Origin: Flavisolibacter longurius
Lineage (GTDB): Bacteria > Bacteroidota > Bacteroidia > Chitinophagales > Chitinophagaceae
Direction of reading: 5' to 3'
Assembly (NCBI GenBank): GCA_014163555.1
Contig: JACJGO010000003.1
Coordinates: forward strand, 248,001 to 312,000
DNA length: 64,000 nt
A program made the position numbers and the translations under genes. Positions 1 through 64,000 of the stretch are shown piece by piece; position 1 is the first letter of the stretch; each line of letters opens with the position of its first letter. The notes under the pieces were generated by a model that was given only the letters and a program-made list of their open reading frames with translations, was not told where the DNA came from and did not search any database.

Positions 1-192
1 GTGTTCAGGCTTCAGACCGTAAATATTCAGGTAATAGTAAGCAATCCATGTCACCAGGGTTTGAAAAACCAGGTTAGCGGCCAGGTCGCCAAGGCTATAA
101 CCTACCTTTTCCGTGACGGACAATTTTTGCGAAGCCCCCGCCGACGGTCTTGAGGGCATGGATGGTGATATTTCCTGTGTGCTTGTTTGCAT
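1..192 (-). CDS. GPH-family sugar:cation symporter, N-terminal part (cut by window edge)
   Basis: The reverse strand is open from an ATG at 192 to the left edge, giving the first 64 residues of a membrane transporter. After a polar Ser/Pro-rich tail it reads LSVTEKVGYSLGDLAANLVF, the typical first helix of glycoside-pentoside-hexuronide:cation symporters (MFS superfamily), followed by a second hydrophobic stretch. Members carry xylosides, melibiose or glucuronides across the inner membrane with a cation. It begins 28 bases downstream of the GH10 xylanase gene on the same strand, so it is probably the last visible gene of that operon and imports xylo-oligosaccharides or aldouronic acids released by it; the substrate is inferred from context only. 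The rest of the protein lies outside the window. Confidence 0.82.
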   Translation of the reverse strand, partial: MQTSTQEISPSMPSRPSAGASQKLSVTEKVGYSLGDLAANLVFQTLVTWIAYYYLNIYGLKPEH

Positions 193-220
193 ATGTATTC
201 GTTTGCTTTTTTGGTGGCGA

Positions 221-1363
221 TCAGAATCCTGCTTTGGCTGGGGCTGTTTTTGTTTCAATCACTTTGTAAAATGCCGGCTTGGGCTGCGATTGCCTGTCGA
301 ACAGCAGGGGATGATTGGTACGGCCACGAATGGGCCAATCATTCAGCCAGGACTGACCGTCATGCACACCCCAAAATGTTACGCGGCTGATATTGTCTTT
401 GTATTTCAAAAAAAGCCGGAACAGGGCCGCATAGTTGTTGGAAAGCTTTTGCTGCATCGAATCGGGCAAAGATGTTGTGTAAGGATTCATGGCTGCCTGG
501 TAGGCCGCACTTTGGTTCACATCGGCACCTGCCACTTCGCGGGGATGCTGCAGCACACCCAGGTCCAGTTCTGTGAAAGCTATTTCCAGACCAAGGGCTG
601 CATATTCTTTGATCGATTGCTCGATATCTGCCAGCGGCACGTTGTAAGCACGCCAGTGACCCTGAATGCCAACGCCATCGATACGAACACCGGCCTCCTG
701 GATCTTTTTGATCAGGCGAATGGCACCGGCCCGCTTCTTTGGTTCTTCAATGTTATAATCGTTGTAATACAGCTTTGCATTCGGCGTGGCTTTTTGTGCC
801 AGGCGAAACGCTTCCACCACGTAATCTTCACCCAACTTTTCCAGGAAAATAGATTTACGCATCGTACCATCTTCTTCCAGGGCTTCGTTCACCACATCCC
901 AGGTATGTACTTTACCATCGTAACGGCTGGCCACGGTGTTGATATGTTCCGTAAAAAACTGGCGCACTGAGTCTGCATTTTTCATGCGGCGAACAAATGG
1001 TGGCAACTGGCTATGCCAGATCAGGGTATGCCCGTTTACCTGCAGGTTATGCTTCTGAGCATACGCTACCATCTTGTCTGCCGTGTCAAAATTGTATCGG
1101 CTCCATTCCGGATGAATCACTTCTGCCTTCATGATGTTTTCCGGGGTTACGGCATTAAAGTGCCGCGGCACCAGCGCTTTTGCGCCAGCGTCTTTTTCTA
1201 CTATCTGTTCGGCATTGAGAGCCGCACCAATCAGGAAGTCGTCTTTGAATGTTTCTTTCAGCGAAGGAACGTTAGCAGTGGTTGTGTTTTGTGTACCGGC
1301 ACAACCGGCTAATAAAAGTCCGGCGAAAGCAATACAATAAAAGGGAGATGAAATTTTTATCAT
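221..1363 (-). CDS. GH10 endo-1,4-beta-xylanase lipoprotein
   Basis: Predicted endo-xylanase of glycoside hydrolase family 10 that cuts the beta-1,4-xylan backbone. The 380-residue protein starts with a lipoprotein signal ending LAG-Cys21, so it should be anchored in the periplasm or outer membrane. A single (alpha/beta)8 GH10 domain fills residues 35-370. The acid/base is Glu160 in WDVVNEAL and the nucleophile is Glu265 in FTELDLGV; the HTLIWHSQLP and NDYN motifs are also present. No binding module is attached. It lies 7 bases downstream of the GH115 gene and 28 bases upstream of a GPH symporter, in one leftward operon, so it probably acts on glucuronoxylan fragments already treated by GH115. 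The family and catalytic residues are clear; the substrate chain length is not known. Confidence 0.95.
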   Translation of the reverse strand: MIKISSPFYCIAFAGLLLAGCAGTQNTTTANVPSLKETFKDDFLIGAALNAEQIVEKDAGAKALVPRHFNAVTPENIMKAEVIHPEWSRYNFDTADKMVAYAQKHNLQVNGHTLIWHSQLPPFVRRMKNADSVRQFFTEHINTVASRYDGKVHTWDVVNEALEEDGTMRKSIFLEKLGEDYVVEAFRLAQKATPNAKLYYNDYNIEEPKKRAGAIRLIKKIQEAGVRIDGVGIQGHWRAYNVPLADIEQSIKEYAALGLEIAFTELDLGVLQHPREVAGADVNQSAAYQAAMNPYTTSLPDSMQQKLSNNYAALFRLFLKYKDNISRVTFWGVHDGQSWLNDWPIRGRTNHPLLFDRQSQPKPAFYKVIETKTAPAKAGF

Positions 1364-1370
1364 ACAATGT

Positions 1371-3941
1371 TTATTTTTTTCTGTTTACAATAGTTTCCTG
1401 CGGGCCGAGATAACTGGGCTTTAAGCCGCCAAGGTCAACCACAATTTTTTGCAGCACTACCCCTGGTGAAAGGGCCCAGACCTTCAGCGTATGCTTACCG
1501 GGTTTGGCAAGGGGCTGTTCTGCTTTTTTGATGATAATGTTATTTGCCACCCAGGTATTCCAGATTCCGCTGATACTGTTCTTGTCTTCTTTGTTGAGTG
1601 AAACAATCTGCGGTTGTCCATCATCGATAGAAACGGCGGCCTGAAGACCTTCTTCTTCGTTGTGGAAATTAAGTGTTGGAGAGAAGTAAAGATTGATCGT
1701 TGCGGTACCGGCAGAGGCGGTATAAAAATCATATTCAACCCGAGGTGCTGCCGGTAGTGTGGCACGGGCCGTAGCGGGAAAGGTTGTAATGCCCGACCCG
1801 GTTTTGCCTATGTCAGGGATCACCTTCCATTTGATGCCGCTGGTTGGGACGCTTCTCGTCCAGTGTTCTGCTTCGATGGAAACCAAGCTGTCTTTTTCAA
1901 AAAAGACATTTCCCGTTACCAATTTTGGCACCAGGTTCAAAGCGGGTGGTGTGGGTTTGCCTGGGGCAGTAGTGGTATCGTAAGCCATACCATCGTTTAG
2001 CCTTATTACATCGGGCATTTTGTTGAAGGGTGGTTGCTGCCAGTAGGTATAACCGATGTGCGTTTGGCTCATCATGTGCTTCCATTTGCCACCTGCAATC
2101 TGGTGGTATTCCAGCGAGATGAGCGAATCCCGCAGGAATAATTTTTCAGCCGCTTCGGCATAGGCGTTGGCCGCAAGACTGCTATCTTTTGCATGAGCAT
2201 GATTGTAGGCAATGTTCCAATACATTTCGTGGAGATTGGCCAATGCCTTTATAGGATGCAGCACCAGTTGGAAGTAAGCATCTTTTTGATCCGCCGGAAG
2301 CGCTGTATTTATTTTCTCTGCGTTAGCATACAGGTCCTGCCATTCTTTTAATACACGGTCAGTTTCGTTGTAATGGTTAAGACTATAGGTTTTCTGGTCA
2401 AGCAGCTCTGGCTTGCGCCGAGCACTCAGTTGGGCATACTGCCGCAGCAAGGCACCAATTTCTTTGCTATTGGTTTTACCAAACTGTTTTTCCGCCCAGG
2501 CGGTATAGTAGCTCCGCAGGTTGTCTTCGTTCCACTTTTCCGGATTCCAAGCATAGTCTAAAAAGAACGATGTGGGCAGTTCCATAGGCTTGATGTCGCC
2601 CACGTTCACAATCCAGATCCGGTTTACACCATGACGCCAGGCCAGGTGCATTTGCTCCCATACCCGGGCAAGATTGTTTGTGTTCAGCCATTTGTAGTTG
2701 CGTGGACCACCTACATAATCAAAATGGTAATAAATGCCATGACCGCCGGATCGTTTCGGGTCCGTTGGTTTTGGCAGGCGACGGATATTGCCCCAGTTGT
2801 CGTCGGCCAGCAGCAGGGTAACGTCGTCGGGTACCCGCATACCTTTGTCGTAATAATCCTGCACCTCTTTGTACAGGGCCCACAATTGCGGCGTTTCTGA
2901 AGCTGGCTTGCCGGTAACGTCTGCAATGATCTTGCGCTGATCATCTACAATCCGCTCCAGCAAAGCCGTTGCAGTTTCGCGGCTCATCGGCTCATCGCCA
3001 TCGCCCCGCATGCCCACGCTAATTATTTTTTCATTCGTGGCCCGTTGCACGCCTTCCTTCCAAAATTGCTGCAGGGCTACAGCATTGCTGTCGTAATTCC
3101 ATTTGCCCTTGCCATGGCGGCGCCACTCGTCGTGGGCCCGCATCAAGGGTTCGTGGTGCGAAGTTCCGATCACCACACCGTAGTTGTCGGCTGTCTGCCG
3201 GTTCAGCGCGTCATCGTCATAAAACGCATTGCCCCACATGGCCGGCCACAGGTAGTTGCCCTTGAGGCGAAGGATCAATTCAAATACTTTTTCGTAAAAC
3301 TGGTGGTTAAAACCGCCGAACGTTGAGCGGCTCCAGTTGCTCAGGGCCGGCGCTTCATCGTTAATAAAAATGCCACGGTATTTTACCCTGGGCGAGTCCA
3401 CAAGAACGGAACCCGATTGTACATAAAGCTGGCTGCTTTTTTTTATCGGCACATCGGCCCACCAGTACCAGGGCGAAACACCCATCAGTTGGGACAGTTC
3501 AAAGGTGCCAAAGGCGGCACCACGGCGGTCGCTGCCCACAATCACCAGGGCCTGGGCCACGCCTTTGAACGGTGCTTTTACCACCTGAATCTTGTAGCCC
3601 TCCCATTTATTTCGGATAGGTGTAACCGATAGTTTTTTCTCCGATACCAGTTGCTGGATAAAGCGGGATTTGTGCAGGCTGCCAATGAGGATAATATTTT
3701 TTGAAAGACCCAGCGAGTTTGCAACCGGGAGTATTTTTCCACTGACATTTTGCACGTCTTGCTGAAACAGGTGGGAAGCGATACGTACCAGCGAATCATC
3801 GGCCACATCGTACAGGATAGTAGGAGCATCTGCCGGTGAAAAAATGGCAAATGAACCTGGACTCTTTTTGGAGCTGACGTGTAGTTGCGCATGGAGTTGC
3901 AGCGTACAAAGCAAAACAAGCAATCCTGTGATTCTTTTCAT
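1371..3941 (-). CDS. GH115 xylan alpha-1,2-glucuronidase
   Basis: Predicted family GH115 alpha-glucuronidase, which removes (4-O-methyl-)glucuronic acid from internal positions of glucuronoxylan. The 856-residue length fits family members. A signal peptide covers about residues 1-18 (ending LHA-Q, with no lipobox Cys). The N-terminal alpha/beta domain is followed by the central barrel with PRVKYRGIFINDEAP, KGNYLWPAMWGNAF, GTSHHEPLMRAHDEW, MRGDGDEPM and LLADDNWGNIRRLP, all hallmark GH115 motifs. A helical part and a C-terminal beta-rich domain (from about residue 690) follow. It is translated after the LacI gene (gap 68 bases) and directly before the GH10 gene (gap 7), so the three are probably co-transcribed. 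GH67, the alternative glucuronidase family, is excluded by these motifs. Confidence 0.94.
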   Translation of the reverse strand: MKRITGLLVLLCTLQLHAQLHVSSKKSPGSFAIFSPADAPTILYDVADDSLVRIASHLFQQDVQNVSGKILPVANSLGLSKNIILIGSLHKSRFIQQLVSEKKLSVTPIRNKWEGYKIQVVKAPFKGVAQALVIVGSDRRGAAFGTFELSQLMGVSPWYWWADVPIKKSSQLYVQSGSVLVDSPRVKYRGIFINDEAPALSNWSRSTFGGFNHQFYEKVFELILRLKGNYLWPAMWGNAFYDDDALNRQTADNYGVVIGTSHHEPLMRAHDEWRRHGKGKWNYDSNAVALQQFWKEGVQRATNEKIISVGMRGDGDEPMSRETATALLERIVDDQRKIIADVTGKPASETPQLWALYKEVQDYYDKGMRVPDDVTLLLADDNWGNIRRLPKPTDPKRSGGHGIYYHFDYVGGPRNYKWLNTNNLARVWEQMHLAWRHGVNRIWIVNVGDIKPMELPTSFFLDYAWNPEKWNEDNLRSYYTAWAEKQFGKTNSKEIGALLRQYAQLSARRKPELLDQKTYSLNHYNETDRVLKEWQDLYANAEKINTALPADQKDAYFQLVLHPIKALANLHEMYWNIAYNHAHAKDSSLAANAYAEAAEKLFLRDSLISLEYHQIAGGKWKHMMSQTHIGYTYWQQPPFNKMPDVIRLNDGMAYDTTTAPGKPTPPALNLVPKLVTGNVFFEKDSLVSIEAEHWTRSVPTSGIKWKVIPDIGKTGSGITTFPATARATLPAAPRVEYDFYTASAGTATINLYFSPTLNFHNEEEGLQAAVSIDDGQPQIVSLNKEDKNSISGIWNTWVANNIIIKKAEQPLAKPGKHTLKVWALSPGVVLQKIVVDLGGLKPSYLGPQETIVNRKK

Positions 3942-4009
3942 GCAAGCATTTTAATTCTTGTCCTGGCTTAATAGGCAAAGACCAGTGTAGGGTGAACAAT
4001 CTATCGAGA

Positions 4010-5041
4010 CTACTTTTCTGATTTCAGCGACGACTTCCGCACCACCAGCTCCGACCGTACGATGATAGTATTGGTCTGCTGCAGGTTGCTGATTCCTTTC
4101 AGGTGGTTGATCAGGTTACGGGCTGCAATCTCACCCATATCAATACCCGGATAATTGATGGTGGTGAGCGTTGGCTCGATCAATTTGCCAATGGCATCAT
4201 TATTAAAGCCAACGATCGCAATATCATCCGGAATCGATATACCTGCTTCTTTCAGCGTTCGCATGCAAACGGCTGCCACAAAATCATTGGTGCAAAAAAT
4301 GCCATCGGGTAGGGGCTTCATTTCCATGATCTTATTGGCCGCAGCAATACCTGCCTGTTCGCTCAGGTCGCCTACCAGCAGCAATTCTTCCTCAAACGAT
4401 AATTCATTATCAAACAGAGCATCTTTATATCCTTTAAAACGTTGTGCGTAAACGTTACGGGCTAAACTGGAGGTAACATGCGCAATGCGTTTGCAGCCCT
4501 GGTTGATCAGGTGCTCGGTGGCAATGTAGCCGCACTTGGCATTGTCAATCACCACAACCGTATTGCTGCCGTCCTGCTCCACACGGTCGAAAAAGATTAC
4601 CGGTACACCTTTTTCATAAAAGGGCTGGAAATGATCCAGATTTTTGGTATCAAACGAAAGCGATGCAATCAGTCCATCCACCCGCTTTTGAAAAAGGTTA
4701 GCAGCGTTGGCTGCTTCTTTTTTAAAGCTTTCCGACGAGTGAGCGATGATGAGGTCATACCCTGCTTCTGTAGTAACTTTTTCAATGCCGGCCAAAACGG
4801 AGGTAATGAAGTTACTGTTCAGTTCATGCACCATCACACCAATGGTGAGGGTTTGTTTCTGCCGCAGGTTACGGGCAAAATGATTGGTGCGGTAGCCCAA
4901 CTGCTCCACCATGTCAAAGATCTTTTTCTTTGTTTTTTTGGAGATGCCGGGGTGGTCACTCAGGCCGCGGCTAACGGTAGCCGGCGAAATCTTGAGCTTT
5001 TTGGCGATGTCGTAAATGGTCACTTCTTTGTCTTCAGGCAT
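4010..5041 (-). CDS. LacI-family transcriptional regulator of the xylan locus
   Basis: DNA-binding repressor or activator of the LacI/GalR family, 343 residues, the usual length. Residues 6-60 form the helix-turn-helix and hinge (VTIYDIAKKLKISPATVSRG, then HFARNLRQKQT). Residues 62-335 form the periplasmic-binding-protein-like ligand domain with FFDRVE and the GFNNDAIG motif. It heads the leftward GH115-GH10-GPH gene set and is divergent from the rightward GH10-xylB-xylA set, with 228 bases between. A palindromic LacI-type site with a central CG lies 55 bases upstream of its start (5096-5115), and an AATCGTTTAC match starts three bases upstream of the ATG, so autoregulation and control of both arms are likely. 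The effector is probably xylose or a xylo-oligosaccharide, which is inference. Confidence 0.92.
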   Translation of the reverse strand: MPEDKEVTIYDIAKKLKISPATVSRGLSDHPGISKKTKKKIFDMVEQLGYRTNHFARNLRQKQTLTIGVMVHELNSNFITSVLAGIEKVTTEAGYDLIIAHSSESFKKEAANAANLFQKRVDGLIASLSFDTKNLDHFQPFYEKGVPVIFFDRVEQDGSNTVVVIDNAKCGYIATEHLINQGCKRIAHVTSSLARNVYAQRFKGYKDALFDNELSFEEELLLVGDLSEQAGIAAANKIMEMKPLPDGIFCTNDFVAAVCMRTLKEAGISIPDDIAIVGFNNDAIGKLIEPTLTTINYPGIDMGEIAARNLINHLKGISNLQQTNTIIVRSELVVRKSSLKSEK

Positions 5042-5095
5042 ACAATCGTTTACGTGTTGGATGATATAGCTAAAATAGATTTTTTTTCAAAAAAA

Positions 5096-5115
5096 TTATG
5101 TAATCGGTTGCATAA
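5096..5115. promoter_or_regulatory. Putative LacI-family operator between divergent xylan genes
   Basis: A 20-base imperfect palindrome (TTATG, ten central bases with CG in the middle, CATAA). The four non-matching positions are all transitions, and the AAnCGnTT core is what LacI-family proteins commonly bind. It sits 55 bases from the lacI-type start and about 155 bases from the divergent GH10 gene. The 13 bases AATCGGTTGCATA recur exactly at 14459-14471. Binding is inferred. Confidence 0.5.
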
Positions 5116-5269
5116 ATTATTTTTCTGCCTAAATTCGGTTTCGAAAGAACAGTTGTCAGAACAGCTTGCTGCATGAAAACCGGCCCGTAATGGGTTTGTG
5201 AATAAGGAGAACCCCCGGTAAACAACCGAACCTCCGGTGGGTGCAACGATTGGCTTCGCGTAGCAAGGC

Positions 5270-7042
5270 ATGAACAGCTTTCGCAGATTGCTCACTTCTA
5301 AACGCATTTATATTTTGTCCTGGTATCCCACCCCGACTGCTGCCTCTCAAAAAGGACTGAACGGTTCTCAGGCAAGGCATTTTCCTGCATTCGTGGGTAG
5401 CCAAAGTTTTTTTTCTTTTTGCTTTTTTTTCGTGGTGAGTTTTCTTTTAGCCTGTAAAAAAGAGCCTTCAACGCCGGCGCCAACGCCCCAGCCACAACCT
5501 CCGGTAGCACAGCCCGATCTTACCACACCGCTCAAGGCCGAAGCGGATTTCCCGATTGGTGTGGCCATTTCTTATGCCGGCATGATGAATGATACCCGGT
5601 ACCAGGAAATTGTTAAACGGGATTTTGATGCGGTTACGTTTGAATACAATATGAAGCACGGTGCCATTGTAAATGCTGGCGGTACCAAGGATTACAGCCG
5701 TGCCGATGAATTGGTGGACAAGGTCAGCGCTGCCGGCCTGTCGGTGTTTGGGCATACCCTTGTCTGGCACCAAAACAACAATGGCGATTTTCTCCGCTCC
5801 TTTGGAACCGTGGCCGTAGCGGGTGGCGCTGATCTGCTGCTCACACCTTCCGACATGAACGGAACGTTTGAGACAGCCGGTTCGGGTACTACGCCGGCTA
5901 CCCTGTTCCAGGGTTGGTTTGGGTCTACAGGCGGCAATGGTGCTGCCCAGTTTGAAAGAGAAACAGCTACGCCAAAACAAGGTGCAGCAGCAGTAAAAGT
6001 TACGGTGACGGCTCCCGGCGCCAATCCCTGGGATGTACAATTTTTAAATGGCGACTGGAAGCCAACAGCCGGAAAAACCTACCAGATCAAATTCTGGGTA
6101 AAATCAGCCGGTAGCGGAAGCTTTCGTGCCATCAATCAGACGCCTAATGCCGGAAGTCCGCATTTTGCGCAACTGACAGTCACACCAACAGCAAGCTGGT
6201 CAGAAGTGGTTTGGAACTATACGGCTCCTGCCGCTGCCATTCAGTTTGGCTTTCATTTTCCTTCGGCTGGTACGTTCTGGATCGACGCCATTTCCATTCA
6301 GGAAACCATCCTGACACCGGTCAGCAACACCGTGGGTACACAAAAAATGGATTCGGTAATGAAGGATTGGATTCAAACCACCGTGAACCGCTATAAAAGC
6401 AAGGTGAGGGCCTGGGATGTGGTGAACGAACCGTTCACCGATGGCAGCCCCGTGTTGCGCAATGGCAGCAATTCCACCGGCGATACCTATTACTGGGCGC
6501 AGTTTCTGGGACGGGCCTACATCGCCAAAGCCTTCCGGTATGCAAGAGAAGTGGATGCTACGGCCGACCTTTACCTGAACGATTATAACCTTGAGTATAA
6601 CCCTGCCAAACTGGATTCCATTATAGCCCTGGCCAATGAATTAAAAGCGGCCGGCGTGCCCATCACCGGCATTGGTACACAAATGCATATTTCAGTCACC
6701 GATTCCTATACCAACATCGATCAGATGCTAAAAAAACTGGCCGGCACGGGACTAAAGATCCGAATCTCGGAACTGGATGTAAAGGCCGGCAACGGGGGAG
6801 CCGCCGGTACGCCACCCAATGAAGCGGCACTTGCCAGCCAAGCGGCCATGTACAAACATGTGGTGAGTTCGTATATGAAAAATATACCTGCTGCGCAGCG
6901 GGCCGGCATTACCGTGTGGGGAGTGACAGATAACAGCAGTTGGCTCTACAACAACGGAGCCCAGTTTCCGCTGCTGTACGACAAAGACTATAATCGCAAG
7001 CCGGCCTATGGTTCATTCCTGACAGGCTTGCGGGAGAAATAA
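5270..7042 (+). CDS. GH10 endo-1,4-beta-xylanase lipoprotein with inserted CBM4/9-like module
   Basis: Endo-xylanase, 590 residues from the only ATG available. The lipobox FLLA-Cys62 is unusually far in, so a non-ATG start (for example the GTG at 5393) may be the true one. A Pro-rich linker (67-85) follows the lipid anchor, suiting surface exposure. The GH10 barrel begins near residue 88 (FPIGVAIS) and is interrupted after GHTLVWHQNNNGDFL by about 150 residues (192-345) that resemble a CBM4/9-type beta-sandwich (AAVKVTVTAPG, TYQIKFWVKS, FWIDAISIQE). The barrel then resumes with acid/base Glu387 (WDVVNEPF) and nucleophile Glu501 (RISELDVK). Such insertions are known in Bacteroidota GH10 enzymes. 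It leads the rightward set with xylB and xylA, divergent from the LacI gene. Confidence 0.93.
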   Translation: MNSFRRLLTSKRIYILSWYPTPTAASQKGLNGSQARHFPAFVGSQSFFSFCFFFVVSFLLACKKEPSTPAPTPQPQPPVAQPDLTTPLKAEADFPIGVAISYAGMMNDTRYQEIVKRDFDAVTFEYNMKHGAIVNAGGTKDYSRADELVDKVSAAGLSVFGHTLVWHQNNNGDFLRSFGTVAVAGGADLLLTPSDMNGTFETAGSGTTPATLFQGWFGSTGGNGAAQFERETATPKQGAAAVKVTVTAPGANPWDVQFLNGDWKPTAGKTYQIKFWVKSAGSGSFRAINQTPNAGSPHFAQLTVTPTASWSEVVWNYTAPAAAIQFGFHFPSAGTFWIDAISIQETILTPVSNTVGTQKMDSVMKDWIQTTVNRYKSKVRAWDVVNEPFTDGSPVLRNGSNSTGDTYYWAQFLGRAYIAKAFRYAREVDATADLYLNDYNLEYNPAKLDSIIALANELKAAGVPITGIGTQMHISVTDSYTNIDQMLKKLAGTGLKIRISELDVKAGNGGAAGTPPNEAALASQAAMYKHVVSSYMKNIPAAQRAGITVWGVTDNSSWLYNNGAQFPLLYDKDYNRKPAYGSFLTGLREK

Positions 7043-7117
7043 GATTTTGCGGTTAGCTTTCTCGCCAAAGGGCAAAAAGAAAGTACACCGCTTTTAAGTA
7101 GTTTAGATGTTTACTAT

Positions 7118-8629
7118 ATGTTATTACTTGGAATTGATTTAGGCACATCGTCCATCAAAGCTTCGGTAGTGGATGCCGCTACGGGCAAATGCGTGGCTTC
7201 GGCCCAGTATCCCGAAACAGAAGCGGACATCATTGCACCACAACCCGGCTGGGCCGAACAAAGTCCCGACCTCTGGTGGGAACATACCAAACAGGCCATT
7301 TTAAAATGCAACAGCCAGGGTGCGTACGATCCCAAGGACATTGCTGCTATTGGCATTGCCTACCAGATGCATGGCCTGGTGCTGGTGGACAAAGAACAGG
7401 ACGTGTTGCGAAATGCCATTATCTGGTGCGACGGCCGTGCGGTCGGCATTGGAGAAGATGCACTTGAAGCCATTGGTGAAGAACGCTGTCTTTCGCACCT
7501 GTTGAACTCTCCCGGCAATTTTACTGCCGCCAAGCTGGCCTGGGTAAAAGAAGCGGAGCCGCAGATCTACGAACGCATCGACAAAGTATTGTTGCCCGGT
7601 GATTTTATCAGCATGCGGCTGACCGGTGAGATCACGACAACCACATCGGCGCTGTCGGAAGGTATATTCTGGGACTTTGTTAATAATGAGGTGTCTAGTG
7701 ATGTGATGCAATATTTTGGATTTGACAAGAGCCTTTTGCCGGACGTTCATCCCTTATTTGCACCGCATGGCGGTGTGCTCGCCGACGTGGCCGAACGCCT
7801 TTCGTTAACACCGGGCATTCCGGTTACATACAAGGCCGGCGACCAGCCCAACAATGCATTTTCGCTGAACGTATTAAACCCGGGCGAAGTGGCCTCCACG
7901 GCCGGGACCTCTGGGGTAATTTATGGCGTTAGCGACAACTTGCGTTATGATAAACAGTCCCGCATCAATTCATTTGCGCATGTGAATTACGAAGCGAAAA
8001 ATCCCCGCATCGGCGTGCTGCTCTGCATCAATGGTACCGGCATTTTTAACCGCTGGATCCGCAATGCCGTAGGAGCACAGCACAGTTATGAAAGTCTCAA
8101 TACCGAAGCCGCTTTGGTACCGGCCGGCGCTAACGGCCTGCTGGCCCTGCCTTTTGGTAACGGTGCCGAACGCATGCTGAACAACCGCACCATCGGGGCG
8201 CATTTTCACAACCTGGATTTTAACCTGCACACGGCTGCACACCTGGTGAGGGCCGCGCAGGAAGGCATTGCCTATTCATTCCGCTACGGACTGGATATTA
8301 TGCGGGAAAACGGCATGAATCCGAGTATCATTCGGGCAGGAAGGGCCAATATGTTTTTGAGTGAGGTCTTTACGCAATCCTTTGTCAATGCTACCGGTGT
8401 GCCGGTAGAGTTGTATCAATCCGATGGCAGTATAGGTGCCGCACTGGGAGCCGGTGTGGGAGCAAAAATCTTCCGTCATCCGCAGGAAGCCTTTGCCGGC
8501 AGAAAGCCACTGGCCCTTGTAGAACCCACACAAACGGCTACGTATGATGCGCTTTATCTCGCCTGGAAAGAACTGCTGAAAACACAGTTGCAAAAAACAC
8601 CTGCATACAAACAAACCGTAAACGTATAA
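7118..8629 (+). CDS. xylB: Xylulokinase
   Basis: FGGY-family sugar kinase that phosphorylates D-xylulose to xylulose-5-phosphate in the cytoplasm, the entry to the pentose phosphate pathway. The 503 residues match the family. Visible are the N-terminal phosphate-binding strand [14 protein letters not shown], the xylulose-binding Met84-His85-Gly86 motif, the FGGY central region ending in the catalytic base Asp242 (AGDQPNNAF), and the ATP-site [10 protein letters not shown] and GAALGAG segments. It lies 75 bases after the xylanase gene and 19 bases before xylA, so xylB-xylA are transcribed together. Order and orientation with xylA leave little doubt that xylulose, not another ketose, is the substrate. 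Confidence 0.96.
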
Positions 8630-8648
8630 CCAGCATAAAACAATCAAA

Positions 8649-9977
8649 ATGGAAGCAATTGCAAAACCAAAAACGTTTTTTAAAAATATTCCCCAGATCA
8701 AATACGAAGGTCTGGAAACCGACAACCCAATGGCCTATCGTTGGTACGACGAGAACAAAGTAGTGGCCGGCAAAACCATGAAGGAACACTTCAAGTTTGC
8801 CTGCGCTTACTGGCACTCCTTTACCGGGACGGGCAGCGATCCTTTTGGTGGTCCCACCCATATTTTCCCCTGGGATGAAAGCGGCGATCCACTGGAAAGA
8901 GCCCGGGCCAAGGCTGATGCCGCCTTTGAGTTTATTACCAAACTCGGCCTGCCGTATTATTGTTTTCATGATGTGGATGTGGTGGAATACACAGACGATA
9001 TTGCCGAAAATGATCGCCGCCTGCAGGCTATGACCGACTACCTGAAAGGAAAGCAGCAGGAAACTGGTATTAAGCTGCTTTGGGGTACGGCCAACCTGTT
9101 TTCACACAAGCGCTACATGAATGGCGCCGCCACTAACCCTGATTTTCATGTGCTCACTCACGGTGCCGCACAAGTGAAAGCGGCACTGGATGCTACCATC
9201 GCACTGGGTGGAGAGAATTATGTTTTCTGGGGTGGCCGCGAAGGCTACATGTCGCTGCTGAATACCAACATGAAACGGGAAAAAGAACACATGGCCCGCT
9301 TCCTGCACACGGCGAAAGATTATGCCCGCAAGCAGGGCTTTACCGGTACCTTCTTTATCGAGCCCAAGCCGGCGGAGCCTTCCAAGCACCAGTACGATTT
9401 TGATGTGGAAACCGTGGTAGGCTTCCTGCGTCAGTACGACCTGCTCAATGATTTTAAGATCAACATAGAAGTAAACCATGCCACGCTGGCTGGTCACACC
9501 TTTACACATGAATTACAGGCAGCCGCCGATGCCGGTGTGTTGGGATCGATCGATGCCAACCGCGGTGATTACCAGAACGGCTGGGATACCGACCAGTTCC
9601 CGAACAACATCAATGAACTGACCGAAGCTTTGCTGGTGATCCTGGAAGCTGGCGGTCTGCAGGGTGGTGGTGTGAATTTCGATGCCAAGATCCGCCGGAA
9701 CTCTACGGATCCGGAAGACCTGTTCCATGCGCATATCGGTGGCATCGACACTTTTGCGAGAGCCCTGGTCGTGGCCGATGCCGTATTGAACAAATCTGAG
9801 TACAAAAAATTCCGCCAGGAGCGCTACGCTTCTTTCGACAGCGGCGAAGGCAAAGCTTTCGAAGAAGGCAAACTTTCCCTGGAAGATCTTCGCCAGTATG
9901 CCATCGCTCACGGTGAGCCCCAAGTGCGCAGCGGCCGCCAGGAGTGGCTTGAGAATATCATCAACCGTTATATCTGA
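8649..9977 (+). CDS. xylA: Xylose isomerase
   Basis: Cytoplasmic D-xylose isomerase (xylose to xylulose), 442 residues, the class II length typical of Bacteroidota. The TIM barrel shows the catalytic pair His107 and Asp110 (CFHDVD), metal ligands in [17 protein letters not shown] and [13 protein letters not shown], and the C-terminal [17 protein letters not shown] and [10 protein letters not shown] blocks. It follows xylB by 19 bases and is closed by a strong hairpin terminator at 9982-10018, so the transcript from the xylanase through xylB-xylA probably ends here. Together with xylB it converts imported xylose to xylulose-5-phosphate. Confidence 0.98.
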
Positions 9978-9981
9978 TATG

Positions 9982-10018
9982 AAAAACTTACTGTCCATGA
10001 CGGGCAGTAAGTTTTTTT
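9982..10018 (+). terminator. Rho-independent terminator after xylA
   Basis: A 12-base perfect stem (AAAAACTTACTG paired with CAGTAAGTTTTT) with an 11-base loop runs into a T tract starting five bases after the xylA stop codon. Confidence 0.88.
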
Positions 10019-10082
10019 CCCCTTTCTTTATAAGCGAAGGCTTATTTTGTAGCCAAAACCATTTCATTTCTAAAGAACGCTT

Positions 10083-11786
10083 ATGTCGCAATTGCATCTG
10101 AACGATTACCTCGTTTTTATTGTGTATTTTATTGTGGTAGCCGGTTATGGATACTACGTTTACAACAGGAAAAAAAAGGCATCCGTATCGGCATCCCACG
10201 ATTATTTTCTGGCCGAAGGTTCACTCACTTGGTGGGCCATTGGTGCTTCGCTGATCGCTTCCAATATCTCGGCCGAGCAGATGATTGGAATGAGCGGAAA
10301 CGGTTTTACCATGGGCCTTGCCATCTCAACCTACGAATGGATGGCGGCGGCAACACTGATGGTGGTAGCCATCTTTTTTATTCCCGTTTATTTGCGCAAT
10401 AAGATCTATACCATGCCGCAGTTCCTCAGTGAACGATACAACGGCACGGTGGCTATGATCATGGCCGTTTTTTGGCTATTGCTCTACGTGGTCGTTAACC
10501 TTACGTCCATTCTTTTCCTGGGTGCTCTTGCCATTAGCAGTATTTCCGGGATCAGTTTAACGGCCTGCATGCTCTTTCTGGCCATATTCGCCATCATTAT
10601 TACGCTGGGTGGGATGAAGGTGATCGGGTACACGGATGTGATCCAGGTGTTCTTCCTCATTTTTGGCGGGTTGGTAACAACCTACCTTGCCCTGGATCTT
10701 GTGGCCGAACACTATGGCGGCGATGGTATGCTCCAGGGTTTTGCCAAGCTTACTGAAAATGCCGACGATCATTTTCATATGATCTTTGAAAAGGACCATC
10801 CGTATTATGTGTCCCTACCGGGACTGACCGTGCTGGTAGGTGGTATGTGGATCGTCAACCTGAACTACTGGGGATGTAATCAGTACATCACGCAGCGGGC
10901 CCTGGGTGCCGATCTGAACACAGCCCGCAAAGGCATTCTGTTCGCAGCCTTTTTAAAGTTACTGATGCCTGTGATTGTGGTGCTGCCTGGTATTGCTGCC
11001 TTTCTTCTGCACCAGGAAAATGTATCGGTTGGCAATGTCAACATGCAACAGGCTATTGGTGTGGGGAATGAACTGGTGCAGGATAAAGCTTACCCGGTGC
11101 TGCTGAACCTTCTGCCCCCTGGGTTGAAAGGGCTGGCCTTTGCGGCACTGACAGCGGCCATCGTGGCCTCGCTGGCCGGTAAAGCCAACAGTATCGCTAC
11201 CATTTACACGCTGGATATTTATAAGAAAAAAATTAATCCCAACGCTTCGGAAGATAAAATGGTTTCGGTAGGTCGCATTACCATTATTGCCTCCATGCTA
11301 ATCGCGGTTGCCATTGCACCCTTCCTGGGCATCGATAAGAAAGGTGGATTTGAATTTATCCAGGAGTATACCGGTTTTGTAAGCCCAGGTATTTTCGCCA
11401 TGTTCCTGTTGGGATTCTTCTGGAAAAAGACAACTTCCAACGCAGCCCTGTTTGCAACAGTGGGTGGGTTTATTCTTTCGGTGATCTTTAAATTCCTGCC
11501 GCTGGTCGTGAACCTGCAATGGCTGTCGCCATTGGGTTTTGCGGTGCCGGTAACGCAGGAAGATGGCCGTGTGCTGTACGAGATTCCATTCCTTGACAGG
11601 ATGGGTTTTGTATTCCTGATTGCCGTACTGGGCATGATCATTATCAGCCGCATTGAAAACAAACGCGGCGTTCGTCCCAAGGGACTGATTGTAGAAAAAG
11701 AAATGTTCCGCATGTCTCCGGGCTTCGCTGCCGGCGCATTGATCGTTTGCGGTATCCTGGTGGCACTGTACACAATCTACTGGTAA
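10083..11786 (+). CDS. Sodium/solute symporter (SSS family), probable xylose transporter
   Basis: Inner-membrane sodium-coupled symporter of 567 residues with about 13-14 hydrophobic helices. It shows SSS-family motifs: GYGYYVYNRKK after helix 1, LTWWAIGASLIASNISAEQM (the sodium-site helix), GGMKVIGYTDVIQVFFLI, and GLAFAALTAAIVASLAGKANS. The long loop after LVAEHYGG and the VSLPGLTVLVGGMWIVNLNYWG helix are typical of sugar-transporting SGLT-like members. It sits between two terminators just after xylA, so it is probably a single-gene unit that imports xylose or small xylo-oligosaccharides. The substrate is from context. A second SSS symporter with the mannan genes (21720) shows the same use of sodium-driven sugar uptake. 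Confidence 0.9.
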   Translation: MSQLHLNDYLVFIVYFIVVAGYGYYVYNRKKKASVSASHDYFLAEGSLTWWAIGASLIASNISAEQMIGMSGNGFTMGLAISTYEWMAAATLMVVAIFFIPVYLRNKIYTMPQFLSERYNGTVAMIMAVFWLLLYVVVNLTSILFLGALAISSISGISLTACMLFLAIFAIIITLGGMKVIGYTDVIQVFFLIFGGLVTTYLALDLVAEHYGGDGMLQGFAKLTENADDHFHMIFEKDHPYYVSLPGLTVLVGGMWIVNLNYWGCNQYITQRALGADLNTARKGILFAAFLKLLMPVIVVLPGIAAFLLHQENVSVGNVNMQQAIGVGNELVQDKAYPVLLNLLPPGLKGLAFAALTAAIVASLAGKANSIATIYTLDIYKKKINPNASEDKMVSVGRITIIASMLIAVAIAPFLGIDKKGGFEFIQEYTGFVSPGIFAMFLLGFFWKKTTSNAALFATVGGFILSVIFKFLPLVVNLQWLSPLGFAVPVTQEDGRVLYEIPFLDRMGFVFLIAVLGMIIISRIENKRGVRPKGLIVEKEMFRMSPGFAAGALIVCGILVALYTIYW

Positions 11787-11809
11787 TCTTTTTTACACTA
11801 TCTATAAAG

Positions 11810-11838
11810 AAATACCGGTCCGGAAGGGCCGGTATTTT
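11810..11838 (+). terminator. Rho-independent terminator after SSS symporter
   Basis: The stem AAATACCGGTCC pairs with GGGCCGGTATTT (one G-T pair) around the loop GGAA and is followed by a T run, 23 bases after the symporter stop codon. Confidence 0.88.
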
Positions 11839-11939
11839 TGTTTCTGCAGGTGGCTAATATTGTATCAGCATTTGGTAAGCAAGAACACAGTTATCGAACC
11901 CGGAAGCCTTATTTTGCGGTTGATCTATTTTCATTTTTC

Positions 11940-13352
11940 ATGACCAGACAATTTTTGTTTTCATGCTTTTTTTCTGCAATGACACTGGCCGCAAGCGCCG
12001 ATGTGCGGTTGCCGGCTATCATTGGCAATCATATGGTTTTGCAGCAATCCACGACGGTGGCTCTTTGGGGCTGGTGCGAACCGGGTGAAAAGATCACGGT
12101 AAAGGTAGGATGGGACACGGCCGCGTTTACCACAACGGGAACTTCCGGTGCGACCTGGAAGCTTTCGCTGCCAACACCAAATGCTGGCGGGCCTTATACT
12201 ATTACCATCAGGGGAAACAACACCATCAACATTGAAGATGTGCTGATTGGCGAAGTGTGGCTATGCAGCGGCCAAAGCAACATGGAGATGAACATGGGTT
12301 GGGGACTTCCGTACGAAAAAGAAACCAGCGAAGCCACAGACAGGCGCATACGTTTTTTTGGTGTGCCCCGTACAACCGCCCTGCATCCGCAGGACGATGT
12401 AAAGGCAAGGTGGGTAGAGTGCTCGCCGGAAGAAATGAAACGCTTCAGTGCTGTTGGCTATTTCTTTGGAAAAGAGGTAGTGGACAAACTGAAGGTGCCT
12501 GTTGGTCTCATTGGATCCAGTTGGGGAGGTACACCGGCTGAAGCCTGGACGCCGGACTCGGTTGTACATCAGAATGCAGCGTTAACTGCGGCTGCCGCTA
12601 AACTTAAGCCTTCCAACGGCTGGCCCATTCAGCCCGGTGCTACCTACAGTGCCATGATCTATCCCCTGCAGAATTACGCCATTGCCGGCAGCTTATGGTA
12701 CCAGGGCGAAAGCAATGTTGGCACCTGGAGTACATACCAGTCTTTGCTCACAGGAATGATTGCGGCGTGGCACAAAGGATTCGGACGGGAGTTTCCTTTT
12801 TACTTGGTGCAGATTGCTCCCTACGCCGGTTATGGAACCTATCCTTCCTCCGCGTTGTTGCGGGAGCAGCAAACAAAAATTGCAGACTACCCAAATACCG
12901 GTATGGTGGTCATTCATGATCTTGTTGACAATATCAATGACATTCATCCCAAATTGAAAAAAGAAGTCGGGCAGCGACTGGCTGCCCTGGCCCTTGCAAA
13001 GACTTATGGTATCAAGGATATATCTGCCACTTATCCCCGGTACAAAGGCATGACCATCGAAAAAGACAAGATCAGGGTACGTTTTTCAGGTGCGGAGAAC
13101 GGCCTGGTGACAAAAGGAGGGGAGCCTACTGAATTTTATCTTGCCGGGGATGACAGGATCTTTTATCCCGCCAAAGCCATTCTTAAGGGGTCGTCTGTTC
13201 TAGTGTCAGCAAAAAACGTCAAAAAACCGATTGCGGTGCGGTTTGGCTTTAGCAATTCCGCCATGCCCAATCTGTTCAGCAAAGAAGGCCTTCCGGTAAG
13301 TATTTTCAGAACGGATAATTGGGAGATAAGTACAGATGAAGCAGGCAAATAA
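11940..13352 (+). CDS. SGNH acetylesterase (sialate O-acetylesterase fold), probable acetylxylan esterase
   Basis: Secreted carbohydrate esterase of the sialate-O-acetylesterase type, 470 residues from the ATG at 11940; the upstream extension to 11838 runs into the preceding terminator and lacks signal-peptide character. The signal peptide is residues 1-20 (ending ASA-D). A beta-sandwich domain (21-100) precedes the SGNH catalytic domain with block I CSGQSNME (nucleophile Ser113), GSSWGGTPAEAW, WYQGESNVGTW, and NDIHPK carrying the catalytic His. Such enzymes remove acetyl groups from xylan or from oligosaccharides. The setting at the end of the xylan locus favours acetylxylan. True sialic acid activity is unlikely here because no sialidase genes are near. 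Confidence 0.87.
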   Translation: MTRQFLFSCFFSAMTLAASADVRLPAIIGNHMVLQQSTTVALWGWCEPGEKITVKVGWDTAAFTTTGTSGATWKLSLPTPNAGGPYTITIRGNNTINIEDVLIGEVWLCSGQSNMEMNMGWGLPYEKETSEATDRRIRFFGVPRTTALHPQDDVKARWVECSPEEMKRFSAVGYFFGKEVVDKLKVPVGLIGSSWGGTPAEAWTPDSVVHQNAALTAAAAKLKPSNGWPIQPGATYSAMIYPLQNYAIAGSLWYQGESNVGTWSTYQSLLTGMIAAWHKGFGREFPFYLVQIAPYAGYGTYPSSALLREQQTKIADYPNTGMVVIHDLVDNINDIHPKLKKEVGQRLAALALAKTYGIKDISATYPRYKGMTIEKDKIRVRFSGAENGLVTKGGEPTEFYLAGDDRIFYPAKAILKGSSVLVSAKNVKKPIAVRFGFSNSAMPNLFSKEGLPVSIFRTDNWEISTDEAGK

Positions 13353-13516
13353 TGGGTGGACGGTGCGTTGGTATTTAGATATTGGGATATTATGATATTG
13401 CGATAGTGGTTAACTGGACGATGTCATTTTAGCATTATATCGGCTGTAAAAATGAAAAGGAACTTCGAACATCAAACTTTGAAAATTACACAGTAAACTC
13501 AAAACCGCTTTCCTTC

Positions 13517-14401
13517 CTACACAAACGCCCTTGTCCCTGAAGTGTTATACTGTTCGCGGAACTCTTTGGGTGTGCATTGCTTTTTCTTTTTGAAAACACG
13601 GTTGAAGTTGGACATGTTGTTGAACCCGCAGCGGTAAGCAATTTCGCTGACGCTTTGCGTGGTATCGATCAGCATGCGGGAAGCGTGACCCAGCCGGATT
13701 TCATTGAGCGTTTCCACAAATGTTTTCCCTGTACGCAGTTTAAAAAAACGGCTGAACGCCACTTCCGACATAGACACCTGTTTGGCAGCCTCAGAAAGCG
13801 TAATGTCCTTGTCAAAGTTTTTGTTGAGGAAGCCCATTACGTTATCGATGCGCCGGCTGTTGTACGTAATGGAATCGGCCGCCTGAAAAGAGATATCCGA
13901 AAGTATGCGCATGTTGGAGGATGTGGAAAGGGTATGCAGGATCGAAAGCAGTTCCAGCACCGATTCAAAGCCCGTTTTGTTCGGTAGGTTCACAAACCGG
14001 GGCATAAGTTCTTCTGTCACCTCTTTTGAAAAAAGAATACCCCGCAGCGACTGCTGGAGCATGTTCCGGATCAGGCTCATTTGGTTGCGCTGCAAAAATT
14101 TTTCATCCAGCAGGTCGCGGTGAAATTGCAGGGTCACCTCGTAGATCTCTGTGTTTTTACACTTGTGGGTAAACCAGCCATGTTGCAGGTTAGGGCCAAC
14201 CAAAACCAGTTCCAGATCGTCTATTGTTTCGAAATGACCTCCGATAACACGTTTGGCTCCTTTGGCGTTCCGGATGAAATTCAACTCAAACTCTTCATGG
14301 TAATGGAGCGGAAAGGAGAACTCCGATTTTGTTCTCGATAAAATGGCAAAACAATCGTTTTGCGTAAGCGGAGTGATTTCCCGCAGGAGATTTTCTTTCA
14401 T
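13517..14401 (-). CDS. AraC-family transcriptional regulator of the mannan locus
   Basis: Cytoplasmic regulator of 294 residues. The N-terminal half (about 20-110) is a cupin-like sensor with FPLHYHEEFELNFI, typical of sugar-sensing AraC proteins. The C-terminal double helix-turn-helix occupies 185-290 with LSEAAKQVSMSEVAFSRFFK and the second-helix signature SEIAYRCGFNNMSNFNRVFK. It is divergent from the SusC gene (227 bases between), the usual place for a locus-specific activator. The spacer holds an ACGAT...ATCGT inverted repeat at 14420-14441 and the LacI-type 13-mer at 14459, so the gene may itself answer to two regulators. The ligand is unknown; mannobiose or mannosyl-glucose is a guess from the operon. 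Confidence 0.92.
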   Translation of the reverse strand: MKENLLREITPLTQNDCFAILSRTKSEFSFPLHYHEEFELNFIRNAKGAKRVIGGHFETIDDLELVLVGPNLQHGWFTHKCKNTEIYEVTLQFHRDLLDEKFLQRNQMSLIRNMLQQSLRGILFSKEVTEELMPRFVNLPNKTGFESVLELLSILHTLSTSSNMRILSDISFQAADSITYNSRRIDNVMGFLNKNFDKDITLSEAAKQVSMSEVAFSRFFKLRTGKTFVETLNEIRLGHASRMLIDTTQSVSEIAYRCGFNNMSNFNRVFKKKKQCTPKEFREQYNTSGTRAFV

Positions 14402-14458
14402 ATAGCAAACAAGTTCTGAACGATCGTAAAATACGAAATCGTGTTAAGATAATACCAC

Positions 14459-14471
14459 AATCGGTTGCATA
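14459..14471 (+). promoter_or_regulatory. Second copy of the LacI-type operator core, upstream of mannan susC
   Basis: The 13 bases AATCGGTTGCATA are identical to the core of the palindrome at 5096-5115 in the xylan locus. CAATCGGTTG forms the central near-palindrome. It lies in the AraC/SusC intergenic region, about 158 bases before the susC start. A shared LacI-family protein is the simple explanation; chance is possible for one 13-mer but unlikely at two sugar-locus control regions. Confidence 0.45.
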
Positions 14472-14601
14472 TTTCCATTTTTTTCGCAAACCCGCGTCAG
14501 GATTGCGTTTTGGGAAAGATGATAAAATTCTATCCGCTAAAAAAAGAAAAAAAATACAGCTCTTTGTTAAAAAAGTATCATCATCGGCAGCATAATAAAA
14601 A

Positions 14602-14609
14602 TATTTTTG
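14602..14609 (+). promoter_or_regulatory. Possible Bacteroidota -7 element before mannan susC
   Basis: TATTTTTG matches the Bacteroidota primary-sigma -7 consensus TAnnTTTG exactly, 19 bases before the susC ATG at 14629. No clear -33 TTG stands at the normal distance, so this is a weak call. Confidence 0.3.
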
Positions 14610-14628
14610 AAACAAATAAGTGAGCTAT

Positions 14629-17600
14629 ATGAGAAAATGCCTACGCCTCAGGGTGCATTTGCTGCTGCTATTTGCACTCCTCTCGACTCTCGTCTTCGCA
14701 CAAAAACAAATTACCGGAACTGTTACAGATGACAAGCAATCTCCCTTGCAGGGAGCAACGGTTGCCGTAAAAGGAACAAAAACAGTAACCACAACCGATG
14801 CCACAGGACGCTTCACCTTATCGGTGCCCGCCAATGCAACCACATTGGTCGTGTCCTTTGTGGGTATGCAGCCGAAAGAGGTGCCTGTCGGGAATAATAC
14901 TGTCATGGCTGTTGCTTTAAGTTCTTCTGCCAACACCATGAGTGATGTGGTGGTCATTGGTTATGGCACCCGCAGAAGAGCCGAGGTAACCTCCTCCATT
15001 TCTTCTGTCAATGCCAAAGACATCAAGGACATGCCCGTTGCCAGCGTTGAGCAGGCACTCCAGGGTAAGGTAGCTGGTGTCACCATTACAAACAACAGCG
15101 GTCAACCCGGTGGTGGCGTTTCTGTTCGGGTACGCGGTATAACCACTGTGAACAACAATGAACCATTGTATATAGTAGATGGTGTGATGATCAACGGCGG
15201 TGGCAACAGCAGCAACTTCGCTTTCAATATGCTGGGTGGTGGCGGCGGCCAAACCGTGAACAGTTTTCTGGCTACATTAAACCCGAACGACATTGAATCA
15301 ATTGATGTATTGAAAGACGCATCCGCCCAGGCTATCTACGGTTCTATGGCGGCCAATGGCGTTGTGATCATTACGACGAAAAAAGGTAAAGTGGGAGAGG
15401 GTAAGATCAATTATGATGTTTACTACGGTACGCAAACAGCTCCCAAGAAGATCAAGATGATGGACCTTAAAGAGTTTGCCCGCTATCAGAATGAAGTTTC
15501 CCCGATCATAGGCACACAACCGGCAGCCGAATTTGCCAATCCGGATGTGCTGGGCCGCGGTACCGACTGGCAGGATGCTATTTTCCAGCGGGGCCGTGTG
15601 CAAAACCACCAGTTAAGTTTTTCCGGTGGCCAAAACAGAACAACCTATTATGTATCCGGTAACTACTTCGATCAGAAAGGTATCCTGATTGGTTCCGGCT
15701 TCAAGCGCTACTCCATGCGTTTTAACCTCGACCAGCAGGTGAAAACATGGTTCCGTGCCGGTATTTCCGTGAATGCTTCCAAGAGCCAGCAAAAGCTGAC
15801 GCTGGCCGACGAACAGGATGGTACTATCACACAGGCCTTGGTGCAAAGTCCGCTGATCCCGGTAAAGAACTTTGACGATACGTGGGGCGGACCCGGTACG
15901 TCGGTGGGTGGTGTGATTTACTACCAGGACAACCCGGTGGCAAAATCTGCCTTGCGTGATGTAAAAGTTGACCAGTCGCAAATGCTCGGCAACATTTATG
16001 GCGAGTTGCTTTTTGGCAAACACCTGACACTGCGCAATGAATTGGCCATTTCTTTTGGTCTGACACAGAACACGGCTTTGCAGCGTGCTGGCATGATCGG
16101 TAATACGGTTTACCAAAGCACACTGTTGGAAAACCGCAGCAACAATAACTGGTATGCCATCCGCAACTACCTGAACTATAACCAAACCTTTGGCGGCGAC
16201 CACCATGTATCGGCAACTGCCGGTCATGAAGCGTCTTCTTCCCGGTACGATTATATTCAGGGACAACGTTATAACCTTGCTACCAACGACCTGATTGCCC
16301 TCAATGCCGGTGATGCGGCCCAGCAGGTGCTGCAGGGTGGTAAAGGACACGGAGCGATGGAGTCTTATTTCTTCCGCGCCGGTTATACATACAGCAACCG
16401 TTATTCTGTTAATGCATCTTACCGTGCTGATAACTCGTCTACGTTTGGTCCTAACTTCAAATGGGGTTATTTCCCGGCTGTATCCGTTGGCTGGACCATC
16501 ACCAACGAAAGCTTTGCACAGGGCCTGAGAGGTTTGAACTTTGCCAAGCTTCGCGTAGGATACGGCGCTGTGGGTAACCAAACACCGCCTGCCGGTGCAC
16601 CCAATCCGCCGTACACAGCCGGTGTTCGGTTTACAACCAATGCTTTTGGTGCCGGTAACATTGTTTCCAATATTGCCAACCCCAACCTGAAATGGGAATC
16701 GGCTGTTACGCAGAACATTGGTCTTGACCTGAGCATCCTGAACCGGAAAGTTGATATCACAGTTGATGTGTATAAGAAAGTAACAAAGGACATGCTGATC
16801 TTCAGCTCTGCTCCTCGTTACACGGGTGTGGGCTCCAACTGGGACGATATCAAAGCGCCGATTGTAAACACAGGCCAGATGACCAACAAAGGAATCGACC
16901 TGTCAATCACAACGCATAACATTACCAAAGGATCTTTCAGCTGGAAAACAACCGGTATCTTCTCACACTACAAGAACAGGCTGGATAAGATGGTGAACGA
17001 TAACCTGGCCATTGATGGTAAGATCGTTTACGAAACCATCCTGGTAACGCATACTGTACAGGGACACCCAGTTGGTTCGTTCTTTGGACTGGTTACCGAT
17101 GGTCTTTACCGCACACAGGATGAACTGAACAAGAGCCTGCCGCAGTTTGGTTTGGCAGTAGAAGAAAAAGGTACCTGGCTGGGTGATATCCGCTTCAAGG
17201 ACATCAACAGCGATGGTGTGATTGATGCAAAGGATGTAACCTTTCTCGGCAATCCGCAACCGAAGTTTACATATGGTTTGACCAACGCATTCAACTACAA
17301 AGGATTTGATGCCTCTATCTTCCTGCAGGGAAGCTATGGTGCCAAAATCTTCAATTGGCTGCGTCGCAACCTAGAGGGTATGGAAAACCAGTTTTACAAC
17401 CAGATGGAAACGGTAAGCGACAGGTATTCTGCCAACAATACAGATGGAAGCCTGCCCCGCTTTACCCATCAGAATAAAAACAATACGGCTGTTTCCGACC
17501 GTTGGGTAGAAGATGGTTCTTACCTGCGCATTCAAAACGTATCCATTGGCTACAACCTGCCAAAAGAATGGATCCGGAAAGCCAGCCTGAACAATGTGCG

Positions 17601-17760
17601 CCTCTATGTATCCGGACAAAACCTGTACACCTTTACCAAGTACAAAGGGTACGATCCGGAGATCGGTGCTTTCAACAGAGGTATTTCGCTAATGAATGTG
17701 GACAACGGTCACTACCCGAACCCACGCAGCATCACCTTTGGCGCTAACGTAGAATTCTAA
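14629..17760 (+). CDS. SusC-like TonB-dependent outer-membrane transporter (mannan locus)
   Basis: Outer-membrane beta-barrel importer of oligosaccharides, 1043 residues from the ATG at 14629 (the GTG nine bases earlier is less likely because it would lengthen a normal signal peptide). Residues 1-24 are the signal peptide (ending VFA-Q). A carboxypeptidase-D-like regulatory domain (25-100, ITGTVTDDKQSPLQGATV) is followed by the plug (about 115-235) with DVVVIGYGTRRR, RVRGITTVNNNEPLYIVDG and a DIESIDVLKDASAQAIYGS box, then the barrel ending in NPRSITFGANVEF. There is no STN signalling domain, so it does not work through a FecI/FecR cascade. It is followed after 28 bases by its SusD partner. 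Mannan or glucomannan oligosaccharides are the probable cargo, from neighbouring GH26, GH130 and epimerase genes. Confidence 0.95.
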   Translation: MRKCLRLRVHLLLLFALLSTLVFAQKQITGTVTDDKQSPLQGATVAVKGTKTVTTTDATGRFTLSVPANATTLVVSFVGMQPKEVPVGNNTVMAVALSSSANTMSDVVVIGYGTRRRAEVTSSISSVNAKDIKDMPVASVEQALQGKVAGVTITNNSGQPGGGVSVRVRGITTVNNNEPLYIVDGVMINGGGNSSNFAFNMLGGGGGQTVNSFLATLNPNDIESIDVLKDASAQAIYGSMAANGVVIITTKKGKVGEGKINYDVYYGTQTAPKKIKMMDLKEFARYQNEVSPIIGTQPAAEFANPDVLGRGTDWQDAIFQRGRVQNHQLSFSGGQNRTTYYVSGNYFDQKGILIGSGFKRYSMRFNLDQQVKTWFRAGISVNASKSQQKLTLADEQDGTITQALVQSPLIPVKNFDDTWGGPGTSVGGVIYYQDNPVAKSALRDVKVDQSQMLGNIYGELLFGKHLTLRNELAISFGLTQNTALQRAGMIGNTVYQSTLLENRSNNNWYAIRNYLNYNQTFGGDHHVSATAGHEASSSRYDYIQGQRYNLATNDLIALNAGDAAQQVLQGGKGHGAMESYFFRAGYTYSNRYSVNASYRADNSSTFGPNFKWGYFPAVSVGWTITNESFAQGLRGLNFAKLRVGYGAVGNQTPPAGAPNPPYTAGVRFTTNAFGAGNIVSNIANPNLKWESAVTQNIGLDLSILNRKVDITVDVYKKVTKDMLIFSSAPRYTGVGSNWDDIKAPIVNTGQMTNKGIDLSITTHNITKGSFSWKTTGIFSHYKNRLDKMVNDNLAIDGKIVYETILVTHTVQGHPVGSFFGLVTDGLYRTQDELNKSLPQFGLAVEEKGTWLGDIRFKDINSDGVIDAKDVTFLGNPQPKFTYGLTNAFNYKGFDASIFLQGSYGAKIFNWLRRNLEGMENQFYNQMETVSDRYSANNTDGSLPRFTHQNKNNTAVSDRWVEDGSYLRIQNVSIGYNLPKEWIRKASLNNVRLYVSGQNLYTFTKYKGYDPEIGAFNRGISLMNVDNGHYPNPRSITFGANVEF

Positions 17761-17788
17761 TTGAAAACAGCTCCTAAAAAACACACGA

Positions 17789-19354
17789 ATGAAAAATAAA
17801 TTGCTATACGTACTGTTGTTTGCTGCCGCGGCAACAACAGCCTGTAAGAAAAGCTTTACCGACAGGCCGGCCCTGGCTGAGCCCACCGTGGATAACTATT
17901 ACAACAACGCCGAGCAGATAAAAGGTGCTACCGGAACCCTGTATGGCCTTCCCTGGTTTCCTTTCCTTGACAAGGGCATTGATTGTATTGGTGAGATTCG
18001 CAGCGGAAACGAGTTTACCTGGGATGGCCAGTATAGCTCCTTCCGCGATTTCACAACAACAGCAACAGATCCACGGCTTTCCGAAGCCTGGAGCGCCTTC
18101 TTTAAGGTTATCGGTTGGTCCAACATCATGATCAACACGTTTGAGCTGAAAAAAGAAAAAGGCGTAACCGGAGAGTTTATTGACGCCGGTATTGGTGAAG
18201 CCCGTTTTATGAGGGGAGTAGCCTACTTCTATGTAGCCCGTATCTGGGGTGATGCACCCATCATTACCGATCCGGGTGAGATGGCGCAAAAAGGTGACTT
18301 CTCTGTTCCTAGGCACCTGAAAAATGATGTTCTTCGTTTTGCGCTGGAAGATTTCAAAGCAGCAGAAGCAAGCTTACCGGAAAGCGATGTAAAAGGACGG
18401 GTAACAAAGTACACAGCCAAGGGCATGATGGCAAAACTCTATCTCTATCAGAAAGATTATGAGAATGCCAAAACCAAGGCGCTGGAAGTAATGAACTCCG
18501 GCCGGTACGACCTGTTCCCGGATTATGCCGGCTTGTTCAATACATCGAAGAACAACAACAACATTGAAACCATGTTTGCCCTGCAGCATGTGATCAGCGA
18601 TAGCTGGGGTACGCAAAACGACCTGCAGGCTTACCGTGCACCGGCCAATGCACTGAATACCGGTGATGGCTGGTCGGCCGTTATTCCTTCGCTGGACATT
18701 CTGGCGGAGTACGAGCCGAATGACAAGCGCCGTGCCGGTTCTGTTATGGAACATGGCTGGACAAAGTCTGACTGGAAGCCAAGTCGTACAGGTAACACGG
18801 CATTCAACAATTTTATGGCAAACGGTTACAAGTACGATACGGCCGCTGCCGCTCCATTGGGCCACAAAACATCTACCCGTTCCAACATTGCCAAATATGT
18901 GGTAGGTCCCGGTACAAATGGCGAGCCCGTACAGCAAATGAAAACAGAGATCAACACCTATATTCTGCGTTATGCCGATGTGTTGCTGATTTATGCAGAA
19001 GCTGTTCTGGCTGGCAATTCTTCTACCGCAGATGCCACCGCACTGGCTGCCCTGAACAAAGTGCGCAAGCGTGCAGGTTTGGGTGAAAAATCATCCTTTA
19101 CTATCGACGATATTCTGCACGAAAGAAGGGTAGAATTTGCCTTTGAAGGTGATTACTGGTTTGACTTAACAAGAATGGGTTATGCCAAGGCAAAACAAAT
19201 GATTGAAAAACAAAACCGTGGCTGGAAAAATGATGATGGCAGCATTACGGTGGTGAATCCAACCTTTGCCGAGAACCAAATGGTTCTGCCTATCCCGATC
19301 AGCGAAACCACGCAGAACCCCAAATTGCTGGAAGCTCCGGTTCCCTATTATTAA
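17789..19354 (+). CDS. SusD-like surface glycan-binding lipoprotein (mannan locus)
   Basis: RagB/SusD family lipoprotein of 521 residues that caps the SusC barrel and binds incoming oligosaccharide. The signal ends TTA-Cys19 followed by Lys-Lys. The N-terminal SusD-like part (about 20-230) carries EARFMRGVAYFYVARIWGDAP, and the C-terminal RagB part has INTYILRYADVLLIYAEAVL and DDILHERRVEFAFEGDYWFDLTRMG. It ends with the usual LPIPISE...NPKLLEAPVPYY. It lies 28 bases after susC and 29 before the TIG-domain lipoprotein, one operon. Mannan specificity is from context; aromatic residues for sugar stacking cannot be assigned without a structure. Confidence 0.95.
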   Translation: MKNKLLYVLLFAAAATTACKKSFTDRPALAEPTVDNYYNNAEQIKGATGTLYGLPWFPFLDKGIDCIGEIRSGNEFTWDGQYSSFRDFTTTATDPRLSEAWSAFFKVIGWSNIMINTFELKKEKGVTGEFIDAGIGEARFMRGVAYFYVARIWGDAPIITDPGEMAQKGDFSVPRHLKNDVLRFALEDFKAAEASLPESDVKGRVTKYTAKGMMAKLYLYQKDYENAKTKALEVMNSGRYDLFPDYAGLFNTSKNNNNIETMFALQHVISDSWGTQNDLQAYRAPANALNTGDGWSAVIPSLDILAEYEPNDKRRAGSVMEHGWTKSDWKPSRTGNTAFNNFMANGYKYDTAAAAPLGHKTSTRSNIAKYVVGPGTNGEPVQQMKTEINTYILRYADVLLIYAEAVLAGNSSTADATALAALNKVRKRAGLGEKSSFTIDDILHERRVEFAFEGDYWFDLTRMGYAKAKQMIEKQNRGWKNDDGSITVVNPTFAENQMVLPIPISETTQNPKLLEAPVPYY

Positions 19355-19383
19355 TTCCCATCACTAACGATTAATTCTGTAAA

Positions 19384-20460
19384 ATGAAAAAGAGTATAAA
19401 GCAAACGATATTGAGTTCTGTCCTCTTTGCAAGCGTTTGTGCCCTGGGCCTAACGGCGTGTAAAAAAGAACTGGATGGCAGCCCGGATTACAAAGCGGGC
19501 AATCCCACCGGCACCATCACACCCGGTGAGGCTCCCGGTGGAACTGTTCTTACGGTGTCAGGTTCCGGCCTGGGCCAGATGCGTTCCATTGTCTTTGAAA
19601 AAAACAATGTACCGGCCAACCTGCAGCCCAACCTGAACACCGAAACAGCGATTGTTTTCCGGGTGCCGGATACGGCGTTTGGCGGTCAGCAAAACATCAT
19701 CTTCACTAACGTGGAAGGACGTACGCTTTCCGTTCCGTTTAAGGTGATTGCGCTGCCCTCCGTTTCAGCCGTTTCAAACTACAACTACACGGGTGGCACA
19801 AACATTACGCTAACCGGTAACAACCTCGATGATGTTTCCAGCATTGTGTTCGACGGCACTACCGTTGCGCCAACCATTGTATCAAAAACACGCAAGGAAC
19901 TGGTCTTGCAAATGCCAACCGGTGCACTCACGGATGGCAAGCTGAAGATCACCAACGGATCCGGCACGATTGTGACGACCCAGTCTTTTGTGAATCTTGA
20001 CAATGCTTATCACATCTTCACAGAGGGCTACGGTGCCGGTTGGGCAGATGGTTCCTGGGAGCCGGCCTCTGTTTCCTCTACCGTTGCCAAAACCGGTACC
20101 AAATCGTTTGCGGCAGCTTATCCTGCCGGTGGCTGGAAAGCAGAGGGCTTTGCAAACTGGTGGCCTAGCGTGGATTATTCTGCCGATTACAAATACCTTT
20201 CGTTTTGGGTGAAAGGTGGCACGAAGGATCTGACCTTGTACCTGACCGCTAACACACGGGGTAGTGGATTTGGTAACAGTGATCAGACGGTGCCCATTAA
20301 CGTTCCGAAAAACGAGTGGACCTATTTCAAACTTCCGCTGTCCACGTTGGATTTGTGGAAAGGTGGTACAACACAGTTAAAGCAGCTCGGCTTCTGGACA
20401 AAAGGTCCGGATGGCGGGAATGAAACCATCCATTTTGATGATGTGATTCTCATAAAGTAG
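19384..20460 (+). CDS. IPT/TIG-domain surface glycan-binding lipoprotein (SGBP-B-like)
   Basis: Surface lipoprotein of 358 residues, third in the susCD transcript and the position of a second glycan-binding protein in Bacteroidota loci. The lipobox is LTA-Cys26 followed by Lys-Lys. Two immunoglobulin-like IPT/TIG domains follow (about 40-125, GEAPGGTVLTVSGSGLGQM; about 128-210, GGTNITLTGNNLDDVSSI). The C-terminal domain (about 212-358) is a beta-sandwich with AKTGTKSFAAAYP, YKYLSFWVKGG and ETIHFDDVILIK, resembling carbohydrate-binding modules. The expected role is holding mannan at the cell surface for GH26 digestion. The gene is followed by a terminator, so the enzyme genes downstream may need their own promoter or read-through. 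Confidence 0.87.
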   Translation: MKKSIKQTILSSVLFASVCALGLTACKKELDGSPDYKAGNPTGTITPGEAPGGTVLTVSGSGLGQMRSIVFEKNNVPANLQPNLNTETAIVFRVPDTAFGGQQNIIFTNVEGRTLSVPFKVIALPSVSAVSNYNYTGGTNITLTGNNLDDVSSIVFDGTTVAPTIVSKTRKELVLQMPTGALTDGKLKITNGSGTIVTTQSFVNLDNAYHIFTEGYGAGWADGSWEPASVSSTVAKTGTKSFAAAYPAGGWKAEGFANWWPSVDYSADYKYLSFWVKGGTKDLTLYLTANTRGSGFGNSDQTVPINVPKNEWTYFKLPLSTLDLWKGGTTQLKQLGFWTKGPDGGNETIHFDDVILIK

Positions 20461-20477
20461 CGTGTTCTTTTATTTTC

Positions 20478-20525
20478 TAGCCTGGTTCATTGCTGATTGT
20501 TGGCTGTGAGCCAGGCTATTTTTTT
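20478..20525 (+). terminator. Hairpin terminator between binding-protein genes and GH26 operon
   Basis: The 8-base stem TAGCCTGG pairs with CCAGGCTA across a 25-base loop and is followed by a T run, 17 bases after the lipoprotein stop. The large loop suggests partial termination that would favour susCD expression over the enzymes. Confidence 0.65.
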
Positions 20526-20571
20526 GCACTATTTTTCTGTAAAAGCATAATAAACGGTTAAAAGCCAATTG

Positions 20572-21702
20572 ATGCGATTCCCATTTGTTTTTTATCTCTC
20601 CTGTATTTCCTTTCTTTCGTTTGCTCAGGTACAGTCGTCGCCCATCGATGCAAACGCCACGGCCGAAACCAAAGCCCTTTTCCATAACCTGATGGAACTT
20701 TCCAAAAACCATACGCTATTTGGTCACCAGCACGCCACCGAATACGGCCATGGCTGGTCAGGAGAAGAGAACCGATCCGATGTGAAATCCGTTACGGGTT
20801 CGCACCCGGCAGTTATTGGCATCGACCTGATGGATTTTTCAGGTCAGCCTGCGCCTGCAATTCAGAAAGAAAAAGAACGGCTGCGGAAGATCGCTGCCGA
20901 TACATACAATCGTGGCGGTCTGATTACCATCGCGTGGCATTTTAATAACCCCGTTTCACCCGGCGGTTTTTACTGGAAGGATTCCGTTTCCAAACCTGCC
21001 GTCAAATACGTTATTCCCGGTGGCGAAGCGCACAATCAATACAAAGAAATCCTGCAGGGCATTGGCGAGTGGGCCCAAAGCACCAGGGGCAAAGACGGCA
21101 AACTGGTACCCATGATCTTTCGCCCGTTTCACGAATTTGACGGTGGCTGGTTCTGGTGGGGGGCGCCACACAATACAAAAGAAGAATTTATCAGCCTGTG
21201 GCGGTTTACGGTTAGCTATCTCCGTGATACCCTGGGCGTACGCAATTTCCTGTATGCATTTTCGCCGGATAACCGGTTTAATACGGAAGCAGCGTTTCTT
21301 GACCGCTATCCCGGTGATGCCTGGGTGGACATGGTGGGCATGGACAACTATGGCGACATGGGCCGTGATGGAAAGTATAACCTGGAGGCTGCCATCCGGA
21401 AGCTGAAGATCGTTTCTGATTATGCGATTAAAGCCAACAAACTGGCAGCGTTCACCGAAACAGGACTGGAGTCGATTCCAAACCCGTCCTGGTGGAACGA
21501 TGTTTTGCTGAAGGTGATGAAGAGGGATGGCATGCGCCTCGCCTATGTGTTGGTTTGGCGAAACGATCAGCACAGTCCTACCCACTATTATGCACCGTTT
21601 CCCGGCCATAGCAGTGTGCCCGATTTTATGAAGTTTTACAACGATCCCTACACCTTGTTTGAAAACGACCTGAAAAATATTTACCAGATCAACAGAAAAT
21701 AA
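20572..21702 (+). CDS. GH26 endo-beta-mannanase
   Basis: Family GH26 beta-mannanase, 376 residues from the ATG at 20572. The signal peptide is residues 1-18 (ending SFA-Q, not a lipobox), so it is periplasmic or secreted. The barrel shows TLFGHQHATEYGHGW, GGLITIAWHFNNP, the acid/base Glu188 in FRPFHEFDGGWFWWG, FLYAFSPDNRF, DMVGMDNYGD, and the nucleophile Glu296 in AFTETGLE. In Bacteroidota such enzymes commonly release mannobiose from mannan, which matches the epimerase and GH130 phosphorylase downstream. It lies 17 bases before the sodium symporter gene. A few GH26 members are xylanases or lichenases, but the neighbours argue for mannan. Confidence 0.94.
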   Translation: MRFPFVFYLSCISFLSFAQVQSSPIDANATAETKALFHNLMELSKNHTLFGHQHATEYGHGWSGEENRSDVKSVTGSHPAVIGIDLMDFSGQPAPAIQKEKERLRKIAADTYNRGGLITIAWHFNNPVSPGGFYWKDSVSKPAVKYVIPGGEAHNQYKEILQGIGEWAQSTRGKDGKLVPMIFRPFHEFDGGWFWWGAPHNTKEEFISLWRFTVSYLRDTLGVRNFLYAFSPDNRFNTEAAFLDRYPGDAWVDMVGMDNYGDMGRDGKYNLEAAIRKLKIVSDYAIKANKLAAFTETGLESIPNPSWWNDVLLKVMKRDGMRLAYVLVWRNDQHSPTHYYAPFPGHSSVPDFMKFYNDPYTLFENDLKNIYQINRK

Positions 21703-21719
21703 GACGACCGTCCATTTAC

Positions 21720-23609
21720 ATGCGCTTACAGCTTATCGATATTGCCTTTATTGTCATGTACCTGGCCATGATGGTCATGATAGGCTGGTATTACCGCAAA
21801 AAGGCAAGGCAAAACAAGGAAAGCTACCTGCTCGGCGGAAAAAAACTGCCCTGGTACATGCTGGGTCTCAGCGATGCTTCCGACATGTTTGACATCAGCG
21901 GGACGATGTGGATGGTGGCGCTTTGTTTTGTGTATGGTTTTAAAAGCATCTGGATACCCTGGTTGTGGCCCGTATTCAACCAGGTGTTCAACATGATGTA
22001 CCTGAGCAAATGGCTACGCCGTTCCAATGCAAGCACAGGGGCCGAATGGCTGGCTACCCGGTTTGGGCTGAGCGGTAAAGGTGTAACGGCATCGCACAAC
22101 GTAGTGGTAGCTTTTGCCCTAATCGGTTGCCTGGGATTCCTGGCCTATGGCTTTGTTGGCCTCGGAAAATTTATTGAAATTTTTATACCCTGGAACCTGG
22201 TGCAGCCTTATGTACCGTTTACCATAGCACCGGAATACGTGGCCCATTTTTATGGGATCGTGTTCACGCTTTTTGCTATGTTCTATTCCATCCTTGGTGG
22301 TATGCACAGCATCGTGGTGGGTGATTTTATAAAGTACACCATCATGACTGTAGGCTGCATTGCCATTGGTGTGATTGCCTTTATCAATGTGCAGGGCAAA
22401 TCACTGGCCGTACCGGTGAACTGGGCCGATCCGTTTTTTGGCTGGAACCTGGACCTGAACTGGTCGGGTATCATCGAAGATGTCAACAGAAAAATAGAAG
22501 AAGACAGTTTTAGTCCCTGGGGCTTTTTCTTTATGATGATGTTGTTCAAAGGTGTGCTGGCAAGCCTTGCGGGGCCGGCACCCAATTACGACATGCAAAA
22601 GATTCTCTCCACCCGTTCTCCGAAAGAAGCCTCCAAGATGACGGGATTTGTGTCCATCATTTTATTGCCCATCCGGTACACGATGGTGATTGGTATGACG
22701 GTGCTCGCATTGTTGTATTTTGAACAGCTCAATGTAACCAACGGAACCGGTGGTACCGATTTCGAACGCATCCTTCCGGCCGCCATCAATGCTTTTTTGC
22801 CGACAGGTATTTTAGGATTGGTTCTTACCGGTTTGCTGGGCGCCTTTATGGGCACATTTTCCGGTACGCTGAATGCGGCGCAGGCCTATATTGTCAACGA
22901 CATCTACCTCAAATATGTTAACCCCAATGCTTCCACCCGCAAGATCATTTCCATGAATTATCTCGTGGGTGTACTGGTGGTGGCTACCGGGATTGTGCTT
23001 GGCTTTTTTGCAAAAGATGTGAACAGCATTTTGCAATGGATTGTAGGAGCCCTGTACGGCGGTTATATCGCCGCCAACATGCTCAAATGGTATTGGTGGC
23101 GCTTTAATGCGGCCGGATTTTTCTGGGGGATGATGGCGGGCATTGTGGCCGCACTTGTCTTCCCATTCATTTTCACCGGGCTTCCGTTGTACAACTGGCC
23201 GCTGCTTTTTCTGATCTCGGTAGTGGGTTGCCTGGTGGGAACCTATACGGCACCGCCAACCGACAGCGCTGTATTGAAATCATTTTACAAAATCGTTCGG
23301 CCTTGGGGTTTCTGGAATCCGGTTCGTGATGAGGTAATGGCGGAAGACCCGTCATTCCAACCAAACAGGCGTTTCCGGCTGGATATGTTTAACGTGGTAC
23401 TGGGGATCATCGCCCAGTGCTGTTTAACCATCCTGCCCATGTACCTGGTATTGTGGATGAAACTTCCCTTGCTCATAACCGTTATCCTTCTCGTGATTAT
23501 CGTTCTGATCCTGAAAAAAACCTGGTGGAACCGGTTGGACGAAGGGGAGGAACAACCTATCAAACAGCCGCAAGGCGATAAAACAAAAGAACATGAGTTT
23601 AGCATTTGA
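21720..23609 (+). CDS. Sodium/solute symporter (SSS family), probable mannobiose transporter
   Basis: Inner-membrane sodium-coupled symporter of 629 residues with about 14 hydrophobic segments. Family motifs include [20 protein letters not shown] after helix 1, [19 protein letters not shown] (sodium-site region), [20 protein letters not shown] and [20 protein letters not shown]. The C-terminus is a charged cytoplasmic tail. It lies between the GH26 mannanase and the GH130 phosphorylase and overlaps the latter by 17 bases, so the three are translated together. The likely cargo is mannobiose or a short manno-oligosaccharide, needed because epimerase and phosphorylase are cytoplasmic. It is clearly distinct from the SSS protein beside xylA. 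Confidence 0.88.
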
Positions 23610-24813
23610 CAAACGATTGCAGGCATTGAAAACCGCCCAGGCAGCCTTGCTCTTCCGGAAAAATGCAAAAGTCCCGCTGGGCAATGGCGTGTATGATCGT
23701 TACCAGTATCCTGTTCTCACCGCACAGCATGCGCCAATTTCCTGGCGGTATGATCTGGACCCGGCGACCAACCCGCATCTCATGGAGCGGTTTGGCATCA
23801 ATGCCACATTTAACGCCGGTGCTATAAAACGCAATGACAAATATTACCTGATCGCAAGAGTGGAAGGCGCTGACCGCAAATCGTTTTTTGCTGTGGCGGA
23901 AAGTCCCAACGGTATTGACAACTTCCGCTTTTGGGATTATCCTGTTCAATTGCCGCAAACCGAAGAGCCGGATACCAATGTGTACGATATGCGGCTGGTG
24001 CAACACGAAGACGGGTGGATCTATGGCCTGTTTTGTACCGAACGGAAAGATCCGGCTGCACCGGTAGGAGATGAGTCTTCGGCCATTGCGCAGTGCGGGA
24101 TTGTTCGCACCCGTGACTTGCTTCACTGGGAGCGGCTGGCCGACCTGAAAACACCTTCACCGCAGCAGCGAAACGTGGTGCTGCACCCGGAATTTGTGCA
24201 GGGTAAATATGCCTTTTACACCCGTCCGCAGGATGGCTTTATCAATACCGGGAGGGGCGGCGGCATTGGCTTTGGCCTGAGTGCCTGTATCGAGTGCGCT
24301 GTCATTGAAGAGGAAGTTGTAATTGATCCGAAACAGTATCATACTGTATATGAAGCCAAGAATGGCCTGGGGCCTGCACCCATCAAAACACGCAAAGGCT
24401 GGCTGCACCTGGCGCATGGGGTGCGAAATACGGCTGCTGGTCTCCGTTACACACTTTATCTTTTTATGACCGATCTACAGGACCTCACGAAAGTCATTTA
24501 TAAACCGGCGGGTTATTTTATGGCGCCGGAAGGGGATGAAAGAGTGGGTGATGTGTCAAATGTATTGTTCAGCAATGGCTGGATACTGGATGATGACGGA
24601 ACGGTTTTGATTTACTATGCATCCTCCGACACCAGAATGCATGTGGCTACGTCAACTGTAGAGCGCCTGATGGATTATTGTATGCATACCGCCGCCGATG
24701 GGTTCACTTCAGCCAGTTCTGTAGCCACGCTGGTTTCTCTCATTGATAAAAACAAACAATTGTATCCTGCGCCTATAAGAGAAGCCAGTCTTTCGCCCAG
24801 CAATGTAGATTAA
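23593..24813 (+). CDS. GH130 4-O-beta-D-mannosyl-D-glucose phosphorylase
   Basis: Cytoplasmic phosphorylase that splits mannosyl-beta-1,4-glucose with phosphate to mannose-1-phosphate and glucose. The 406-residue five-bladed propeller shows GH130 subfamily 1 features: [40 protein letters not shown], the catalytic acid Asp132 in [32 protein letters not shown], and [14 protein letters not shown]. The start overlaps the symporter stop by 17 bases and the epimerase gene follows after 35 bases. This GH26-symporter-GH130-epimerase order is the known mannan catabolic module of Bacteroidota. GH130 subfamily 2 (mannobiose or chitobiose phosphorylase) is less likely given the adjacent epimerase. Confidence 0.93.
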
Positions 24814-24848
24814 GTCCTATTGAAAGAGTAAAAGCCATTTTTTGGAAT

Positions 24849-26084
24849 ATGAAGATCAACCTGCAACAATACCGACAGGAAGCCGCCACGGAACTGGAGA
24901 ACATCCTGCACTATTGGATGGCGCATACGGTTGATGAAATGAATGGCGGTTTTGTTGGACGAATCGATCATCAGAACATTGTACATGCCGACGCACCCAA
25001 AGGCTCGGTGCTGAACAGCCGTATCCTGTGGAGTTTTTCTGCCGCGTATTCACTTACGGGACAAGAAGAATACCGCAGCATGGCAGAGCGGGCATTCGAT
25101 TACATGGTTGCGCATTTTTTTGACCTCCACTTTGGCGGTGTTTACTGGACTGTAGATCCTTTGGGAAAACCTCTGGATACGAAAAAACAAATCTATGCCC
25201 AAGCCTTTGCCATCTATGGCGCCAGTGAATATTTTCTGGCCACCGGCGATGAAAAGGGCAAAGCCCTGGCGCAACAGCTGTATTACGACATTGTCAAATT
25301 CAGTTATGATGTCAAACACGGCGGCTATATAGAAGCCCTTTCGCGAAACTGGCAGGGGCTGGACGACCTGCGGTTAAGTGACAAAGACGCCAACGAACCC
25401 AAGTCCATGAATACGCACCTGCACCTGCTGGAGGGGTTTGCCAACCTGTACCGCATTTGGCCGGATGAAGACCTGAAAGAACGGATCGAGGAACTGATAG
25501 CCATTTTCCTGGATCATATCATTGGCACCGATAATCATTTAATCTTATTTTTTACGGATGACTGGAAGCCACGATCCAACCTAATATCCTATGGGCACGA
25601 CATTGAAGCAGCCTGGTTGATCCAAGAAGCGGCCGAAAGAATTGGCAATGAAGACCTGCTTGCACAAGTGAAGAAAAGATCGGTTTTGGTGGCGCAGGCT
25701 GCAGCGGAAGGCTTGGACAAGGATGGCGGATTATGGTATGAATACGACAAAACCACTAATCACCTGGTTCGGCAAAAACACTGGTGGCCGCAGGCAGAAG
25801 CTGTAGTTGGTTTTCTGTATGCATGGCAGATCAGCGGGGATGAAAAATTCCTTCAGCAGTCGTGGCAAAGCTGGAAATTTATTCAGGATTACATATTGGA
25901 TAAATCAGGTGGTGAATGGGTTTGGGGTGTCAAAGACGATTATTCAGTAATGTCCGAAGAAGACAAAGTGGGTCTGTGGAAATGTCCTTATCACAACAGC
26001 CGTGCCTGTATGGAAGTAGAGCGACGCCTGTCAACAATTGCTGATTACAGTACGGCAGGCAGTGCCAATCATGCAAATCAGTAA
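24849..26084 (+). CDS. Cellobiose/mannobiose 2-epimerase
   Basis: Cytoplasmic (alpha/alpha)6-barrel epimerase of the N-acylglucosamine 2-epimerase superfamily, 411 residues. It converts the reducing-end sugar of beta-1,4-disaccharides, here mannobiose to mannosyl-glucose, the GH130 substrate. Conserved stretches include MNGGFVGRIDHQN, KGSVLNSRILWSFSAAY, GGVYWTVDPLGKPLDTKKQ, EPKSMNTHLHLLEGFANLYR, SYGHDIEAAWLIQEAA (a catalytic His lies in this region in the family), and KHWWPQAEAVVGF. No signal peptide. It sits between GH130 (gap 35 bases) and the PD40 protein gene (gap 10). With GH9 downstream, cellobiose from glucomannan could also be a substrate. Confidence 0.94.
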   Translation: MKINLQQYRQEAATELENILHYWMAHTVDEMNGGFVGRIDHQNIVHADAPKGSVLNSRILWSFSAAYSLTGQEEYRSMAERAFDYMVAHFFDLHFGGVYWTVDPLGKPLDTKKQIYAQAFAIYGASEYFLATGDEKGKALAQQLYYDIVKFSYDVKHGGYIEALSRNWQGLDDLRLSDKDANEPKSMNTHLHLLEGFANLYRIWPDEDLKERIEELIAIFLDHIIGTDNHLILFFTDDWKPRSNLISYGHDIEAAWLIQEAAERIGNEDLLAQVKKRSVLVAQAAAEGLDKDGGLWYEYDKTTNHLVRQKHWWPQAEAVVGFLYAWQISGDEKFLQQSWQSWKFIQDYILDKSGGEWVWGVKDDYSVMSEEDKVGLWKCPYHNSRACMEVERRLSTIADYSTAGSANHANQ

Positions 26085-26094
26085 ACACGGCATC

Positions 26095-27606
26095 ATGAAA
26101 AATTTCATTTACAAAATCCTTGCAGTCTTTTTTTGCTGCAGCTATTTTTCGTTTATGACAATCGCACAAAACACAGGCATTTTTGAAGGGGGAAACGATA
26201 TCGGGCCCGTGTTGCACAAAGGAAGCGTTGTCTTTGACAAGCGCAACGGCGAGTACCAGATTTCTGGCTCCGGCGCCAACATCTGGGGTACACAGGATGA
26301 GGCCCATATTGCCTGGCGGAAGTTGAAAGGCAACTTTATTCTGCAGGCGAGGGCACGGTTTGTAGGCGATGGTGTTGATCCGCATCGCAAGCTGGGATGG
26401 ATGATCCGCACTTCGCTGGCGCCGGATGCTGCTTCTGTCAATACAGCCATACACGGCGATGGACTGGCTTCCCTGCAATATCGAAAAGAGACTGGTTCTG
26501 CACTGGAGGAATTAAAGTTTGACAGCAAAGCGCCGGATGTCATACAACTGGAGCGCCGCGGCAATACCTTTCTGATGTCGGTTGCAAGCTTTGGTGAACC
26601 TTACCAGGTAAAAGAAGTTTCCAACATTACGTTGGGCGACAGCGTGTATGTGGGACTATATGTTTGTGCCCATAACAAAGATGTGGTGGAAAAGGCCATA
26701 TTCGACAATGTGCGGATCGTGGTTCCGGTAAAAGAAGGCTTCCAACCTTACCGTGAATACATTGGCAGCAGCCTTGAAATTTTTGACATGGCTTCAGGGA
26801 AACGCCGCGTGGTGTACAGCGAACTGGCTTCGCTGCAGGCACCCAACTGGACACTGGATGGAAAGGCGCTTTTGTATAATAAAGACGGATTGATCTACCG
26901 CTTCGATCTGCAAACAAAAACAGTATCAACCATCCCAACGGGAGACGTCAAAAACAACAACAACGACCACGTAATATCCTTTGATGGCACCATGCTTGGA
27001 TTGAGTTCGACCAGTCCGGATCGGAAATACAATTCGGTGGTGTATACCGTTCCCATCTCCGGCGGCATTCCAAAGCAGATCACACCCATCGGCCCTTCGT
27101 ATTTGCATGGATGGTCGCCGGATGGGAAGTGGCTGACCTATACGGCGCAACGGGATGGTGATTTCAATATTTATAAAATCCCTTCCGGCGGCGGCGAAGA
27201 GATCCGCCTCACCACTACTCCCGGACTGGATGACGGGCCTGAATACAGTCCGGATGGGGCCTATATTTATTACAATTCGGTGCGAAGTGGTTCCATGCAG
27301 ATCTGGCGCATGAAACCCGATGGCACCGGCCACGAACAATTGACCAGTGATGGTTTTCATAACTGGTTTCCGCATCCTTCACCGGACGGTAAAACCCTCG
27401 TCTTTTTAAGTTTTCAGCAGGATGTAAAATCGGACGACCATCCGTTTTACAAGCATGTTTACCTGCGTACCATGCCTATCAGTGGCGGACAACCGAAAGT
27501 GGTGGTTTATCTCTATGGTGGACAGGGTTCAATCAATACGCCTTCTTGGTCGCCTGACAGTAAACAATTTGCTTTTGTCTCCAACTCTGATTTATTGTTG
27601 GAATAA
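26095..27606 (+). CDS. Secreted LamG-like plus PD40 (TolB-type) beta-propeller protein
   Basis: Exported protein of 503 residues from the ATG at 26095, which gives a proper signal peptide (cleavage near Gln24); the longer form to 26038 overlaps the epimerase gene. Residues 35-205 look like a concanavalin/DUF1349-type beta-sandwich (EDEAH-like, RKLGWMIRTSLAP, VYVGLYVCAHN). Residues 215-503 form PD40 blades: GWSPDGKWLTYTAQRDG, EYSPDGAYIYYNSVRSG, HPSPDGKTLVFLSF, SWSPDSKQFAFVSN. The fold resembles the TolB propeller, but it is not TolB or TolR. It is translated 10 bases after the epimerase and 10 before GH9, so it belongs to the mannan operon. The function is unknown; binding or presenting a glycan in the periplasm fits the fold and place. 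Confidence 0.8.
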   Translation: MKNFIYKILAVFFCCSYFSFMTIAQNTGIFEGGNDIGPVLHKGSVVFDKRNGEYQISGSGANIWGTQDEAHIAWRKLKGNFILQARARFVGDGVDPHRKLGWMIRTSLAPDAASVNTAIHGDGLASLQYRKETGSALEELKFDSKAPDVIQLERRGNTFLMSVASFGEPYQVKEVSNITLGDSVYVGLYVCAHNKDVVEKAIFDNVRIVVPVKEGFQPYREYIGSSLEIFDMASGKRRVVYSELASLQAPNWTLDGKALLYNKDGLIYRFDLQTKTVSTIPTGDVKNNNNDHVISFDGTMLGLSSTSPDRKYNSVVYTVPISGGIPKQITPIGPSYLHGWSPDGKWLTYTAQRDGDFNIYKIPSGGGEEIRLTTTPGLDDGPEYSPDGAYIYYNSVRSGSMQIWRMKPDGTGHEQLTSDGFHNWFPHPSPDGKTLVFLSFQQDVKSDDHPFYKHVYLRTMPISGGQPKVVVYLYGGQGSINTPSWSPDSKQFAFVSNSDLLLE

Positions 27607-27616
27607 ATAACATGAA

Positions 27617-29368
27617 ATGATGGGAAGAAAAGAATCTGTACTGCTCCTTGGAACACTATTCTCGGGAATCGCATTTGCACAAAACGGCAGCGATCGCATT
27701 CAATTGAACCAGGTCGGCTTTTACCCGGCTGCGCCTAAACTGGCGGTGATCACAGGCAAAACAAGCGCTACGAAATTTTCAGTAACCTCTCTGGATGGCC
27801 GCACCACGTTTTACAGCGGCACCCTCTCGGGAGAAAAGCAATCCAAAAATTCTTCTACCGTTACCAAAACGGCTGATTTCAGTGCTTTCAAAAAGATTGG
27901 ACAGTATGTCATCACAGTTCCGGAAATGGGCACGTCGTATCCATTCACCATTGCGGCCAGCGTTCATGCCGATGCTGCCGAAGCGGTGTTGAAAGCATTT
28001 TATTTTATCCGCTCCAATATGCCGCTGGAAGAAAGGTATGCCGGCCAGTGGGCACGACCTGCCGGTCACCCCGACACGGAGGTGGTCGTACACCCATCGG
28101 CAGCGTCGGATACCCGTCCTGCAGGTATGGTGCTCTCTTCACCCGGTGGCTGGTATGATGCCGGTGATTACAACAAGTACATCGTTAACTCCGGCATTAC
28201 CATGGGAACCTTGTTCGCAGCCTACGAGGATTTTCCGCAATATTTCAAACAACATAAAGTTGCCATACCTGAAAGCAACAATGCTGTGCCGGATATTCTG
28301 GATGAAGCGGTGTACAACCTGCGGTGGATGCTCACCATGCAAGAGCCTTCCGATGGTGGTGTGTATCACAAACTGACCAACGCTGATTTTGATGGCATGG
28401 TAATGCCGGGAGTGACAAAAGCACCCCGTTACCTGGTGCAAAAGGGAACTGCGGCAACGCTGGATTTTGCCGCGGTAACAGCGCAGGCGGCCCGTATCCT
28501 AAAAGCTTATGTGGCGCAGTTTCCGGGGCTTGCCGACAGTTGTTTGAGGGCTTCGGAAAAGGCCTGGCAATGGGCACAGAAGAATCCATCCGTGATATAC
28601 AGTCAACGGGAGATGGCCCCGAAATTTGACCCGGATATAACCACCGGCGAATACGGCGACAGGAACTATAGGGACGAATGGTTGTGGGCGGCAGCAGAAC
28701 TGTTCGTAACCACGGGGAAAACAACCTACCTGGATATTGTCAAAGAACGTATGTCCGGCCCCGTAAGCCTGCCCTCCTGGGCCAATGTGGGCATGCTGGG
28801 TTATTTTACCCTGATCCGTGCGGAAAGGAGCTTGTCTAATCAGGCAAAACCAGTGGTGGCGGCAATGAAGGACAGCGTTCTGAAAATTGCATCTACTTAT
28901 CTTTCTAACCAGCCTTCAAGTGCTTTTTCTACCATAATGGGACAAACAGCAAAGGATTTTAGCTGGGGCGGAAGTTCGGTTGCCGCCAACCAGGGCATCT
29001 TACTCCTGTATGCCTATAAACTGACAAAGAACAAAGCCTACCTGCACGGCGCTTTGTCCAACCTCGATTACCTGCTGGGACGTAACGCCACCGGCTATTC
29101 GTTTATTACTGGCCTGGGAAGCAAACGGGTGATGCATCCCCACCACCGGCCTTCCGAAGCGGATGGAATTGTTGACCCTGTACCGGGGTTGCTGTCGGGC
29201 GGTCCCAACCCGGGAATGCAGGACAAATGCACGTATCCTTCTTCCGAACCTGAACTGGCCTTTGTGGATGATGTCTGTTCCTATGCATCCAACGAGATTG
29301 CCATCAACTGGCAGGCACCGATGGTGTACCTGGCCGGCGCCATGGAAGCATTAAAAAAAGACCTGTAA
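27617..29368 (+). CDS. GH9 endo-beta-1,4-glucanase
   Basis: Family GH9 cellulase-type enzyme, 583 residues, with a signal peptide (ending AFA-Q at about residue 22). The N-terminal Ig-like CelD_N domain (25-115, IQLNQVGFYPAAPKLAVI) precedes the (alpha/alpha)6 catalytic domain (about 120-580). Catalytic motifs are GGWYDAGDYNKYIVNSG (the Asp pair), HPHHRPSEADG, and DDVCSYASNEIAINWQAP with the Glu general acid. It is the last gene of the mannan operon, 10 bases after the PD40 protein. A beta-glucanase here suggests that the true substrate is glucomannan, where both mannose and glucose links must be cut. The cellulose alternative is weak since no cellulose-binding module is present. Confidence 0.93.
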   Translation: MMGRKESVLLLGTLFSGIAFAQNGSDRIQLNQVGFYPAAPKLAVITGKTSATKFSVTSLDGRTTFYSGTLSGEKQSKNSSTVTKTADFSAFKKIGQYVITVPEMGTSYPFTIAASVHADAAEAVLKAFYFIRSNMPLEERYAGQWARPAGHPDTEVVVHPSAASDTRPAGMVLSSPGGWYDAGDYNKYIVNSGITMGTLFAAYEDFPQYFKQHKVAIPESNNAVPDILDEAVYNLRWMLTMQEPSDGGVYHKLTNADFDGMVMPGVTKAPRYLVQKGTAATLDFAAVTAQAARILKAYVAQFPGLADSCLRASEKAWQWAQKNPSVIYSQREMAPKFDPDITTGEYGDRNYRDEWLWAAAELFVTTGKTTYLDIVKERMSGPVSLPSWANVGMLGYFTLIRAERSLSNQAKPVVAAMKDSVLKIASTYLSNQPSSAFSTIMGQTAKDFSWGGSSVAANQGILLLYAYKLTKNKAYLHGALSNLDYLLGRNATGYSFITGLGSKRVMHPHHRPSEADGIVDPVPGLLSGGPNPGMQDKCTYPSSEPELAFVDDVCSYASNEIAINWQAPMVYLAGAMEALKKDL

Positions 29369-29463
29369 TCAGGCGAAAACGAAAGTACATTTTTAGTATG
29401 TTAATAATCCGGCTGGAAAGGGTTCACATACCGAAGCCGTTTTATCTTAGCGCAAATTCCTCC

Positions 29464-29895
29464 ATGAAAAAAGTTATTGTATTCTCCTTTTCGCTATTGG
29501 CCTTTTTCGCTACAGGATTTTCCCAAAACCCAATTAATTGGACCAAAGAGCAATTGCTGGAGCCGGCGGTTCTGGCCCAAAAGATCCAGGCCAAAAAAGA
29601 CCTGCCTACGCTTATTTCCGTAGGACCCGGGGCTACCATTCCCAACTCAATCCATGTGGGCATGACCAATGATGCAACGAACCTGGCCAGCCTGAAAACG
29701 AAATTGCGGGCATTGCCAAAAGAGTCGCCGGTGGTGATTTATTGCGGGTGCTGCCCGTTTGAAAATTGTCCGAATGTGCGTCCGGCCATTGCGGCACTGC
29801 AGGAATTAAAGTTTGCCAACTACAAGTTGCTCAATATTCCCCGGAACATGAAAGCGGATTGGATTGATAAAGGTTATCCCGTGGCGAAACCGTAA
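29464..29895 (+). CDS. Exported rhodanese-like domain protein
   Basis: A 143-residue protein with a signal peptide (ATG at 29464, residues 1-20, ending GFS-Q) and a single rhodanese fold. The motif LISVGPGATIPNSIHVG is the usual ..DVR..GEIPGA.. block in altered form, and the active-loop position reads VVIYCGCCPFENCPN. Rhodaneses move sulfane sulfur on a loop Cys. Here the loop is richer in Cys than normal (four within twelve residues), which could suit metal binding or redox work in the periplasm. It stands alone behind the mannan operon and before a terminator. No partner suggests a pathway. Confidence 0.75.
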   Translation: MKKVIVFSFSLLAFFATGFSQNPINWTKEQLLEPAVLAQKIQAKKDLPTLISVGPGATIPNSIHVGMTNDATNLASLKTKLRALPKESPVVIYCGCCPFENCPNVRPAIAALQELKFANYKLLNIPRNMKADWIDKGYPVAKP

Positions 29896-29910
29896 TCTTA
29901 TTCAGGATAG

Positions 29911-29946
29911 AAAAAGGGAAATTGCGCAGGCGGTTTCCCTTTTTTA
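29911..29946 (+). terminator. Rho-independent terminator after rhodanese-like gene
   Basis: The stem AAAAAGGGAAA pairs with TTTCCCTTTTT around a 12-base loop and is followed by Ts, 15 bases after the stop codon. Confidence 0.85.
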
Positions 29947-29951
29947 ATTTT

Positions 29952-29959
29952 TACATTTG
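29952..29959 (+). promoter_or_regulatory. Possible -7 promoter element for the oxidoreductase gene
   Basis: TACATTTG fits the Bacteroidota TAnnTTTG consensus exactly and lies 16 bases before the ATG at 29976, right behind a terminator. No convincing -33 element was seen. Confidence 0.3.
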
Positions 29960-29975
29960 GCTTTTTGCTTACACT

Positions 29976-31025
29976 ATGCAACCGATCAATACCGCCATAC
30001 TTTCCTTCGGCATGTCCGGAAAATTGTTCCATGCCCCCTTCCTGCACCTACACGAAGGATTCCTTTTTTATGCCGTGCTGGAACGCAGCAAGAACCTTGC
30101 AGAAGAAATCTACCCGGAGGTAAAAACATACCGGAACCTGGAAAGCCTACTGGCCGACGATACCATTGAACTGGTGATTGTCAACACACCTAACTATACG
30201 CACTACGACTACGCCAAAAAGGCGCTGGAAGCCGGCAAGCATGTGATTGTGGAGAAGCCGTTTGTGGTTAATGCTTCGGAAGGAGAGGAACTCCTTGCGC
30301 TGGCGGAGAAGAAAGGGCTCTTGCTTTCCCCTTATCAAAACCGTCGCTGGGACAGTGACTTTCTCACGGTAAAAAAGATCGTGGAAGAAGACTGGCTGGG
30401 TGCGATCGTGGAAGCCGAATTTCATTTCGACCGCTATAAACAAGAGCTGAGTCCCAAACAGCACAAAGAAATGCCCGGTCCCGGCACCGGTGCCTTATAT
30501 GATTTGGGTGCCCACATCATTGACCAGGCTTTGCTCTTGTTTGGTGAGCCGGAAGCCGTGTTTGGAGACATCCGCATTGTTCGTCCCATCTCCCAGGTGG
30601 ATGATTATTTTGAAGTGCTGCTGTACTATCCAAAATTGCGGGTACGCCTGCACGGTAGTTACCTGGTGCGGGAGCCGCTGCCTTCCTATATCCTGCATGG
30701 TGCCAGGGGCTCTTTCCTGAAATGGCGGGCCGATGTGCAGGAAGCGGCCCTGCTGGAAGGCAATCCACCCGGCACACCGGATTGGGGGGTGGAACCGGTA
30801 ACCGAACGAGGCTTGCTGCATACCGAAAGGGAAGGAGCCGTGATCCGCGAAACCGTGCCTACATCACAGGGCAATTACATGCACTATTTCGATGGGATAT
30901 ATGAAGCGGTGCGGAACGGGGCAGCTCTGCCCGTCACCGGTCGGCAGGCGATCAATACCATCCGTGTTATTGAAGCCGCTTTTCGCAGCAGCGAAACAAA
31001 AAGCGTGGTGGCCTTCAGCCGGTAA
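29976..31025 (+). CDS. Gfo/Idh/MocA-family oxidoreductase
   Basis: Cytoplasmic NAD(P)-dependent oxidoreductase of 349 residues (ATG at 29976; the longer form to 29922 starts inside the terminator). The N-terminal Rossmann domain (about 1-120) has ILSFGMSGKLFHAPFL, a variant of the GxGxxG loop seen in the YdgJ/inositol-dehydrogenase-like branch, and the conserved Lys of VEKPF. The C-terminal alpha/beta domain includes GALYDLGAHIIDQALLLFG with the usual Asp and His. Substrates of this branch are sugars or cyclitols, often scyllo-inositol, but none can be assigned here. It is a monocistron between two terminators. Confidence 0.88.
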   Translation: MQPINTAILSFGMSGKLFHAPFLHLHEGFLFYAVLERSKNLAEEIYPEVKTYRNLESLLADDTIELVIVNTPNYTHYDYAKKALEAGKHVIVEKPFVVNASEGEELLALAEKKGLLLSPYQNRRWDSDFLTVKKIVEEDWLGAIVEAEFHFDRYKQELSPKQHKEMPGPGTGALYDLGAHIIDQALLLFGEPEAVFGDIRIVRPISQVDDYFEVLLYYPKLRVRLHGSYLVREPLPSYILHGARGSFLKWRADVQEAALLEGNPPGTPDWGVEPVTERGLLHTEREGAVIRETVPTSQGNYMHYFDGIYEAVRNGAALPVTGRQAINTIRVIEAAFRSSETKSVVAFSR

Positions 31026-31051
31026 CCCAAGAAAAATAACAAGACGTGAAG

Positions 31052-31079
31052 AAACAGGGCCCTGGACAGTCCTGTTTTT
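31052..31079 (+). terminator. Rho-independent terminator after oxidoreductase gene
   Basis: AAACAGG pairs with CCTGTTT across a 12-base loop and is followed by Ts, 26 bases after the stop codon. Confidence 0.7.
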
Positions 31080-31095
31080 CAATTAATTTTCCTTT

Positions 31096-31413
31096 ATGAA
31101 AATCAGGATCAAAGAAGAATCACTGTTTGCCCGTGTTGCTGCCCGTAAACTAAAGTGCAAAACGGTGGCGGCAGTCTTTGGCAACACCATTCATCTTTGG
31201 AATGTCAGCCGCGAAGACTTCCTGCAGCGTACGCCCTGGGTGGTGCATGAAATTGAGCATGTGCGCCAGTTCCGGCGCTATGGCTACCTGTGGTTTTCGG
31301 TGTTGTATCTGTGGGAAAGTGCCCGCAACGGTTATTACAACAACCGCTTCGAGGTGGAAGCCCGGGTGGCGGAGAACGGCGTTCTTTGTTTGGATGGAAT
31401 TGAATTTGTCTGA
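31096..31413 (+). CDS. Small HExxH-motif protein (DUF4157-like)
   Basis: A 105-residue protein without signal peptide or clear membrane helix. The core WVVHEIEHVRQFRRYGY contains an HExxH zinc-metallopeptidase motif (His-Glu-Ile-Glu-His), followed by a Glu-rich helix NNRFEVEARVAENG that could provide the third ligand. This pattern occurs in DUF4157-like proteins. At this length it is little more than the metal-binding core, so proteolysis is not certain. It starts 16 bases after a terminator and is followed after 27 bases by the DHFR-like gene, possibly one transcript. No substrate is suggested. Confidence 0.75.
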   Translation: MKIRIKEESLFARVAARKLKCKTVAAVFGNTIHLWNVSREDFLQRTPWVVHEIEHVRQFRRYGYLWFSVLYLWESARNGYYNNRFEVEARVAENGVLCLDGIEFV

Positions 31414-31440
31414 TTCACTTCTTTATATAATCTTCTTTCC

Positions 31441-31962
31441 ATGCGAAAGCTTGTTGCCGGTTTTGCTGCCAGTGTTGATGGATACATCGAAGGTCCGAAT
31501 GGCGAATACGACTGGATCATCATCGATGAGAAAATTGATTTTTCGGCAGAGATAAAACGCTTTGATGCGTTCTTTTTTGGAAGGCGGTCCTATGAAGTCG
31601 CAAAGGCGATGTTTAAAAAGCCTTCACCCGGCATCACGAATTATGTTTTCTCCAATACGCTGAAAGAGGTGGACGAAAACTTTACATTGCTCAGTGGCGA
31701 TATTGATTCGGCTGTGCAAGCGATCAAGCAACAACCGGGAAAAGACATTGCCCTTTACGGTGGTGCCAATCTCCTGGCTTCACTTCTCAACCTGCAATTG
31801 GTGGACGAACTTTCCATTTCTTTTATTCCGGTCTTGTTGGGAAAGGGCAAACCCATGGTGGATGTGCTCAATGAAATGGTCTGGCTCCGGTTTAACAACA
31901 GCCGCCGGTTTGAGAATGGCACCCTGATTGTGAATTATGCGGTGGACTACAACAAAGCGTAA
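31441..31962 (+). CDS. Dihydrofolate reductase-like (RibD C-terminal domain) protein
   Basis: A 173-residue cytoplasmic protein of the RibD-C/DHFR superfamily. It opens with KLVAGFAASVDGYIEGPNGE, has the NADPH-binding DAFFFGRRSYEVAKAM stretch and the DIALYGGANLLASLLNLQLVDELSISFIPVLLGKG block shared by this family. These stand-alone proteins are common in Bacteroidota and are usually annotated as dihydrofolate reductase family, but most have no proven substrate and are not the folate enzyme FolA. It lies between the HExxH protein gene (gap 27) and the peptidase gene (gap 30) on the same strand. Confidence 0.88.
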   Translation: MRKLVAGFAASVDGYIEGPNGEYDWIIIDEKIDFSAEIKRFDAFFFGRRSYEVAKAMFKKPSPGITNYVFSNTLKEVDENFTLLSGDIDSAVQAIKQQPGKDIALYGGANLLASLLNLQLVDELSISFIPVLLGKGKPMVDVLNEMVWLRFNNSRRFENGTLIVNYAVDYNKA

Positions 31963-31992
31963 GATATCTTTATCCCCTTTAATTCTTTTTGT

Positions 31993-32727
31993 ATGCGTGT
32001 ACTAGCATTGAGCAGCTCCCGTGTTGGTAATGGTGGTTACCTGGCAGCCGCCGCACCGGTTATCGATCATTTTTTAGGAATCTCTGCCCGGCAGATTGCC
32101 TTTGTACCCTATGCCTCCGTCGATGGCGATTACGAGGCCTATGCTGCTAAAGTACGGGAAGGACTGTCTGCGTTGCCGCATACGATCCAGGTTGTAACAG
32201 CTACAAACGGAAAGGATGTGATCTCTGCATGTGATGTGATCATGATTGGCGGTGGCAATACGTTTAAGCTGCTGCATGATATTTATGCGTACCAGCTTTT
32301 TGACCTGATCCAACAACGGGTGCAAAGCGGTGTGCCTTACATCGGATGGAGCGCCGGATCCAACCTCACGGGCAAAACCATCTGCACCACCAACGATATG
32401 CCCATCATCCAACCCAAAAGCTTTGCTTCCTTCGGCTTTTTCCCCTTCCAGGTCAACCCGCATTATTATAATGTGGTGATTGAAGGTTTTCATGGCGAGA
32501 CAAGAGACCAGCGGTTAGCAGAATTCTGCCAGCTCAATCCCGGAACACCGGTGGTAGCGCTACCCGAAGGCACGGCACTGCAGTTGGCGGATGGAGAACT
32601 ATTGTATAATGGAGAAGGGGCCGGCGTTCTGTTTCAATCCGCTGCCGCCGGAGAACTTCCGCATAAAACGGACCTGCCACCCGGTGCCGATCTTTCCTAC
32701 CTTCTTTCGGCTAACCGTAAAGACTAA
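31993..32727 (+). CDS. pepE: Peptidase E (alpha-aspartyl dipeptidase, S51)
   Basis: Cytoplasmic dipeptidase that cleaves Asp-X dipeptides, family S51, 244 residues (slightly longer than the E. coli enzyme). Features are the N-terminal MRVLALSSSRVGNGGYL strand, IAFVPYASVD, VIMIGGGNTFKLL, the nucleophile elbow GWSAGSN with the catalytic Ser, the following NDMPIIQP with a candidate Asp, and NPHYYN with a candidate His. It is in the same orientation as the DHFR-like gene with a 30-base gap. A cyanophycinase-like role is possible for the wider family but the length and motifs fit PepE better. Confidence 0.88.
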   Translation: MRVLALSSSRVGNGGYLAAAAPVIDHFLGISARQIAFVPYASVDGDYEAYAAKVREGLSALPHTIQVVTATNGKDVISACDVIMIGGGNTFKLLHDIYAYQLFDLIQQRVQSGVPYIGWSAGSNLTGKTICTTNDMPIIQPKSFASFGFFPFQVNPHYYNVVIEGFHGETRDQRLAEFCQLNPGTPVVALPEGTALQLADGELLYNGEGAGVLFQSAAAGELPHKTDLPPGADLSYLLSANRKD

Positions 32728-32777
32728 CGTTACCGTACAGTGGCACACATTTTTTAACGAATAAAGAAAACCCTATT

Positions 32778-32984
32778 ATGAAACGATTGTATTTGCTAAT
32801 GCTCTCTGTTATTTGCGGGCTGGTGGTAGCCGCACAAGGCGACGGTGGCGGCGCCGACATCAACGTCAATGTAAAAGAAACCGGTAGCGATGCCGGATTT
32901 TTCACCAACCCTATTGTATGGGTGGTGGGTGCTGCTGTCTTTATCCTGCTATTGGTGGCTCTTTTGCGCAGGCCCAGAAATTAA
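32778..32984 (+). CDS. Small single-pass membrane protein
   Basis: A 68-residue protein with a signal peptide (residues 1-19, ending VAA-Q), a short Gly/Asp-rich exported segment (DGGGADINVNVKETGSD) and one C-terminal helix (IVWVVGAAVFILLLVALL) ending in RRPRN, so the C-terminus is cytoplasmic. Such mini-proteins recur in Bacteroidota but have no known role. A strong terminator follows at 33009, which supports that it is expressed. Confidence 0.68.
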   Translation: MKRLYLLMLSVICGLVVAAQGDGGGADINVNVKETGSDAGFFTNPIVWVVGAAVFILLLVALLRRPRN

Positions 32985-33008
32985 AGGAGAGAAAATGTTG
33001 GTTCGTAC

Positions 33009-33034
33009 GGCATTCACCTTGAATGCCTTTTTTT
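33009..33034 (+). terminator. Rho-independent terminator after small membrane protein
   Basis: A perfect 8-base stem GGCATTCA / TGAATGCC with the loop CCT is followed by seven Ts, 25 bases after the stop codon. Confidence 0.9.
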
Positions 33035-33045
33035 ATGTTCAGCCT

Positions 33046-33327
33046 TCAGTGTTTTTTATCCGAATGCCCAAGGCTTTTGTCGGGGCTAACCACATCCCGT
33101 ACCCGCTGTTTGATTTCTTTGATGTCTGCAAATCCTCCATGTTCCTTCCGGTCAAACACCATTGTGTCTTTTACAGTGATGGAATAACGACCAGCGACTT
33201 CCGCAGGTTTTAAGGTTACACCTTGCAATTCATCCGTAAATGTGGTGAGCAGTTCCTGCGCCATATAAGCGGCACGAAGCAACCACCCGCATTTGGGACA
33301 GTATTCAATGGTCACAATGGGTTTCAT
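33046..33327 (-). CDS. SelT/SelW/SelH-family CxxC protein
   Basis: A 93-residue thioredoxin-like protein of the Rdx family, starting at the ATG at 33327 (MKPIVTIEYCPKCGWLLRAA); an upstream in-frame ATG at 33348 is possible but would add seven unconserved residues. The Cys-Pro-Lys-Cys motif near the N-terminus replaces the selenocysteine of animal SelW. AYMAQELLTTF and a later FDRKEHGGF stretch match the family. Proteins of this group are thought to act in redox reactions, though bacterial partners are unknown. It is convergent with the small membrane protein gene and divergent from the ELWxxDGT gene. Confidence 0.87.
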   Translation of the reverse strand: MKPIVTIEYCPKCGWLLRAAYMAQELLTTFTDELQGVTLKPAEVAGRYSITVKDTMVFDRKEHGGFADIKEIKQRVRDVVSPDKSLGHSDKKH

Positions 33328-33577
33328 GATTTTCTCCATGGTAGGCAATGTATAATCCGTTTTTAGCTTTTCTGCAATCTATTAACCAAAAACGACACTC
33401 CATCTAATTTTTACTGGAAGAAGCCCATTTATGATCGCAGTTTTGAGGAAACACATTTACGGTTCAGTATAGACATAAGCATCAAGTGCTAAGAGTTTGT
33501 TAACCTGCTGAAAATAACCCAACCCTTTTGAAAGCATAAGGGGTATTCCATAAAACAAACCATTTAAACCAATAATT

Positions 33578-35713
33578 ATGCGCCGTTTTTTACACTTTGT
33601 TTTCCTGAACGTACTGCTTATATCTGCAGCGCAGGCACAAATGACCAAGCTTTCTTCCAATACCAGCCTGGAAGTAGAAACTCCTTTATCCCCCACCAAA
33701 ACCATTCTTGTGGAATCCGGCTTTAAAAAGTTGTGGGTGACCGATGCCACCACAGGGGGCACGGTTAAACTTTCCGACAATATTATGTATGATGAAGTGG
33801 GTGGCGTGTTGAACGGAAAGTTCATTTTTGCAGCCAGCAATTCGCCCCTCGGTTCCGAACTGTATATAACGGATGGTACACCGGGCGGCACAAAGCTTCT
33901 GAAAGACATTAATCCCGGTACGGCCAGCTCCAGACCGCAGGATGATTTTGTACTGCACAACGGCTTCCTGTATTTTACAGCAACGACGCCTGATTTTGGC
34001 CGCGAAATCTGGCGCACCGATGGCAGCGAAGACGGGACCACGATGGTGGCCGACATGACGCCGGGGCCTGCCGGCAGTGCGTTAGATGGTGCATTCAACC
34101 TTTTTTCAAACGGCAGTTATTTGCTTTTCACCATGACCACGCCAGGCGAAGGTTATGAACTGTGGCGCACCAACGGAACGGAAGCCAGTACCTCCCTGGT
34201 GAAGGATATCAATCCTGGTCCTGTCAGCTCCGAGATAAGCACGTATACAGTGTACAATAACCTGGTATTTTTTGGGGCCAAAACGGCAGCCAATGGCACG
34301 GAACTATGGAAAACCGATGGCACAACGGCCGGTACGCAATTGGTGAAAGATATCCGACCCGGTACAGAATCTGCGTTGAATATTTCCATCGGCCTTGCCA
34401 CCACCAATTTATTAGCGATGTATCCCTTAAATGGAAAGATGTTGTTTATGGCCAATGATGGTGTGCATGGCATGGAAATCTGGTCCACCGATGGTACAGA
34501 GGACGGAACCTTTTTGCTAAAAGACATAAATGGAGAACCGGCTGTATCATTTATTTCTTTGTTTACCGGTGTGAAAGTAGGGAGTCGTTTAATTTTCTCT
34601 GCCTACCAGCAAGAAACAGGTGCTGAGCTTTGGGAAACCGATGGCACAACGGCCGGTACGAAAATCTTTAAAGAAATCCTACCCGGGATAGATGGTGGTA
34701 TTCCAATGTTGCTCCCTTATTTTTCACTCACCGGAACGGCTCTGGAGCAAAAGCTCTACCAGGATAAATGGTTCTTTTTCTTGTTTAGTTTACCAGCAGA
34801 AGGCGGTGTAGAATTATGGAAGTCGGATGGGACGGATGCTGGTACCACGAAAGTTAAAACCCTGCGTTCACCGGATGGTGATGAAGAAACCGACGACAGT
34901 GACCCGGGAACAGTTTCGTATGTGTACACCAATGCCGGCATCTATTTCAGCGTGGATAACGGCACCATTGGAAGTGAACTGTGGAAAAGCGATGGCACCG
35001 ACGCCGGGACAACCATCGTAGCCGACATTAACCAGGGCCCGGAAGAAAGTGAGATCAGCTTTACGTTTTTCCCTGTGAATGGTTATTTCATTTTTACGGC
35101 AACGGATGGTGATGATGCTTTCAAATGGGATCTTTACCGCCTCGAAGGTTCGCTGGTTCCCATGCCGGTAAAACTCGAAAGCTTTACGGCAGGCCTGCAA
35201 AATGGCGATGGTAAACTGGCCTGGGTTACTACCCTGGAAGCAGACAGCCGCGATTTTGTGATTGAGCGCAGCGAAGACGGCAAGTTGTTTACGGCCATTG
35301 GTACGGTTGCCGCGGCCGGAAATTCGAACAGTAAAAGAAAGTATGCCTTTACCGATGCCGGTGTGGCAAATAGCGGCAAGCCGGTTGTTTATTACCGTTT
35401 GCGCATGCGGGACCTGGATGGTTCGGAAGAATTCAGCCCCGTAGCCATGCTGAACCTCAAAGCTGTTTCCGGTTTGCAGGTGCAACTCCTCGGCAACCCG
35501 GTACAAAGCGATATTCGTCTTTCCATTTCCCGCAGCACGGCACCCCTCAACATTTCCATTCGGGATGCCACAGGGAAAACAGTCCGCAGCCTGCAGCTAA
35601 AGGCGGAAAGCAGGGCCATTTCCATTCCGGCCAGTAACCTTACACCCGGAGTTTATTTTCTGCAGGCCGAAACCAATGGCAGCAGCAGTGTGATCAAATT
35701 CATCAAGCAATAA
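33578..35713 (+). CDS. ELWxxDGT-repeat protein with type IX secretion sorting domain
   Basis: Secreted protein of 711 residues. The signal peptide (about 1-20, ending AQA-Q) is followed by about eight repeats of the type ELWxTDGTxxGTxxVKDIxPG (for example SELYITDGTPGGT, REIWRTDGSEDGT, TELWKTDGTTAGT, SELWKSDGTDAGT) between residues 95 and 500. These form hyalin-like beta-propeller blades. A fibronectin-like region (about 530-625) precedes a C-terminal Por-secretion tail (about 630-711) with GNPVQSDIRLSI, ISIRDATGKTVRSL and LTPGVYFLQAE, the signal for T9SS export and surface attachment. The role is unknown; adhesion or ligand binding is plausible. It is followed by an ECF sigma gene about 120 bases on. 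Confidence 0.9.
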   Translation: MRRFLHFVFLNVLLISAAQAQMTKLSSNTSLEVETPLSPTKTILVESGFKKLWVTDATTGGTVKLSDNIMYDEVGGVLNGKFIFAASNSPLGSELYITDGTPGGTKLLKDINPGTASSRPQDDFVLHNGFLYFTATTPDFGREIWRTDGSEDGTTMVADMTPGPAGSALDGAFNLFSNGSYLLFTMTTPGEGYELWRTNGTEASTSLVKDINPGPVSSEISTYTVYNNLVFFGAKTAANGTELWKTDGTTAGTQLVKDIRPGTESALNISIGLATTNLLAMYPLNGKMLFMANDGVHGMEIWSTDGTEDGTFLLKDINGEPAVSFISLFTGVKVGSRLIFSAYQQETGAELWETDGTTAGTKIFKEILPGIDGGIPMLLPYFSLTGTALEQKLYQDKWFFFLFSLPAEGGVELWKSDGTDAGTTKVKTLRSPDGDEETDDSDPGTVSYVYTNAGIYFSVDNGTIGSELWKSDGTDAGTTIVADINQGPEESEISFTFFPVNGYFIFTATDGDDAFKWDLYRLEGSLVPMPVKLESFTAGLQNGDGKLAWVTTLEADSRDFVIERSEDGKLFTAIGTVAAAGNSNSKRKYAFTDAGVANSGKPVVYYRLRMRDLDGSEEFSPVAMLNLKAVSGLQVQLLGNPVQSDIRLSISRSTAPLNISIRDATGKTVRSLQLKAESRAISIPASNLTPGVYFLQAETNGSSSVIKFIKQ

Positions 35714-35834
35714 AAAAACAAATCACCCTTAACCATTCACCCTTCATCGAAATTCAACTATGTAAAACACACAATTTCTTCCATCTTTGAGACGCTTATG
35801 AAGATAGCGCCATAGAAGCCTCTGAAGAAAAATT

Positions 35835-36383
35835 ATGCAAGCCGTAGAACGCGACACAGAAACATTGCTGGATGGTTGCCTTGCCAATAACCGCAAGTCA
35901 CAGGAAGCACTGTATCGCCAGTTCTACGGCTTTGCTATGACTATTGCCCTGCGGTATTCGCGGGACGAACACGATGCCGCCGATATCATGAGCCAGGCGT
36001 TTGTGAAAATTTTTAAAAGCATGCATAGCTACGATGCGGCGAAAGGCTCGCTGCATGCCTGGATCAAACGCATTGTGGTAAATGAAGGCCTCGACCACAT
36101 GAAAGCTCGCAGCCGCTTTAGCAAAGACCTTGAACTGGAAACCGTGCCTGAGCCTCCGGTCAACAATACTGTATTGCAGGAGATGGGTGCTGAAGAAATC
36201 ATGAACCTGGTAAAACGCCTGCCACCGGCCACCCATGCCGTATTTGTGCTGTATGCGGTGGAAGGTTACAACCACCGCGAAATTGCAGAACGCCTGCAGA
36301 TCAGCGAAGGCACCAGCAAATGGCACCTGAGCGAAGCCCGAAAAACCTTGCAGAAACAAATACCGCTACAAGCATCCGGATGA
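35835..36383 (+). CDS. ECF-type RNA polymerase sigma factor
   Basis: Sigma-70 family factor of the extracytoplasmic-function type, 182 residues. Region 2 (about 20-85) carries RYSRDEHDAADIMSQAFVKIFK and HAWIKRIVVNEGLDHMKARS. Region 4 (about 120-175) carries LPPATHAVFVLYAVEGYNHREIAERLQISEGTSKWHLSEARKTL. It directs transcription of a small regulon when released from its membrane partner. The stop codon overlaps the start of the next gene (ATGA), so the two are translationally coupled, as usual for sigma/anti-sigma pairs. The targets are not visible. Confidence 0.94.
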   Translation: MQAVERDTETLLDGCLANNRKSQEALYRQFYGFAMTIALRYSRDEHDAADIMSQAFVKIFKSMHSYDAAKGSLHAWIKRIVVNEGLDHMKARSRFSKDLELETVPEPPVNNTVLQEMGAEEIMNLVKRLPPATHAVFVLYAVEGYNHREIAERLQISEGTSKWHLSEARKTLQKQIPLQASG

Positions 36384-36976
36384 ACAAAAAGACAACATAT
36401 GAAATGACCATTGCCGACAAGTTGCAACTGTTGCCGCTGCCCGATATGGAAGACGCCATTTGGGCACGCATCAAAACGCAGCTTGACCGGGACTTGCCGG
36501 AAGATGATGGCGGAGGCAGCAACACACCAAAGGCGCCATCCGGTGGCTGGATGTGGCGTGCCGGACTGTTGGCTTTTGTGGCTGCATTTCTTACCGTTTA
36601 TCTCCTCGCTAAAAAATCCGAAACACCTGCTTCTCCCCAAACCATTCAACAACCGGTAAATACCAATTCAACACCGCTAGCACCATCCACACCTCCACCG
36701 TTGCTAAGAACCACTAATAGCCAAAATGGGCCACCTTCCGTTCCGCAGGAAGGTACAACTGTCCTTGTGCCATCTGAAGCCAACAAGGATAGTGTGCTGT
36801 CACTTCCCCTGGCCGAGCAACTCCTATCGGATACGCAGGCAGGGGTAACGGCCTTAGCACCTCCACCATTGCTGCAGGACAGTGTTCTAAAGCCTAAGCC
36901 AAAATCCAGGGGTGTAAAAGACATTTCGGATGCCGATTACCGCATTGTGCCGACTAAAAAAGACAGTACCCGGTAA
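36380..36976 (+). CDS. Single-pass membrane protein coupled to the ECF sigma factor (candidate anti-sigma)
   Basis: A 198-residue protein from the ATG at 36380, which overlaps the sigma stop codon by the ATGA motif; the longer reading frame from 36320 lies inside the sigma gene. The N-terminal 55 residues are acidic and cytoplasmic (LPLPDMEDAIWARIKTQLDR), a helix follows (about 59-77, AGLLAFVAAFLTVYLLA), and the rest is a Pro/Ser/Thr-rich periplasmic tail with no recognised fold and without a FecR domain. The position and topology suggest an anti-sigma factor; there is no zinc-binding HxxxCxxC motif. Function is inferred from context. Confidence 0.7.
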   Translation: MNKKTTYEMTIADKLQLLPLPDMEDAIWARIKTQLDRDLPEDDGGGSNTPKAPSGGWMWRAGLLAFVAAFLTVYLLAKKSETPASPQTIQQPVNTNSTPLAPSTPPPLLRTTNSQNGPPSVPQEGTTVLVPSEANKDSVLSLPLAEQLLSDTQAGVTALAPPPLLQDSVLKPKPKSRGVKDISDADYRIVPTKKDSTR

Positions 36977-37020
36977 TACCTTTTGCAAGGCGAATGCTTT
37001 GTTATTTAGGATGGTTTACT

Positions 37021-37443
37021 CTATTGATCGATATAGGTGGCAAAATCCATCAATCGTTCCTGCGCTTTCCGTTTGTCGGTTTCGTTTTCAATCAAGGTAA
37101 AACTATATGTTGTTGCGGTTTCAGCTACTTGGGTGTAAAGCCGCACAGTCACATTGGGGCCGCCGTTACAATCTGTGGATAAAACAAATAGCGTATGCGG
37201 CGTGTAGATGCTGTCTGCAGTGTTACAGGATTCGGCCTGTTCTATCCATTTGGCTGCCTTATCCGATGCGGCAATTATAGCGGACTTATCGGCGGTATAA
37301 ATAGGAAAGGTGCGCCGCATATAATCCTGGGTTGTGTATTCGGTTACCGCCTTCAGGGGTTTCTTCATGTTTTTGTCAACAATCATCAGGGGAGTAGGTG
37401 TGCTGTGGAAAGCAACGAACAGGGCGGCAAATAATACTTTCAT
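37021..37443 (-). CDS. Exported hypothetical protein
   Basis: A 140-residue protein with a short hydrophobic N-terminus (MKVLFAALFVAFHSTPTPL), probably a signal peptide. No known domain is recognised. The body is mixed alpha/beta with two Cys (ESCNTADS and STDCNGGPN) that could form a disulfide, and ends in a charged helix (ETDKRKAQERLMDFATYIDQ). It is convergent with the sigma-partner gene, 44 bases away. Codon use resembles its neighbours and no competing frame is better, so it is probably a real gene. Confidence 0.55.
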   Translation of the reverse strand: MKVLFAALFVAFHSTPTPLMIVDKNMKKPLKAVTEYTTQDYMRRTFPIYTADKSAIIAASDKAAKWIEQAESCNTADSIYTPHTLFVLSTDCNGGPNVTVRLYTQVAETATTYSFTLIENETDKRKAQERLMDFATYIDQ

Positions 37444-38254
37444 TCGTGGTGATTTTTGGTGTGGATAAAACCTGTTTTGGTTTCAGCTGTGCGGCTTTCT
37501 GCTTGTAATTTAGGACAGGCAGGCGTATTGTATCAAGCCGTTTTACACGAATCAACATTGCCGATTGATCAAATGAACGGAAAGGAAGAGTGAGTACGCC
37601 GGCGTCATGGTTAAGAGGGCTGTTTTACGCGGTCGGAAACCAAATTTCAGCGAAACCATCGATAAAAATTTGCCGGAATTATGATGAGCGGCAAATCAGT
37701 TTTCCTGTATATAAAAAAAGAACAGGCAGTAGAAACTGCCTGCGATATTTTTAACTCTAAAACAAAATTAGGATCGATGAGACCAAAGATCCTCACATGA
37801 GAATAGATGCAAGTTCGGTTGTGGAATTGCATTTTACGGTATGACTTTCCTCAGGCATGGAGATTCCTGTTTCAAGTCCGCAACTTGGTGTCCGAACCGT
37901 TTATTTATGGCATCAAAAAGGCAGTTTCCACAGGACAATTTTTTTGCAGCTACTCTTTCATATCAATTTTTTTACAGCATAGTCTATCAATAAATAAAGA
38001 ATGACTTTTTGTTGTCACATCATATTAATTTTTTCAGAACACAATATTTCTTGCGCTGCCAATACAGGACAGGCAACACTTTCATGATTTTTTGTCTGGC
38101 GCTGTTAGGAATAAAATAAAACACAGTAACAGTGGACGAGGCCGCAATTACCATTTATCTACAAATACTTCCGAACGCATAAAACCACTATACGAAGTGC
38201 GTCGTGCAGTATAGATTTGGTTACACACACAAAAACTACCAGGTTGGGCAGCGT
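37444..38254. other. Gene-poor 0.8 kb stretch
   Basis: No convincing coding frame on either strand; only short frames without start context. It holds the orphan hairpin at 37713-37742, an AGGATC...GATCCT inverted repeat near 37770-37795, and the upstream region of the LytS gene. The composition is more AT-rich than the flanking genes. Confidence 0.6.
37713..37742 (-). terminator. Orphan hairpin reading as a leftward terminator
   Basis: An 8-base stem CAGGCAGT / ACTGCCTG with the loop AGAA. Read on the minus strand it is followed by TTCTTTTTTT, a good rho-independent terminator. No minus-strand protein gene lies upstream of it (37743-38254), so it could end a small RNA. Confidence 0.55.
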
Positions 38255-39280
38255 ATGATCAAAGACCAACTTTTCAAACGTCTCATGATTCCGATTGTCG
38301 GTGCGGCAGCACCATTTTTGGCAAAGCTGGTTCGCTGGCCAGAAGATGGTTTGGTGTTTGTGCTCGTAACTATTTTTTATTTTATTGGTGTCAGCTTTCT
38401 CACCTGGCAGGTTGTGGTGAAACTGGTTTCCGATCTGCGCAGAACAAATCCCTTAAAAGGAAATATCTTCTCTCGAATCATCAGTTTACTCCTGACAGGA
38501 GGATTGTTAGCCGGAGCTGTTTTTTTTACGGCAACCTGGCTGTGGCAGCGCCTCTTTTTACAATCCATCAATGGCATGCAACCCCTGAACGCAGCGCTGG
38601 TGGGTGCGATAACAGGAGGGGTGCTTTCCCTGGTGTATGAGGTTGTTTTTTTAAGCATGGAAAAAGAGTTGGACTCCCGGGTGCTGGAACAGGTGGACCG
38701 TGAGCGGCTGGAAGCGGAAGTCAATGTCCTTCGTAGCGAACTGGACCCGCATTTCTTTTTTAATTGCATGAACACGTTGTCGCACCTTGTGCGCAATGAT
38801 GCCGATAAAGCCTATCAGTTTGTACACAAGCTTTCCAGCGTGTACAAATATTTTCTGCGCAACAAGGAAAAACAGTTCGTATCCCTTCAGGATGAAATGG
38901 AATTTCTTGACAATTATTATTACCTGCTGCGCATCCGTTACGACGATAACATCCGGATTGAAAACAAGGTGGAGGAAAGCGAGGACAATGTTTCCATTTT
39001 GCCCTGCACATTACAGGTGTTGGTGGAGAATGCCATCAAGCATAATTTCTTTTCGGAACGGGAACCGCTGGTCATTTCAATTTTCCGCAACGGGAAATTT
39101 ATCCATGTTTCCAATCCCGTACGACCCAAGCTGCATGCGGCGGAATCAACGTATATCGGCCTTCGCAACCTGAAGGCCCGTTACAGGATTATTACCAATC
39201 AGAATGTACTGGTGCTCACCACTGGAAACCGCTTTCTGGTGAAGTTACCTATTGTTATACCCGAAAATGCAACAACATGA
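38255..39280 (+). CDS. LytS-type sensor histidine kinase
   Basis: Membrane histidine kinase of 341 residues from the ATG at 38255 (an earlier in-frame start at 38204 would add a polar, unlikely leader). Four hydrophobic segments fill about residues 8-150 with no extracellular sensor domain. The His_kinase domain has LRSELDPHFFFNCMNTLSHLV with the phospho-accepting His, and the ATPase part has the N box LVENAIKHN and the short GLRNLKARY G box. It is the LytS/YehU type. Its stop overlaps the start of the LytTR regulator by the ATGA motif, so the two form a two-component system. The signal and target genes are unknown. Confidence 0.92.
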   Translation: MIKDQLFKRLMIPIVGAAAPFLAKLVRWPEDGLVFVLVTIFYFIGVSFLTWQVVVKLVSDLRRTNPLKGNIFSRIISLLLTGGLLAGAVFFTATWLWQRLFLQSINGMQPLNAALVGAITGGVLSLVYEVVFLSMEKELDSRVLEQVDRERLEAEVNVLRSELDPHFFFNCMNTLSHLVRNDADKAYQFVHKLSSVYKYFLRNKEKQFVSLQDEMEFLDNYYYLLRIRYDDNIRIENKVEESEDNVSILPCTLQVLVENAIKHNFFSEREPLVISIFRNGKFIHVSNPVRPKLHAAESTYIGLRNLKARYRIITNQNVLVLTTGNRFLVKLPIVIPENATT

Positions 39281-40044
39281 TAAAAGCTGTGATCATTGAA
39301 GACGAGCAAAAGGCTGCCGACTATTTGTCTGCCATTTTGAAGGAAGTAGAGCCGGACATCACTATTGAGGCGGTAGTGCCAAGCGTGGAAGAAGGCATTC
39401 AGTTTTTTTCCGGCCACGCAAAAGTGGATATTATTTTTAGCGACGTACAACTCTCAGACGGCCTGTCCTTCTCCATATTTAATACGGTAAAACTTACAGT
39501 GCCCATCGTGTTTATTACCGGCTACGACCGGTTTATGATGGATGCGTTTGAAAACAACGGGATTGATTATTTATTAAAGCCTATCTGCAAGGACGACCTG
39601 GAAAAAGCGCTGCGCAAGTACAAAAGTTTTGAACAGCATTTTGCTGCGGAAAAAGCCGATGCATCGCTGGCCCAGTTGATGCAATATGTCTCTTCCCGCA
39701 AACGGTCAAGGATACTGGTGCGCAAGGGAATTGAAAACATTACCATGCAGCTTTCGGATATTGTTTTGTTTTTTACCGAGAACAAAATTGTTCATGCGGT
39801 TGACCGCAATGGACGCAAATACATGGTGGATAAAAACCTCTCGGACCTGGAAGCAGAACTGGATGACAATACATTTTTCCGTGCCAACCGACAGTACATT
39901 TTAAACATCAATTTTATTAAGAGCTTTAAACCCTACGAACGGGTAAAACTCTGGGTTGACCTCACGGTGCCTGATATTGATCATTCCATCATTGTCAGCC
40001 AGGAAACGGCGCCCCTTTTCCGCAAATGGCTGGTAGAAGCCTGA
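39277..40044 (+). CDS. LytTR-family response regulator
   Basis: Response regulator of 255 residues. The receiver domain (1-125) has the acidic pair Glu8-Asp9, phospho-acceptor Asp56 in IIFSDVQLSDG, and the switch Thr/Lys in FITGYDRFMMDAFENNGIDYLLKPI. The LytTR DNA-binding domain (about 145-250) contains ILVRKGIENITMQLSDIVLF, FFRANRQYILNINFIKSF, and a C-terminal VSQETAPLFRKWLVEA. It is translationally coupled to the LytS kinase. Regulators of this kind bind direct repeats upstream of their targets; no such site was identified here. Confidence 0.94.
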   Translation: MIKAVIIEDEQKAADYLSAILKEVEPDITIEAVVPSVEEGIQFFSGHAKVDIIFSDVQLSDGLSFSIFNTVKLTVPIVFITGYDRFMMDAFENNGIDYLLKPICKDDLEKALRKYKSFEQHFAAEKADASLAQLMQYVSSRKRSRILVRKGIENITMQLSDIVLFFTENKIVHAVDRNGRKYMVDKNLSDLEAELDDNTFFRANRQYILNINFIKSFKPYERVKLWVDLTVPDIDHSIIVSQETAPLFRKWLVEA

Positions 40045-40071
40045 GTATGGAATGATGAAATGACAATAGAG

Positions 40072-40109
40072 AGTAAAGGGCCAAGGAACACAGGCAGCCC
40101 TTTACTTTT
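40072..40109. terminator. Hairpin between convergent response regulator and small gene
   Basis: The 10-base stem AGTAAAGGGC / GCCCTTTACT with a 15-base loop, followed by TTTCC on the plus strand. It lies 28 bases after the regulator stop codon and overlaps the end of the leftward small gene. Confidence 0.55.
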
Positions 40110-40320
40110 CCTGTTTGTTATATTGGCCACGGATGCCCATGGTAACATTGGGCTTTATCCGGAAATCTTTGTGGGACATTTGCCAGCATTCACCGGTTTC
40201 TTTTATTATAATGGTGTACAGTGTATCGGAATGGGGCCCGTAGTCGATCATATACCAGATGCAGCCATCGCCTTTGGGCGTACTTACCTCTACCAACTCC
40301 TTAAATTCATGAGCAATCAT
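40102..40320 (-). CDS. Small conserved-looking hypothetical protein
   Basis: A 72-residue cytoplasmic protein with no recognised domain. The sequence has a protein-like balance (two Cys, GDGCIWYMIDYGPHSDTLY, ETGECWQMSHKDFR) and ends in a basic tail. It is convergent with the LytTR gene. It could be an orphan of unknown role; a shadow frame is possible but less likely because no gene occupies the other strand. Confidence 0.5.
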   Translation of the reverse strand: MIAHEFKELVEVSTPKGDGCIWYMIDYGPHSDTLYTIIIKETGECWQMSHKDFRIKPNVTMGIRGQYNKQEK

Positions 40321-41253
40321 GGATGAGTTTACAGAATAACGTGTAAAAGCTATGCCATAACTATCCTTTTAGCGCAGAGCAGGATTCTGTACAGTCATTA
40401 CCAATCTTTTGCACTTGAGCTTTCAACAAACCTGCTGTTAATTGTTCTTTTAGCAGAAGTGTTTAAAGACAAATTTCTACAAAACAGTCCAAGGCAATTG
40501 TTAGCATGGTCTGTTTTTAGTTGTTTTCATAGTCCTAGGCGAAGTTTAAAAGCATCCATAGGTTGAACTTGTAGGTTGATGCGTCTACACAAGTCTCAGG
40601 TAGTATTATGAGAACTAACCCAGATAACCCAGGCTATTTATACATTGCATCCAGAAGAGGTTATTGCCAATAGTGAATCCAATTTCTACAATGAGCGACT
40701 TTCAGCTAAAGTCTATTTAAGATAATATTGGGTCTGAACAAATCTCCAAACTAAAAGACAGAAACGAACCAAAGCAAGTTATCATGATCATAGCCTAGAT
40801 CGATATGCTTACAACAGTTTACATTATTGCTGGAGCGTAGATTTCGAAATGGCTCAGCCATTTGAAAGAGAAAATTTTTTACTCTACCTAAAGTTGACGG
40901 CTCTTAATTGAAACAGCTATACTATTCGTGTTGACACGCCTATCAAGGTCATCAATGGTATCCAGGTCATGAACCATGCTGAAAAACTGAGAAATGCCAA
41001 TCCAAGTGGATATTGGGATTAGGCGCCTATAAAGAAACTTCGGCTAATTGGTGTATAACAATGACTTCAGCTTGAAAAATTTGTGCAATCTGCCTCTTAG
41101 GCAGTGTCATTCCCGGTAGCCTCCGCTGGCTTCAATTATTTTTCAGATTTCGATTTTCATATTTGATACATCATCTTTCACGCTTCGGTTTACATGATTA
41201 GTTTTTGTGAAGCAATTCACTTCATATTGTGGTCTTACAATAAATAGCTGAGA
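40321..41253. other. AT-rich gene-poor stretch before the isolated SusCD pair
   Basis: No intact gene. Several short open stretches are broken by stops, such as codons at 40849-40911 (MAQPFERENFLLYLKLTALN) and at 40912-41022 ending NANPSGYWD-stop, which look like gene debris rather than genes. A TAGGCGCCTA palindrome lies at 41019-41028. The last 100 bases must hold the susC promoter; a GTGAAGCAATTCAC inverted repeat is at 41208-41221. Confidence 0.5.
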
Positions 41254-44200
41254 ATGAGAAAACTTTTACTTCTGCTTCTTGGCTGGGTGCTTTTTTGCAT
41301 ACCAGCTTTTGCACAATCAAAGACAATAACAGGCAAAGTAACAGATGAGCAAGGCGCTCCGATTTCCAATGCATCGGTTACCGCTAGTGGTACCTCAGTC
41401 GGTACAACTACCGATGCGCAGGGCTTCTTTCAATTAACAGTTCCGGCTGGAACAAAAAATTTGGTTGTCTCCTATGTGGGACGTGAAACCCGAGAGGTTG
41501 CAATTGGCGAAAGCACCTCAATCGCCATTACGCTTTCAGCACAGGGAAGCCGGCTTGACGAGGTAGTGGTGGTTGGCTACGGTACGCAATCATCGCGAAG
41601 ATTAACCACGTCCGTAGCGAAAATCAGTGGATCGGAAATCCGGAATCAACCCGTAGCCAATCTTGCGCAGGCACTGCAGGGTCGTGTGCCTGGAGTTCAG
41701 ATCAATGCCGGTTCGGGAAGACCCGGAGCACCTATATCAATTAATGTAAGGGGGCGATCTTCCATACAGGCGGGCAACAACCCACTGTATGTTATTGATG
41801 GCTTGATCTTGGCTTCGAATAACGATTTTCGCCCTTCACTCGGTACGGTAGCTTCACAAGCGCAGGCTGGTGGCGGTGTTTCCCCCCTTGCCAATATCAA
41901 TCCCGACGACATTGAATCCATTGAGGTGCTGAAGGATGCCGCAGCAGCCGCCATTTATGGTTCTCGCGGATCGAACGGTGTTGTCATCATCACCACCAAA
42001 CGGGGAAGCCGTTCCAACAAATCGCAAGTCTCGCTTTCTACCTTTTATGGACGTCAAGAACTGACACAAAAACGGGAAGTGCTGGGTGCCCGAGATTACC
42101 GGCAGTTATACAACGAAGCAAGACAAAACATGAACCTGGCCCCAATCTTTACCCAGGCACAGGTGGACAATCCAGCAGACAATGTAAACTGGCTGAATGA
42201 AATACTGAACAATAGCTCCGACATTTTCAATACGCAGGTTTCCCTTACATCAGGTGGCGACCGCCGGACGCAGATCTATGCTTCCCTGGGCTACCTTACA
42301 CAGGAAGGCCCGCTGAAAAAAGGCGGATTTAAACGGTACAGTGGTCGATTCAACCTTGATCATAATGCTAACGACTGGCTGAAGATCGGTAACAGCACTG
42401 GCCTGTCGCGTACTGAGCGAAGCGAAACACCTGTGGACAACAGCATTTATTCTCCCTTTCCCCGGGCGACCATTGCCCGGCCCGACCAGCCCATATACAA
42501 CCAGGATGGAACGTTTGCAGTGAATGATTTCAATAACCCGGTACACATGTTTGAAACGGACAACTTCATCAACCTGTTAAACATCCAGAACCTGTTTTAT
42601 GGTGAAGCCACCATTCTTCCGGGCTTGCGTTTTCGTTCTTCGCTTGGTGTAGATTATACTGTGTTGGACCAGCGGATCTACAACCCCATTACCTCTTTGG
42701 TTGGGGCAGGCTCCAATGGTTCGGGAACAGCCGGTTCGGTAACCACCCAGAATTATATTCTGACTCAAAACCTAAGCTACTCGAAATCGCTGTTTAGCAA
42801 CAGGCTTTCGGTGGATGCCACCGCTGTGTACGAGTTCCAAAAGAATAAACGTGAAGACATGCGTGTCGATGCGCAGAATTTTGCGTCGGATCAAACACCG
42901 TATATCTTCTCTGCTTCCCAGATCTCGACTGCTTCTTCAACGGCGACGGATTTTACGATTGCGTCAATTCTCGGAAGAGTTAATCTCGGATGGCAAAACA
43001 AGTATTTGTTTGGCGCCTCTATTCGTCGTGATGGCTCTTCAAAATTTCCTCAAAAAGGCCGGTATGGCGTATTCCCGGCTGTATCCGCGGGTTGGAACAT
43101 TCATAACGAAGAATTTTTGCGTGGTATACCAACAATCAGCTTATTAAAAGTCAGAGGAAGTTATGGTGCTACAGGTAATCAGGAGGGTATCCTGAACTTT
43201 GCCAGCCGTCGGTTGTTTGGTACTGGCTTTAATTACTTTGACCAGCCAGGATTCGCATTGGCGCAGATCGGAAATCCAGATCTGAAGTGGGAAACAACCA
43301 AGCAATTCGACCTTGGCCTGGACCTTGGCCTGTTTAATGACAGGTTGCGATTTTCTGCAGATTATTACAGGAAAAACACCAGCGACCTGCTGATTAATCG
43401 CCCGTTGCCCCGCACTTCAGGCTTTCTGACCGTAACGCAAAACATTGGTTCTATTGAAGCATGGGGCTGGGACTTTTTGCTGAGTGCTGATGTATTCCGC
43501 GGCAAATTTCAATGGACAAGCAGTTTGAATCTAAACCTGTACGATAACGAGGTAACGTCTCTTTTCGACAATCAGCCCATACCGGGTGATTTTGCCACGC
43601 AAATTGCCGTAGGTCAGCCGCTGGGTGCCTTCTTTTTGATAAAGTCATTGGGCATTGATCCTAGTACGGGTGACATGCGGTACGAGGACGTAGATGGTAA
43701 CGGTATCATTGGGGGCACAGACCGGCAGTACCTGGGTAGCCCGATTCCGAAGTTCTATGGTGGCTTTACCAACAACATCTCTTTTAAAGGATTTGATTTG
43801 AATGCTTTTCTTCAGTTTTCCGTTGGAAACAAGATATACAACAACAATGCGGAAGGAACCGGCGGTTGGGCAAGCCTTGGTGCCAACGCTTCTGCTTCTG
43901 CTGCAGCCACCAATGTATTCAAAGATGTGTTTGATAACCGCTGGACAGTAAACAACAAAGAAGGTGCTAAATACCCCCGTGCCATAGGTGGCACACAAGG
44001 AGCCTTTAACACGCAACGTTCATCACGCTACCTTGAGGACGGAAGCTATGCCCGCCTGAAGATCCTGACGCTGGGCTATACCATTCCCTCTGCTGTTACA
44101 AGCCGCTTAGGCATATCCTCAACCCGTTTTTATATCACCGCACAGAACCTGTTCACGTGGACCAAATACACAGGCTTTGACCCCGAAGTTTCTACGGACT

Positions 44201-44283
44201 TCACGGTTAACAACACCGGTGTGGACCAAGGTGCTATCCCCCAGATGCGCACAATCACATTTGGCCTCAACGTAAACTTTTAA
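41254..44283 (+). CDS. SusC-like TonB-dependent transporter (isolated pair)
   Basis: Outer-membrane importer of 1009 residues. Signal peptide 1-21 (ending AFA-Q), carboxypeptidase-D-like domain (22-97, ITGKVTDEQGAPISNASV), plug (about 105-230) with DEVVVVGYGTQSSRR, NVRGRSSIQAGNNPLYVIDG and DIESIEVLKDAAAAAIYGS, then the barrel ending MRTITFGLNVNF. No STN domain. The partner SusD gene follows after 10 bases. Unlike the mannan pair there is no enzyme, regulator or third binding protein nearby, so the substrate cannot be inferred. The sequence differs clearly from the other SusC in this window and is not a recent duplicate. Confidence 0.95.
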   Translation: MRKLLLLLLGWVLFCIPAFAQSKTITGKVTDEQGAPISNASVTASGTSVGTTTDAQGFFQLTVPAGTKNLVVSYVGRETREVAIGESTSIAITLSAQGSRLDEVVVVGYGTQSSRRLTTSVAKISGSEIRNQPVANLAQALQGRVPGVQINAGSGRPGAPISINVRGRSSIQAGNNPLYVIDGLILASNNDFRPSLGTVASQAQAGGGVSPLANINPDDIESIEVLKDAAAAAIYGSRGSNGVVIITTKRGSRSNKSQVSLSTFYGRQELTQKREVLGARDYRQLYNEARQNMNLAPIFTQAQVDNPADNVNWLNEILNNSSDIFNTQVSLTSGGDRRTQIYASLGYLTQEGPLKKGGFKRYSGRFNLDHNANDWLKIGNSTGLSRTERSETPVDNSIYSPFPRATIARPDQPIYNQDGTFAVNDFNNPVHMFETDNFINLLNIQNLFYGEATILPGLRFRSSLGVDYTVLDQRIYNPITSLVGAGSNGSGTAGSVTTQNYILTQNLSYSKSLFSNRLSVDATAVYEFQKNKREDMRVDAQNFASDQTPYIFSASQISTASSTATDFTIASILGRVNLGWQNKYLFGASIRRDGSSKFPQKGRYGVFPAVSAGWNIHNEEFLRGIPTISLLKVRGSYGATGNQEGILNFASRRLFGTGFNYFDQPGFALAQIGNPDLKWETTKQFDLGLDLGLFNDRLRFSADYYRKNTSDLLINRPLPRTSGFLTVTQNIGSIEAWGWDFLLSADVFRGKFQWTSSLNLNLYDNEVTSLFDNQPIPGDFATQIAVGQPLGAFFLIKSLGIDPSTGDMRYEDVDGNGIIGGTDRQYLGSPIPKFYGGFTNNISFKGFDLNAFLQFSVGNKIYNNNAEGTGGWASLGANASASAAATNVFKDVFDNRWTVNNKEGAKYPRAIGGTQGAFNTQRSSRYLEDGSYARLKILTLGYTIPSAVTSRLGISSTRFYITAQNLFTWTKYTGFDPEVSTDFTVNNTGVDQGAIPQMRTITFGLNVNF

Positions 44284-44293
44284 AATTTTTCGC

Positions 44294-45661
44294 ATGAAAT
44301 TTTTTCAATCCATTTTTATACTCATTTGCCTGCTCAGTGTCTCTTCGTGCAAAAAACAACTGGACTTAAATCCTGTCACTGCTTTATCACCAGAGACAGT
44401 AGGGCCTGCAGATATCGGGAAAATTGTCACAGGTATCTATGATGGTCTGCAAAACGGCAACACTACCTTTTCTTATCTGGGGCTGGTTACCGAAGATCTA
44501 TCTGCAGATAACCTGCGCTACCGGGCAACGTTTTTCCAGCATGGTGAAATAGACAATAACGCTATCCTGGCCAACAATGTGCTGAACCAGCGGTATTTTG
44601 TTGGTCCTTATGCCACCATTCAGCGTTGCAACGACGTTATCGAGTTGGCGCAGAGTCCTTCCATACCGGAAGACACCAGAAAGGTTTCTCTTGGCACGGC
44701 GTACTTTGCCCGCGCTTATAGTTATTATCGGTTGGTTACGCTTTATGGCGGGGTGCCTATCGTTTTGACAAGAACCCTTGAGGCCGTACCGCGTAATTCA
44801 GAAGCGGAGGTATATCAGCAAATTATCAGTGACCTGCTGCTGGCCATTGAAAATGCACCGCCTCTTACATCCATTGCAAACAATGCCTTCGTCTCACAAG
44901 AGGCAGCCAAAGCATTGTTGGCAAGAGTATATCTGATTCGCAAGGATTATCCCAATGCTAAAAAATATGCGGAAGAAGTTATTGCCACAAACAAATTTGC
45001 TGTAACTACGGACCTTGATGCGGCGCTCAACTCACCGGTCGGTAATATGGAACATATTTTCGTCTTGCAGGTAACGGTAACTGAGGGGGAGAATGGCCTT
45101 TCTTTTTTCCTGCAACACCCAACCATGCCAGGAAGCGGCCGTGCCGAATTGCCGGTTGATAATTCTCTGATTAGCGCCTTTGAGTCGGGTGATGTTCGCA
45201 AAGCCGCTACGGTACAGGAAATTGTGGCTCCAACTTCTAACCCTGGCTGGTATGTAAGAAAATACCGTGACCCCGGTGGCACATTTGCTCACCCTATGTT
45301 TATTGCACGCATTGCAGAGATGTACCTGATTGCTGCCGAAGCTCAATTTTTCATTTCTAACGGAAACAATACAGACCCGCTCATGCTGGCAAGATTGAAT
45401 GAAGTAAGAACGAAACGTGGTTTGTCAGCGTTAACGACGGCTACTTTATACGATATCATCAAAGAACGCAGGATTGAGCTGGCCTTTGAAAATTTCCGGT
45501 GGACGGATATGAAGCGGACGCCAGACCAGGCTAATCCATCGAAGTCTATGGCGCAGGTTTATCTGGAAGGAAAAGGGCGGAGGCCAGAGGATATCTTATA
45601 TCCCATTCCGCAACAGGAAATTGACGTAAACCCGAATCTTGTTCAAAATCCGGGCTATTAA
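44294..45661 (+). CDS. SusD-like lipoprotein (isolated pair)
   Basis: RagB/SusD family lipoprotein of 455 residues, the partner of the preceding SusC. The signal ends VSS-Cys19 followed by Lys-Lys. The N-terminal half has GTAYFARAYSYYRLVTLYGGVPIVLT and the TPR-like AAKALLARVYLIRKDYPNAKKYAEEVI. The C-terminal half has MFIARIAEMYLIAAEAQFFIS, LYDIIKERRIELAFENFRWTDMKR, and PEDILYPIPQQEIDVNPNLVQNPGY. It is shorter than the mannan SusD, in line with subgroups that bind smaller ligands. Expression probably ends at the terminator at 45683. Confidence 0.95.
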   Translation: MKFFQSIFILICLLSVSSCKKQLDLNPVTALSPETVGPADIGKIVTGIYDGLQNGNTTFSYLGLVTEDLSADNLRYRATFFQHGEIDNNAILANNVLNQRYFVGPYATIQRCNDVIELAQSPSIPEDTRKVSLGTAYFARAYSYYRLVTLYGGVPIVLTRTLEAVPRNSEAEVYQQIISDLLLAIENAPPLTSIANNAFVSQEAAKALLARVYLIRKDYPNAKKYAEEVIATNKFAVTTDLDAALNSPVGNMEHIFVLQVTVTEGENGLSFFLQHPTMPGSGRAELPVDNSLISAFESGDVRKAATVQEIVAPTSNPGWYVRKYRDPGGTFAHPMFIARIAEMYLIAAEAQFFISNGNNTDPLMLARLNEVRTKRGLSALTTATLYDIIKERRIELAFENFRWTDMKRTPDQANPSKSMAQVYLEGKGRRPEDILYPIPQQEIDVNPNLVQNPGY

Positions 45662-45682
45662 GATCGTAACTTCTAATTCCAG

Positions 45683-45713
45683 GAGCCCCTAATCCAGGGG
45701 CTCTTTCTTTTTC
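45683..45713 (+). terminator. Rho-independent terminator after SusD
   Basis: A perfect 8-base stem GAGCCCCT / AGGGGCTC with the loop AATCC and a T-rich tail, 21 bases after the stop codon. Confidence 0.9.
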
Positions 45714-46277
45714 GAGAAAACAGCCTATTCACATAATAAAATAATTACCTGATAAATTGATGTTGCCAATTAGATGCAAGTTTGTAGCGAGTTCAGATCA
45801 CGTTACTTAACCTAAGTTGTTAGATTGCCATAGAGAATTATAAATATGGTTCCTCAAGCCTTTTAGGCTTAAATGTTCTACTCTTTCCAGTAACTTGGGA
45901 AAATCGCTTGACTGCCCGCTACCAAACCAAAGATTGCAAAGTAAAGCGCATATTATTGAAGACATAGAAACGTGTTGAGGCCATCCATTTGGATGGTCTT
46001 TTTTCTATGCGAAAAGATTCGTAGTATTTGCCGTTTATCCCAATCCGTTATATTTTCTTGCGGAAGAAACCCGACGCTTCATTCTCTGCTGGCAGATTTC
46101 AGGTGGTGAAAATTTTATTTCAGGCGTGAAAACAACGGCTTCGTTTCAGGGGTTAAAAAAAGGTTAACGAATCCTGTGTGAAATGTTATTACCGCCAGTC
46201 GTAATTCCCTTTTTTTCATTGTGTTACAGTTCTAATTTGACAGTAGAATTTCAATCACCCCCTTAAAATTTGTTTGT
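45714..46277. other. Gene-poor stretch with two hairpins, possible small RNA
   Basis: No coding frame was found. It contains a hairpin AAGCCT-TTT-AGGCTT at 45856-45870 and the terminator-like element at 45979-46004, which has no upstream protein gene. The part between could be a small RNA of up to about 250 bases. The last stretch must hold the promoter for the PepSY-like gene. Confidence 0.4.
45963..46009 (+). terminator. Nested hairpin, terminator-like, without upstream gene
   Basis: Inner stem GGCCATCC / GGATGGTC (one G-T pair, 45979-45998) with the loop ATTT and six Ts. An outer stem CATAGAAA (45963-45970) / TTTCTATG (46002-46009) encloses it. It could terminate a small RNA or be the remnant of a mobile palindrome. 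Confidence 0.55.
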
Positions 46278-46724
46278 ATGAAAAAGTCAATAGCCAACCT
46301 GCTCGTCATCTGTGCTGTTTCCCTTGCTGCCATGTCGTTTGATAACCCGCCGGTAACCGAAAAAGTTTTAAAACAGTTTTCTGCTTCCTTCCCCACGGTA
46401 GTGGACGCCAAATGGTTTGAAGGCGATAACTATTTCGATGTCTATTTTGAAAAAGAGCAAATCAAATACAACATCCGCTACGACCGGAATGGAAAGATCC
46501 TTAGCACCCGCAATTATTATACGGCGGCGAAACTTTCACCCTTCCTGAAAGGAAAAGTAGCCGAAAAATTTCCTGATAAAAATATCTATGGTGTAACCGA
46601 AATCACCAACAGCGAAGAAATGTATTTTGTGCTGGTGCTGGAAGACAAAACCTCCTGGACCAACGTGAAGGCTGATGCTACCGGAACACTGACGGTAATT
46701 GAAAAACTGAAAAAAGCGGAATAA
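46278..46724 (+). CDS. Secreted PepSY-like (DUF2874/BLIP-like) protein
   Basis: Exported protein of 148 residues with signal peptide 1-20. The body has two copies of a PepSY-like unit: VTEKVLKQFSASFPTVVDAKWFEGDNYFDVYF and KLSPFLKGKVAEKFPDKNIYGVTEITNSEEMYFVLVLEDKTSW, the pattern of the putative beta-lactamase-inhibitor-like family common in Bacteroidota. These small periplasmic proteins are proposed to bind or inhibit other proteins, but no target is known. It is a single-gene unit, with a strong terminator at 46746. Confidence 0.85.
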   Translation: MKKSIANLLVICAVSLAAMSFDNPPVTEKVLKQFSASFPTVVDAKWFEGDNYFDVYFEKEQIKYNIRYDRNGKILSTRNYYTAAKLSPFLKGKVAEKFPDKNIYGVTEITNSEEMYFVLVLEDKTSWTNVKADATGTLTVIEKLKKAE

Positions 46725-46745
46725 TCGGACCTGCTTATCGGTGCT

Positions 46746-46781
46746 AAACTGCAACAGACTCAGTCTGTTGCAGTTTTTTTG
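46746..46781 (+). terminator. Strong rho-independent terminator after PepSY-like gene
   Basis: A near-perfect palindrome of 15 bases per arm (AAACTGCAACAGACT / AGTCTGTTGCAGTTT) with a single central base, followed by Ts, 22 bases after the stop codon. Confidence 0.92.
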
Positions 46782-46902
46782 TAGAGGGTTTTGGCGCACT
46801 TATCTCAAACCTCTTACACACCTGTAAGTAGAAATATGTAAGCCTGCTAAATTTATTTTTTCGATCATAAAAAAATAAGCAGATTCGAACGACATTAGCC
46901 CT

Positions 46903-49116
46903 ATGAAAATCCAATCCGGAACGCCTGGTTCGGAACCGGTGAGTACCTCGCTACCTCCTGGTTTGAACTTTGAAAAACTGCTTTCCTCCCTAGTTGATGT
47001 AATTTGCGTATGCGATGGCAACGGCATCTTTCGCTATATCAGCTCTTCGTCCGAACAAATCTTAGGCTACACGCCGGAAGAAATGATTGGGCATTCTTTC
47101 CTAAGCTTTATTTACCCGGCCGATACACCGGAAACCCTTCATATTCTAAACGAAAAAAAACACAATTGCCAGGTTTCCAATTTTGAGAACCGCTACTGCA
47201 AAAAAGACGGAACGGTTGTTCCCCTGCTGTGGTCGTGGCGTTGGGATGAAAATGACCAGCTTTTTTACAGCGTTGTACGCGATGCATCGGATAAGTACAA
47301 AACGGAACAGCGCCTGATAAAAGCACAGGAAATGGCCAGGGTGGCCAATTACGAATTTGATGTTATTGACAACCGGTATACCTATGTTTCCGATACCATC
47401 TTCGAGATCTTTGGTTTAAACAAAAAAATCTTCCCGGAATATACCTCGGAGCTATTCTGGTCATTGGTTCATCCCGATGATAGCAACATGGTAAAACAAA
47501 CCCTGGCAGCACCAGCTCACCTGTTTTCCACCACGCTTACGTTTCGCATTGTTCGTCCGGACGGAGAAGTTGTTTATATCAAACGCAACCGCGAAGCCAT
47601 CTATAACAATGAGGGAAAGCTGGTAAAAACTATCGGCACCATTCAGGATGTTTCGGACCTGGTGCGAAGCGAACAAGCCTTACGGGAAAGTGAAGAACGG
47701 TTTCGCTTTCTGGTGCAGCAGGGCAATGAAATGATCGCCATCATTGACAAAGAAGGTTTCTATTCATTTGTCAGTCACAATGTAAACAGGGTTATCGGTT
47801 ACGAAGCGGAAGAGCTCATCGGACAAAACGCCTTACATTTTATTCATCCCGATGATCTTCCTGTAATGTATTCACACCTGCAAAATATCCAGTTCTGTGA
47901 AATTTTGACCACCGGGGCCTTCCGGTTTATGGGACAAGATGGTGAATGGCGGTGGGTGGAATCAACAGTATCCAACCATCTGCACAATCCGATCATTAAC
48001 GGCCTGCTGGTAAACACCCGGGATATATCCGAAAAAAAACGAAAGGAAGAAGCCTTGCAGCTAAGCGAACAACGGCTGGATACGCTGGTGCAAAACGGGT
48101 CTGACTTGATTGTAATTATCGACGAAAGGGGAGACTTTCGTTACAGCACCAAAAACATTACATCCATTCTGGGTTATGCACAAGACGAATTAAGAGACCG
48201 GAATGCGTTTGATTTTATCCACCCGGATGATCTGAAAAAAGTTTCCGAGGAAATTTCCAGGGTCATGCGCGGCGATGAAGAAGCCAACGGTGTGGTGCAT
48301 CGCTTTTTGCACAAAAGCGGACGGTGGATCTGGCTTGAATCCAAAGGCACCAACCACATGACCAACAGTGCCATTGGCGGCATCCTTGTAAATGCCCGCA
48401 ACATTGATGACCGCGTAAAGCTGCAAAAGCGCCTGAACCGCGAGTTGATCAACAAACAAAAAGAAATTACATCCGCCGTGATCCGGGCGCAGGAATCGGA
48501 ACGTTCGCAACTGGGACTTGAACTGCACGATAACGTGAACCAGATACTGACCACGGTAAAGCTGTATAACGAAATGTACCTGACCGGCTACATGCAGGAC
48601 AAGGAGCTGCTGGAAAAAGCCACGCTGTATACCCAGGAGTGTATAAATGAAATCCGCAGCATCTCCAAGCGCCTGTCAGCGCCTACGCTTGGAAAAATTT
48701 CCCTTCAGGATTCTGTTCGGGAACTGGTGGAGTCCATCAACCTTACCGGCCGTCTCGAGATTATTTATCTTCCCAAAAGCCTGGCGGGATGCAATATTTC
48801 CGAAGACATTCACTTGGCGATTTACCGCATTGTGCAGGAAAGCCTGAACAACATCATCAAATATTCCGAAGCCAAGTTGGTGTGTATTGAAATTGGAAGA
48901 AAAGACACGGAAATTTATTTGAAGATATCCGACAACGGAAAAGGCTTTGATACCGCTGCCAAACGGGCCGGCATTGGCATAACGAACATGCGTACCCGGG
49001 CCGAAAACCTGAACGGTACATTTTCATTAAAGAGTGAACCGGGAAAGGGCTGCGAGCTCGAAATTATATTCCCCTGCCATTCCTGCATCAACCAAGGCGA
49101 TTGCACCGTGTATTAA
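46903..49116 (+). CDS. Cytoplasmic four-PAS sensor histidine kinase (HisKA_3 type)
   Basis: Soluble sensor kinase of 737 residues without transmembrane segments. Four PAS domains are seen: about 27-135 (VDVICVCDGNGIFRYISSSS), about 145-260 (PAS_3 type, FWSLVHPDDSNM), about 265-385 (MIAIIDKEGFYSFVSHNVNR), about 390-510 (LIVIIDERGDFRYSTKNITS). The HisKA_3 dimerisation domain follows with the phospho-His in LGLELHDNVNQIL, then the ATPase with N box VQESLNNIIKYSEA and G boxes SDNGKGFD and GIGITNMRTRAENL. This is the NarX/DesK class, which pairs with LuxR-type regulators, but no regulator lies next to it. The Cys-rich end (CHSCINQGDC) is unusual and could be redox-sensitive. Confidence 0.93.
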   Translation: MKIQSGTPGSEPVSTSLPPGLNFEKLLSSLVDVICVCDGNGIFRYISSSSEQILGYTPEEMIGHSFLSFIYPADTPETLHILNEKKHNCQVSNFENRYCKKDGTVVPLLWSWRWDENDQLFYSVVRDASDKYKTEQRLIKAQEMARVANYEFDVIDNRYTYVSDTIFEIFGLNKKIFPEYTSELFWSLVHPDDSNMVKQTLAAPAHLFSTTLTFRIVRPDGEVVYIKRNREAIYNNEGKLVKTIGTIQDVSDLVRSEQALRESEERFRFLVQQGNEMIAIIDKEGFYSFVSHNVNRVIGYEAEELIGQNALHFIHPDDLPVMYSHLQNIQFCEILTTGAFRFMGQDGEWRWVESTVSNHLHNPIINGLLVNTRDISEKKRKEEALQLSEQRLDTLVQNGSDLIVIIDERGDFRYSTKNITSILGYAQDELRDRNAFDFIHPDDLKKVSEEISRVMRGDEEANGVVHRFLHKSGRWIWLESKGTNHMTNSAIGGILVNARNIDDRVKLQKRLNRELINKQKEITSAVIRAQESERSQLGLELHDNVNQILTTVKLYNEMYLTGYMQDKELLEKATLYTQECINEIRSISKRLSAPTLGKISLQDSVRELVESINLTGRLEIIYLPKSLAGCNISEDIHLAIYRIVQESLNNIIKYSEAKLVCIEIGRKDTEIYLKISDNGKGFDTAAKRAGIGITNMRTRAENLNGTFSLKSEPGKGCELEIIFPCHSCINQGDCTVY

Positions 49117-49158
49117 ATGCGGGCCGGAAGGATAGCAAATGCGAAGTATTTTCGCTTC

Positions 49159-50028
49159 ATGATCCAGATTGAAAATAACCGGCTGCGGGTGGCCATTACG
49201 CCGCTGGGCGCCGAATTAAAAACTGTCTTTCACAAAACGCACAACCTTGAATATATATGGCAGGGCGATCCTGCTTTCTGGGCCAAATCTTCGCCTGCAC
49301 TGTTTCCCATTGTAGGGGAATTAAAAGAAAAAACGTACCGGTATAAGGACAAGTCGTACAACCTTTCCCGCCATGGGTTTGCCCGTGAAAAGGAATTTAC
49401 AGTCAGCAGCCAGGAGGGAAGCACGGTTACCTTCACGCTGGAAAGCAGTGCCGAAACCAAAACCGTTTATCCCTTCGATTTTGCTTTTTCCATTACCTAT
49501 CGTTTGGAAGAAGAAACATTACAGGTAGGCTATAGCGTTAGCAACCGTGGCGATAAAGACCTGTTGTTTTCCGTTGGTGGTCATCCTGCATTTAAGCTGC
49601 CGCTGGCAGAGGGCACGGCCTATACGGATTACCGGTTGGAATTTAATAAAGCCGAAACAGCCGGACGCTGGCCCATCAGCAAAGAAGGCTTAATTGAAAT
49701 GGCTCCGCAGCCCTTCTTGGAAAACAGCAAGGTGCTTCCCTTGTCGAAGGATTTGTTTGCAAAAGATGCCGTTGTGTTGAAGCATCTGCAGAGCGACAGC
49801 GTACAATTGCTTTCCGATAAAACAGAGCATGGTTTGCAGTTTTCGTACAAAGGCTTTCCCTACCTGGGTTTGTGGGCAGCCCCGGGCGCCGATTTTCTTT
49901 GCATCGAACCCTGGTGCGGCATTGCCGACAGCGTGGATGCCGATGGCAATCTGGAAAACAAAGAAGGCATCAACCGCCTGGCTGCAGGAGAGCGGTTTGA
50001 TGTAGCGTGGAGCGTTCGTTTTTTCTAA
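49159..50028 (+). CDS. Aldose 1-epimerase family (LacX-like) protein
   Basis: Cytoplasmic sugar-binding beta-sandwich protein of 289 residues from the ATG at 49159. Motifs are ITPLGAELKTVFHK, YIWQGDPAFWAKSSPALFPIVGEL, LSRHGFAREKEF (with the His), VGGHPAFKLP with the catalytic-site His, and FLCIEPWCGIADS with the Glu. It belongs to the LacX/YeaD-like branch of galactose mutarotases, which act on aldoses or hexose-6-phosphates; the exact sugar is unknown. It lies 42 bases downstream of the sensor kinase and ends at a bidirectional terminator. Confidence 0.87.
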   Translation: MIQIENNRLRVAITPLGAELKTVFHKTHNLEYIWQGDPAFWAKSSPALFPIVGELKEKTYRYKDKSYNLSRHGFAREKEFTVSSQEGSTVTFTLESSAETKTVYPFDFAFSITYRLEEETLQVGYSVSNRGDKDLLFSVGGHPAFKLPLAEGTAYTDYRLEFNKAETAGRWPISKEGLIEMAPQPFLENSKVLPLSKDLFAKDAVVLKHLQSDSVQLLSDKTEHGLQFSYKGFPYLGLWAAPGADFLCIEPWCGIADSVDADGNLENKEGINRLAAGERFDVAWSVRFF

Positions 50029-50040
50029 ATTGTTAGCAAA

Positions 50041-50072
50041 AAAAAGAGGCTTCACCATGAAGCCTCCTTTTT
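50041..50072. terminator. Bidirectional terminator between convergent genes
   Basis: A 9-base perfect stem GAGGCTTCA / TGAAGCCTC with the loop CCA, flanked by A and T tracts on both sides, so it can serve the epimerase-like gene and the leftward oxidoreductase gene. Confidence 0.88.
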
Positions 50073-50113
50073 ATTTGCTTATTGCCAGTTGCCAATTGTC
50101 TATTGGGTTTTGA

Positions 50114-51307
50114 CTACTCCAACACTTTTTCAATGAACTTACCCGATTGTTTGTTCTTCAGGATAACCTTTTTGGCGCCGTAGTGCGTCATTTCTTCTTT
50201 TACAAAATAATGATCAGCGTCGTATTCAGTAAGGTGACTGTCCTTGCCAACACCGGTTTTGCCCCGCCAGATATCGAGTTGCACCGGTTCCCACAGCTTG
50301 CTTTTTGCAGAGCGATAAGCAGCATCCAGCACGGCGTTCACCACATAACCATCATAAAACGTTTCCTTGGGTTGTTCACCTTTTTCAAAGGCACTGAACA
50401 TATCCATGAACATGTGATTGTAGCCAAGTTCATTCAGTTCATCACCCACCGGGAACAGCCAGCCGCTGTCGCTTTCTGCTTTTTCTGCAATGTAGTCGCC
50501 ACCCTTGCCGGTGGTAAACATTTCAAAGCCGGTGCGTAAAAAAGAGTTGATCCAGATAGTGCCTTCCGTTCCCATCACTTCATCCCGCAGGTCCAATCCG
50601 CCGCGGAAGGTCCAGCTTACCTCAAACTGGCCTATGGCGCCGTTCTCGTATTTTACCAGGCCAATGGCATGATCTTCGGCCTCGATGGGTTTTACCTGTG
50701 TATCGGCCCAACACATCACTTCTATAGGTTTAATGTCTTTGCCAATATAGCTCCGGGAAATTTCCACGCAGTGGCAGCCCAGGTCAAGAATGCAACCGCC
50801 GCCGGCCTGCTCCAGGTCCCAGAACCAGTTGCTGTGCGGACCAGGATGTGTTTCCCGCGACTTAGCCCAAAGAATGCGGCCCAGCGCCCCGTTTCGTACA
50901 CTTTCGTGCGCCTTGATGAACTTGGGTGTATACACCAAGTCTTCCAGATAACCGTGAAAAATGCCGGCACTTTCCACCGCTTCCAGCATACGCTTTGCTT
51001 CCGCTGCATTGCGGCCAAGCGGTTTGGTGGTGATAACGGCTTTTTTGTGTTTGCAGCAAAGCAGCACGGCTTCTTCGTGCAGGTTGTTGGGAAGAGCTAT
51101 GCACACAATCTGAACATCGGGGTGTGCAATGGCTTCTTCCATGTTGGTGGTGTGGTGAGGTACACCATAATCATCGGCAAATTTTTTGGCCGATTCTTCG
51201 CGGCGGGATTGAATGCTGACGATCCTGTCGCCACTGCGGTTTCCATGAATCGAATCAGCATAAAAGCGGCCAATAAATCCTGAGCCTAGCATGGCAAGTT
51301 TTACCAT
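50114..51307 (-). CDS. Gfo/Idh/MocA-family sugar dehydrogenase
   Basis: Cytoplasmic NAD(P)-dependent oxidoreductase of 397 residues without a signal peptide. The Rossmann part (1-125) has the dinucleotide loop LGSGFIGRFYADSI and TTKPLG at the usual EKP position, so the motif has Thr for Glu but keeps the Lys. The C-terminal domain has GRILWAKSRETHPGPHSNWFWD, GGGCILDLGCHCVEISR with the Asp/His pair, and FRGGLDLRDEVMGTEGTIWINS. A long C-terminal tail (about 340-397) is unusual. It is divergent from a TIM-barrel isomerase gene (197 bases between); such pairs are common in glycoside or cyclitol catabolism. The substrate is not known. Confidence 0.87.
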   Translation of the reverse strand: MVKLAMLGSGFIGRFYADSIHGNRSGDRIVSIQSRREESAKKFADDYGVPHHTTNMEEAIAHPDVQIVCIALPNNLHEEAVLLCCKHKKAVITTKPLGRNAAEAKRMLEAVESAGIFHGYLEDLVYTPKFIKAHESVRNGALGRILWAKSRETHPGPHSNWFWDLEQAGGGCILDLGCHCVEISRSYIGKDIKPIEVMCWADTQVKPIEAEDHAIGLVKYENGAIGQFEVSWTFRGGLDLRDEVMGTEGTIWINSFLRTGFEMFTTGKGGDYIAEKAESDSGWLFPVGDELNELGYNHMFMDMFSAFEKGEQPKETFYDGYVVNAVLDAAYRSAKSKLWEPVQLDIWRGKTGVGKDSHLTEYDADHYFVKEEMTHYGAKKVILKNKQSGKFIEKVLE

Positions 51308-51504
51308 ATTGAAAAGTTGGTTTTAGGTAAGGAAGTGTTGTTTGTATTCTGCCTGTATTGGCTGTTCAAGATTACAACGAAGTTTTTTATCTGCGAGCAA
51401 ACGAGTAAAGATTTCTTTTTCGTTCCTGTTTTTTTCTGAAAATCACGCCGCTGAACTTGAGCGGAAAAAACTATATTGTGTAGTCTAATTGAAAAACGAG
51501 CTAT

Positions 51505-52416
51505 ATGAACACCTCCCGCAGAACCTTTATCAAACAAACTTCTTTTGCCATGGTTGGCGCTACACTGGCTTCGCAATCCTTGCTGGCTACCTCCCGCAAA
51601 AATCAGCTTACCGGTATTCAATTGTATTCGGTACGTGACGATATGCGCAAAGAACCACTGCCCACCCTTCAGGCACTGGCCGGTATGGGCTACAAATACG
51701 TAGAGCATGCCAACTATGTGGATCGTAAGTTTTATGGCTACTCGCCGAAAGAATTCAGGAAAGTGCTGGATGACCTAGGCATGAAAATGCCGAGCGGACA
51801 CACGGTGATGCATAGCCGCCATTGGAACACGGCCAAAGAATTTACCGACGCCTGGAAATTCACAGTGGAAGATGCCGCCGTGCTGGGACAGGAATTTGTC
51901 ATCAGTCCTTCCATGGAAGAAAAACAACGCCGCAATTACGATGAGCTGATGATACTGCTGGAGATGTTCAACAAGAGCGGCGAATTGTGTAAAAAACACG
52001 GGATGAAATTTGGTTACCATAACCATGAGTTTGAATTCAGTGAAAAGCTGAATGGCGAAGTGCTGTATGATATCATTATGAAGAATACCGACCCGGCGCT
52101 GGTGATACACCAATTGGATATTGGTAATATGTACAACGCCAATGCAAAGGCTGCGGATGTGATTAAAAAATATCCGGGCCGGTTTGAGTCCATGCATGTA
52201 AAAGATGAGATCAAAGCAACCGGTAAAGAAGAGCGTCACCAGTATGAAAGTACCTTGCTTGGAAAAGGTGTGATCAATGTAAAAGAAGTGCTGGAGCTTG
52301 GCAAGAAGTCCGGCGGAACCAAGCATTTTATCATTGAACAGGAATCTTACCAGGGACAAAAGCCGCTGGACGCCATGCGGGAAAACATTGCCATTATGAA
52401 GAAATGGGGTTACTAA
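51505..52416 (+). CDS. Exported TIM-barrel sugar phosphate isomerase/epimerase-like protein
   Basis: A 303-residue protein with a Tat-type leader (SRRTFIKQ then a hydrophobic stretch to about residue 28), so it is exported folded, often with a bound metal. The AP-endonuclease-2/xylose-isomerase-like barrel fills residues 35-300, with TGIQLYSVRD, KFGYHNHEFEF, VIHQLDIGNMYNA, SMHVKDEIKATG and HFIIEQESYQG, supplying the His/Glu/Asp metal ligands. It is divergent from a Gfo/Idh/MocA dehydrogenase. In Bacteroidota such exported barrels accompany dehydrogenases and DUF1080 proteins in keto-glycoside breakdown; activity here is inferred. Confidence 0.87.
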   Translation: MNTSRRTFIKQTSFAMVGATLASQSLLATSRKNQLTGIQLYSVRDDMRKEPLPTLQALAGMGYKYVEHANYVDRKFYGYSPKEFRKVLDDLGMKMPSGHTVMHSRHWNTAKEFTDAWKFTVEDAAVLGQEFVISPSMEEKQRRNYDELMILLEMFNKSGELCKKHGMKFGYHNHEFEFSEKLNGEVLYDIIMKNTDPALVIHQLDIGNMYNANAKAADVIKKYPGRFESMHVKDEIKATGKEERHQYESTLLGKGVINVKEVLELGKKSGGTKHFIIEQESYQGQKPLDAMRENIAIMKKWGY

Positions 52417-52428
52417 TCCATCCATAAT

Positions 52429-52466
52429 AAAGCACAAGCCACTTCTCTGAAGTGGCTTGTGCTTTT
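52429..52466. terminator. Bidirectional terminator, 17-base perfect stem
   Basis: The arms AAAGCACAAGCCACTTC and GAAGTGGCTTGTGCTTT with the loop TCT lie between the convergent TIM-barrel and aldehyde dehydrogenase genes. T-rich on the plus side; the minus side has A/T-rich flanks. Confidence 0.92.
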
Positions 52467-52481
52467 AGAGAATTATTTTGC

Positions 52482-53918
52482 CTAGATACCACCAAAACAG
52501 AGATACTTCAGTTCCATAAAATAATCCATCCCGTATTTTGAGCCTTCGCGGCCAAAGCCCGATTCTTTTATGCCGCCAAAAGGTGCCAGTTCCGTTGAGA
52601 TTAATCCTTCATTGATGCCCACCATCCCATATTCAAGGGCTTCGGCCACCCGCCAGCAGCGGGCCACATCGCGGCTGTAGAAATAAGAAGCCAGCCCAAA
52701 CTCCGTATCGTTTGCCATGCGGATCGCTTCTTCTTCGTCATGAAAACGAAAAATGGGAGCCACCGGGCCAAACACTTCTTCTCTTGCAATCTTCATATCC
52801 GGTTTTGCTTCTGTTAGTACCGTGGGTTGAAAAAACAAGCCTTCGATTTGTTTTCCACCTGTTGTTATGGAAGCGCCTTTTTCCATCGCATCAGCTATGT
52901 GTGCTTTTACTTTTTCCAACCCCTTTTCATTGATCAGCGGGCCTACCTGAACTTCTTTGTCCAGCACATCACCGGTTTTCAGGCCCTGCACAGCCCTGGT
53001 GAACTTTTCTACAAATTCATCATACACTTTATCCTGAACAAGGATGCGGTTAACGCAAACACAGGTTTGTCCATTGTGCCGGTACTTGGATACCAAGGCT
53101 CCCTGCACCGCTGCCTCCATATCCGCGTCATCAAAAACCAAAAAAGGCGCATTGCCGCCGAGTTCCAGGGACAGTTTCTTTAGCGTCGGCGCACATTGCG
53201 CCATCAGGGTTTTGCCTACCGGTGTAGAGCCTGTGAAGGAAAGCTTTCGCACGTTGGGATGTTCGCACAGCTCTTTGCCGATCTCACTGCTTTGACTGGA
53301 GGTGACAGTATTGTATACACCGGGCGGATAGCCGGCTTTTTCGGCCAGGTGGGCAAGGGCCAGAGCCGTAAGCGGTGTTTCGGAGGGCGGCTTGATCACC
53401 ACCGGGCAGCCGGCAGCCAGTGCGGGCCCTACCTTGCGGGTGATCATGGCCAGCGGAAAGTTCCAGGGAGTAATGGCGGCAGCCACGCCAATGGATTGTT
53501 TGATCACCACCAGCCGTTTGTCCTTTGTATGCGGCGGAATCACATCGCCGTAGGTTCGTTTGGCTTCTTCAGCAAACCATTCCACAAAAGCGGCGCCGTA
53601 GGCCACCTCACCCAGGCTTTCGGTGATGACCTTGCCCGATTCCAGGGTCATGATCCGGGCCAGGCTTTCCTTGTTTTCGATGATCAGGTTGAACCAGGTC
53701 CGCAACAGAGCTGATCGTTCTTTAGCGGTCAGGTCGCGGTAGAAGGGCCAGGCGGCATCTGCCGCATCAATAGCGCTGCGAACGTCTTCGCGGTCCATAT
53801 CCGGAACCGAAGAGATCACCTCGCCGGTTGAAGGATTGGTCACGTCAAACGTTTTTCCGCCGCCGGCACTTACCCATTGACCGTTGCAGTATGCTTTTGA
53901 TTTTATAAGTTCTTGCAT
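52482..53918 (-). CDS. NAD(P)-dependent succinate-semialdehyde dehydrogenase
   Basis: Aldehyde dehydrogenase of 478 residues (ATG at 53918; the longer frame to 53990 would add 24 residues that do not fit the family). It is closest in pattern to GabD-type enzymes, which oxidise succinate semialdehyde to succinate. Key sites are the NAD-binding ITPWNFPLAMITRKVGPALAAG, VIKPPSETPLTA and FTGSTPVGKTL, the general base Glu in LELGGNAPF, and the nucleophile Cys in NGQTCVCVNR. The extra Cys two residues later is common in this group and allows redox control. It stands alone, divergent from the DUF1080 lipoprotein gene. A different short-chain aldehyde as substrate cannot be excluded. Confidence 0.88.
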   Translation of the reverse strand: MQELIKSKAYCNGQWVSAGGGKTFDVTNPSTGEVISSVPDMDREDVRSAIDAADAAWPFYRDLTAKERSALLRTWFNLIIENKESLARIMTLESGKVITESLGEVAYGAAFVEWFAEEAKRTYGDVIPPHTKDKRLVVIKQSIGVAAAITPWNFPLAMITRKVGPALAAGCPVVIKPPSETPLTALALAHLAEKAGYPPGVYNTVTSSQSSEIGKELCEHPNVRKLSFTGSTPVGKTLMAQCAPTLKKLSLELGGNAPFLVFDDADMEAAVQGALVSKYRHNGQTCVCVNRILVQDKVYDEFVEKFTRAVQGLKTGDVLDKEVQVGPLINEKGLEKVKAHIADAMEKGASITTGGKQIEGLFFQPTVLTEAKPDMKIAREEVFGPVAPIFRFHDEEEAIRMANDTEFGLASYFYSRDVARCWRVAEALEYGMVGINEGLISTELAPFGGIKESGFGREGSKYGMDYFMELKYLCFGGI

Positions 53919-54044
53919 GTTGAAATGATTTACGGGTGACGAAAGCCAGTTGACAGCAAGAGGCATCGTATGCATACTTCCTGCCAACAAATTTGGGGGC
54001 AGCTTCTGGATGATTTTGTTCTAAATTGGAGAACAATTTTTCTT

Positions 54045-54683
54045 ATGCTGAAATACATCCTGTCATCTCTTTTGGCGCTGTCGGTTATGCGTTGCTCTGT
54101 GCAGAAATCAAATTCGGATGAGCAATGGATTTCTTTGTTTGATGGGAAAACGCTTACCCACTGGCGGGCTTCTGAGAACCCATCTACATTTACGGTGCAG
54201 GATGGCAGCATCGTAGTAAAGGGCCCGAGGGCTCACCTGTTTTATGAGGGACCGGTAGGCGATCATAATTTTAAAAACTTTGAGCTGAAAGTACGGGTCA
54301 TGACCACACCTGGGTCCAACTCCGGTATCTTTTTTCATACGGCCTACCAGGAGAGTGGTTGGCCTTCCAAAGGCTACGAAGTGCAGGTGAATAATTCGCA
54401 TACCGACTGGCGACGAACCGGTAGCTTATATGCCGTTCAGGACGTAAGGGACGTATATGTAAAAGACAATGAGTGGTTCACCGAAACCATTCGGGTGGAA
54501 GGAAAGCACATCACGGTTAAGATTAATGACCGCACGGTAGTGGATTATACCGAACCCGAAGGTGTGGAAAAAGAGGAAGGGAGAGCCGAGAAGCGGTTAC
54601 GTAATGGCACTATTGCCTTGCAGGGGCATGATCCGGAAAGCAAAGTCTATTACAAAGAGGTTTTGATTAGGGCCTTGCCATAA
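54045..54683 (+). CDS. DUF1080 (3-keto-disaccharide hydrolase family) lipoprotein
   Basis: A 212-residue lipoprotein (ATG at 54045, leader ending VMR-Cys17). A single concanavalin-like beta-sandwich follows: WISLFDGKTLTHWRAS, FELKVRVMTTPGSNSGIFFHTAYQ, GYEVQVNNSHTDWRRTGSLYAV, and VKINDRTVVDYTEPE end in GTIALQGHDPESKVYYKEV. This is the Pfam family formerly called DUF1080, now named for hydrolysis of 3-keto-glycosides. The conserved GIFFHT and ALQGHD motifs are present. It is followed by an MFS transporter gene (256 bases on) and flanked by dehydrogenase and isomerase genes, the partners expected for a keto-sugar route. Catalysis is inferred from family and context. Confidence 0.9.
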   Translation: MLKYILSSLLALSVMRCSVQKSNSDEQWISLFDGKTLTHWRASENPSTFTVQDGSIVVKGPRAHLFYEGPVGDHNFKNFELKVRVMTTPGSNSGIFFHTAYQESGWPSKGYEVQVNNSHTDWRRTGSLYAVQDVRDVYVKDNEWFTETIRVEGKHITVKINDRTVVDYTEPEGVEKEEGRAEKRLRNGTIALQGHDPESKVYYKEVLIRALP

Positions 54684-54939
54684 GATGGTAAAACCAGCAA
54701 GCAAACGCGGAATTGTTATTCCGGTAATGCTTAAAATCCATAGCAGACACACAGCGATTTTTTCCGGTGTTTTATTTTGAAGGGGCAAAGTACAATGCTT
54801 CCAAAAACACTACATTTAAGCATTCATTGTTTTGACGGGGTAACTATTCTTTACCTGTGAATGTTATCCGGACAAATCCAGTTTTAATACGGCAAAAAAC
54901 CAGAACCTTCATCATCAAAAAAACCTAACAGCTTGCATC

Positions 54940-56208
54940 ATGAAATCCATTAGCACAGCACACACAAACGGAAACATCAACAAATCAGCCCTGTTCAACG
55001 GAAGCTGCTTTGCCCTCATCACCACGGCGTTCACGTTCTCTATCCGGGCGGGTATTCTGCCTGAGTTGGGACAAAGCTTTGGCCTCACGGCCGAACAACT
55101 TGGCTTTATCAATTCCATGTGGTTTTTAGGCTTTCCCATTTCCATGATCCTGGGAGGTATTTTCTATCATACCATTGGTCCGAAGACGATCATGACGGTT
55201 GCCTTTATCTGTCACACGGCGGGCATCCTGCTCACCATATTTGCGGGAGGCTACAATACGCTGCTTCTTTCCACACTGCTGATCGGTATTGGAAACGGCT
55301 GCACCGAAGCGGCCTGTAATCCCATGATAGCCGATATGTATTCCGGAGTAAAGATGCAAAAGATGCTGGCCCGTTTTCACATGTGGTTTCCGGGTGGTAT
55401 CCTGGTAGGATCACTCATTTCTTTTGCTATGACAAAGATGGGATTGAGCTGGCAGGCCCAGATGTGGGTGACCATGATTCCAACAGTAGCCTATGCTGTT
55501 TTGTTTTTCGGTAAAACCTTTCCCAGAACCCAATTGGCTGGCGCTACTTCTTTCAGCGAAAATCTAAAGGCCATGTTAAGCCCTGTATTTATTTTCCTGT
55601 TTTGCTGCATGGCACTAACGGCGATTACCGAGTTTGGTCCCAGCCAGTGGGTGAGCATTGTACTGGGCGCCAGCGGTGCCAATGCCATGTTGATCTTGGC
55701 GCTGACAAACGGCGTATCGGCAGTGGGTCGGTATTTCGCCGGGCCAGTCGTGGGCCGTTTGGGACAAACTGGTGTGTTGCTTGGAGGTGCTATTCTCGCT
55801 ACCATCGGTATCTATTTATTTAGCATTGTAACTGGTCCAATGGCCTATGTGGCGGCTATCGTTTATGCACTGGGTATTTGTTATTTCTGGCCGGTGATGA
55901 TCGGATCTGTGGCTACCCGTGTGCCCCGCAGCAGCGCCCTGGGTATGTCGATTGTGGGCGGTGTGGGCATGTTCTCCACGTCTATTTTTCAGCCGATCAT
56001 CGGAAACTGGATTGATACGGCCCGGGCAGACAACGCCGCCCAAGGTTTAACCGGTACGGCACTCGAACTAGCCACAGGGCAACAATCGTTGGTGAAGATG
56101 ATGGCCTTTCCCGGCATCCTGATTGTGGCGTTTATCGTTTTCTTTATCTGGCAAAGAAATACAAAGACAACACCGGAAGAAAGCGAAATGACCATGGCGG
56201 TACATTGA
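54940..56208 (+). CDS. MFS transporter, sugar permease type
   Basis: Inner-membrane major facilitator protein of 422 residues with 12 predicted helices. The first helix bears SIRAGILPELGQSFGLTAEQLG, the loop after helix 2 reads GIFYHTIGPKTIM, helix 4 carries IGIGNGCTEAACNPMIADMY, a short cytoplasmic loop precedes the second half (TSFSENLKAMLSPVFIF), and GRYFAGPVVGRLGQTG sits at the 8-9 turn. Its N-terminal cytoplasmic end is polar. It resembles the sugar/FucP-like group found beside dehydrogenase-isomerase clusters in Bacteroidota and may import the glycoside or export a product. It lies behind the DUF1080 gene and is closed by a terminator at 56227. Confidence 0.85.
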   Translation: MKSISTAHTNGNINKSALFNGSCFALITTAFTFSIRAGILPELGQSFGLTAEQLGFINSMWFLGFPISMILGGIFYHTIGPKTIMTVAFICHTAGILLTIFAGGYNTLLLSTLLIGIGNGCTEAACNPMIADMYSGVKMQKMLARFHMWFPGGILVGSLISFAMTKMGLSWQAQMWVTMIPTVAYAVLFFGKTFPRTQLAGATSFSENLKAMLSPVFIFLFCCMALTAITEFGPSQWVSIVLGASGANAMLILALTNGVSAVGRYFAGPVVGRLGQTGVLLGGAILATIGIYLFSIVTGPMAYVAAIVYALGICYFWPVMIGSVATRVPRSSALGMSIVGGVGMFSTSIFQPIIGNWIDTARADNAAQGLTGTALELATGQQSLVKMMAFPGILIVAFIVFFIWQRNTKTTPEESEMTMAVH

Positions 56209-56226
56209 TTTTTCGGTTAGAATATT

Positions 56227-56260
56227 TAAAAAAAGACACCTGTTTCCGGTGTCTTTTTTA
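56227..56260 (+). terminator. Rho-independent terminator after MFS gene
   Basis: The stem AAAAAAAGACACC / GGTGTCTTTTTT with a 7-base loop lies 19 bases after the stop codon. Confidence 0.9.
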
Positions 56261-56298
56261 ATGCCTTTTGTTAAGCTGGGGTATTATGAATTGGTAAT

Positions 56299-56332
56299 AA
56301 AAAAACGTCTCGTTAAAAAGGGACGTTTTTTT
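56299..56332 (-). terminator. Rho-independent terminator for the leftward oxidoreductase operon
   Basis: The stem AACGTCTC / GGGACGTT (one G-T pair), flanked by A and T tracts on both sides, lies 16 bases beyond the stop codon of the leftward gene ending at 56348. It is separate from the MFS terminator. Confidence 0.82.
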
Positions 56333-56347
56333 ATGAAAGCAGGGTGT

Positions 56348-57679
56348 TTAGATAAACTTAGTAACACCCGGTACGGCAACCGGATAGTAACCTTCTTCGT
56401 TGGGCAATACCGGCGGTGGTGCATCCCAGGCATATACGGCCGGCTGCAGGCTGATTCCCGAGTTCAGCGCTTTGTCCCAGTGAATCACCTGTCCGCTGTA
56501 GGTAGCCATACGGCCCAGGATCGAAGTCATGGTGCTGTAGGCGCCGTTTTCAGCATCGGCAAATTTGTACTGCCCTTTGGCAATGGCTTCAAACAATTCA
56601 TCATGCTCAGTTTGATAGGGATTGTTTTCCGTTTTCCGGTCAAACTGGTAAACCGAGGTTCCTTTGCTGTCAACAATCTTTCCAGCACCGCAATGAATTC
56701 TTCCCTTGGTGCCCACCAGTAATTCATCCACACGGCTCATGGTTTTGGGCTGATGACGGCACTGGCTGTTCATCACCGTTCCATCGGCATATTCAAATTC
56801 CACGAAGTGGTGGTCGAAGATCTCGCCATGGTCTTTGCCTTTGCGCACCTCACGGCCACCCATACCCTGTGCTTTTACCGGGTAGGCGCCTTTGAACCAG
56901 TTAACCACATCGATGTTGTGAATATGCTGCTCGGCAATATGGTCACCGCAAAGCCAGTTGAAGTAGTACCAGTTGCGCATCTGGTATTCCATTTCGGTTT
57001 GACCGGGCTGGCGTTTTTTCACCCACACGCCGTCGTTGTTCCACCAGGCCTGGGCCGAAACAATCTCGCCGATGCTGTCTTTGCGTTTGAACAGTTCACG
57101 GTAAGAATTCTGGTAATGACGCTGCAGACCTACCACCACGTTCAGCTTTTTTTGCTTGGCGATGGCGGCAGCGGCCAGCACTTTTTGTACCCCGGCCGGA
57201 TCGGTAGCCACCGGCTTTTCCATGAATACATGTTTGCCCTGTTTTACCGCTTCTTCAAAATGCTGGGGACGAAATCCGGGCGGTGTGGCCAGGATCACGA
57301 CATCGGCGTGTTTGATGGCTTTTTCATACGCATCAAAACCGGTGTAGCGCCGTTCTTCCGGTACATCCACCTTGGCCTTTACATTTCCTTTGGCACCCCA
57401 GTCCGACAGGTCATCGGCCGTAAGGGTTTTGTAGCAGTCGTCCAGCCGGTCACGAAAGGCATCGGCCATAGCTACCAGCTTTACGTTTTGTTTGGTAAGA
57501 AGGGCCTGCATGGCAGCGCCGGTTCCGCGACCGCCGCAGCCGACTACCGCTACTTTGATGACATCATCGGCACCGGAAAAAAAGTTGGCCTGTGCAAACG
57601 ATGGCAATACCAGCAGTCCGCCAGCCAGCACAGAGCTTTGCCTGACGAAATCTCTGCGGCTTTTGTTGTTGTTATTCAT
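56348..57679 (-). CDS. Exported Gfo/Idh/MocA-family oxidoreductase with Tat leader
   Basis: A 443-residue oxidoreductase with a twin-arginine leader (KSRRDFVRQSSVLAGG, to about residue 32), so it works outside the cytoplasm and must carry its NAD(P) cofactor with it, as known for glucose-fructose oxidoreductase-type proteins. The Rossmann loop is VVGCGGRGTGAAM, the catalytic Lys is in MEKPVA, and the C-terminal domain has YYFNWLCGDHIAEQHIHNIDVVNWFKG, the conserved Asp/His motif of exported Bacteroidota members. It is the last gene of a leftward operon with an FGE-fold protein (gap 21 bases) and ApbE. A role in oxidising glycosides is inferred from neighbours. Confidence 0.92.
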   Translation of the reverse strand: MNNNNKSRRDFVRQSSVLAGGLLVLPSFAQANFFSGADDVIKVAVVGCGGRGTGAAMQALLTKQNVKLVAMADAFRDRLDDCYKTLTADDLSDWGAKGNVKAKVDVPEERRYTGFDAYEKAIKHADVVILATPPGFRPQHFEEAVKQGKHVFMEKPVATDPAGVQKVLAAAAIAKQKKLNVVVGLQRHYQNSYRELFKRKDSIGEIVSAQAWWNNDGVWVKKRQPGQTEMEYQMRNWYYFNWLCGDHIAEQHIHNIDVVNWFKGAYPVKAQGMGGREVRKGKDHGEIFDHHFVEFEYADGTVMNSQCRHQPKTMSRVDELLVGTKGRIHCGAGKIVDSKGTSVYQFDRKTENNPYQTEHDELFEAIAKGQYKFADAENGAYSTMTSILGRMATYSGQVIHWDKALNSGISLQPAVYAWDAPPPVLPNEEGYYPVAVPGVTKFI

Positions 57680-57700
57680 GATCGGCTTATTATACGTTGA

Positions 57701-58660
57701 TTATTGACCTAAATGCAATTTGTAAAACGCTTCGGCTTCTGCAGCACTGGGCTGCTTCACCGGCCGCACCACGCGGAATCCCACAAACTGCCCGTCAGTC
57801 AGCCACCACCGGCTTTTCGGAATCTGCGGGTCACGCTTGTTCCAATCCGGTATCCAGGAGCGGCGGGCTGCCGGCCGAAGGGCTTCGGCACCATCCTCAA
57901 ACGAGCCGCCACGCACCACACGGGGATGTTTGCTGGTGGGTGTAAGATACGGATCGGAAGCGTTATTCACAATTTTCGTGTAGCCGTCCTCGGTATATTG
58001 GTCCATCGTCCACTCGGCCACATTGCCCAGCATATCGTACAGTCCCCAAGCATTGGGAGCTTTTTGTCCCACCTTCTGGTACTTGTTTTTGCTGTTACCC
58101 TTGTGCCAGGCGTGTTTGTCCAGTTCTTTGGCATCGTTGCCAAACGGGTAAACGGTGGAGGTGCCGGCTTTAGCAGCGTATTCCCATTCAGCTTCTGTAG
58201 GCAGGCGGTAAAAGGTCCCGGTCTTCTGATACAGCCAGCGGCAATACATCAGGGCTGTAAACTGCTGCATGCTGTTGGCAGGGTAACCGCCTTCTTTGCC
58301 CATGCCCCAGGAAAGGTCAATGTATTGGGGGGAGGGGCGGGTGACGGCATCCACCTTTGTATTTTCAGGGAATACCTGGTCGTTGAAAAACACATCAAAT
58401 TCATCATGGGTAACCTCGTAGGCGCCCATCCAAAACGGGCTGATGGTAACCGTACGCTGCGGACCTTCATCTTGTTTGGCGGCAGGATCGGCGGCTACGC
58501 TGCCCATGGCAAAGCTGCCACCCTTAACAGGGACCAATTTAAATTTTAGCGTGGAGCCTGGAAGGCTTTGTTCGTAGGGTTGAAAACTGGCGTCAGGCGC
58601 TTGCGCCATCGGCAGTTTGCCACTTAAAAAAAGTAAAATTGTCAGACAGGTTCTTTTCAC
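57701..58660 (-). CDS. SUMF1/FGE-sulfatase-fold secreted protein lacking the catalytic cysteines
   Basis: A 319-residue protein with a signal peptide (1-19). The formylglycine-generating-enzyme fold runs from about residue 45 to 305: KGGSFAMGSVAADPAAKQDEG, MGAYEVTHDEFDVFF, YRLPTEAEWEYAAKAG, AWGLYDMLGNVAEWTMDQY, RVVRGGSFEDGAEALRPAARR, FVGFRVV. True FGEs have two Cys after the RGGSF motif; here that stretch contains none, so copper-dependent sulfatase activation is not expected. No sulfatase gene is in the window. It may be a structural or binding domain working with the oxidoreductase that follows after 21 bases. Confidence 0.86.
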   Translation of the reverse strand: MKRTCLTILLFLSGKLPMAQAPDASFQPYEQSLPGSTLKFKLVPVKGGSFAMGSVAADPAAKQDEGPQRTVTISPFWMGAYEVTHDEFDVFFNDQVFPENTKVDAVTRPSPQYIDLSWGMGKEGGYPANSMQQFTALMYCRWLYQKTGTFYRLPTEAEWEYAAKAGTSTVYPFGNDAKELDKHAWHKGNSKNKYQKVGQKAPNAWGLYDMLGNVAEWTMDQYTEDGYTKIVNNASDPYLTPTSKHPRVVRGGSFEDGAEALRPAARRSWIPDWNKRDPQIPKSRWWLTDGQFVGFRVVRPVKQPSAAEAEAFYKLHLGQ

Positions 58661-58706
58661 GAAAGCAAAATTTGTGACGGTGAAAAATAAGGAATCTGCA
58701 GCAGAA

Positions 58707-59699
58707 TTAGCTGCGCAAACGTTTTTTCATTCTCGCATTCATATGATAGCCAAGCTTTCCGTTTTGGATTTCGGTTATAAGAAGCGCTGCCTTTTCCCTG
58801 TCGGCAAGTTGCAAGCTTTCCTTTACCGAAAGTATGCTGCAAGCCGTGGCCAGCCAGTCGGCAGTAGCACCATCCGTGGCTACAACCGTTACGTTTCGCT
58901 GAAAGGGCACGCCGTACCCGGTTCGCGGATCGATAATGTGCGAATAGCGTTGTCCTCCGTGTTCGATAAACTGGTACAAATCTCCCGACGTAGCCACCGC
59001 ACCGTTTTGAAGAAGAAGCGTTTCGGTTAAGAGTTCGTCGGCCCTTTCCGGCAGATTGATACCGACCGTCCAGCCTTTTTTGCCGGGCGGCGGATGGCTG
59101 CAAACAAGATCGCCACCTGCATCGGCAAGCGCCGATTCTACGCCGGCAGTTTGCAAAAAACGGATCACCTCTTGCGCCACATAGCCTTTGGCAATGCCGC
59201 CCAGGTCAAGCTGCATTCCGGGATGGGTAAGGGTTGCCCTTTTTGCTTTGGCATCAAGCACCAGTTTTCGGTAACCGGTTTTTTGCTTTACCTGCCGGAT
59301 GCTGTCGGCTGCCGGAAAGCTTTTTTCTCTTCTTGCCTTTCGCCAAAGATGACTCAACGGGCCGATGGTAATATCATAGGCTCCAAGACTTTTTTGCGAA
59401 GCCCGCTGGCTTTGTTGCAAAACGATGGATAGTGGCTGTGACAACGGGAACCAATGGCCGCTACCGGCAGATCGGCTTAAGTGGTTCAGTTCGCTATCGG
59501 GCAGGTAGTCGCTAAAAATTTTGTTCAGGGAATCAACCAGGGCAAATGATTGGATAGCCAGGCTTTCTGCACGGGCAGAATCCGTGGTATAAAATACAAG
59601 GGTAAACGGTGAGCCCATTTTGGTAGCCGTGTACTGAAAGCGGGTTTGCGCCAGGCTGCAGGTATAACTAAAAAGGAAAAGATAGATGATCCGGTGCAC
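58707..59699 (-). CDS. apbE: FAD:protein FMN transferase (ApbE)
   Basis: Periplasmic flavin transferase that attaches FMN to Thr residues of partner proteins. A GTG start at 59699 gives a hydrophobic leader (HRIIYLFLFSYTCSLA) and 331 residues; the longer frame to 59942 runs through the start of the divergent S41 gene and is rejected. The family motifs are KMGSPFTLVFYT, SLGAYDITIGPLSHLW, LDLGGIAKGYVAQEVIRFL, ALADAGGDLVCS, GAVATSGDLYQF, YSHIIDPRTGYGV and ATDGATADWLATACSIL with the catalytic-site Asp and Thr. It is the first gene of the leftward operon; 46 bases separate it from the FGE-fold gene. A flavinylated target is not obvious in the window. Confidence 0.92.
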   Translation of the reverse strand: MHRIIYLFLFSYTCSLAQTRFQYTATKMGSPFTLVFYTTDSARAESLAIQSFALVDSLNKIFSDYLPDSELNHLSRSAGSGHWFPLSQPLSIVLQQSQRASQKSLGAYDITIGPLSHLWRKARREKSFPAADSIRQVKQKTGYRKLVLDAKAKRATLTHPGMQLDLGGIAKGYVAQEVIRFLQTAGVESALADAGGDLVCSHPPPGKKGWTVGINLPERADELLTETLLLQNGAVATSGDLYQFIEHGGQRYSHIIDPRTGYGVPFQRNVTVVATDGATADWLATACSILSVKESLQLADREKAALLITEIQNGKLGYHMNARMKKRLRS

Positions 59700-59839
59700 A
59701 GGAAACGGTTCAGTTGTGAAGGGTGAAAATACGGAAAACCGGCCACTGCCGGAAGGTTCTATAATCCTTGTTAAAGGCTGACAGTCAAACAATTCAATCC
59801 AGAGTTTAGCGTTATATTGCTTACCCTCAATTATCCAAT

Positions 59840-61210
59840 ATGCAATTTCAAAAAATCGTTGCTCCGGCCCTGTTGCTGGCCCTTTCCTTTGTTGCCTGCA
59901 AAAAGGAAATTTCTGAACAACAGGCTCCACCGGCACCCACACCTACAAACAACACCAGTACAGCGGACATGTTGAAAGATTCGACATTACTGTACACAAA
60001 GGATATTTATCTCTGGAATGAAAAAATCCCGGCTTCCTTTAATGCGAGAAATTATGCCGATCCCGCGGCGATCATGACGGCCATTCGGCAGTATGCGATT
60101 GAGCCCGGCTTTACCACTTCAGTTGACCGCTGGAGTTTTGCCATTGGTCAAAAAGAATGGGACAACGTCAGCAGCGGCGTAGCCGGTGATTTTGGCCTGA
60201 ACATTTTCTTTATGAAAGAAGGCGACCTGCGGGTTCGGGCCGTGGAGAAAAGTTCTCCCGCCGGACAGGCCGGTGTAAAAAGAGGCTGGCGAATTACCAG
60301 GATCAATGGCAACAGCAACATCACTACCTCCAATGCCAACTTTATTGTGGAGCAGCTTTACGAAAGCACCAGTACCCAGGTTACCTTTCAAAAGCCTGAT
60401 GGTGCAACAGTTGACCTGAGCCTGAATGCAGCCCTTTATCAGGAAGAGCCGGTTGTGATGGACACCGTTTATACCGTCAGCAACAAAAAGATTGGCTATT
60501 TCGTGTTTAATTCTTTCCTGGGCGATACTACAGCCGTGATGAATAGCTTCAGCCGCATTGCCAACCGTTTTGTTGCGGAAGGTGTGCAGGATGTGGTGGT
60601 TGACCTGCGCTACAACGGTGGCGGTTATGTAAGCCTTGCCGAAGACCTGGCCAACTACCTGGCACCGGCATCGGCCAATGGCGACGTGATGATGACACAG
60701 AAATTCAACAATGCCTATAGCCGCTACAATTCTACGGAACGATTCCGGAAGAAAGGTTCGCTTAACCTGAACCGCATCTTCTTTATCGTTGGCAGTGGTA
60801 CGGCATCGGCCAGCGAACTGCTGATCAACAGCCTCAAGCCTTATATGGAAGTAAAACTGTTGGGTGCCAGCAAAACCCACGGAAAACCGGTTGGCTATTT
60901 CCCGATTGAAGTGGGTACGGATTGGTATATCCTGCCGGTATCCTTTTTCACCGTGAACAAATCCGGCGAAGGGCATTATTATAACGGTATGGCCCTGAAC
61001 AGCCAGGTAGCCGATGGACTGGATAAAGACTGGGGCGACCGCGAAGAAACTTCTCTGGCCAGCGCCATCAATTTCATTACAACCGGTGCCTTCCGTACCG
61101 GTGTGCCGGGAAGAGCCAGCCGGTTGCCAAGCCAGATTGTATTGGATGCAAACAAAGCACTGGATGCACCCAACTTTAAAGGTGCGGTGGATACAAGAGG
61201 TTTACGCTAA
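59840..61210 (+). CDS. S41 C-terminal processing-type protease, lipoprotein
   Basis: A 456-residue lipoprotein (leader ending FVA-Cys20 followed by Lys-Lys). An N-terminal helical cap and a PDZ domain (about 125-195, VRAVEKSSPAGQAGVKRGWRITRINGN) precede the S41 peptidase core (about 215-380): VDLRYNGGGYVSLAEDLANYL, FIVGSGTASASELLINSL with the nucleophile Ser, and KTHGKPVGYFP with the catalytic Lys. A C-terminal Pro/Arg-rich end follows. It stands alone, divergent from the apbE operon and closed by a terminator. Such exported proteases process or degrade periplasmic proteins; no specific substrate can be named. Confidence 0.92.
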   Translation: MQFQKIVAPALLLALSFVACKKEISEQQAPPAPTPTNNTSTADMLKDSTLLYTKDIYLWNEKIPASFNARNYADPAAIMTAIRQYAIEPGFTTSVDRWSFAIGQKEWDNVSSGVAGDFGLNIFFMKEGDLRVRAVEKSSPAGQAGVKRGWRITRINGNSNITTSNANFIVEQLYESTSTQVTFQKPDGATVDLSLNAALYQEEPVVMDTVYTVSNKKIGYFVFNSFLGDTTAVMNSFSRIANRFVAEGVQDVVVDLRYNGGGYVSLAEDLANYLAPASANGDVMMTQKFNNAYSRYNSTERFRKKGSLNLNRIFFIVGSGTASASELLINSLKPYMEVKLLGASKTHGKPVGYFPIEVGTDWYILPVSFFTVNKSGEGHYYNGMALNSQVADGLDKDWGDREETSLASAINFITTGAFRTGVPGRASRLPSQIVLDANKALDAPNFKGAVDTRGLR

Positions 61211-61230
61211 AAACAAAAAGAGTTATGGAT

Positions 61231-61260
61231 AAAAGTCCTGCCGGTTGGCGGGACTTTTTT
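61231..61260 (+). terminator. Rho-independent terminator after S41 protease
   Basis: A 12-base stem AAAAGTCCTGCC / GGCGGGACTTTT (one T-G pair) with the loop GGTT, followed by Ts, 20 bases after the stop codon. Confidence 0.9.
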
Positions 61261-61482
61261 ATGAAAGGCCACGAAAGTTTTTGCCGGGAAGGCGCAAAAG
61301 CGGAAAGAATACAGGACGTACAGACTTATACTGTGATGTTTGGTTTTTACCGTGTAAACATGTAGTGACAATAAGGAAGAAATATCGTAATTCGAAAACG
61401 CAATAACTCATTATCCTAATATCCCAATATCCTTTTCTCTCCACCTTCCGGCGATTTTGAATTTATATCCTATCTTACTCGC

Positions 61483-62412
61483 ATGCAACGTCGTCATTTT
61501 TTAAAAGGAAGTATGGCTGCAGGAGCGGCCAGTCTTTTTGCAAACCCGCTGCTGGCGGGAGAAAACGTAAGTCCTAAACCCTTCGCCGCCGAGAAACCGT
61601 TCAACCTTGATTACGCCTTTCACGACGGCATGTTCCGTCATCATGCCGGGGCTGATTTTTTGGAGCAGATCAAATTCGGTCATTCGATGGGCTTTCGCTC
61701 CATTGAAGACAACGGCATGCGGGGCCGCACTCCCGAGCAGCAAAAAAAGATCGGGGAAACCCTGGCAAAGCTGGGCATGACCATGGGTGTTTTTGTAGCA
61801 CATGATATCGACTGGCAGAAGCCTTCCCTTTCCACCGGAAAAGCGGAGATCCGCGAAAAATTTCTTTCGCAGGTAAAAGAATCGGTGGAAGTGGCCAAAC
61901 GTTGCGGAGCCAAATACATGGTAGCCGTACCCGGGATTATCACACCGGGACTGGACACTAACTACCAAAAAGCTTACGTGCTGGAAACACTGCGCCGCGC
62001 AACGGATATCCTTGCGCCGCATAACCTCGTACTAACCCTGGAAACGCTCAACTTCCGCGATCATCCCAACCAACTCCTGCCGGATCCGGCAACTATTTAT
62101 GCGATGATCAAAGGCGTGAACAGCCCCGCCTGTAAAATGCAGTTTGATATTTACCATGTGCAGATCCACTGCGGCAATATCATTCCCAACCTCGATCTTT
62201 CCTGGGATGAAATCGGCTACCTGCAGATCGGCGATAACCCGGGCCGCAAAGAGCCTACTACCGGCGAGATCAATTATAAAAATGTGTTCAAACATATTTA
62301 CAACAAAGGCTTTAAAGGCATTCTGGGTATGGAGCATGGGATTTCCGCCCAGGGAAAAGAAGGAGAAGTAGCCATGCTGAAAGCGTACCGCGAAAGCGAT
62401 AGCTTCCGTTAA
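61483..62412 (+). CDS. Exported TIM-barrel isomerase (hydroxypyruvate isomerase-like)
   Basis: A 309-residue protein with a Tat-type leader (QRRHFLKGSMAAGAA to about residue 25). The AP-endonuclease-2-like barrel has FHDGMFRHHAGADFLEQIKF, GVFVAHDIDWQ, LVLTLETLNFRDHPNQLL, CKMQFDIYHVQIHCGNI, EIGYLQIGDNPGRKEPTTGEI and GILGMEHGIS, matching hydroxypyruvate/2-keto-sugar isomerase-type members with their His/Glu/Asp ligands. It is followed after 63 bases by a second barrel and then GH78, a probable three-gene transcript. Its sugar substrate is unknown. Confidence 0.87.
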   Translation: MQRRHFLKGSMAAGAASLFANPLLAGENVSPKPFAAEKPFNLDYAFHDGMFRHHAGADFLEQIKFGHSMGFRSIEDNGMRGRTPEQQKKIGETLAKLGMTMGVFVAHDIDWQKPSLSTGKAEIREKFLSQVKESVEVAKRCGAKYMVAVPGIITPGLDTNYQKAYVLETLRRATDILAPHNLVLTLETLNFRDHPNQLLPDPATIYAMIKGVNSPACKMQFDIYHVQIHCGNIIPNLDLSWDEIGYLQIGDNPGRKEPTTGEINYKNVFKHIYNKGFKGILGMEHGISAQGKEGEVAMLKAYRESDSFR

Positions 62413-62475
62413 CTTTCTTGGCAACGGCACAGTCAACAAATAAATAACAAGGACGGTTACACGTAATTAATTTTT

Positions 62476-63336
62476 ATGCAGCGAATTATTTTTTTGTTTT
62501 GTTGGCTGTGCTTTTCTTTTTTAGCCCCTGGCTTGCGGGCACAATCCATTCCGTCACTCGGCATGGTCAGTAGCCTGGAAAACGATAGTCTGCTCTATGC
62601 ATCGGGTTTCCGGCTGATTGGTACCTCGGTAGGTAGCCTGATCAGTCCATCCCTGAGCGAAGAAGTGTTCCAAGAAAATCTAAAAAAGATAGCGACGTTG
62701 AAATGCAGCCTGTACATGTGCAATGTGCTCTTTCCTCCCAACCTGAAAATTACCGGGCCGGACGTAAACGAAAAGGCCGTGCTGGATTACCTGGAGGCTG
62801 TTTTGCAACGGGCACAAAAGGCAGGCGTACCGCATTTGATTTTGGGCAGTGGTGGCGCAAGGCGGCTCCCGGAAGTGTATGATCCTAAAAAAGCAAAAGC
62901 CGATTTTGTGCTGCTGGCAAGAAAAATGGCCGAAGCCGCACAAAAAAAGAACGTCGTCGTTGTGCTTGAAAACTTAAACAGCACGGAAACCAATTTTCTC
63001 ACAACGCTCCGCGAAGCAGCCGATGTAGTGAGAACTGTTGATCACCCTTCCTTTCGCCTGAACGCCGATATCTACCACATGCTAAAAGTAGGCGAATCGC
63101 CGGACGAAATACGAAAGGCGGGTAACCTGATCATCTATTCGGAGATCGCTGAAAAAGAGGCTCGGACCTTGCCCGGCGTGGCAGGTGACAACTTCCGGCC
63201 TTACCTGCAGGCGTTAAAAGACATCCGCTTTAAAGGACCCATCATCATCGAAGGAAAAGTGAATGCACTGCATACAGATGCGCCTAAGGCCTTTTCGGCG
63301 CTAATGAAACAATTGCGGGAGGTTTATGTAAATTAG
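62476..63336 (+). CDS. Exported TIM-barrel sugar isomerase/epimerase-like protein, second copy
   Basis: A 286-residue protein with a Sec-type signal (1-22, ending LRA-Q), unlike the preceding barrel, which has a Tat leader. The barrel has HLILGSGGARRLPE, VVVLENLNSTETNFL (metal-ligand Glu), FRLNADIYHMLKVGE (Asp and His), SEIAEKEARTLPGV and GPIIIEGKVN. It is shorter and clearly diverged from the 61483 protein rather than a recent copy. It lies 63 bases after that gene and 18 before the GH78 gene, so the three are probably co-expressed. Substrate unknown. Confidence 0.8.
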   Translation: MQRIIFLFCWLCFSFLAPGLRAQSIPSLGMVSSLENDSLLYASGFRLIGTSVGSLISPSLSEEVFQENLKKIATLKCSLYMCNVLFPPNLKITGPDVNEKAVLDYLEAVLQRAQKAGVPHLILGSGGARRLPEVYDPKKAKADFVLLARKMAEAAQKKNVVVVLENLNSTETNFLTTLREAADVVRTVDHPSFRLNADIYHMLKVGESPDEIRKAGNLIIYSEIAEKEARTLPGVAGDNFRPYLQALKDIRFKGPIIIEGKVNALHTDAPKAFSALMKQLREVYVN

Positions 63337-63354
63337 AGAACAATCTCCTTGCGC

Positions 63355-64000
63355 ATGGTTCTATTCGCTGCACCCAGAGTATTTTCATCTTCGATTCGCG
63401 AACTATTTTCATACAGATTTTTCTTTTGTTTTCTCTCTCTATTCTTTTCAATTGTTGCCTTTGCCGTACCGCCTTTGCAGCCTGCCCGGCTCTTTTGCGA
63501 ATACAGGGAAAACCCCTTAGGTCTGGCCGAAGAAAAGCCCCGCTTTACCTGGACGCTGGCATCAGCAGAACGGAATCAGCAACAAGCGGCATATGAAATT
63601 CAGGTGAGTGATAACCTTTCACAACTGCTGCAGGGCAAAGGCGATGTTTGGCAATCCGGAAAAGTGCCCTCTTCACAAAATATATTGATTGATTATGAAG
63701 GAGAGCCTTTGCGCTCTTTTACCCGTTATTTCTGGCGGGTGAAGGTATATAACGGGACAGGTGAAGCTTCTGCTTGGAGCAAGCCGGCCTGGTTTGAAAC
63801 AGCTATGCTAAAGAAGGAGGATTGGAAAGCGGCCTGGATTGGTGATGGAAGCAAACAGTTTGCGAAGGACGAGGATTTTTATGGTGATGACCCGGCGCCA
63901 TTATTTCGCAAAACATTTCCGGTGCGGAGAAAGCTGGCCAGTGCAAGGCTTTATGTTTCGGGACTGGGTTATTTTGAAGGCTTCCTCAACGGCAAAAAGA
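63355..64000 (+). CDS. GH78 alpha-L-rhamnosidase, N-terminal part (cut by window edge)
   Basis: An open frame from the ATG at 63355 runs off the right edge, giving 215 residues. After an N-terminal hydrophobic leader (FFFCFLSLFFSIVAFA) it shows the fibronectin-like GH78 start: LFCEYRENPLGLAEEKPRFTW, AYEIQVSDN, YFWRVKVYNGTGEASAWSKPAWFETAM, then the rhamnosidase N-terminal domain with WKAAWIGDG, PAPLFRKTFPVRRKLASARLYVSGLGYFEGFLNGK. GH78 removes terminal alpha-L-rhamnose from plant polysaccharides and flavonoid glycosides. It follows the second TIM-barrel gene by 18 bases. The catalytic domain lies outside the window. Confidence 0.9.
   Translation, partial: MVLFAAPRVFSSSIRELFSYRFFFCFLSLFFSIVAFAVPPLQPARLFCEYRENPLGLAEEKPRFTWTLASAERNQQQAAYEIQVSDNLSQLLQGKGDVWQSGKVPSSQNILIDYEGEPLRSFTRYFWRVKVYNGTGEASAWSKPAWFETAMLKKEDWKAAWIGDGSKQFAKDEDFYGDDPAPLFRKTFPVRRKLASARLYVSGLGYFEGFLNGKK

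Follow-up and report, generated by a model that had tools for sequence, protein, structure and literature searches.

A predicted beta-mannan/glucomannan utilisation locus of Flavisolibacter longurius with a PD40 propeller protein and a GH9 enzyme at its 3' end

The GH26-GH130-epimerase pathway of mannan degradation is known in Bacteroides, where it employs a mannobiose epimerase and a mannosylglucose phosphorylase. GH26 cuts mannan, the SusC/D pair performs the import, and the epimerase together with GH130 converts mannobiose into mannose 1-phosphate and glucose. The genes of GH26, symporter, GH130 and epimerase stand together in Bacteroides as they do in the window (the whole 64,000-nucleotide stretch of Flavisolibacter longurius DNA analysed here). 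Unlike the Bacteroides-type pathway, the window carries a PD40 protein and a GH9 enzyme added at the 3' end.

Described routes of 3-keto-glycoside breakdown are the other systems to be compared, namely LacABC with DUF1080 (PMC9007349), the AtOGE operon (PMC10628242) and the levoglucosan pathway (PMC7676230), as far as the accessible parts of these papers present them. Judging from the same parts, these routes share gene types with many neighbourhoods of the PD40 family: an oxidoreductase, a TIM-barrel 'sugar phosphate isomerase' and DUF1080. A propeller protein is unmentioned for them in these parts. The window's own operon is devoid of the enzymes of LacABC-, AtOGE- or levoglucosan-type routes.

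Gene content of the mannan locus

The genes of the locus and the other genes of the window referred to below are as follows.

13517..14401, minus strand: AraC-type regulator, divergent from the mannan locus (Pfam HTH_18/HTH_AraC)
14620..17760, plus strand: SusC-type TonB-dependent transporter (TIGR04056, above cut-off)
17789..19354, plus strand: SusD-type protein (PF07980, PF14322)
19384..20460, plus strand: TIG-domain lipoprotein, putatively glycan-binding at the cell surface (PF01833; lipobox-like LTAC in the sequence)
20572..21702, plus strand: GH26 beta-mannanase with signal-peptide-like start (PF02156, E 1.3e-52)
21720..23609, plus strand: sodium:solute symporter, SSF (PF00474, E 1.7e-25)
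23593..24813, plus strand: GH130 phosphorylase (PF04041), to judge from its operon partners likely a mannosylglucose phosphorylase
24849..26084, plus strand: cellobiose/mannobiose 2-epimerase-like protein (PF07221, GlcNAc_2-epim)
26095..27606, plus strand: PD40 protein, from ATG 26095 (PF07676, E 2.5e-28)
27617..29368, plus strand: GH9 endoglucanase-type enzyme with CelD_N domain (PF00759, E 5.8e-87; PF02927)
29922..31025, plus strand: Gfo/Idh/MocA oxidoreductase, second gene after GH9 (NF008607 PRK11579, 300 bits, cut-off 330)
51505..52416, plus strand: TIM-barrel (AP_endonuc_2) protein outside the operon, related to the gene found beside PD40 in other genomes (PF01261; 54% identity to L094:11542-12453)
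53970..54683, plus strand: DUF1080 protein of the 3-keto-disaccharide hydrolase family, encoded outside the operon (PF06439, E 1.4e-44)

GH26, symporter, GH130, epimerase, PD40 protein and GH9 follow one another in this order on the plus strand, and the SusC, SusD and TIG-domain proteins (14620-20460) complete the locus upstream of GH26. The GH26 gene starts with ATG at 20572, a TTG being also present at 20569. The PD40 gene is flanked by two gaps of 10 bases each (26085-26094 and 27607-27616). Coordinates and Pfam matches agree with the initial annotation that the GH26-GH130-epimerase set is followed at such gaps by the PD40 protein and GH9; its list of the set names these members correctly and omits the sodium symporter between GH26 and GH130. 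The presence of GH26, GH130, 2-epimerase and the SusC/D pair in one run supports well the prediction of a beta-mannan/glucomannan utilisation locus, and the gene content likewise bears out the suggestion that the set would suit this substrate. The epimerase reaches 383 bits on the NCBIfam equivalog NF041848, under the cut-off of 800. GH9 would cleave the glucan stretches of glucomannan.

The arrangement is best explained by a gain of two further proteins, the PD40 protein and GH9, at the 3' end of the mannan locus. GH26, symporter, GH130 and epimerase are grouped in 11 of the 19 GH130 loci of the order sample, and neither the PD40 protein nor GH9 was found in the ~20-kb stretches representing these 19 loci. 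An ORF of 165 aa lies between GH9 and the Gfo/Idh gene, and relatives of both are also situated 3' of GH9 in Flavisolibacter nicotianae (L068). On NF058561, the model for glycoside 3-dehydrogenases, the Gfo/Idh protein at 29922-31025 gains 38 bits, and by score it belongs to another subtype. Promoter-like sites between 20400 and 30000 show no excess (13 vs 12.2 in shuffles); terminator-like sites in the same region number 18 vs 12.1 (sd 4.3), and neither count is used as evidence. One terminator-like site is located at 26120-26141, just within the PD40 gene.

Fold and conserved residues of the PD40 protein

The PD40 protein has a signal-peptide-like start, as read from the sequence by eye, and a hydrophobic 13-mer is found near the start in 72 of 80 family ORFs (the best 80 of at least 548 relatives). 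It is predicted to be exported and to reside in the periplasm. The protein consists of a DUF1349-like sandwich (residues ~25-212) and a TolB-like propeller (~221-500), and its whole-protein model, derived from 65 sequences, has a mean pLDDT of 94.2. The PDB entry nearest to the propeller (221-500) is 2OJH (VIA Z 43.6; 276 residues aligned at rmsd 1.7; 45% identity), which is also matched in the profile search (E 3.8e-95); TolB proteins come next in the fold search with Z of 27.4 and below. The 2OJH entry is a putative TolB of Agrobacterium tumefaciens (Atu1656) that shares the propeller with the PD40 protein; unlike the latter, its 297-residue chain has no N-terminal DUF1349-like domain. No function of 2OJH was found in the literature searched. 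On the TolB model TIGR02800 the PD40 protein scores 100.4 bits against a cut-off of 343.15, so it does not qualify as the Tol-Pal component TolB.

In a separate model (pLDDT 95.8), the N-terminal domain is nearest to 3MEP (VIA Z 19.8; 164 residues aligned at rmsd 2.2; 9% identity) and resembles 3O12 (VIA Z 18.7, 15% identity). Both entries, which we take to be DUF1349 proteins, are single-domain chains, whereas the PD40 protein has two domains. Further matches of the fold are GH43 accessory domains, CBM66 and thrombospondin, with Z of 15-17. DUF1349 (PF07081) gives 15.8 bits for the window protein against a cut-off of 32.4, and matches 41 of 59 homologue N-terminal domains weakly (E up to 1; the best 9.1e-6). 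According to the model, the domain folds as a concanavalin-type sandwich whose closest structural counterparts are DUF1349-like. The LamG domain of the initial annotation has to be dropped: none of the families listed (25 of 27) for the N-terminal domains of 59 homologues, at E up to 1, is LamG, and the whole protein has no LamG match in Pfam at E up to 0.001. A relationship of the domain to DUF1080 was rejected, as hhalign gave a probability of 0.1 when the domain was compared with five DUF1080 proteins. No solved chain was matched at the sequence level by the N-terminal profile, and a designer PPR protein matched by a single sequence of the domain (E 5.9e-5) was judged to be a chance hit.

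Alignment of 65 homologues reveals two groups of invariant residues: H97, R98, K99, H120, H193 and E199 in the first, and N289, N290, D291, H292, H338, E383, H427, H449, Q477 and N481 in the second. Such a number of invariant polar residues in both domains would suit ligand handling or catalysis. In a profile comparison the propeller also matches PF14583 (PL22-type) proteins (probability 95.8 over 185 columns), and it weakly matches 3C5M (E 3e-4) and 3PE7 (E 0.0016), both oligogalacturonate lyases. This likeness may be generic, since PD40 propellers match each other via their repeats; TolB chains stand far above the oligogalacturonate lyases in the same profile search, and a Pfam search with the protein, at E up to 0.001, does not bring up PF14583. 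The profile libraries and literature searched, whose coverage excludes most subscription papers, yielded no function for the PD40 protein; the initial annotation names none for such loci. The words 'PD40', 'propeller' and 'TolB' are absent from the main text of PMC9860051 on marine mannan.

Relatives of the PD40 protein and their gene neighbours

Two samples, which share genomes, were surveyed for co-occurrence. At E up to 1e-30 the PD40 protein has matches in 17 of the 198 order genomes, counting the window's own; in six of these the match is wholly or mainly to the propeller. Nineteen of the 198, again counting the window's own, hold a close GH130 (E up to 1e-60). Among the 395 phylum genomes, with the window's own counted as well, 43 match PD40 (E up to 1e-110), 57 match GH130 (E up to 1e-120) and 52 match GH26 (E up to 1e-60). 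In the other genomes of the order (0 of 18) or of the phylum (0 of 56), no PD40 gene shares a contig with GH130 at a distance of up to 30 kb, nor does one lie so close to GH26 in the other phylum genomes (0 of 51). Co-location at this distance is thus confined, among the sampled genomes, to the window's own genome, the next nearest pair being ~49 kb apart (G443). It should be taken into account that the contigs include short ones (4.6 and 7.4 kb) and that genes on separate contigs were counted as apart. At the level of whole genomes, GH130 accompanies PD40 in 21 of 43 cases vs 6.2 expected and GH26 does so in 18 of 43 vs 5.7 expected, both expectations ignoring relatedness and lifestyle. In the sampled genomes, the PD40 protein does not belong to the usual make-up of mannan loci.

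At least 548 relatives were confirmed when named genomes were scanned in a targeted way. The best 80 loci were used, so the neighbour counts given here describe the nearest homologues. GH26 occurs in 4 of these 80 loci, vs ~0.16 GH26 genes expected from the density in genomes holding the PD40 protein for the same amount of DNA:

L068, Flavisolibacter nicotianae: GH26, GH26, symporter, GH130, epimerase, PD40, GH31, 580-aa protein, GH9
L072, Bacteroidota MAG: GH26-carrying PD40 locus
L093, Spirosoma utsteinense: PD40 immediately 3' of GH26
L097, Persicitalea jodogahamensis: PD40 immediately 3' of GH26

The survey proposed along with the initial annotation gives a divided answer: the lack of co-occurrence named there as refuting an accessory role holds as to location in both samples (0 of 18 and 0 of 56), while the four GH26 loci among the best 80 of at least 548 relatives speak for that role. 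GH9 lies within three genes in 4 of the same 80 loci (L068, L079, L082 and L085). In L079 and L082 the GH9 consists of short pieces, the L079 copy being at the contig end.

In the tree of 76 sequences (65 from A2, 11 from A1) the window joins L068, and L072, L093 and L097 are placed apart, so that GH26-linked members stand at four places. The separation of these three suggests that on more than one occasion PD40 either became linked to GH26 or stayed so. The GH26 label requires 4 changes vs a shuffled mean of 4.7 (155 of 500 shuffles are as low; the change counts omit 55 unlabelled rows), i.e. it is not clustered, which fits separate recruitment and does not prove it. The family extends over Bacteroidota, Gemmatimonadota, Acidobacteriota, KSB1 and others.

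The commonest neighbours of the PD40 gene are 3-keto-type genes, by which TIM-barrel, GMC oxidoreductase with its subunit, Gfo/Idh and DUF1080 (by a broader profile) are meant. At least one of them is found within three genes in 33 of the 80 loci (best 80 of at least 548), L090 and L128 being unscorable and kept in the denominator. The neighbour profiles were built from the same 80 loci, with genes called by a simple longest-ORF rule. Seventeen of the 33 positive loci look like one Mucilaginibacter-type cluster; the others belong to Chitinophagaceae, Saprospiraceae, Acidobacteriota and Gemmatimonadota. No 3-keto-type neighbour is present within three genes in 45 of the 78 scorable loci. The single commonest neighbour in this set of 80 is a TIM-barrel protein (PF01261; 27 of 80 within three genes), at position +1 in 17 and -1 in 6 loci; Gluconate_2-dh3 (18 of 80) and GMC oxidoreductase (17 of 80) also occur at up to three genes' distance. 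The TIM-barrel protein matches PDB entries 8TCT, 8TCD and 8TCS (E 1.8e-39 to 4.2e-35), presumably enzymes of a 3-keto-glycoside route; the TIM-barrel protein is a putative lyase. Near their N-terminus, 29 of 32 copies carry a twin-arginine-like RRx[FLIMV] motif, which would be consistent with Tat export. Further out in the homologue loci, a Gfo/Idh protein matches NF058561, the BT_2158 model, with E 2.3e-144 and 481.6 bits vs a cut-off of 750.

The order and phylum samples provide 38 full-length PD40 loci with flanks of ~1.5 kb, not every phylum match having got a locus. A TIM-barrel gene lies within ~1.5 kb of PD40 in 7 of these 38, four of the seven coming from one genus (g117). It is beside GH130 in 0 of 42 and beside GH26 in 0 of 29 loci (Fisher p 4e-4 vs PD40 loci, relatedness being ignored). 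Longer stretches from the order show TIM-barrel, subunit or GMC genes in 3 of 12 full-length PD40 loci. Among the 19 order GH130 loci, one (L166), whose GH130 is a distant copy, includes a TIM-barrel gene ~4 kb off and another (L160) contains GMC and its subunit.

Possible roles of the PD40 protein

The window's operon contains no GMC, TIM-barrel or DUF1080 gene and is not a 3-keto-glycoside gene cluster. Elsewhere in the genome, on contig C3, ~11 kb of a 20-kb stretch holds TIM-barrel, Gluconate_2-dh3, Gfo/Idh, GMC and second Gfo/Idh, second TIM-barrel and DUF1080 genes, spread over both strands. This set and the window genes at 51505-52416 and 53970-54683 indicate that the usual partners are present in the genome yet outside the operon. 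A search of the own genome with the PD40 protein gave 11 matches, none of them on C3, and the window copy alone is full-length.

In our judgement it is an even question whether the putatively exported PD40 protein handles oligosaccharides, is often tied to 3-keto-glycoside breakdown and has been recruited repeatedly into mannan/beta-glucan loci. A family often encoded beside 3-keto-glycoside-type genes would have entered GH26 and GH9 loci several times. In the periplasm the protein would hold or present beta-linked oligosaccharides freed by glycosidases; in many relatives these may feed oxidation-elimination enzymes, and in F. longurius the protein might cooperate with 3-keto enzymes encoded elsewhere in the genome. 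The tight same-strand packing, the 3-keto neighbours, the four places in the tree and the C3 set all argue for this 3-keto-linked explanation. Against it stand the operon free of such enzymes, the low score of the Gfo/Idh gene at 29922-31025 on NF058561, the 45 of 78 loci lacking such a neighbour, the one cluster behind 17 of 33 positive loci, the one genus behind 4 of 7 TIM-barrel loci and the mere 3 of 12 order loci with partners. Caution as to the weight of such genes for growth is also advised by PMC11501099, where deletion of BT2157 or BT2158 is reported to cause no growth defect on raffinose-family sugars. A further-reaching version, namely that the PD40-DUF1349 family is an exported 3-keto-glycoside component, perhaps an enzyme, and that its presence in the mannan operon means that some mannan/glucan oligosaccharides are broken by oxidation and elimination in addition to hydrolysis and phosphorolysis, we consider unlikely.

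The initial annotation saw in the PD40 protein a candidate accessory factor of mannan utilisation. A dedicated mannan/glucomannan-binding accessory with the concanavalin-type domain as its binding module would account for the four GH26 loci at four tree places and for the resemblance of the N-terminal fold to, among others, CBM66 and GH43 accessory domains. It also draws support from the genome-level excess of GH130 and GH26, a figure blind to lifestyle and relatedness; the lack of co-location within 30 kb in any other genome of the order and phylum samples speaks against it, and we regard it as a doubtful explanation. Somewhat more doubtful still appears a propeller acting as a putative exported enzyme, e.g. 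a lyase or hydrolase with 3-keto or beta-linked oligosaccharides as its substrates, whose active site would be formed by the invariant H, R, K, E, N, D and Q residues. The PL22-type profile match, the weak matches to 3C5M and 3PE7 and the many neighbours that are enzymes of a single route are consistent with such an activity, whereas the far higher scores of TolB chains, the possibly generic nature of the PL22 match and the absence of PF14583 from the Pfam matches weigh against it. The PD40 gene could also encode a TolB-like protein of the cell envelope or be a passenger, devoid of a sugar role and placed in the operon by chance. TIGR02800 does match, some relatives lie beside unrelated genes (e.g. 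gyrase and histidine kinase), and the many loci lacking 3-keto-type neighbours would fit; but the TIGR02800 match of 100 bits is far from the cut-off of 343 and the neighbours of the family differ from those of random genes, which makes this explanation quite improbable.

The better lead is the link of the PD40 family with 3-keto-glycoside breakdown, the mannan-specific reading being partly supported. Since the relatives lie mostly elsewhere, often by 3-keto-type genes, the protein is a lead on poorly understood fibre digestion and no fixed part of mannan utilisation. If the 3-keto-linked explanation is true, a family spanning several phyla and recognised here merely as PD40/TolB-like gains a testable role in non-hydrolytic glycan breakdown, and the mannan loci of some Bacteroidota become tied to a non-hydrolytic route; if it is wrong, the mannan locus of the window is an ordinary one that carries a passenger gene.

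Of the six relatives matched by the propeller only or mainly, three adjoin a BT_2158-like Gfo/Idh dehydrogenase, two of them sitting between DUF1080 and Gfo/Idh and the third between Gfo/Idh and a TIM-barrel gene.

Homologues of the PD40 protein

The nearest homologue of the window PD40 protein in the sample of its order is encoded at G182:C1:942344-943795 (loci L010 and L029), with 64% identity, and its gene carries one in-frame stop codon, which may be due to gene decay or to a sequencing error. The 213-aa protein at L047:9664-10305 (genome G088) has no propeller: its match is confined to the N-terminal domain of the PD40 protein (query residues 15-208), and Pfam gives nothing for it at E up to 1e-5. 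The surroundings of PD40 in L072, a locus of a Bacteroidota MAG, are as follows.

L072:8233-16185: mannan set, then TIM-barrel gene, NIPSNAP, PD40, 724-aa protein, GH3-like gene

The 724-aa protein has no Pfam match (E up to 1e-5). A NIPSNAP-type gene is found next to PD40 also in L070 and L093 (Spirosoma utsteinense).

Genes flanking the mannan locus

Window 5270-13352, directly upstream: GH10 xylanase, FGGY carbohydrate kinase, 442-aa PF01261 protein, symporter, SASA-type acetylesterase
Window 50114-54683, near one another: Gfo/Idh oxidoreductase, TIM-barrel gene, aldehyde dehydrogenase, DUF1080

Since the GH10-to-SASA run sits just upstream of the mannan locus, xylan-type and mannan genes are adjacent in the window. 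The oxidoreductase/DUF1080 group lies about 21-25 kb downstream of GH9.
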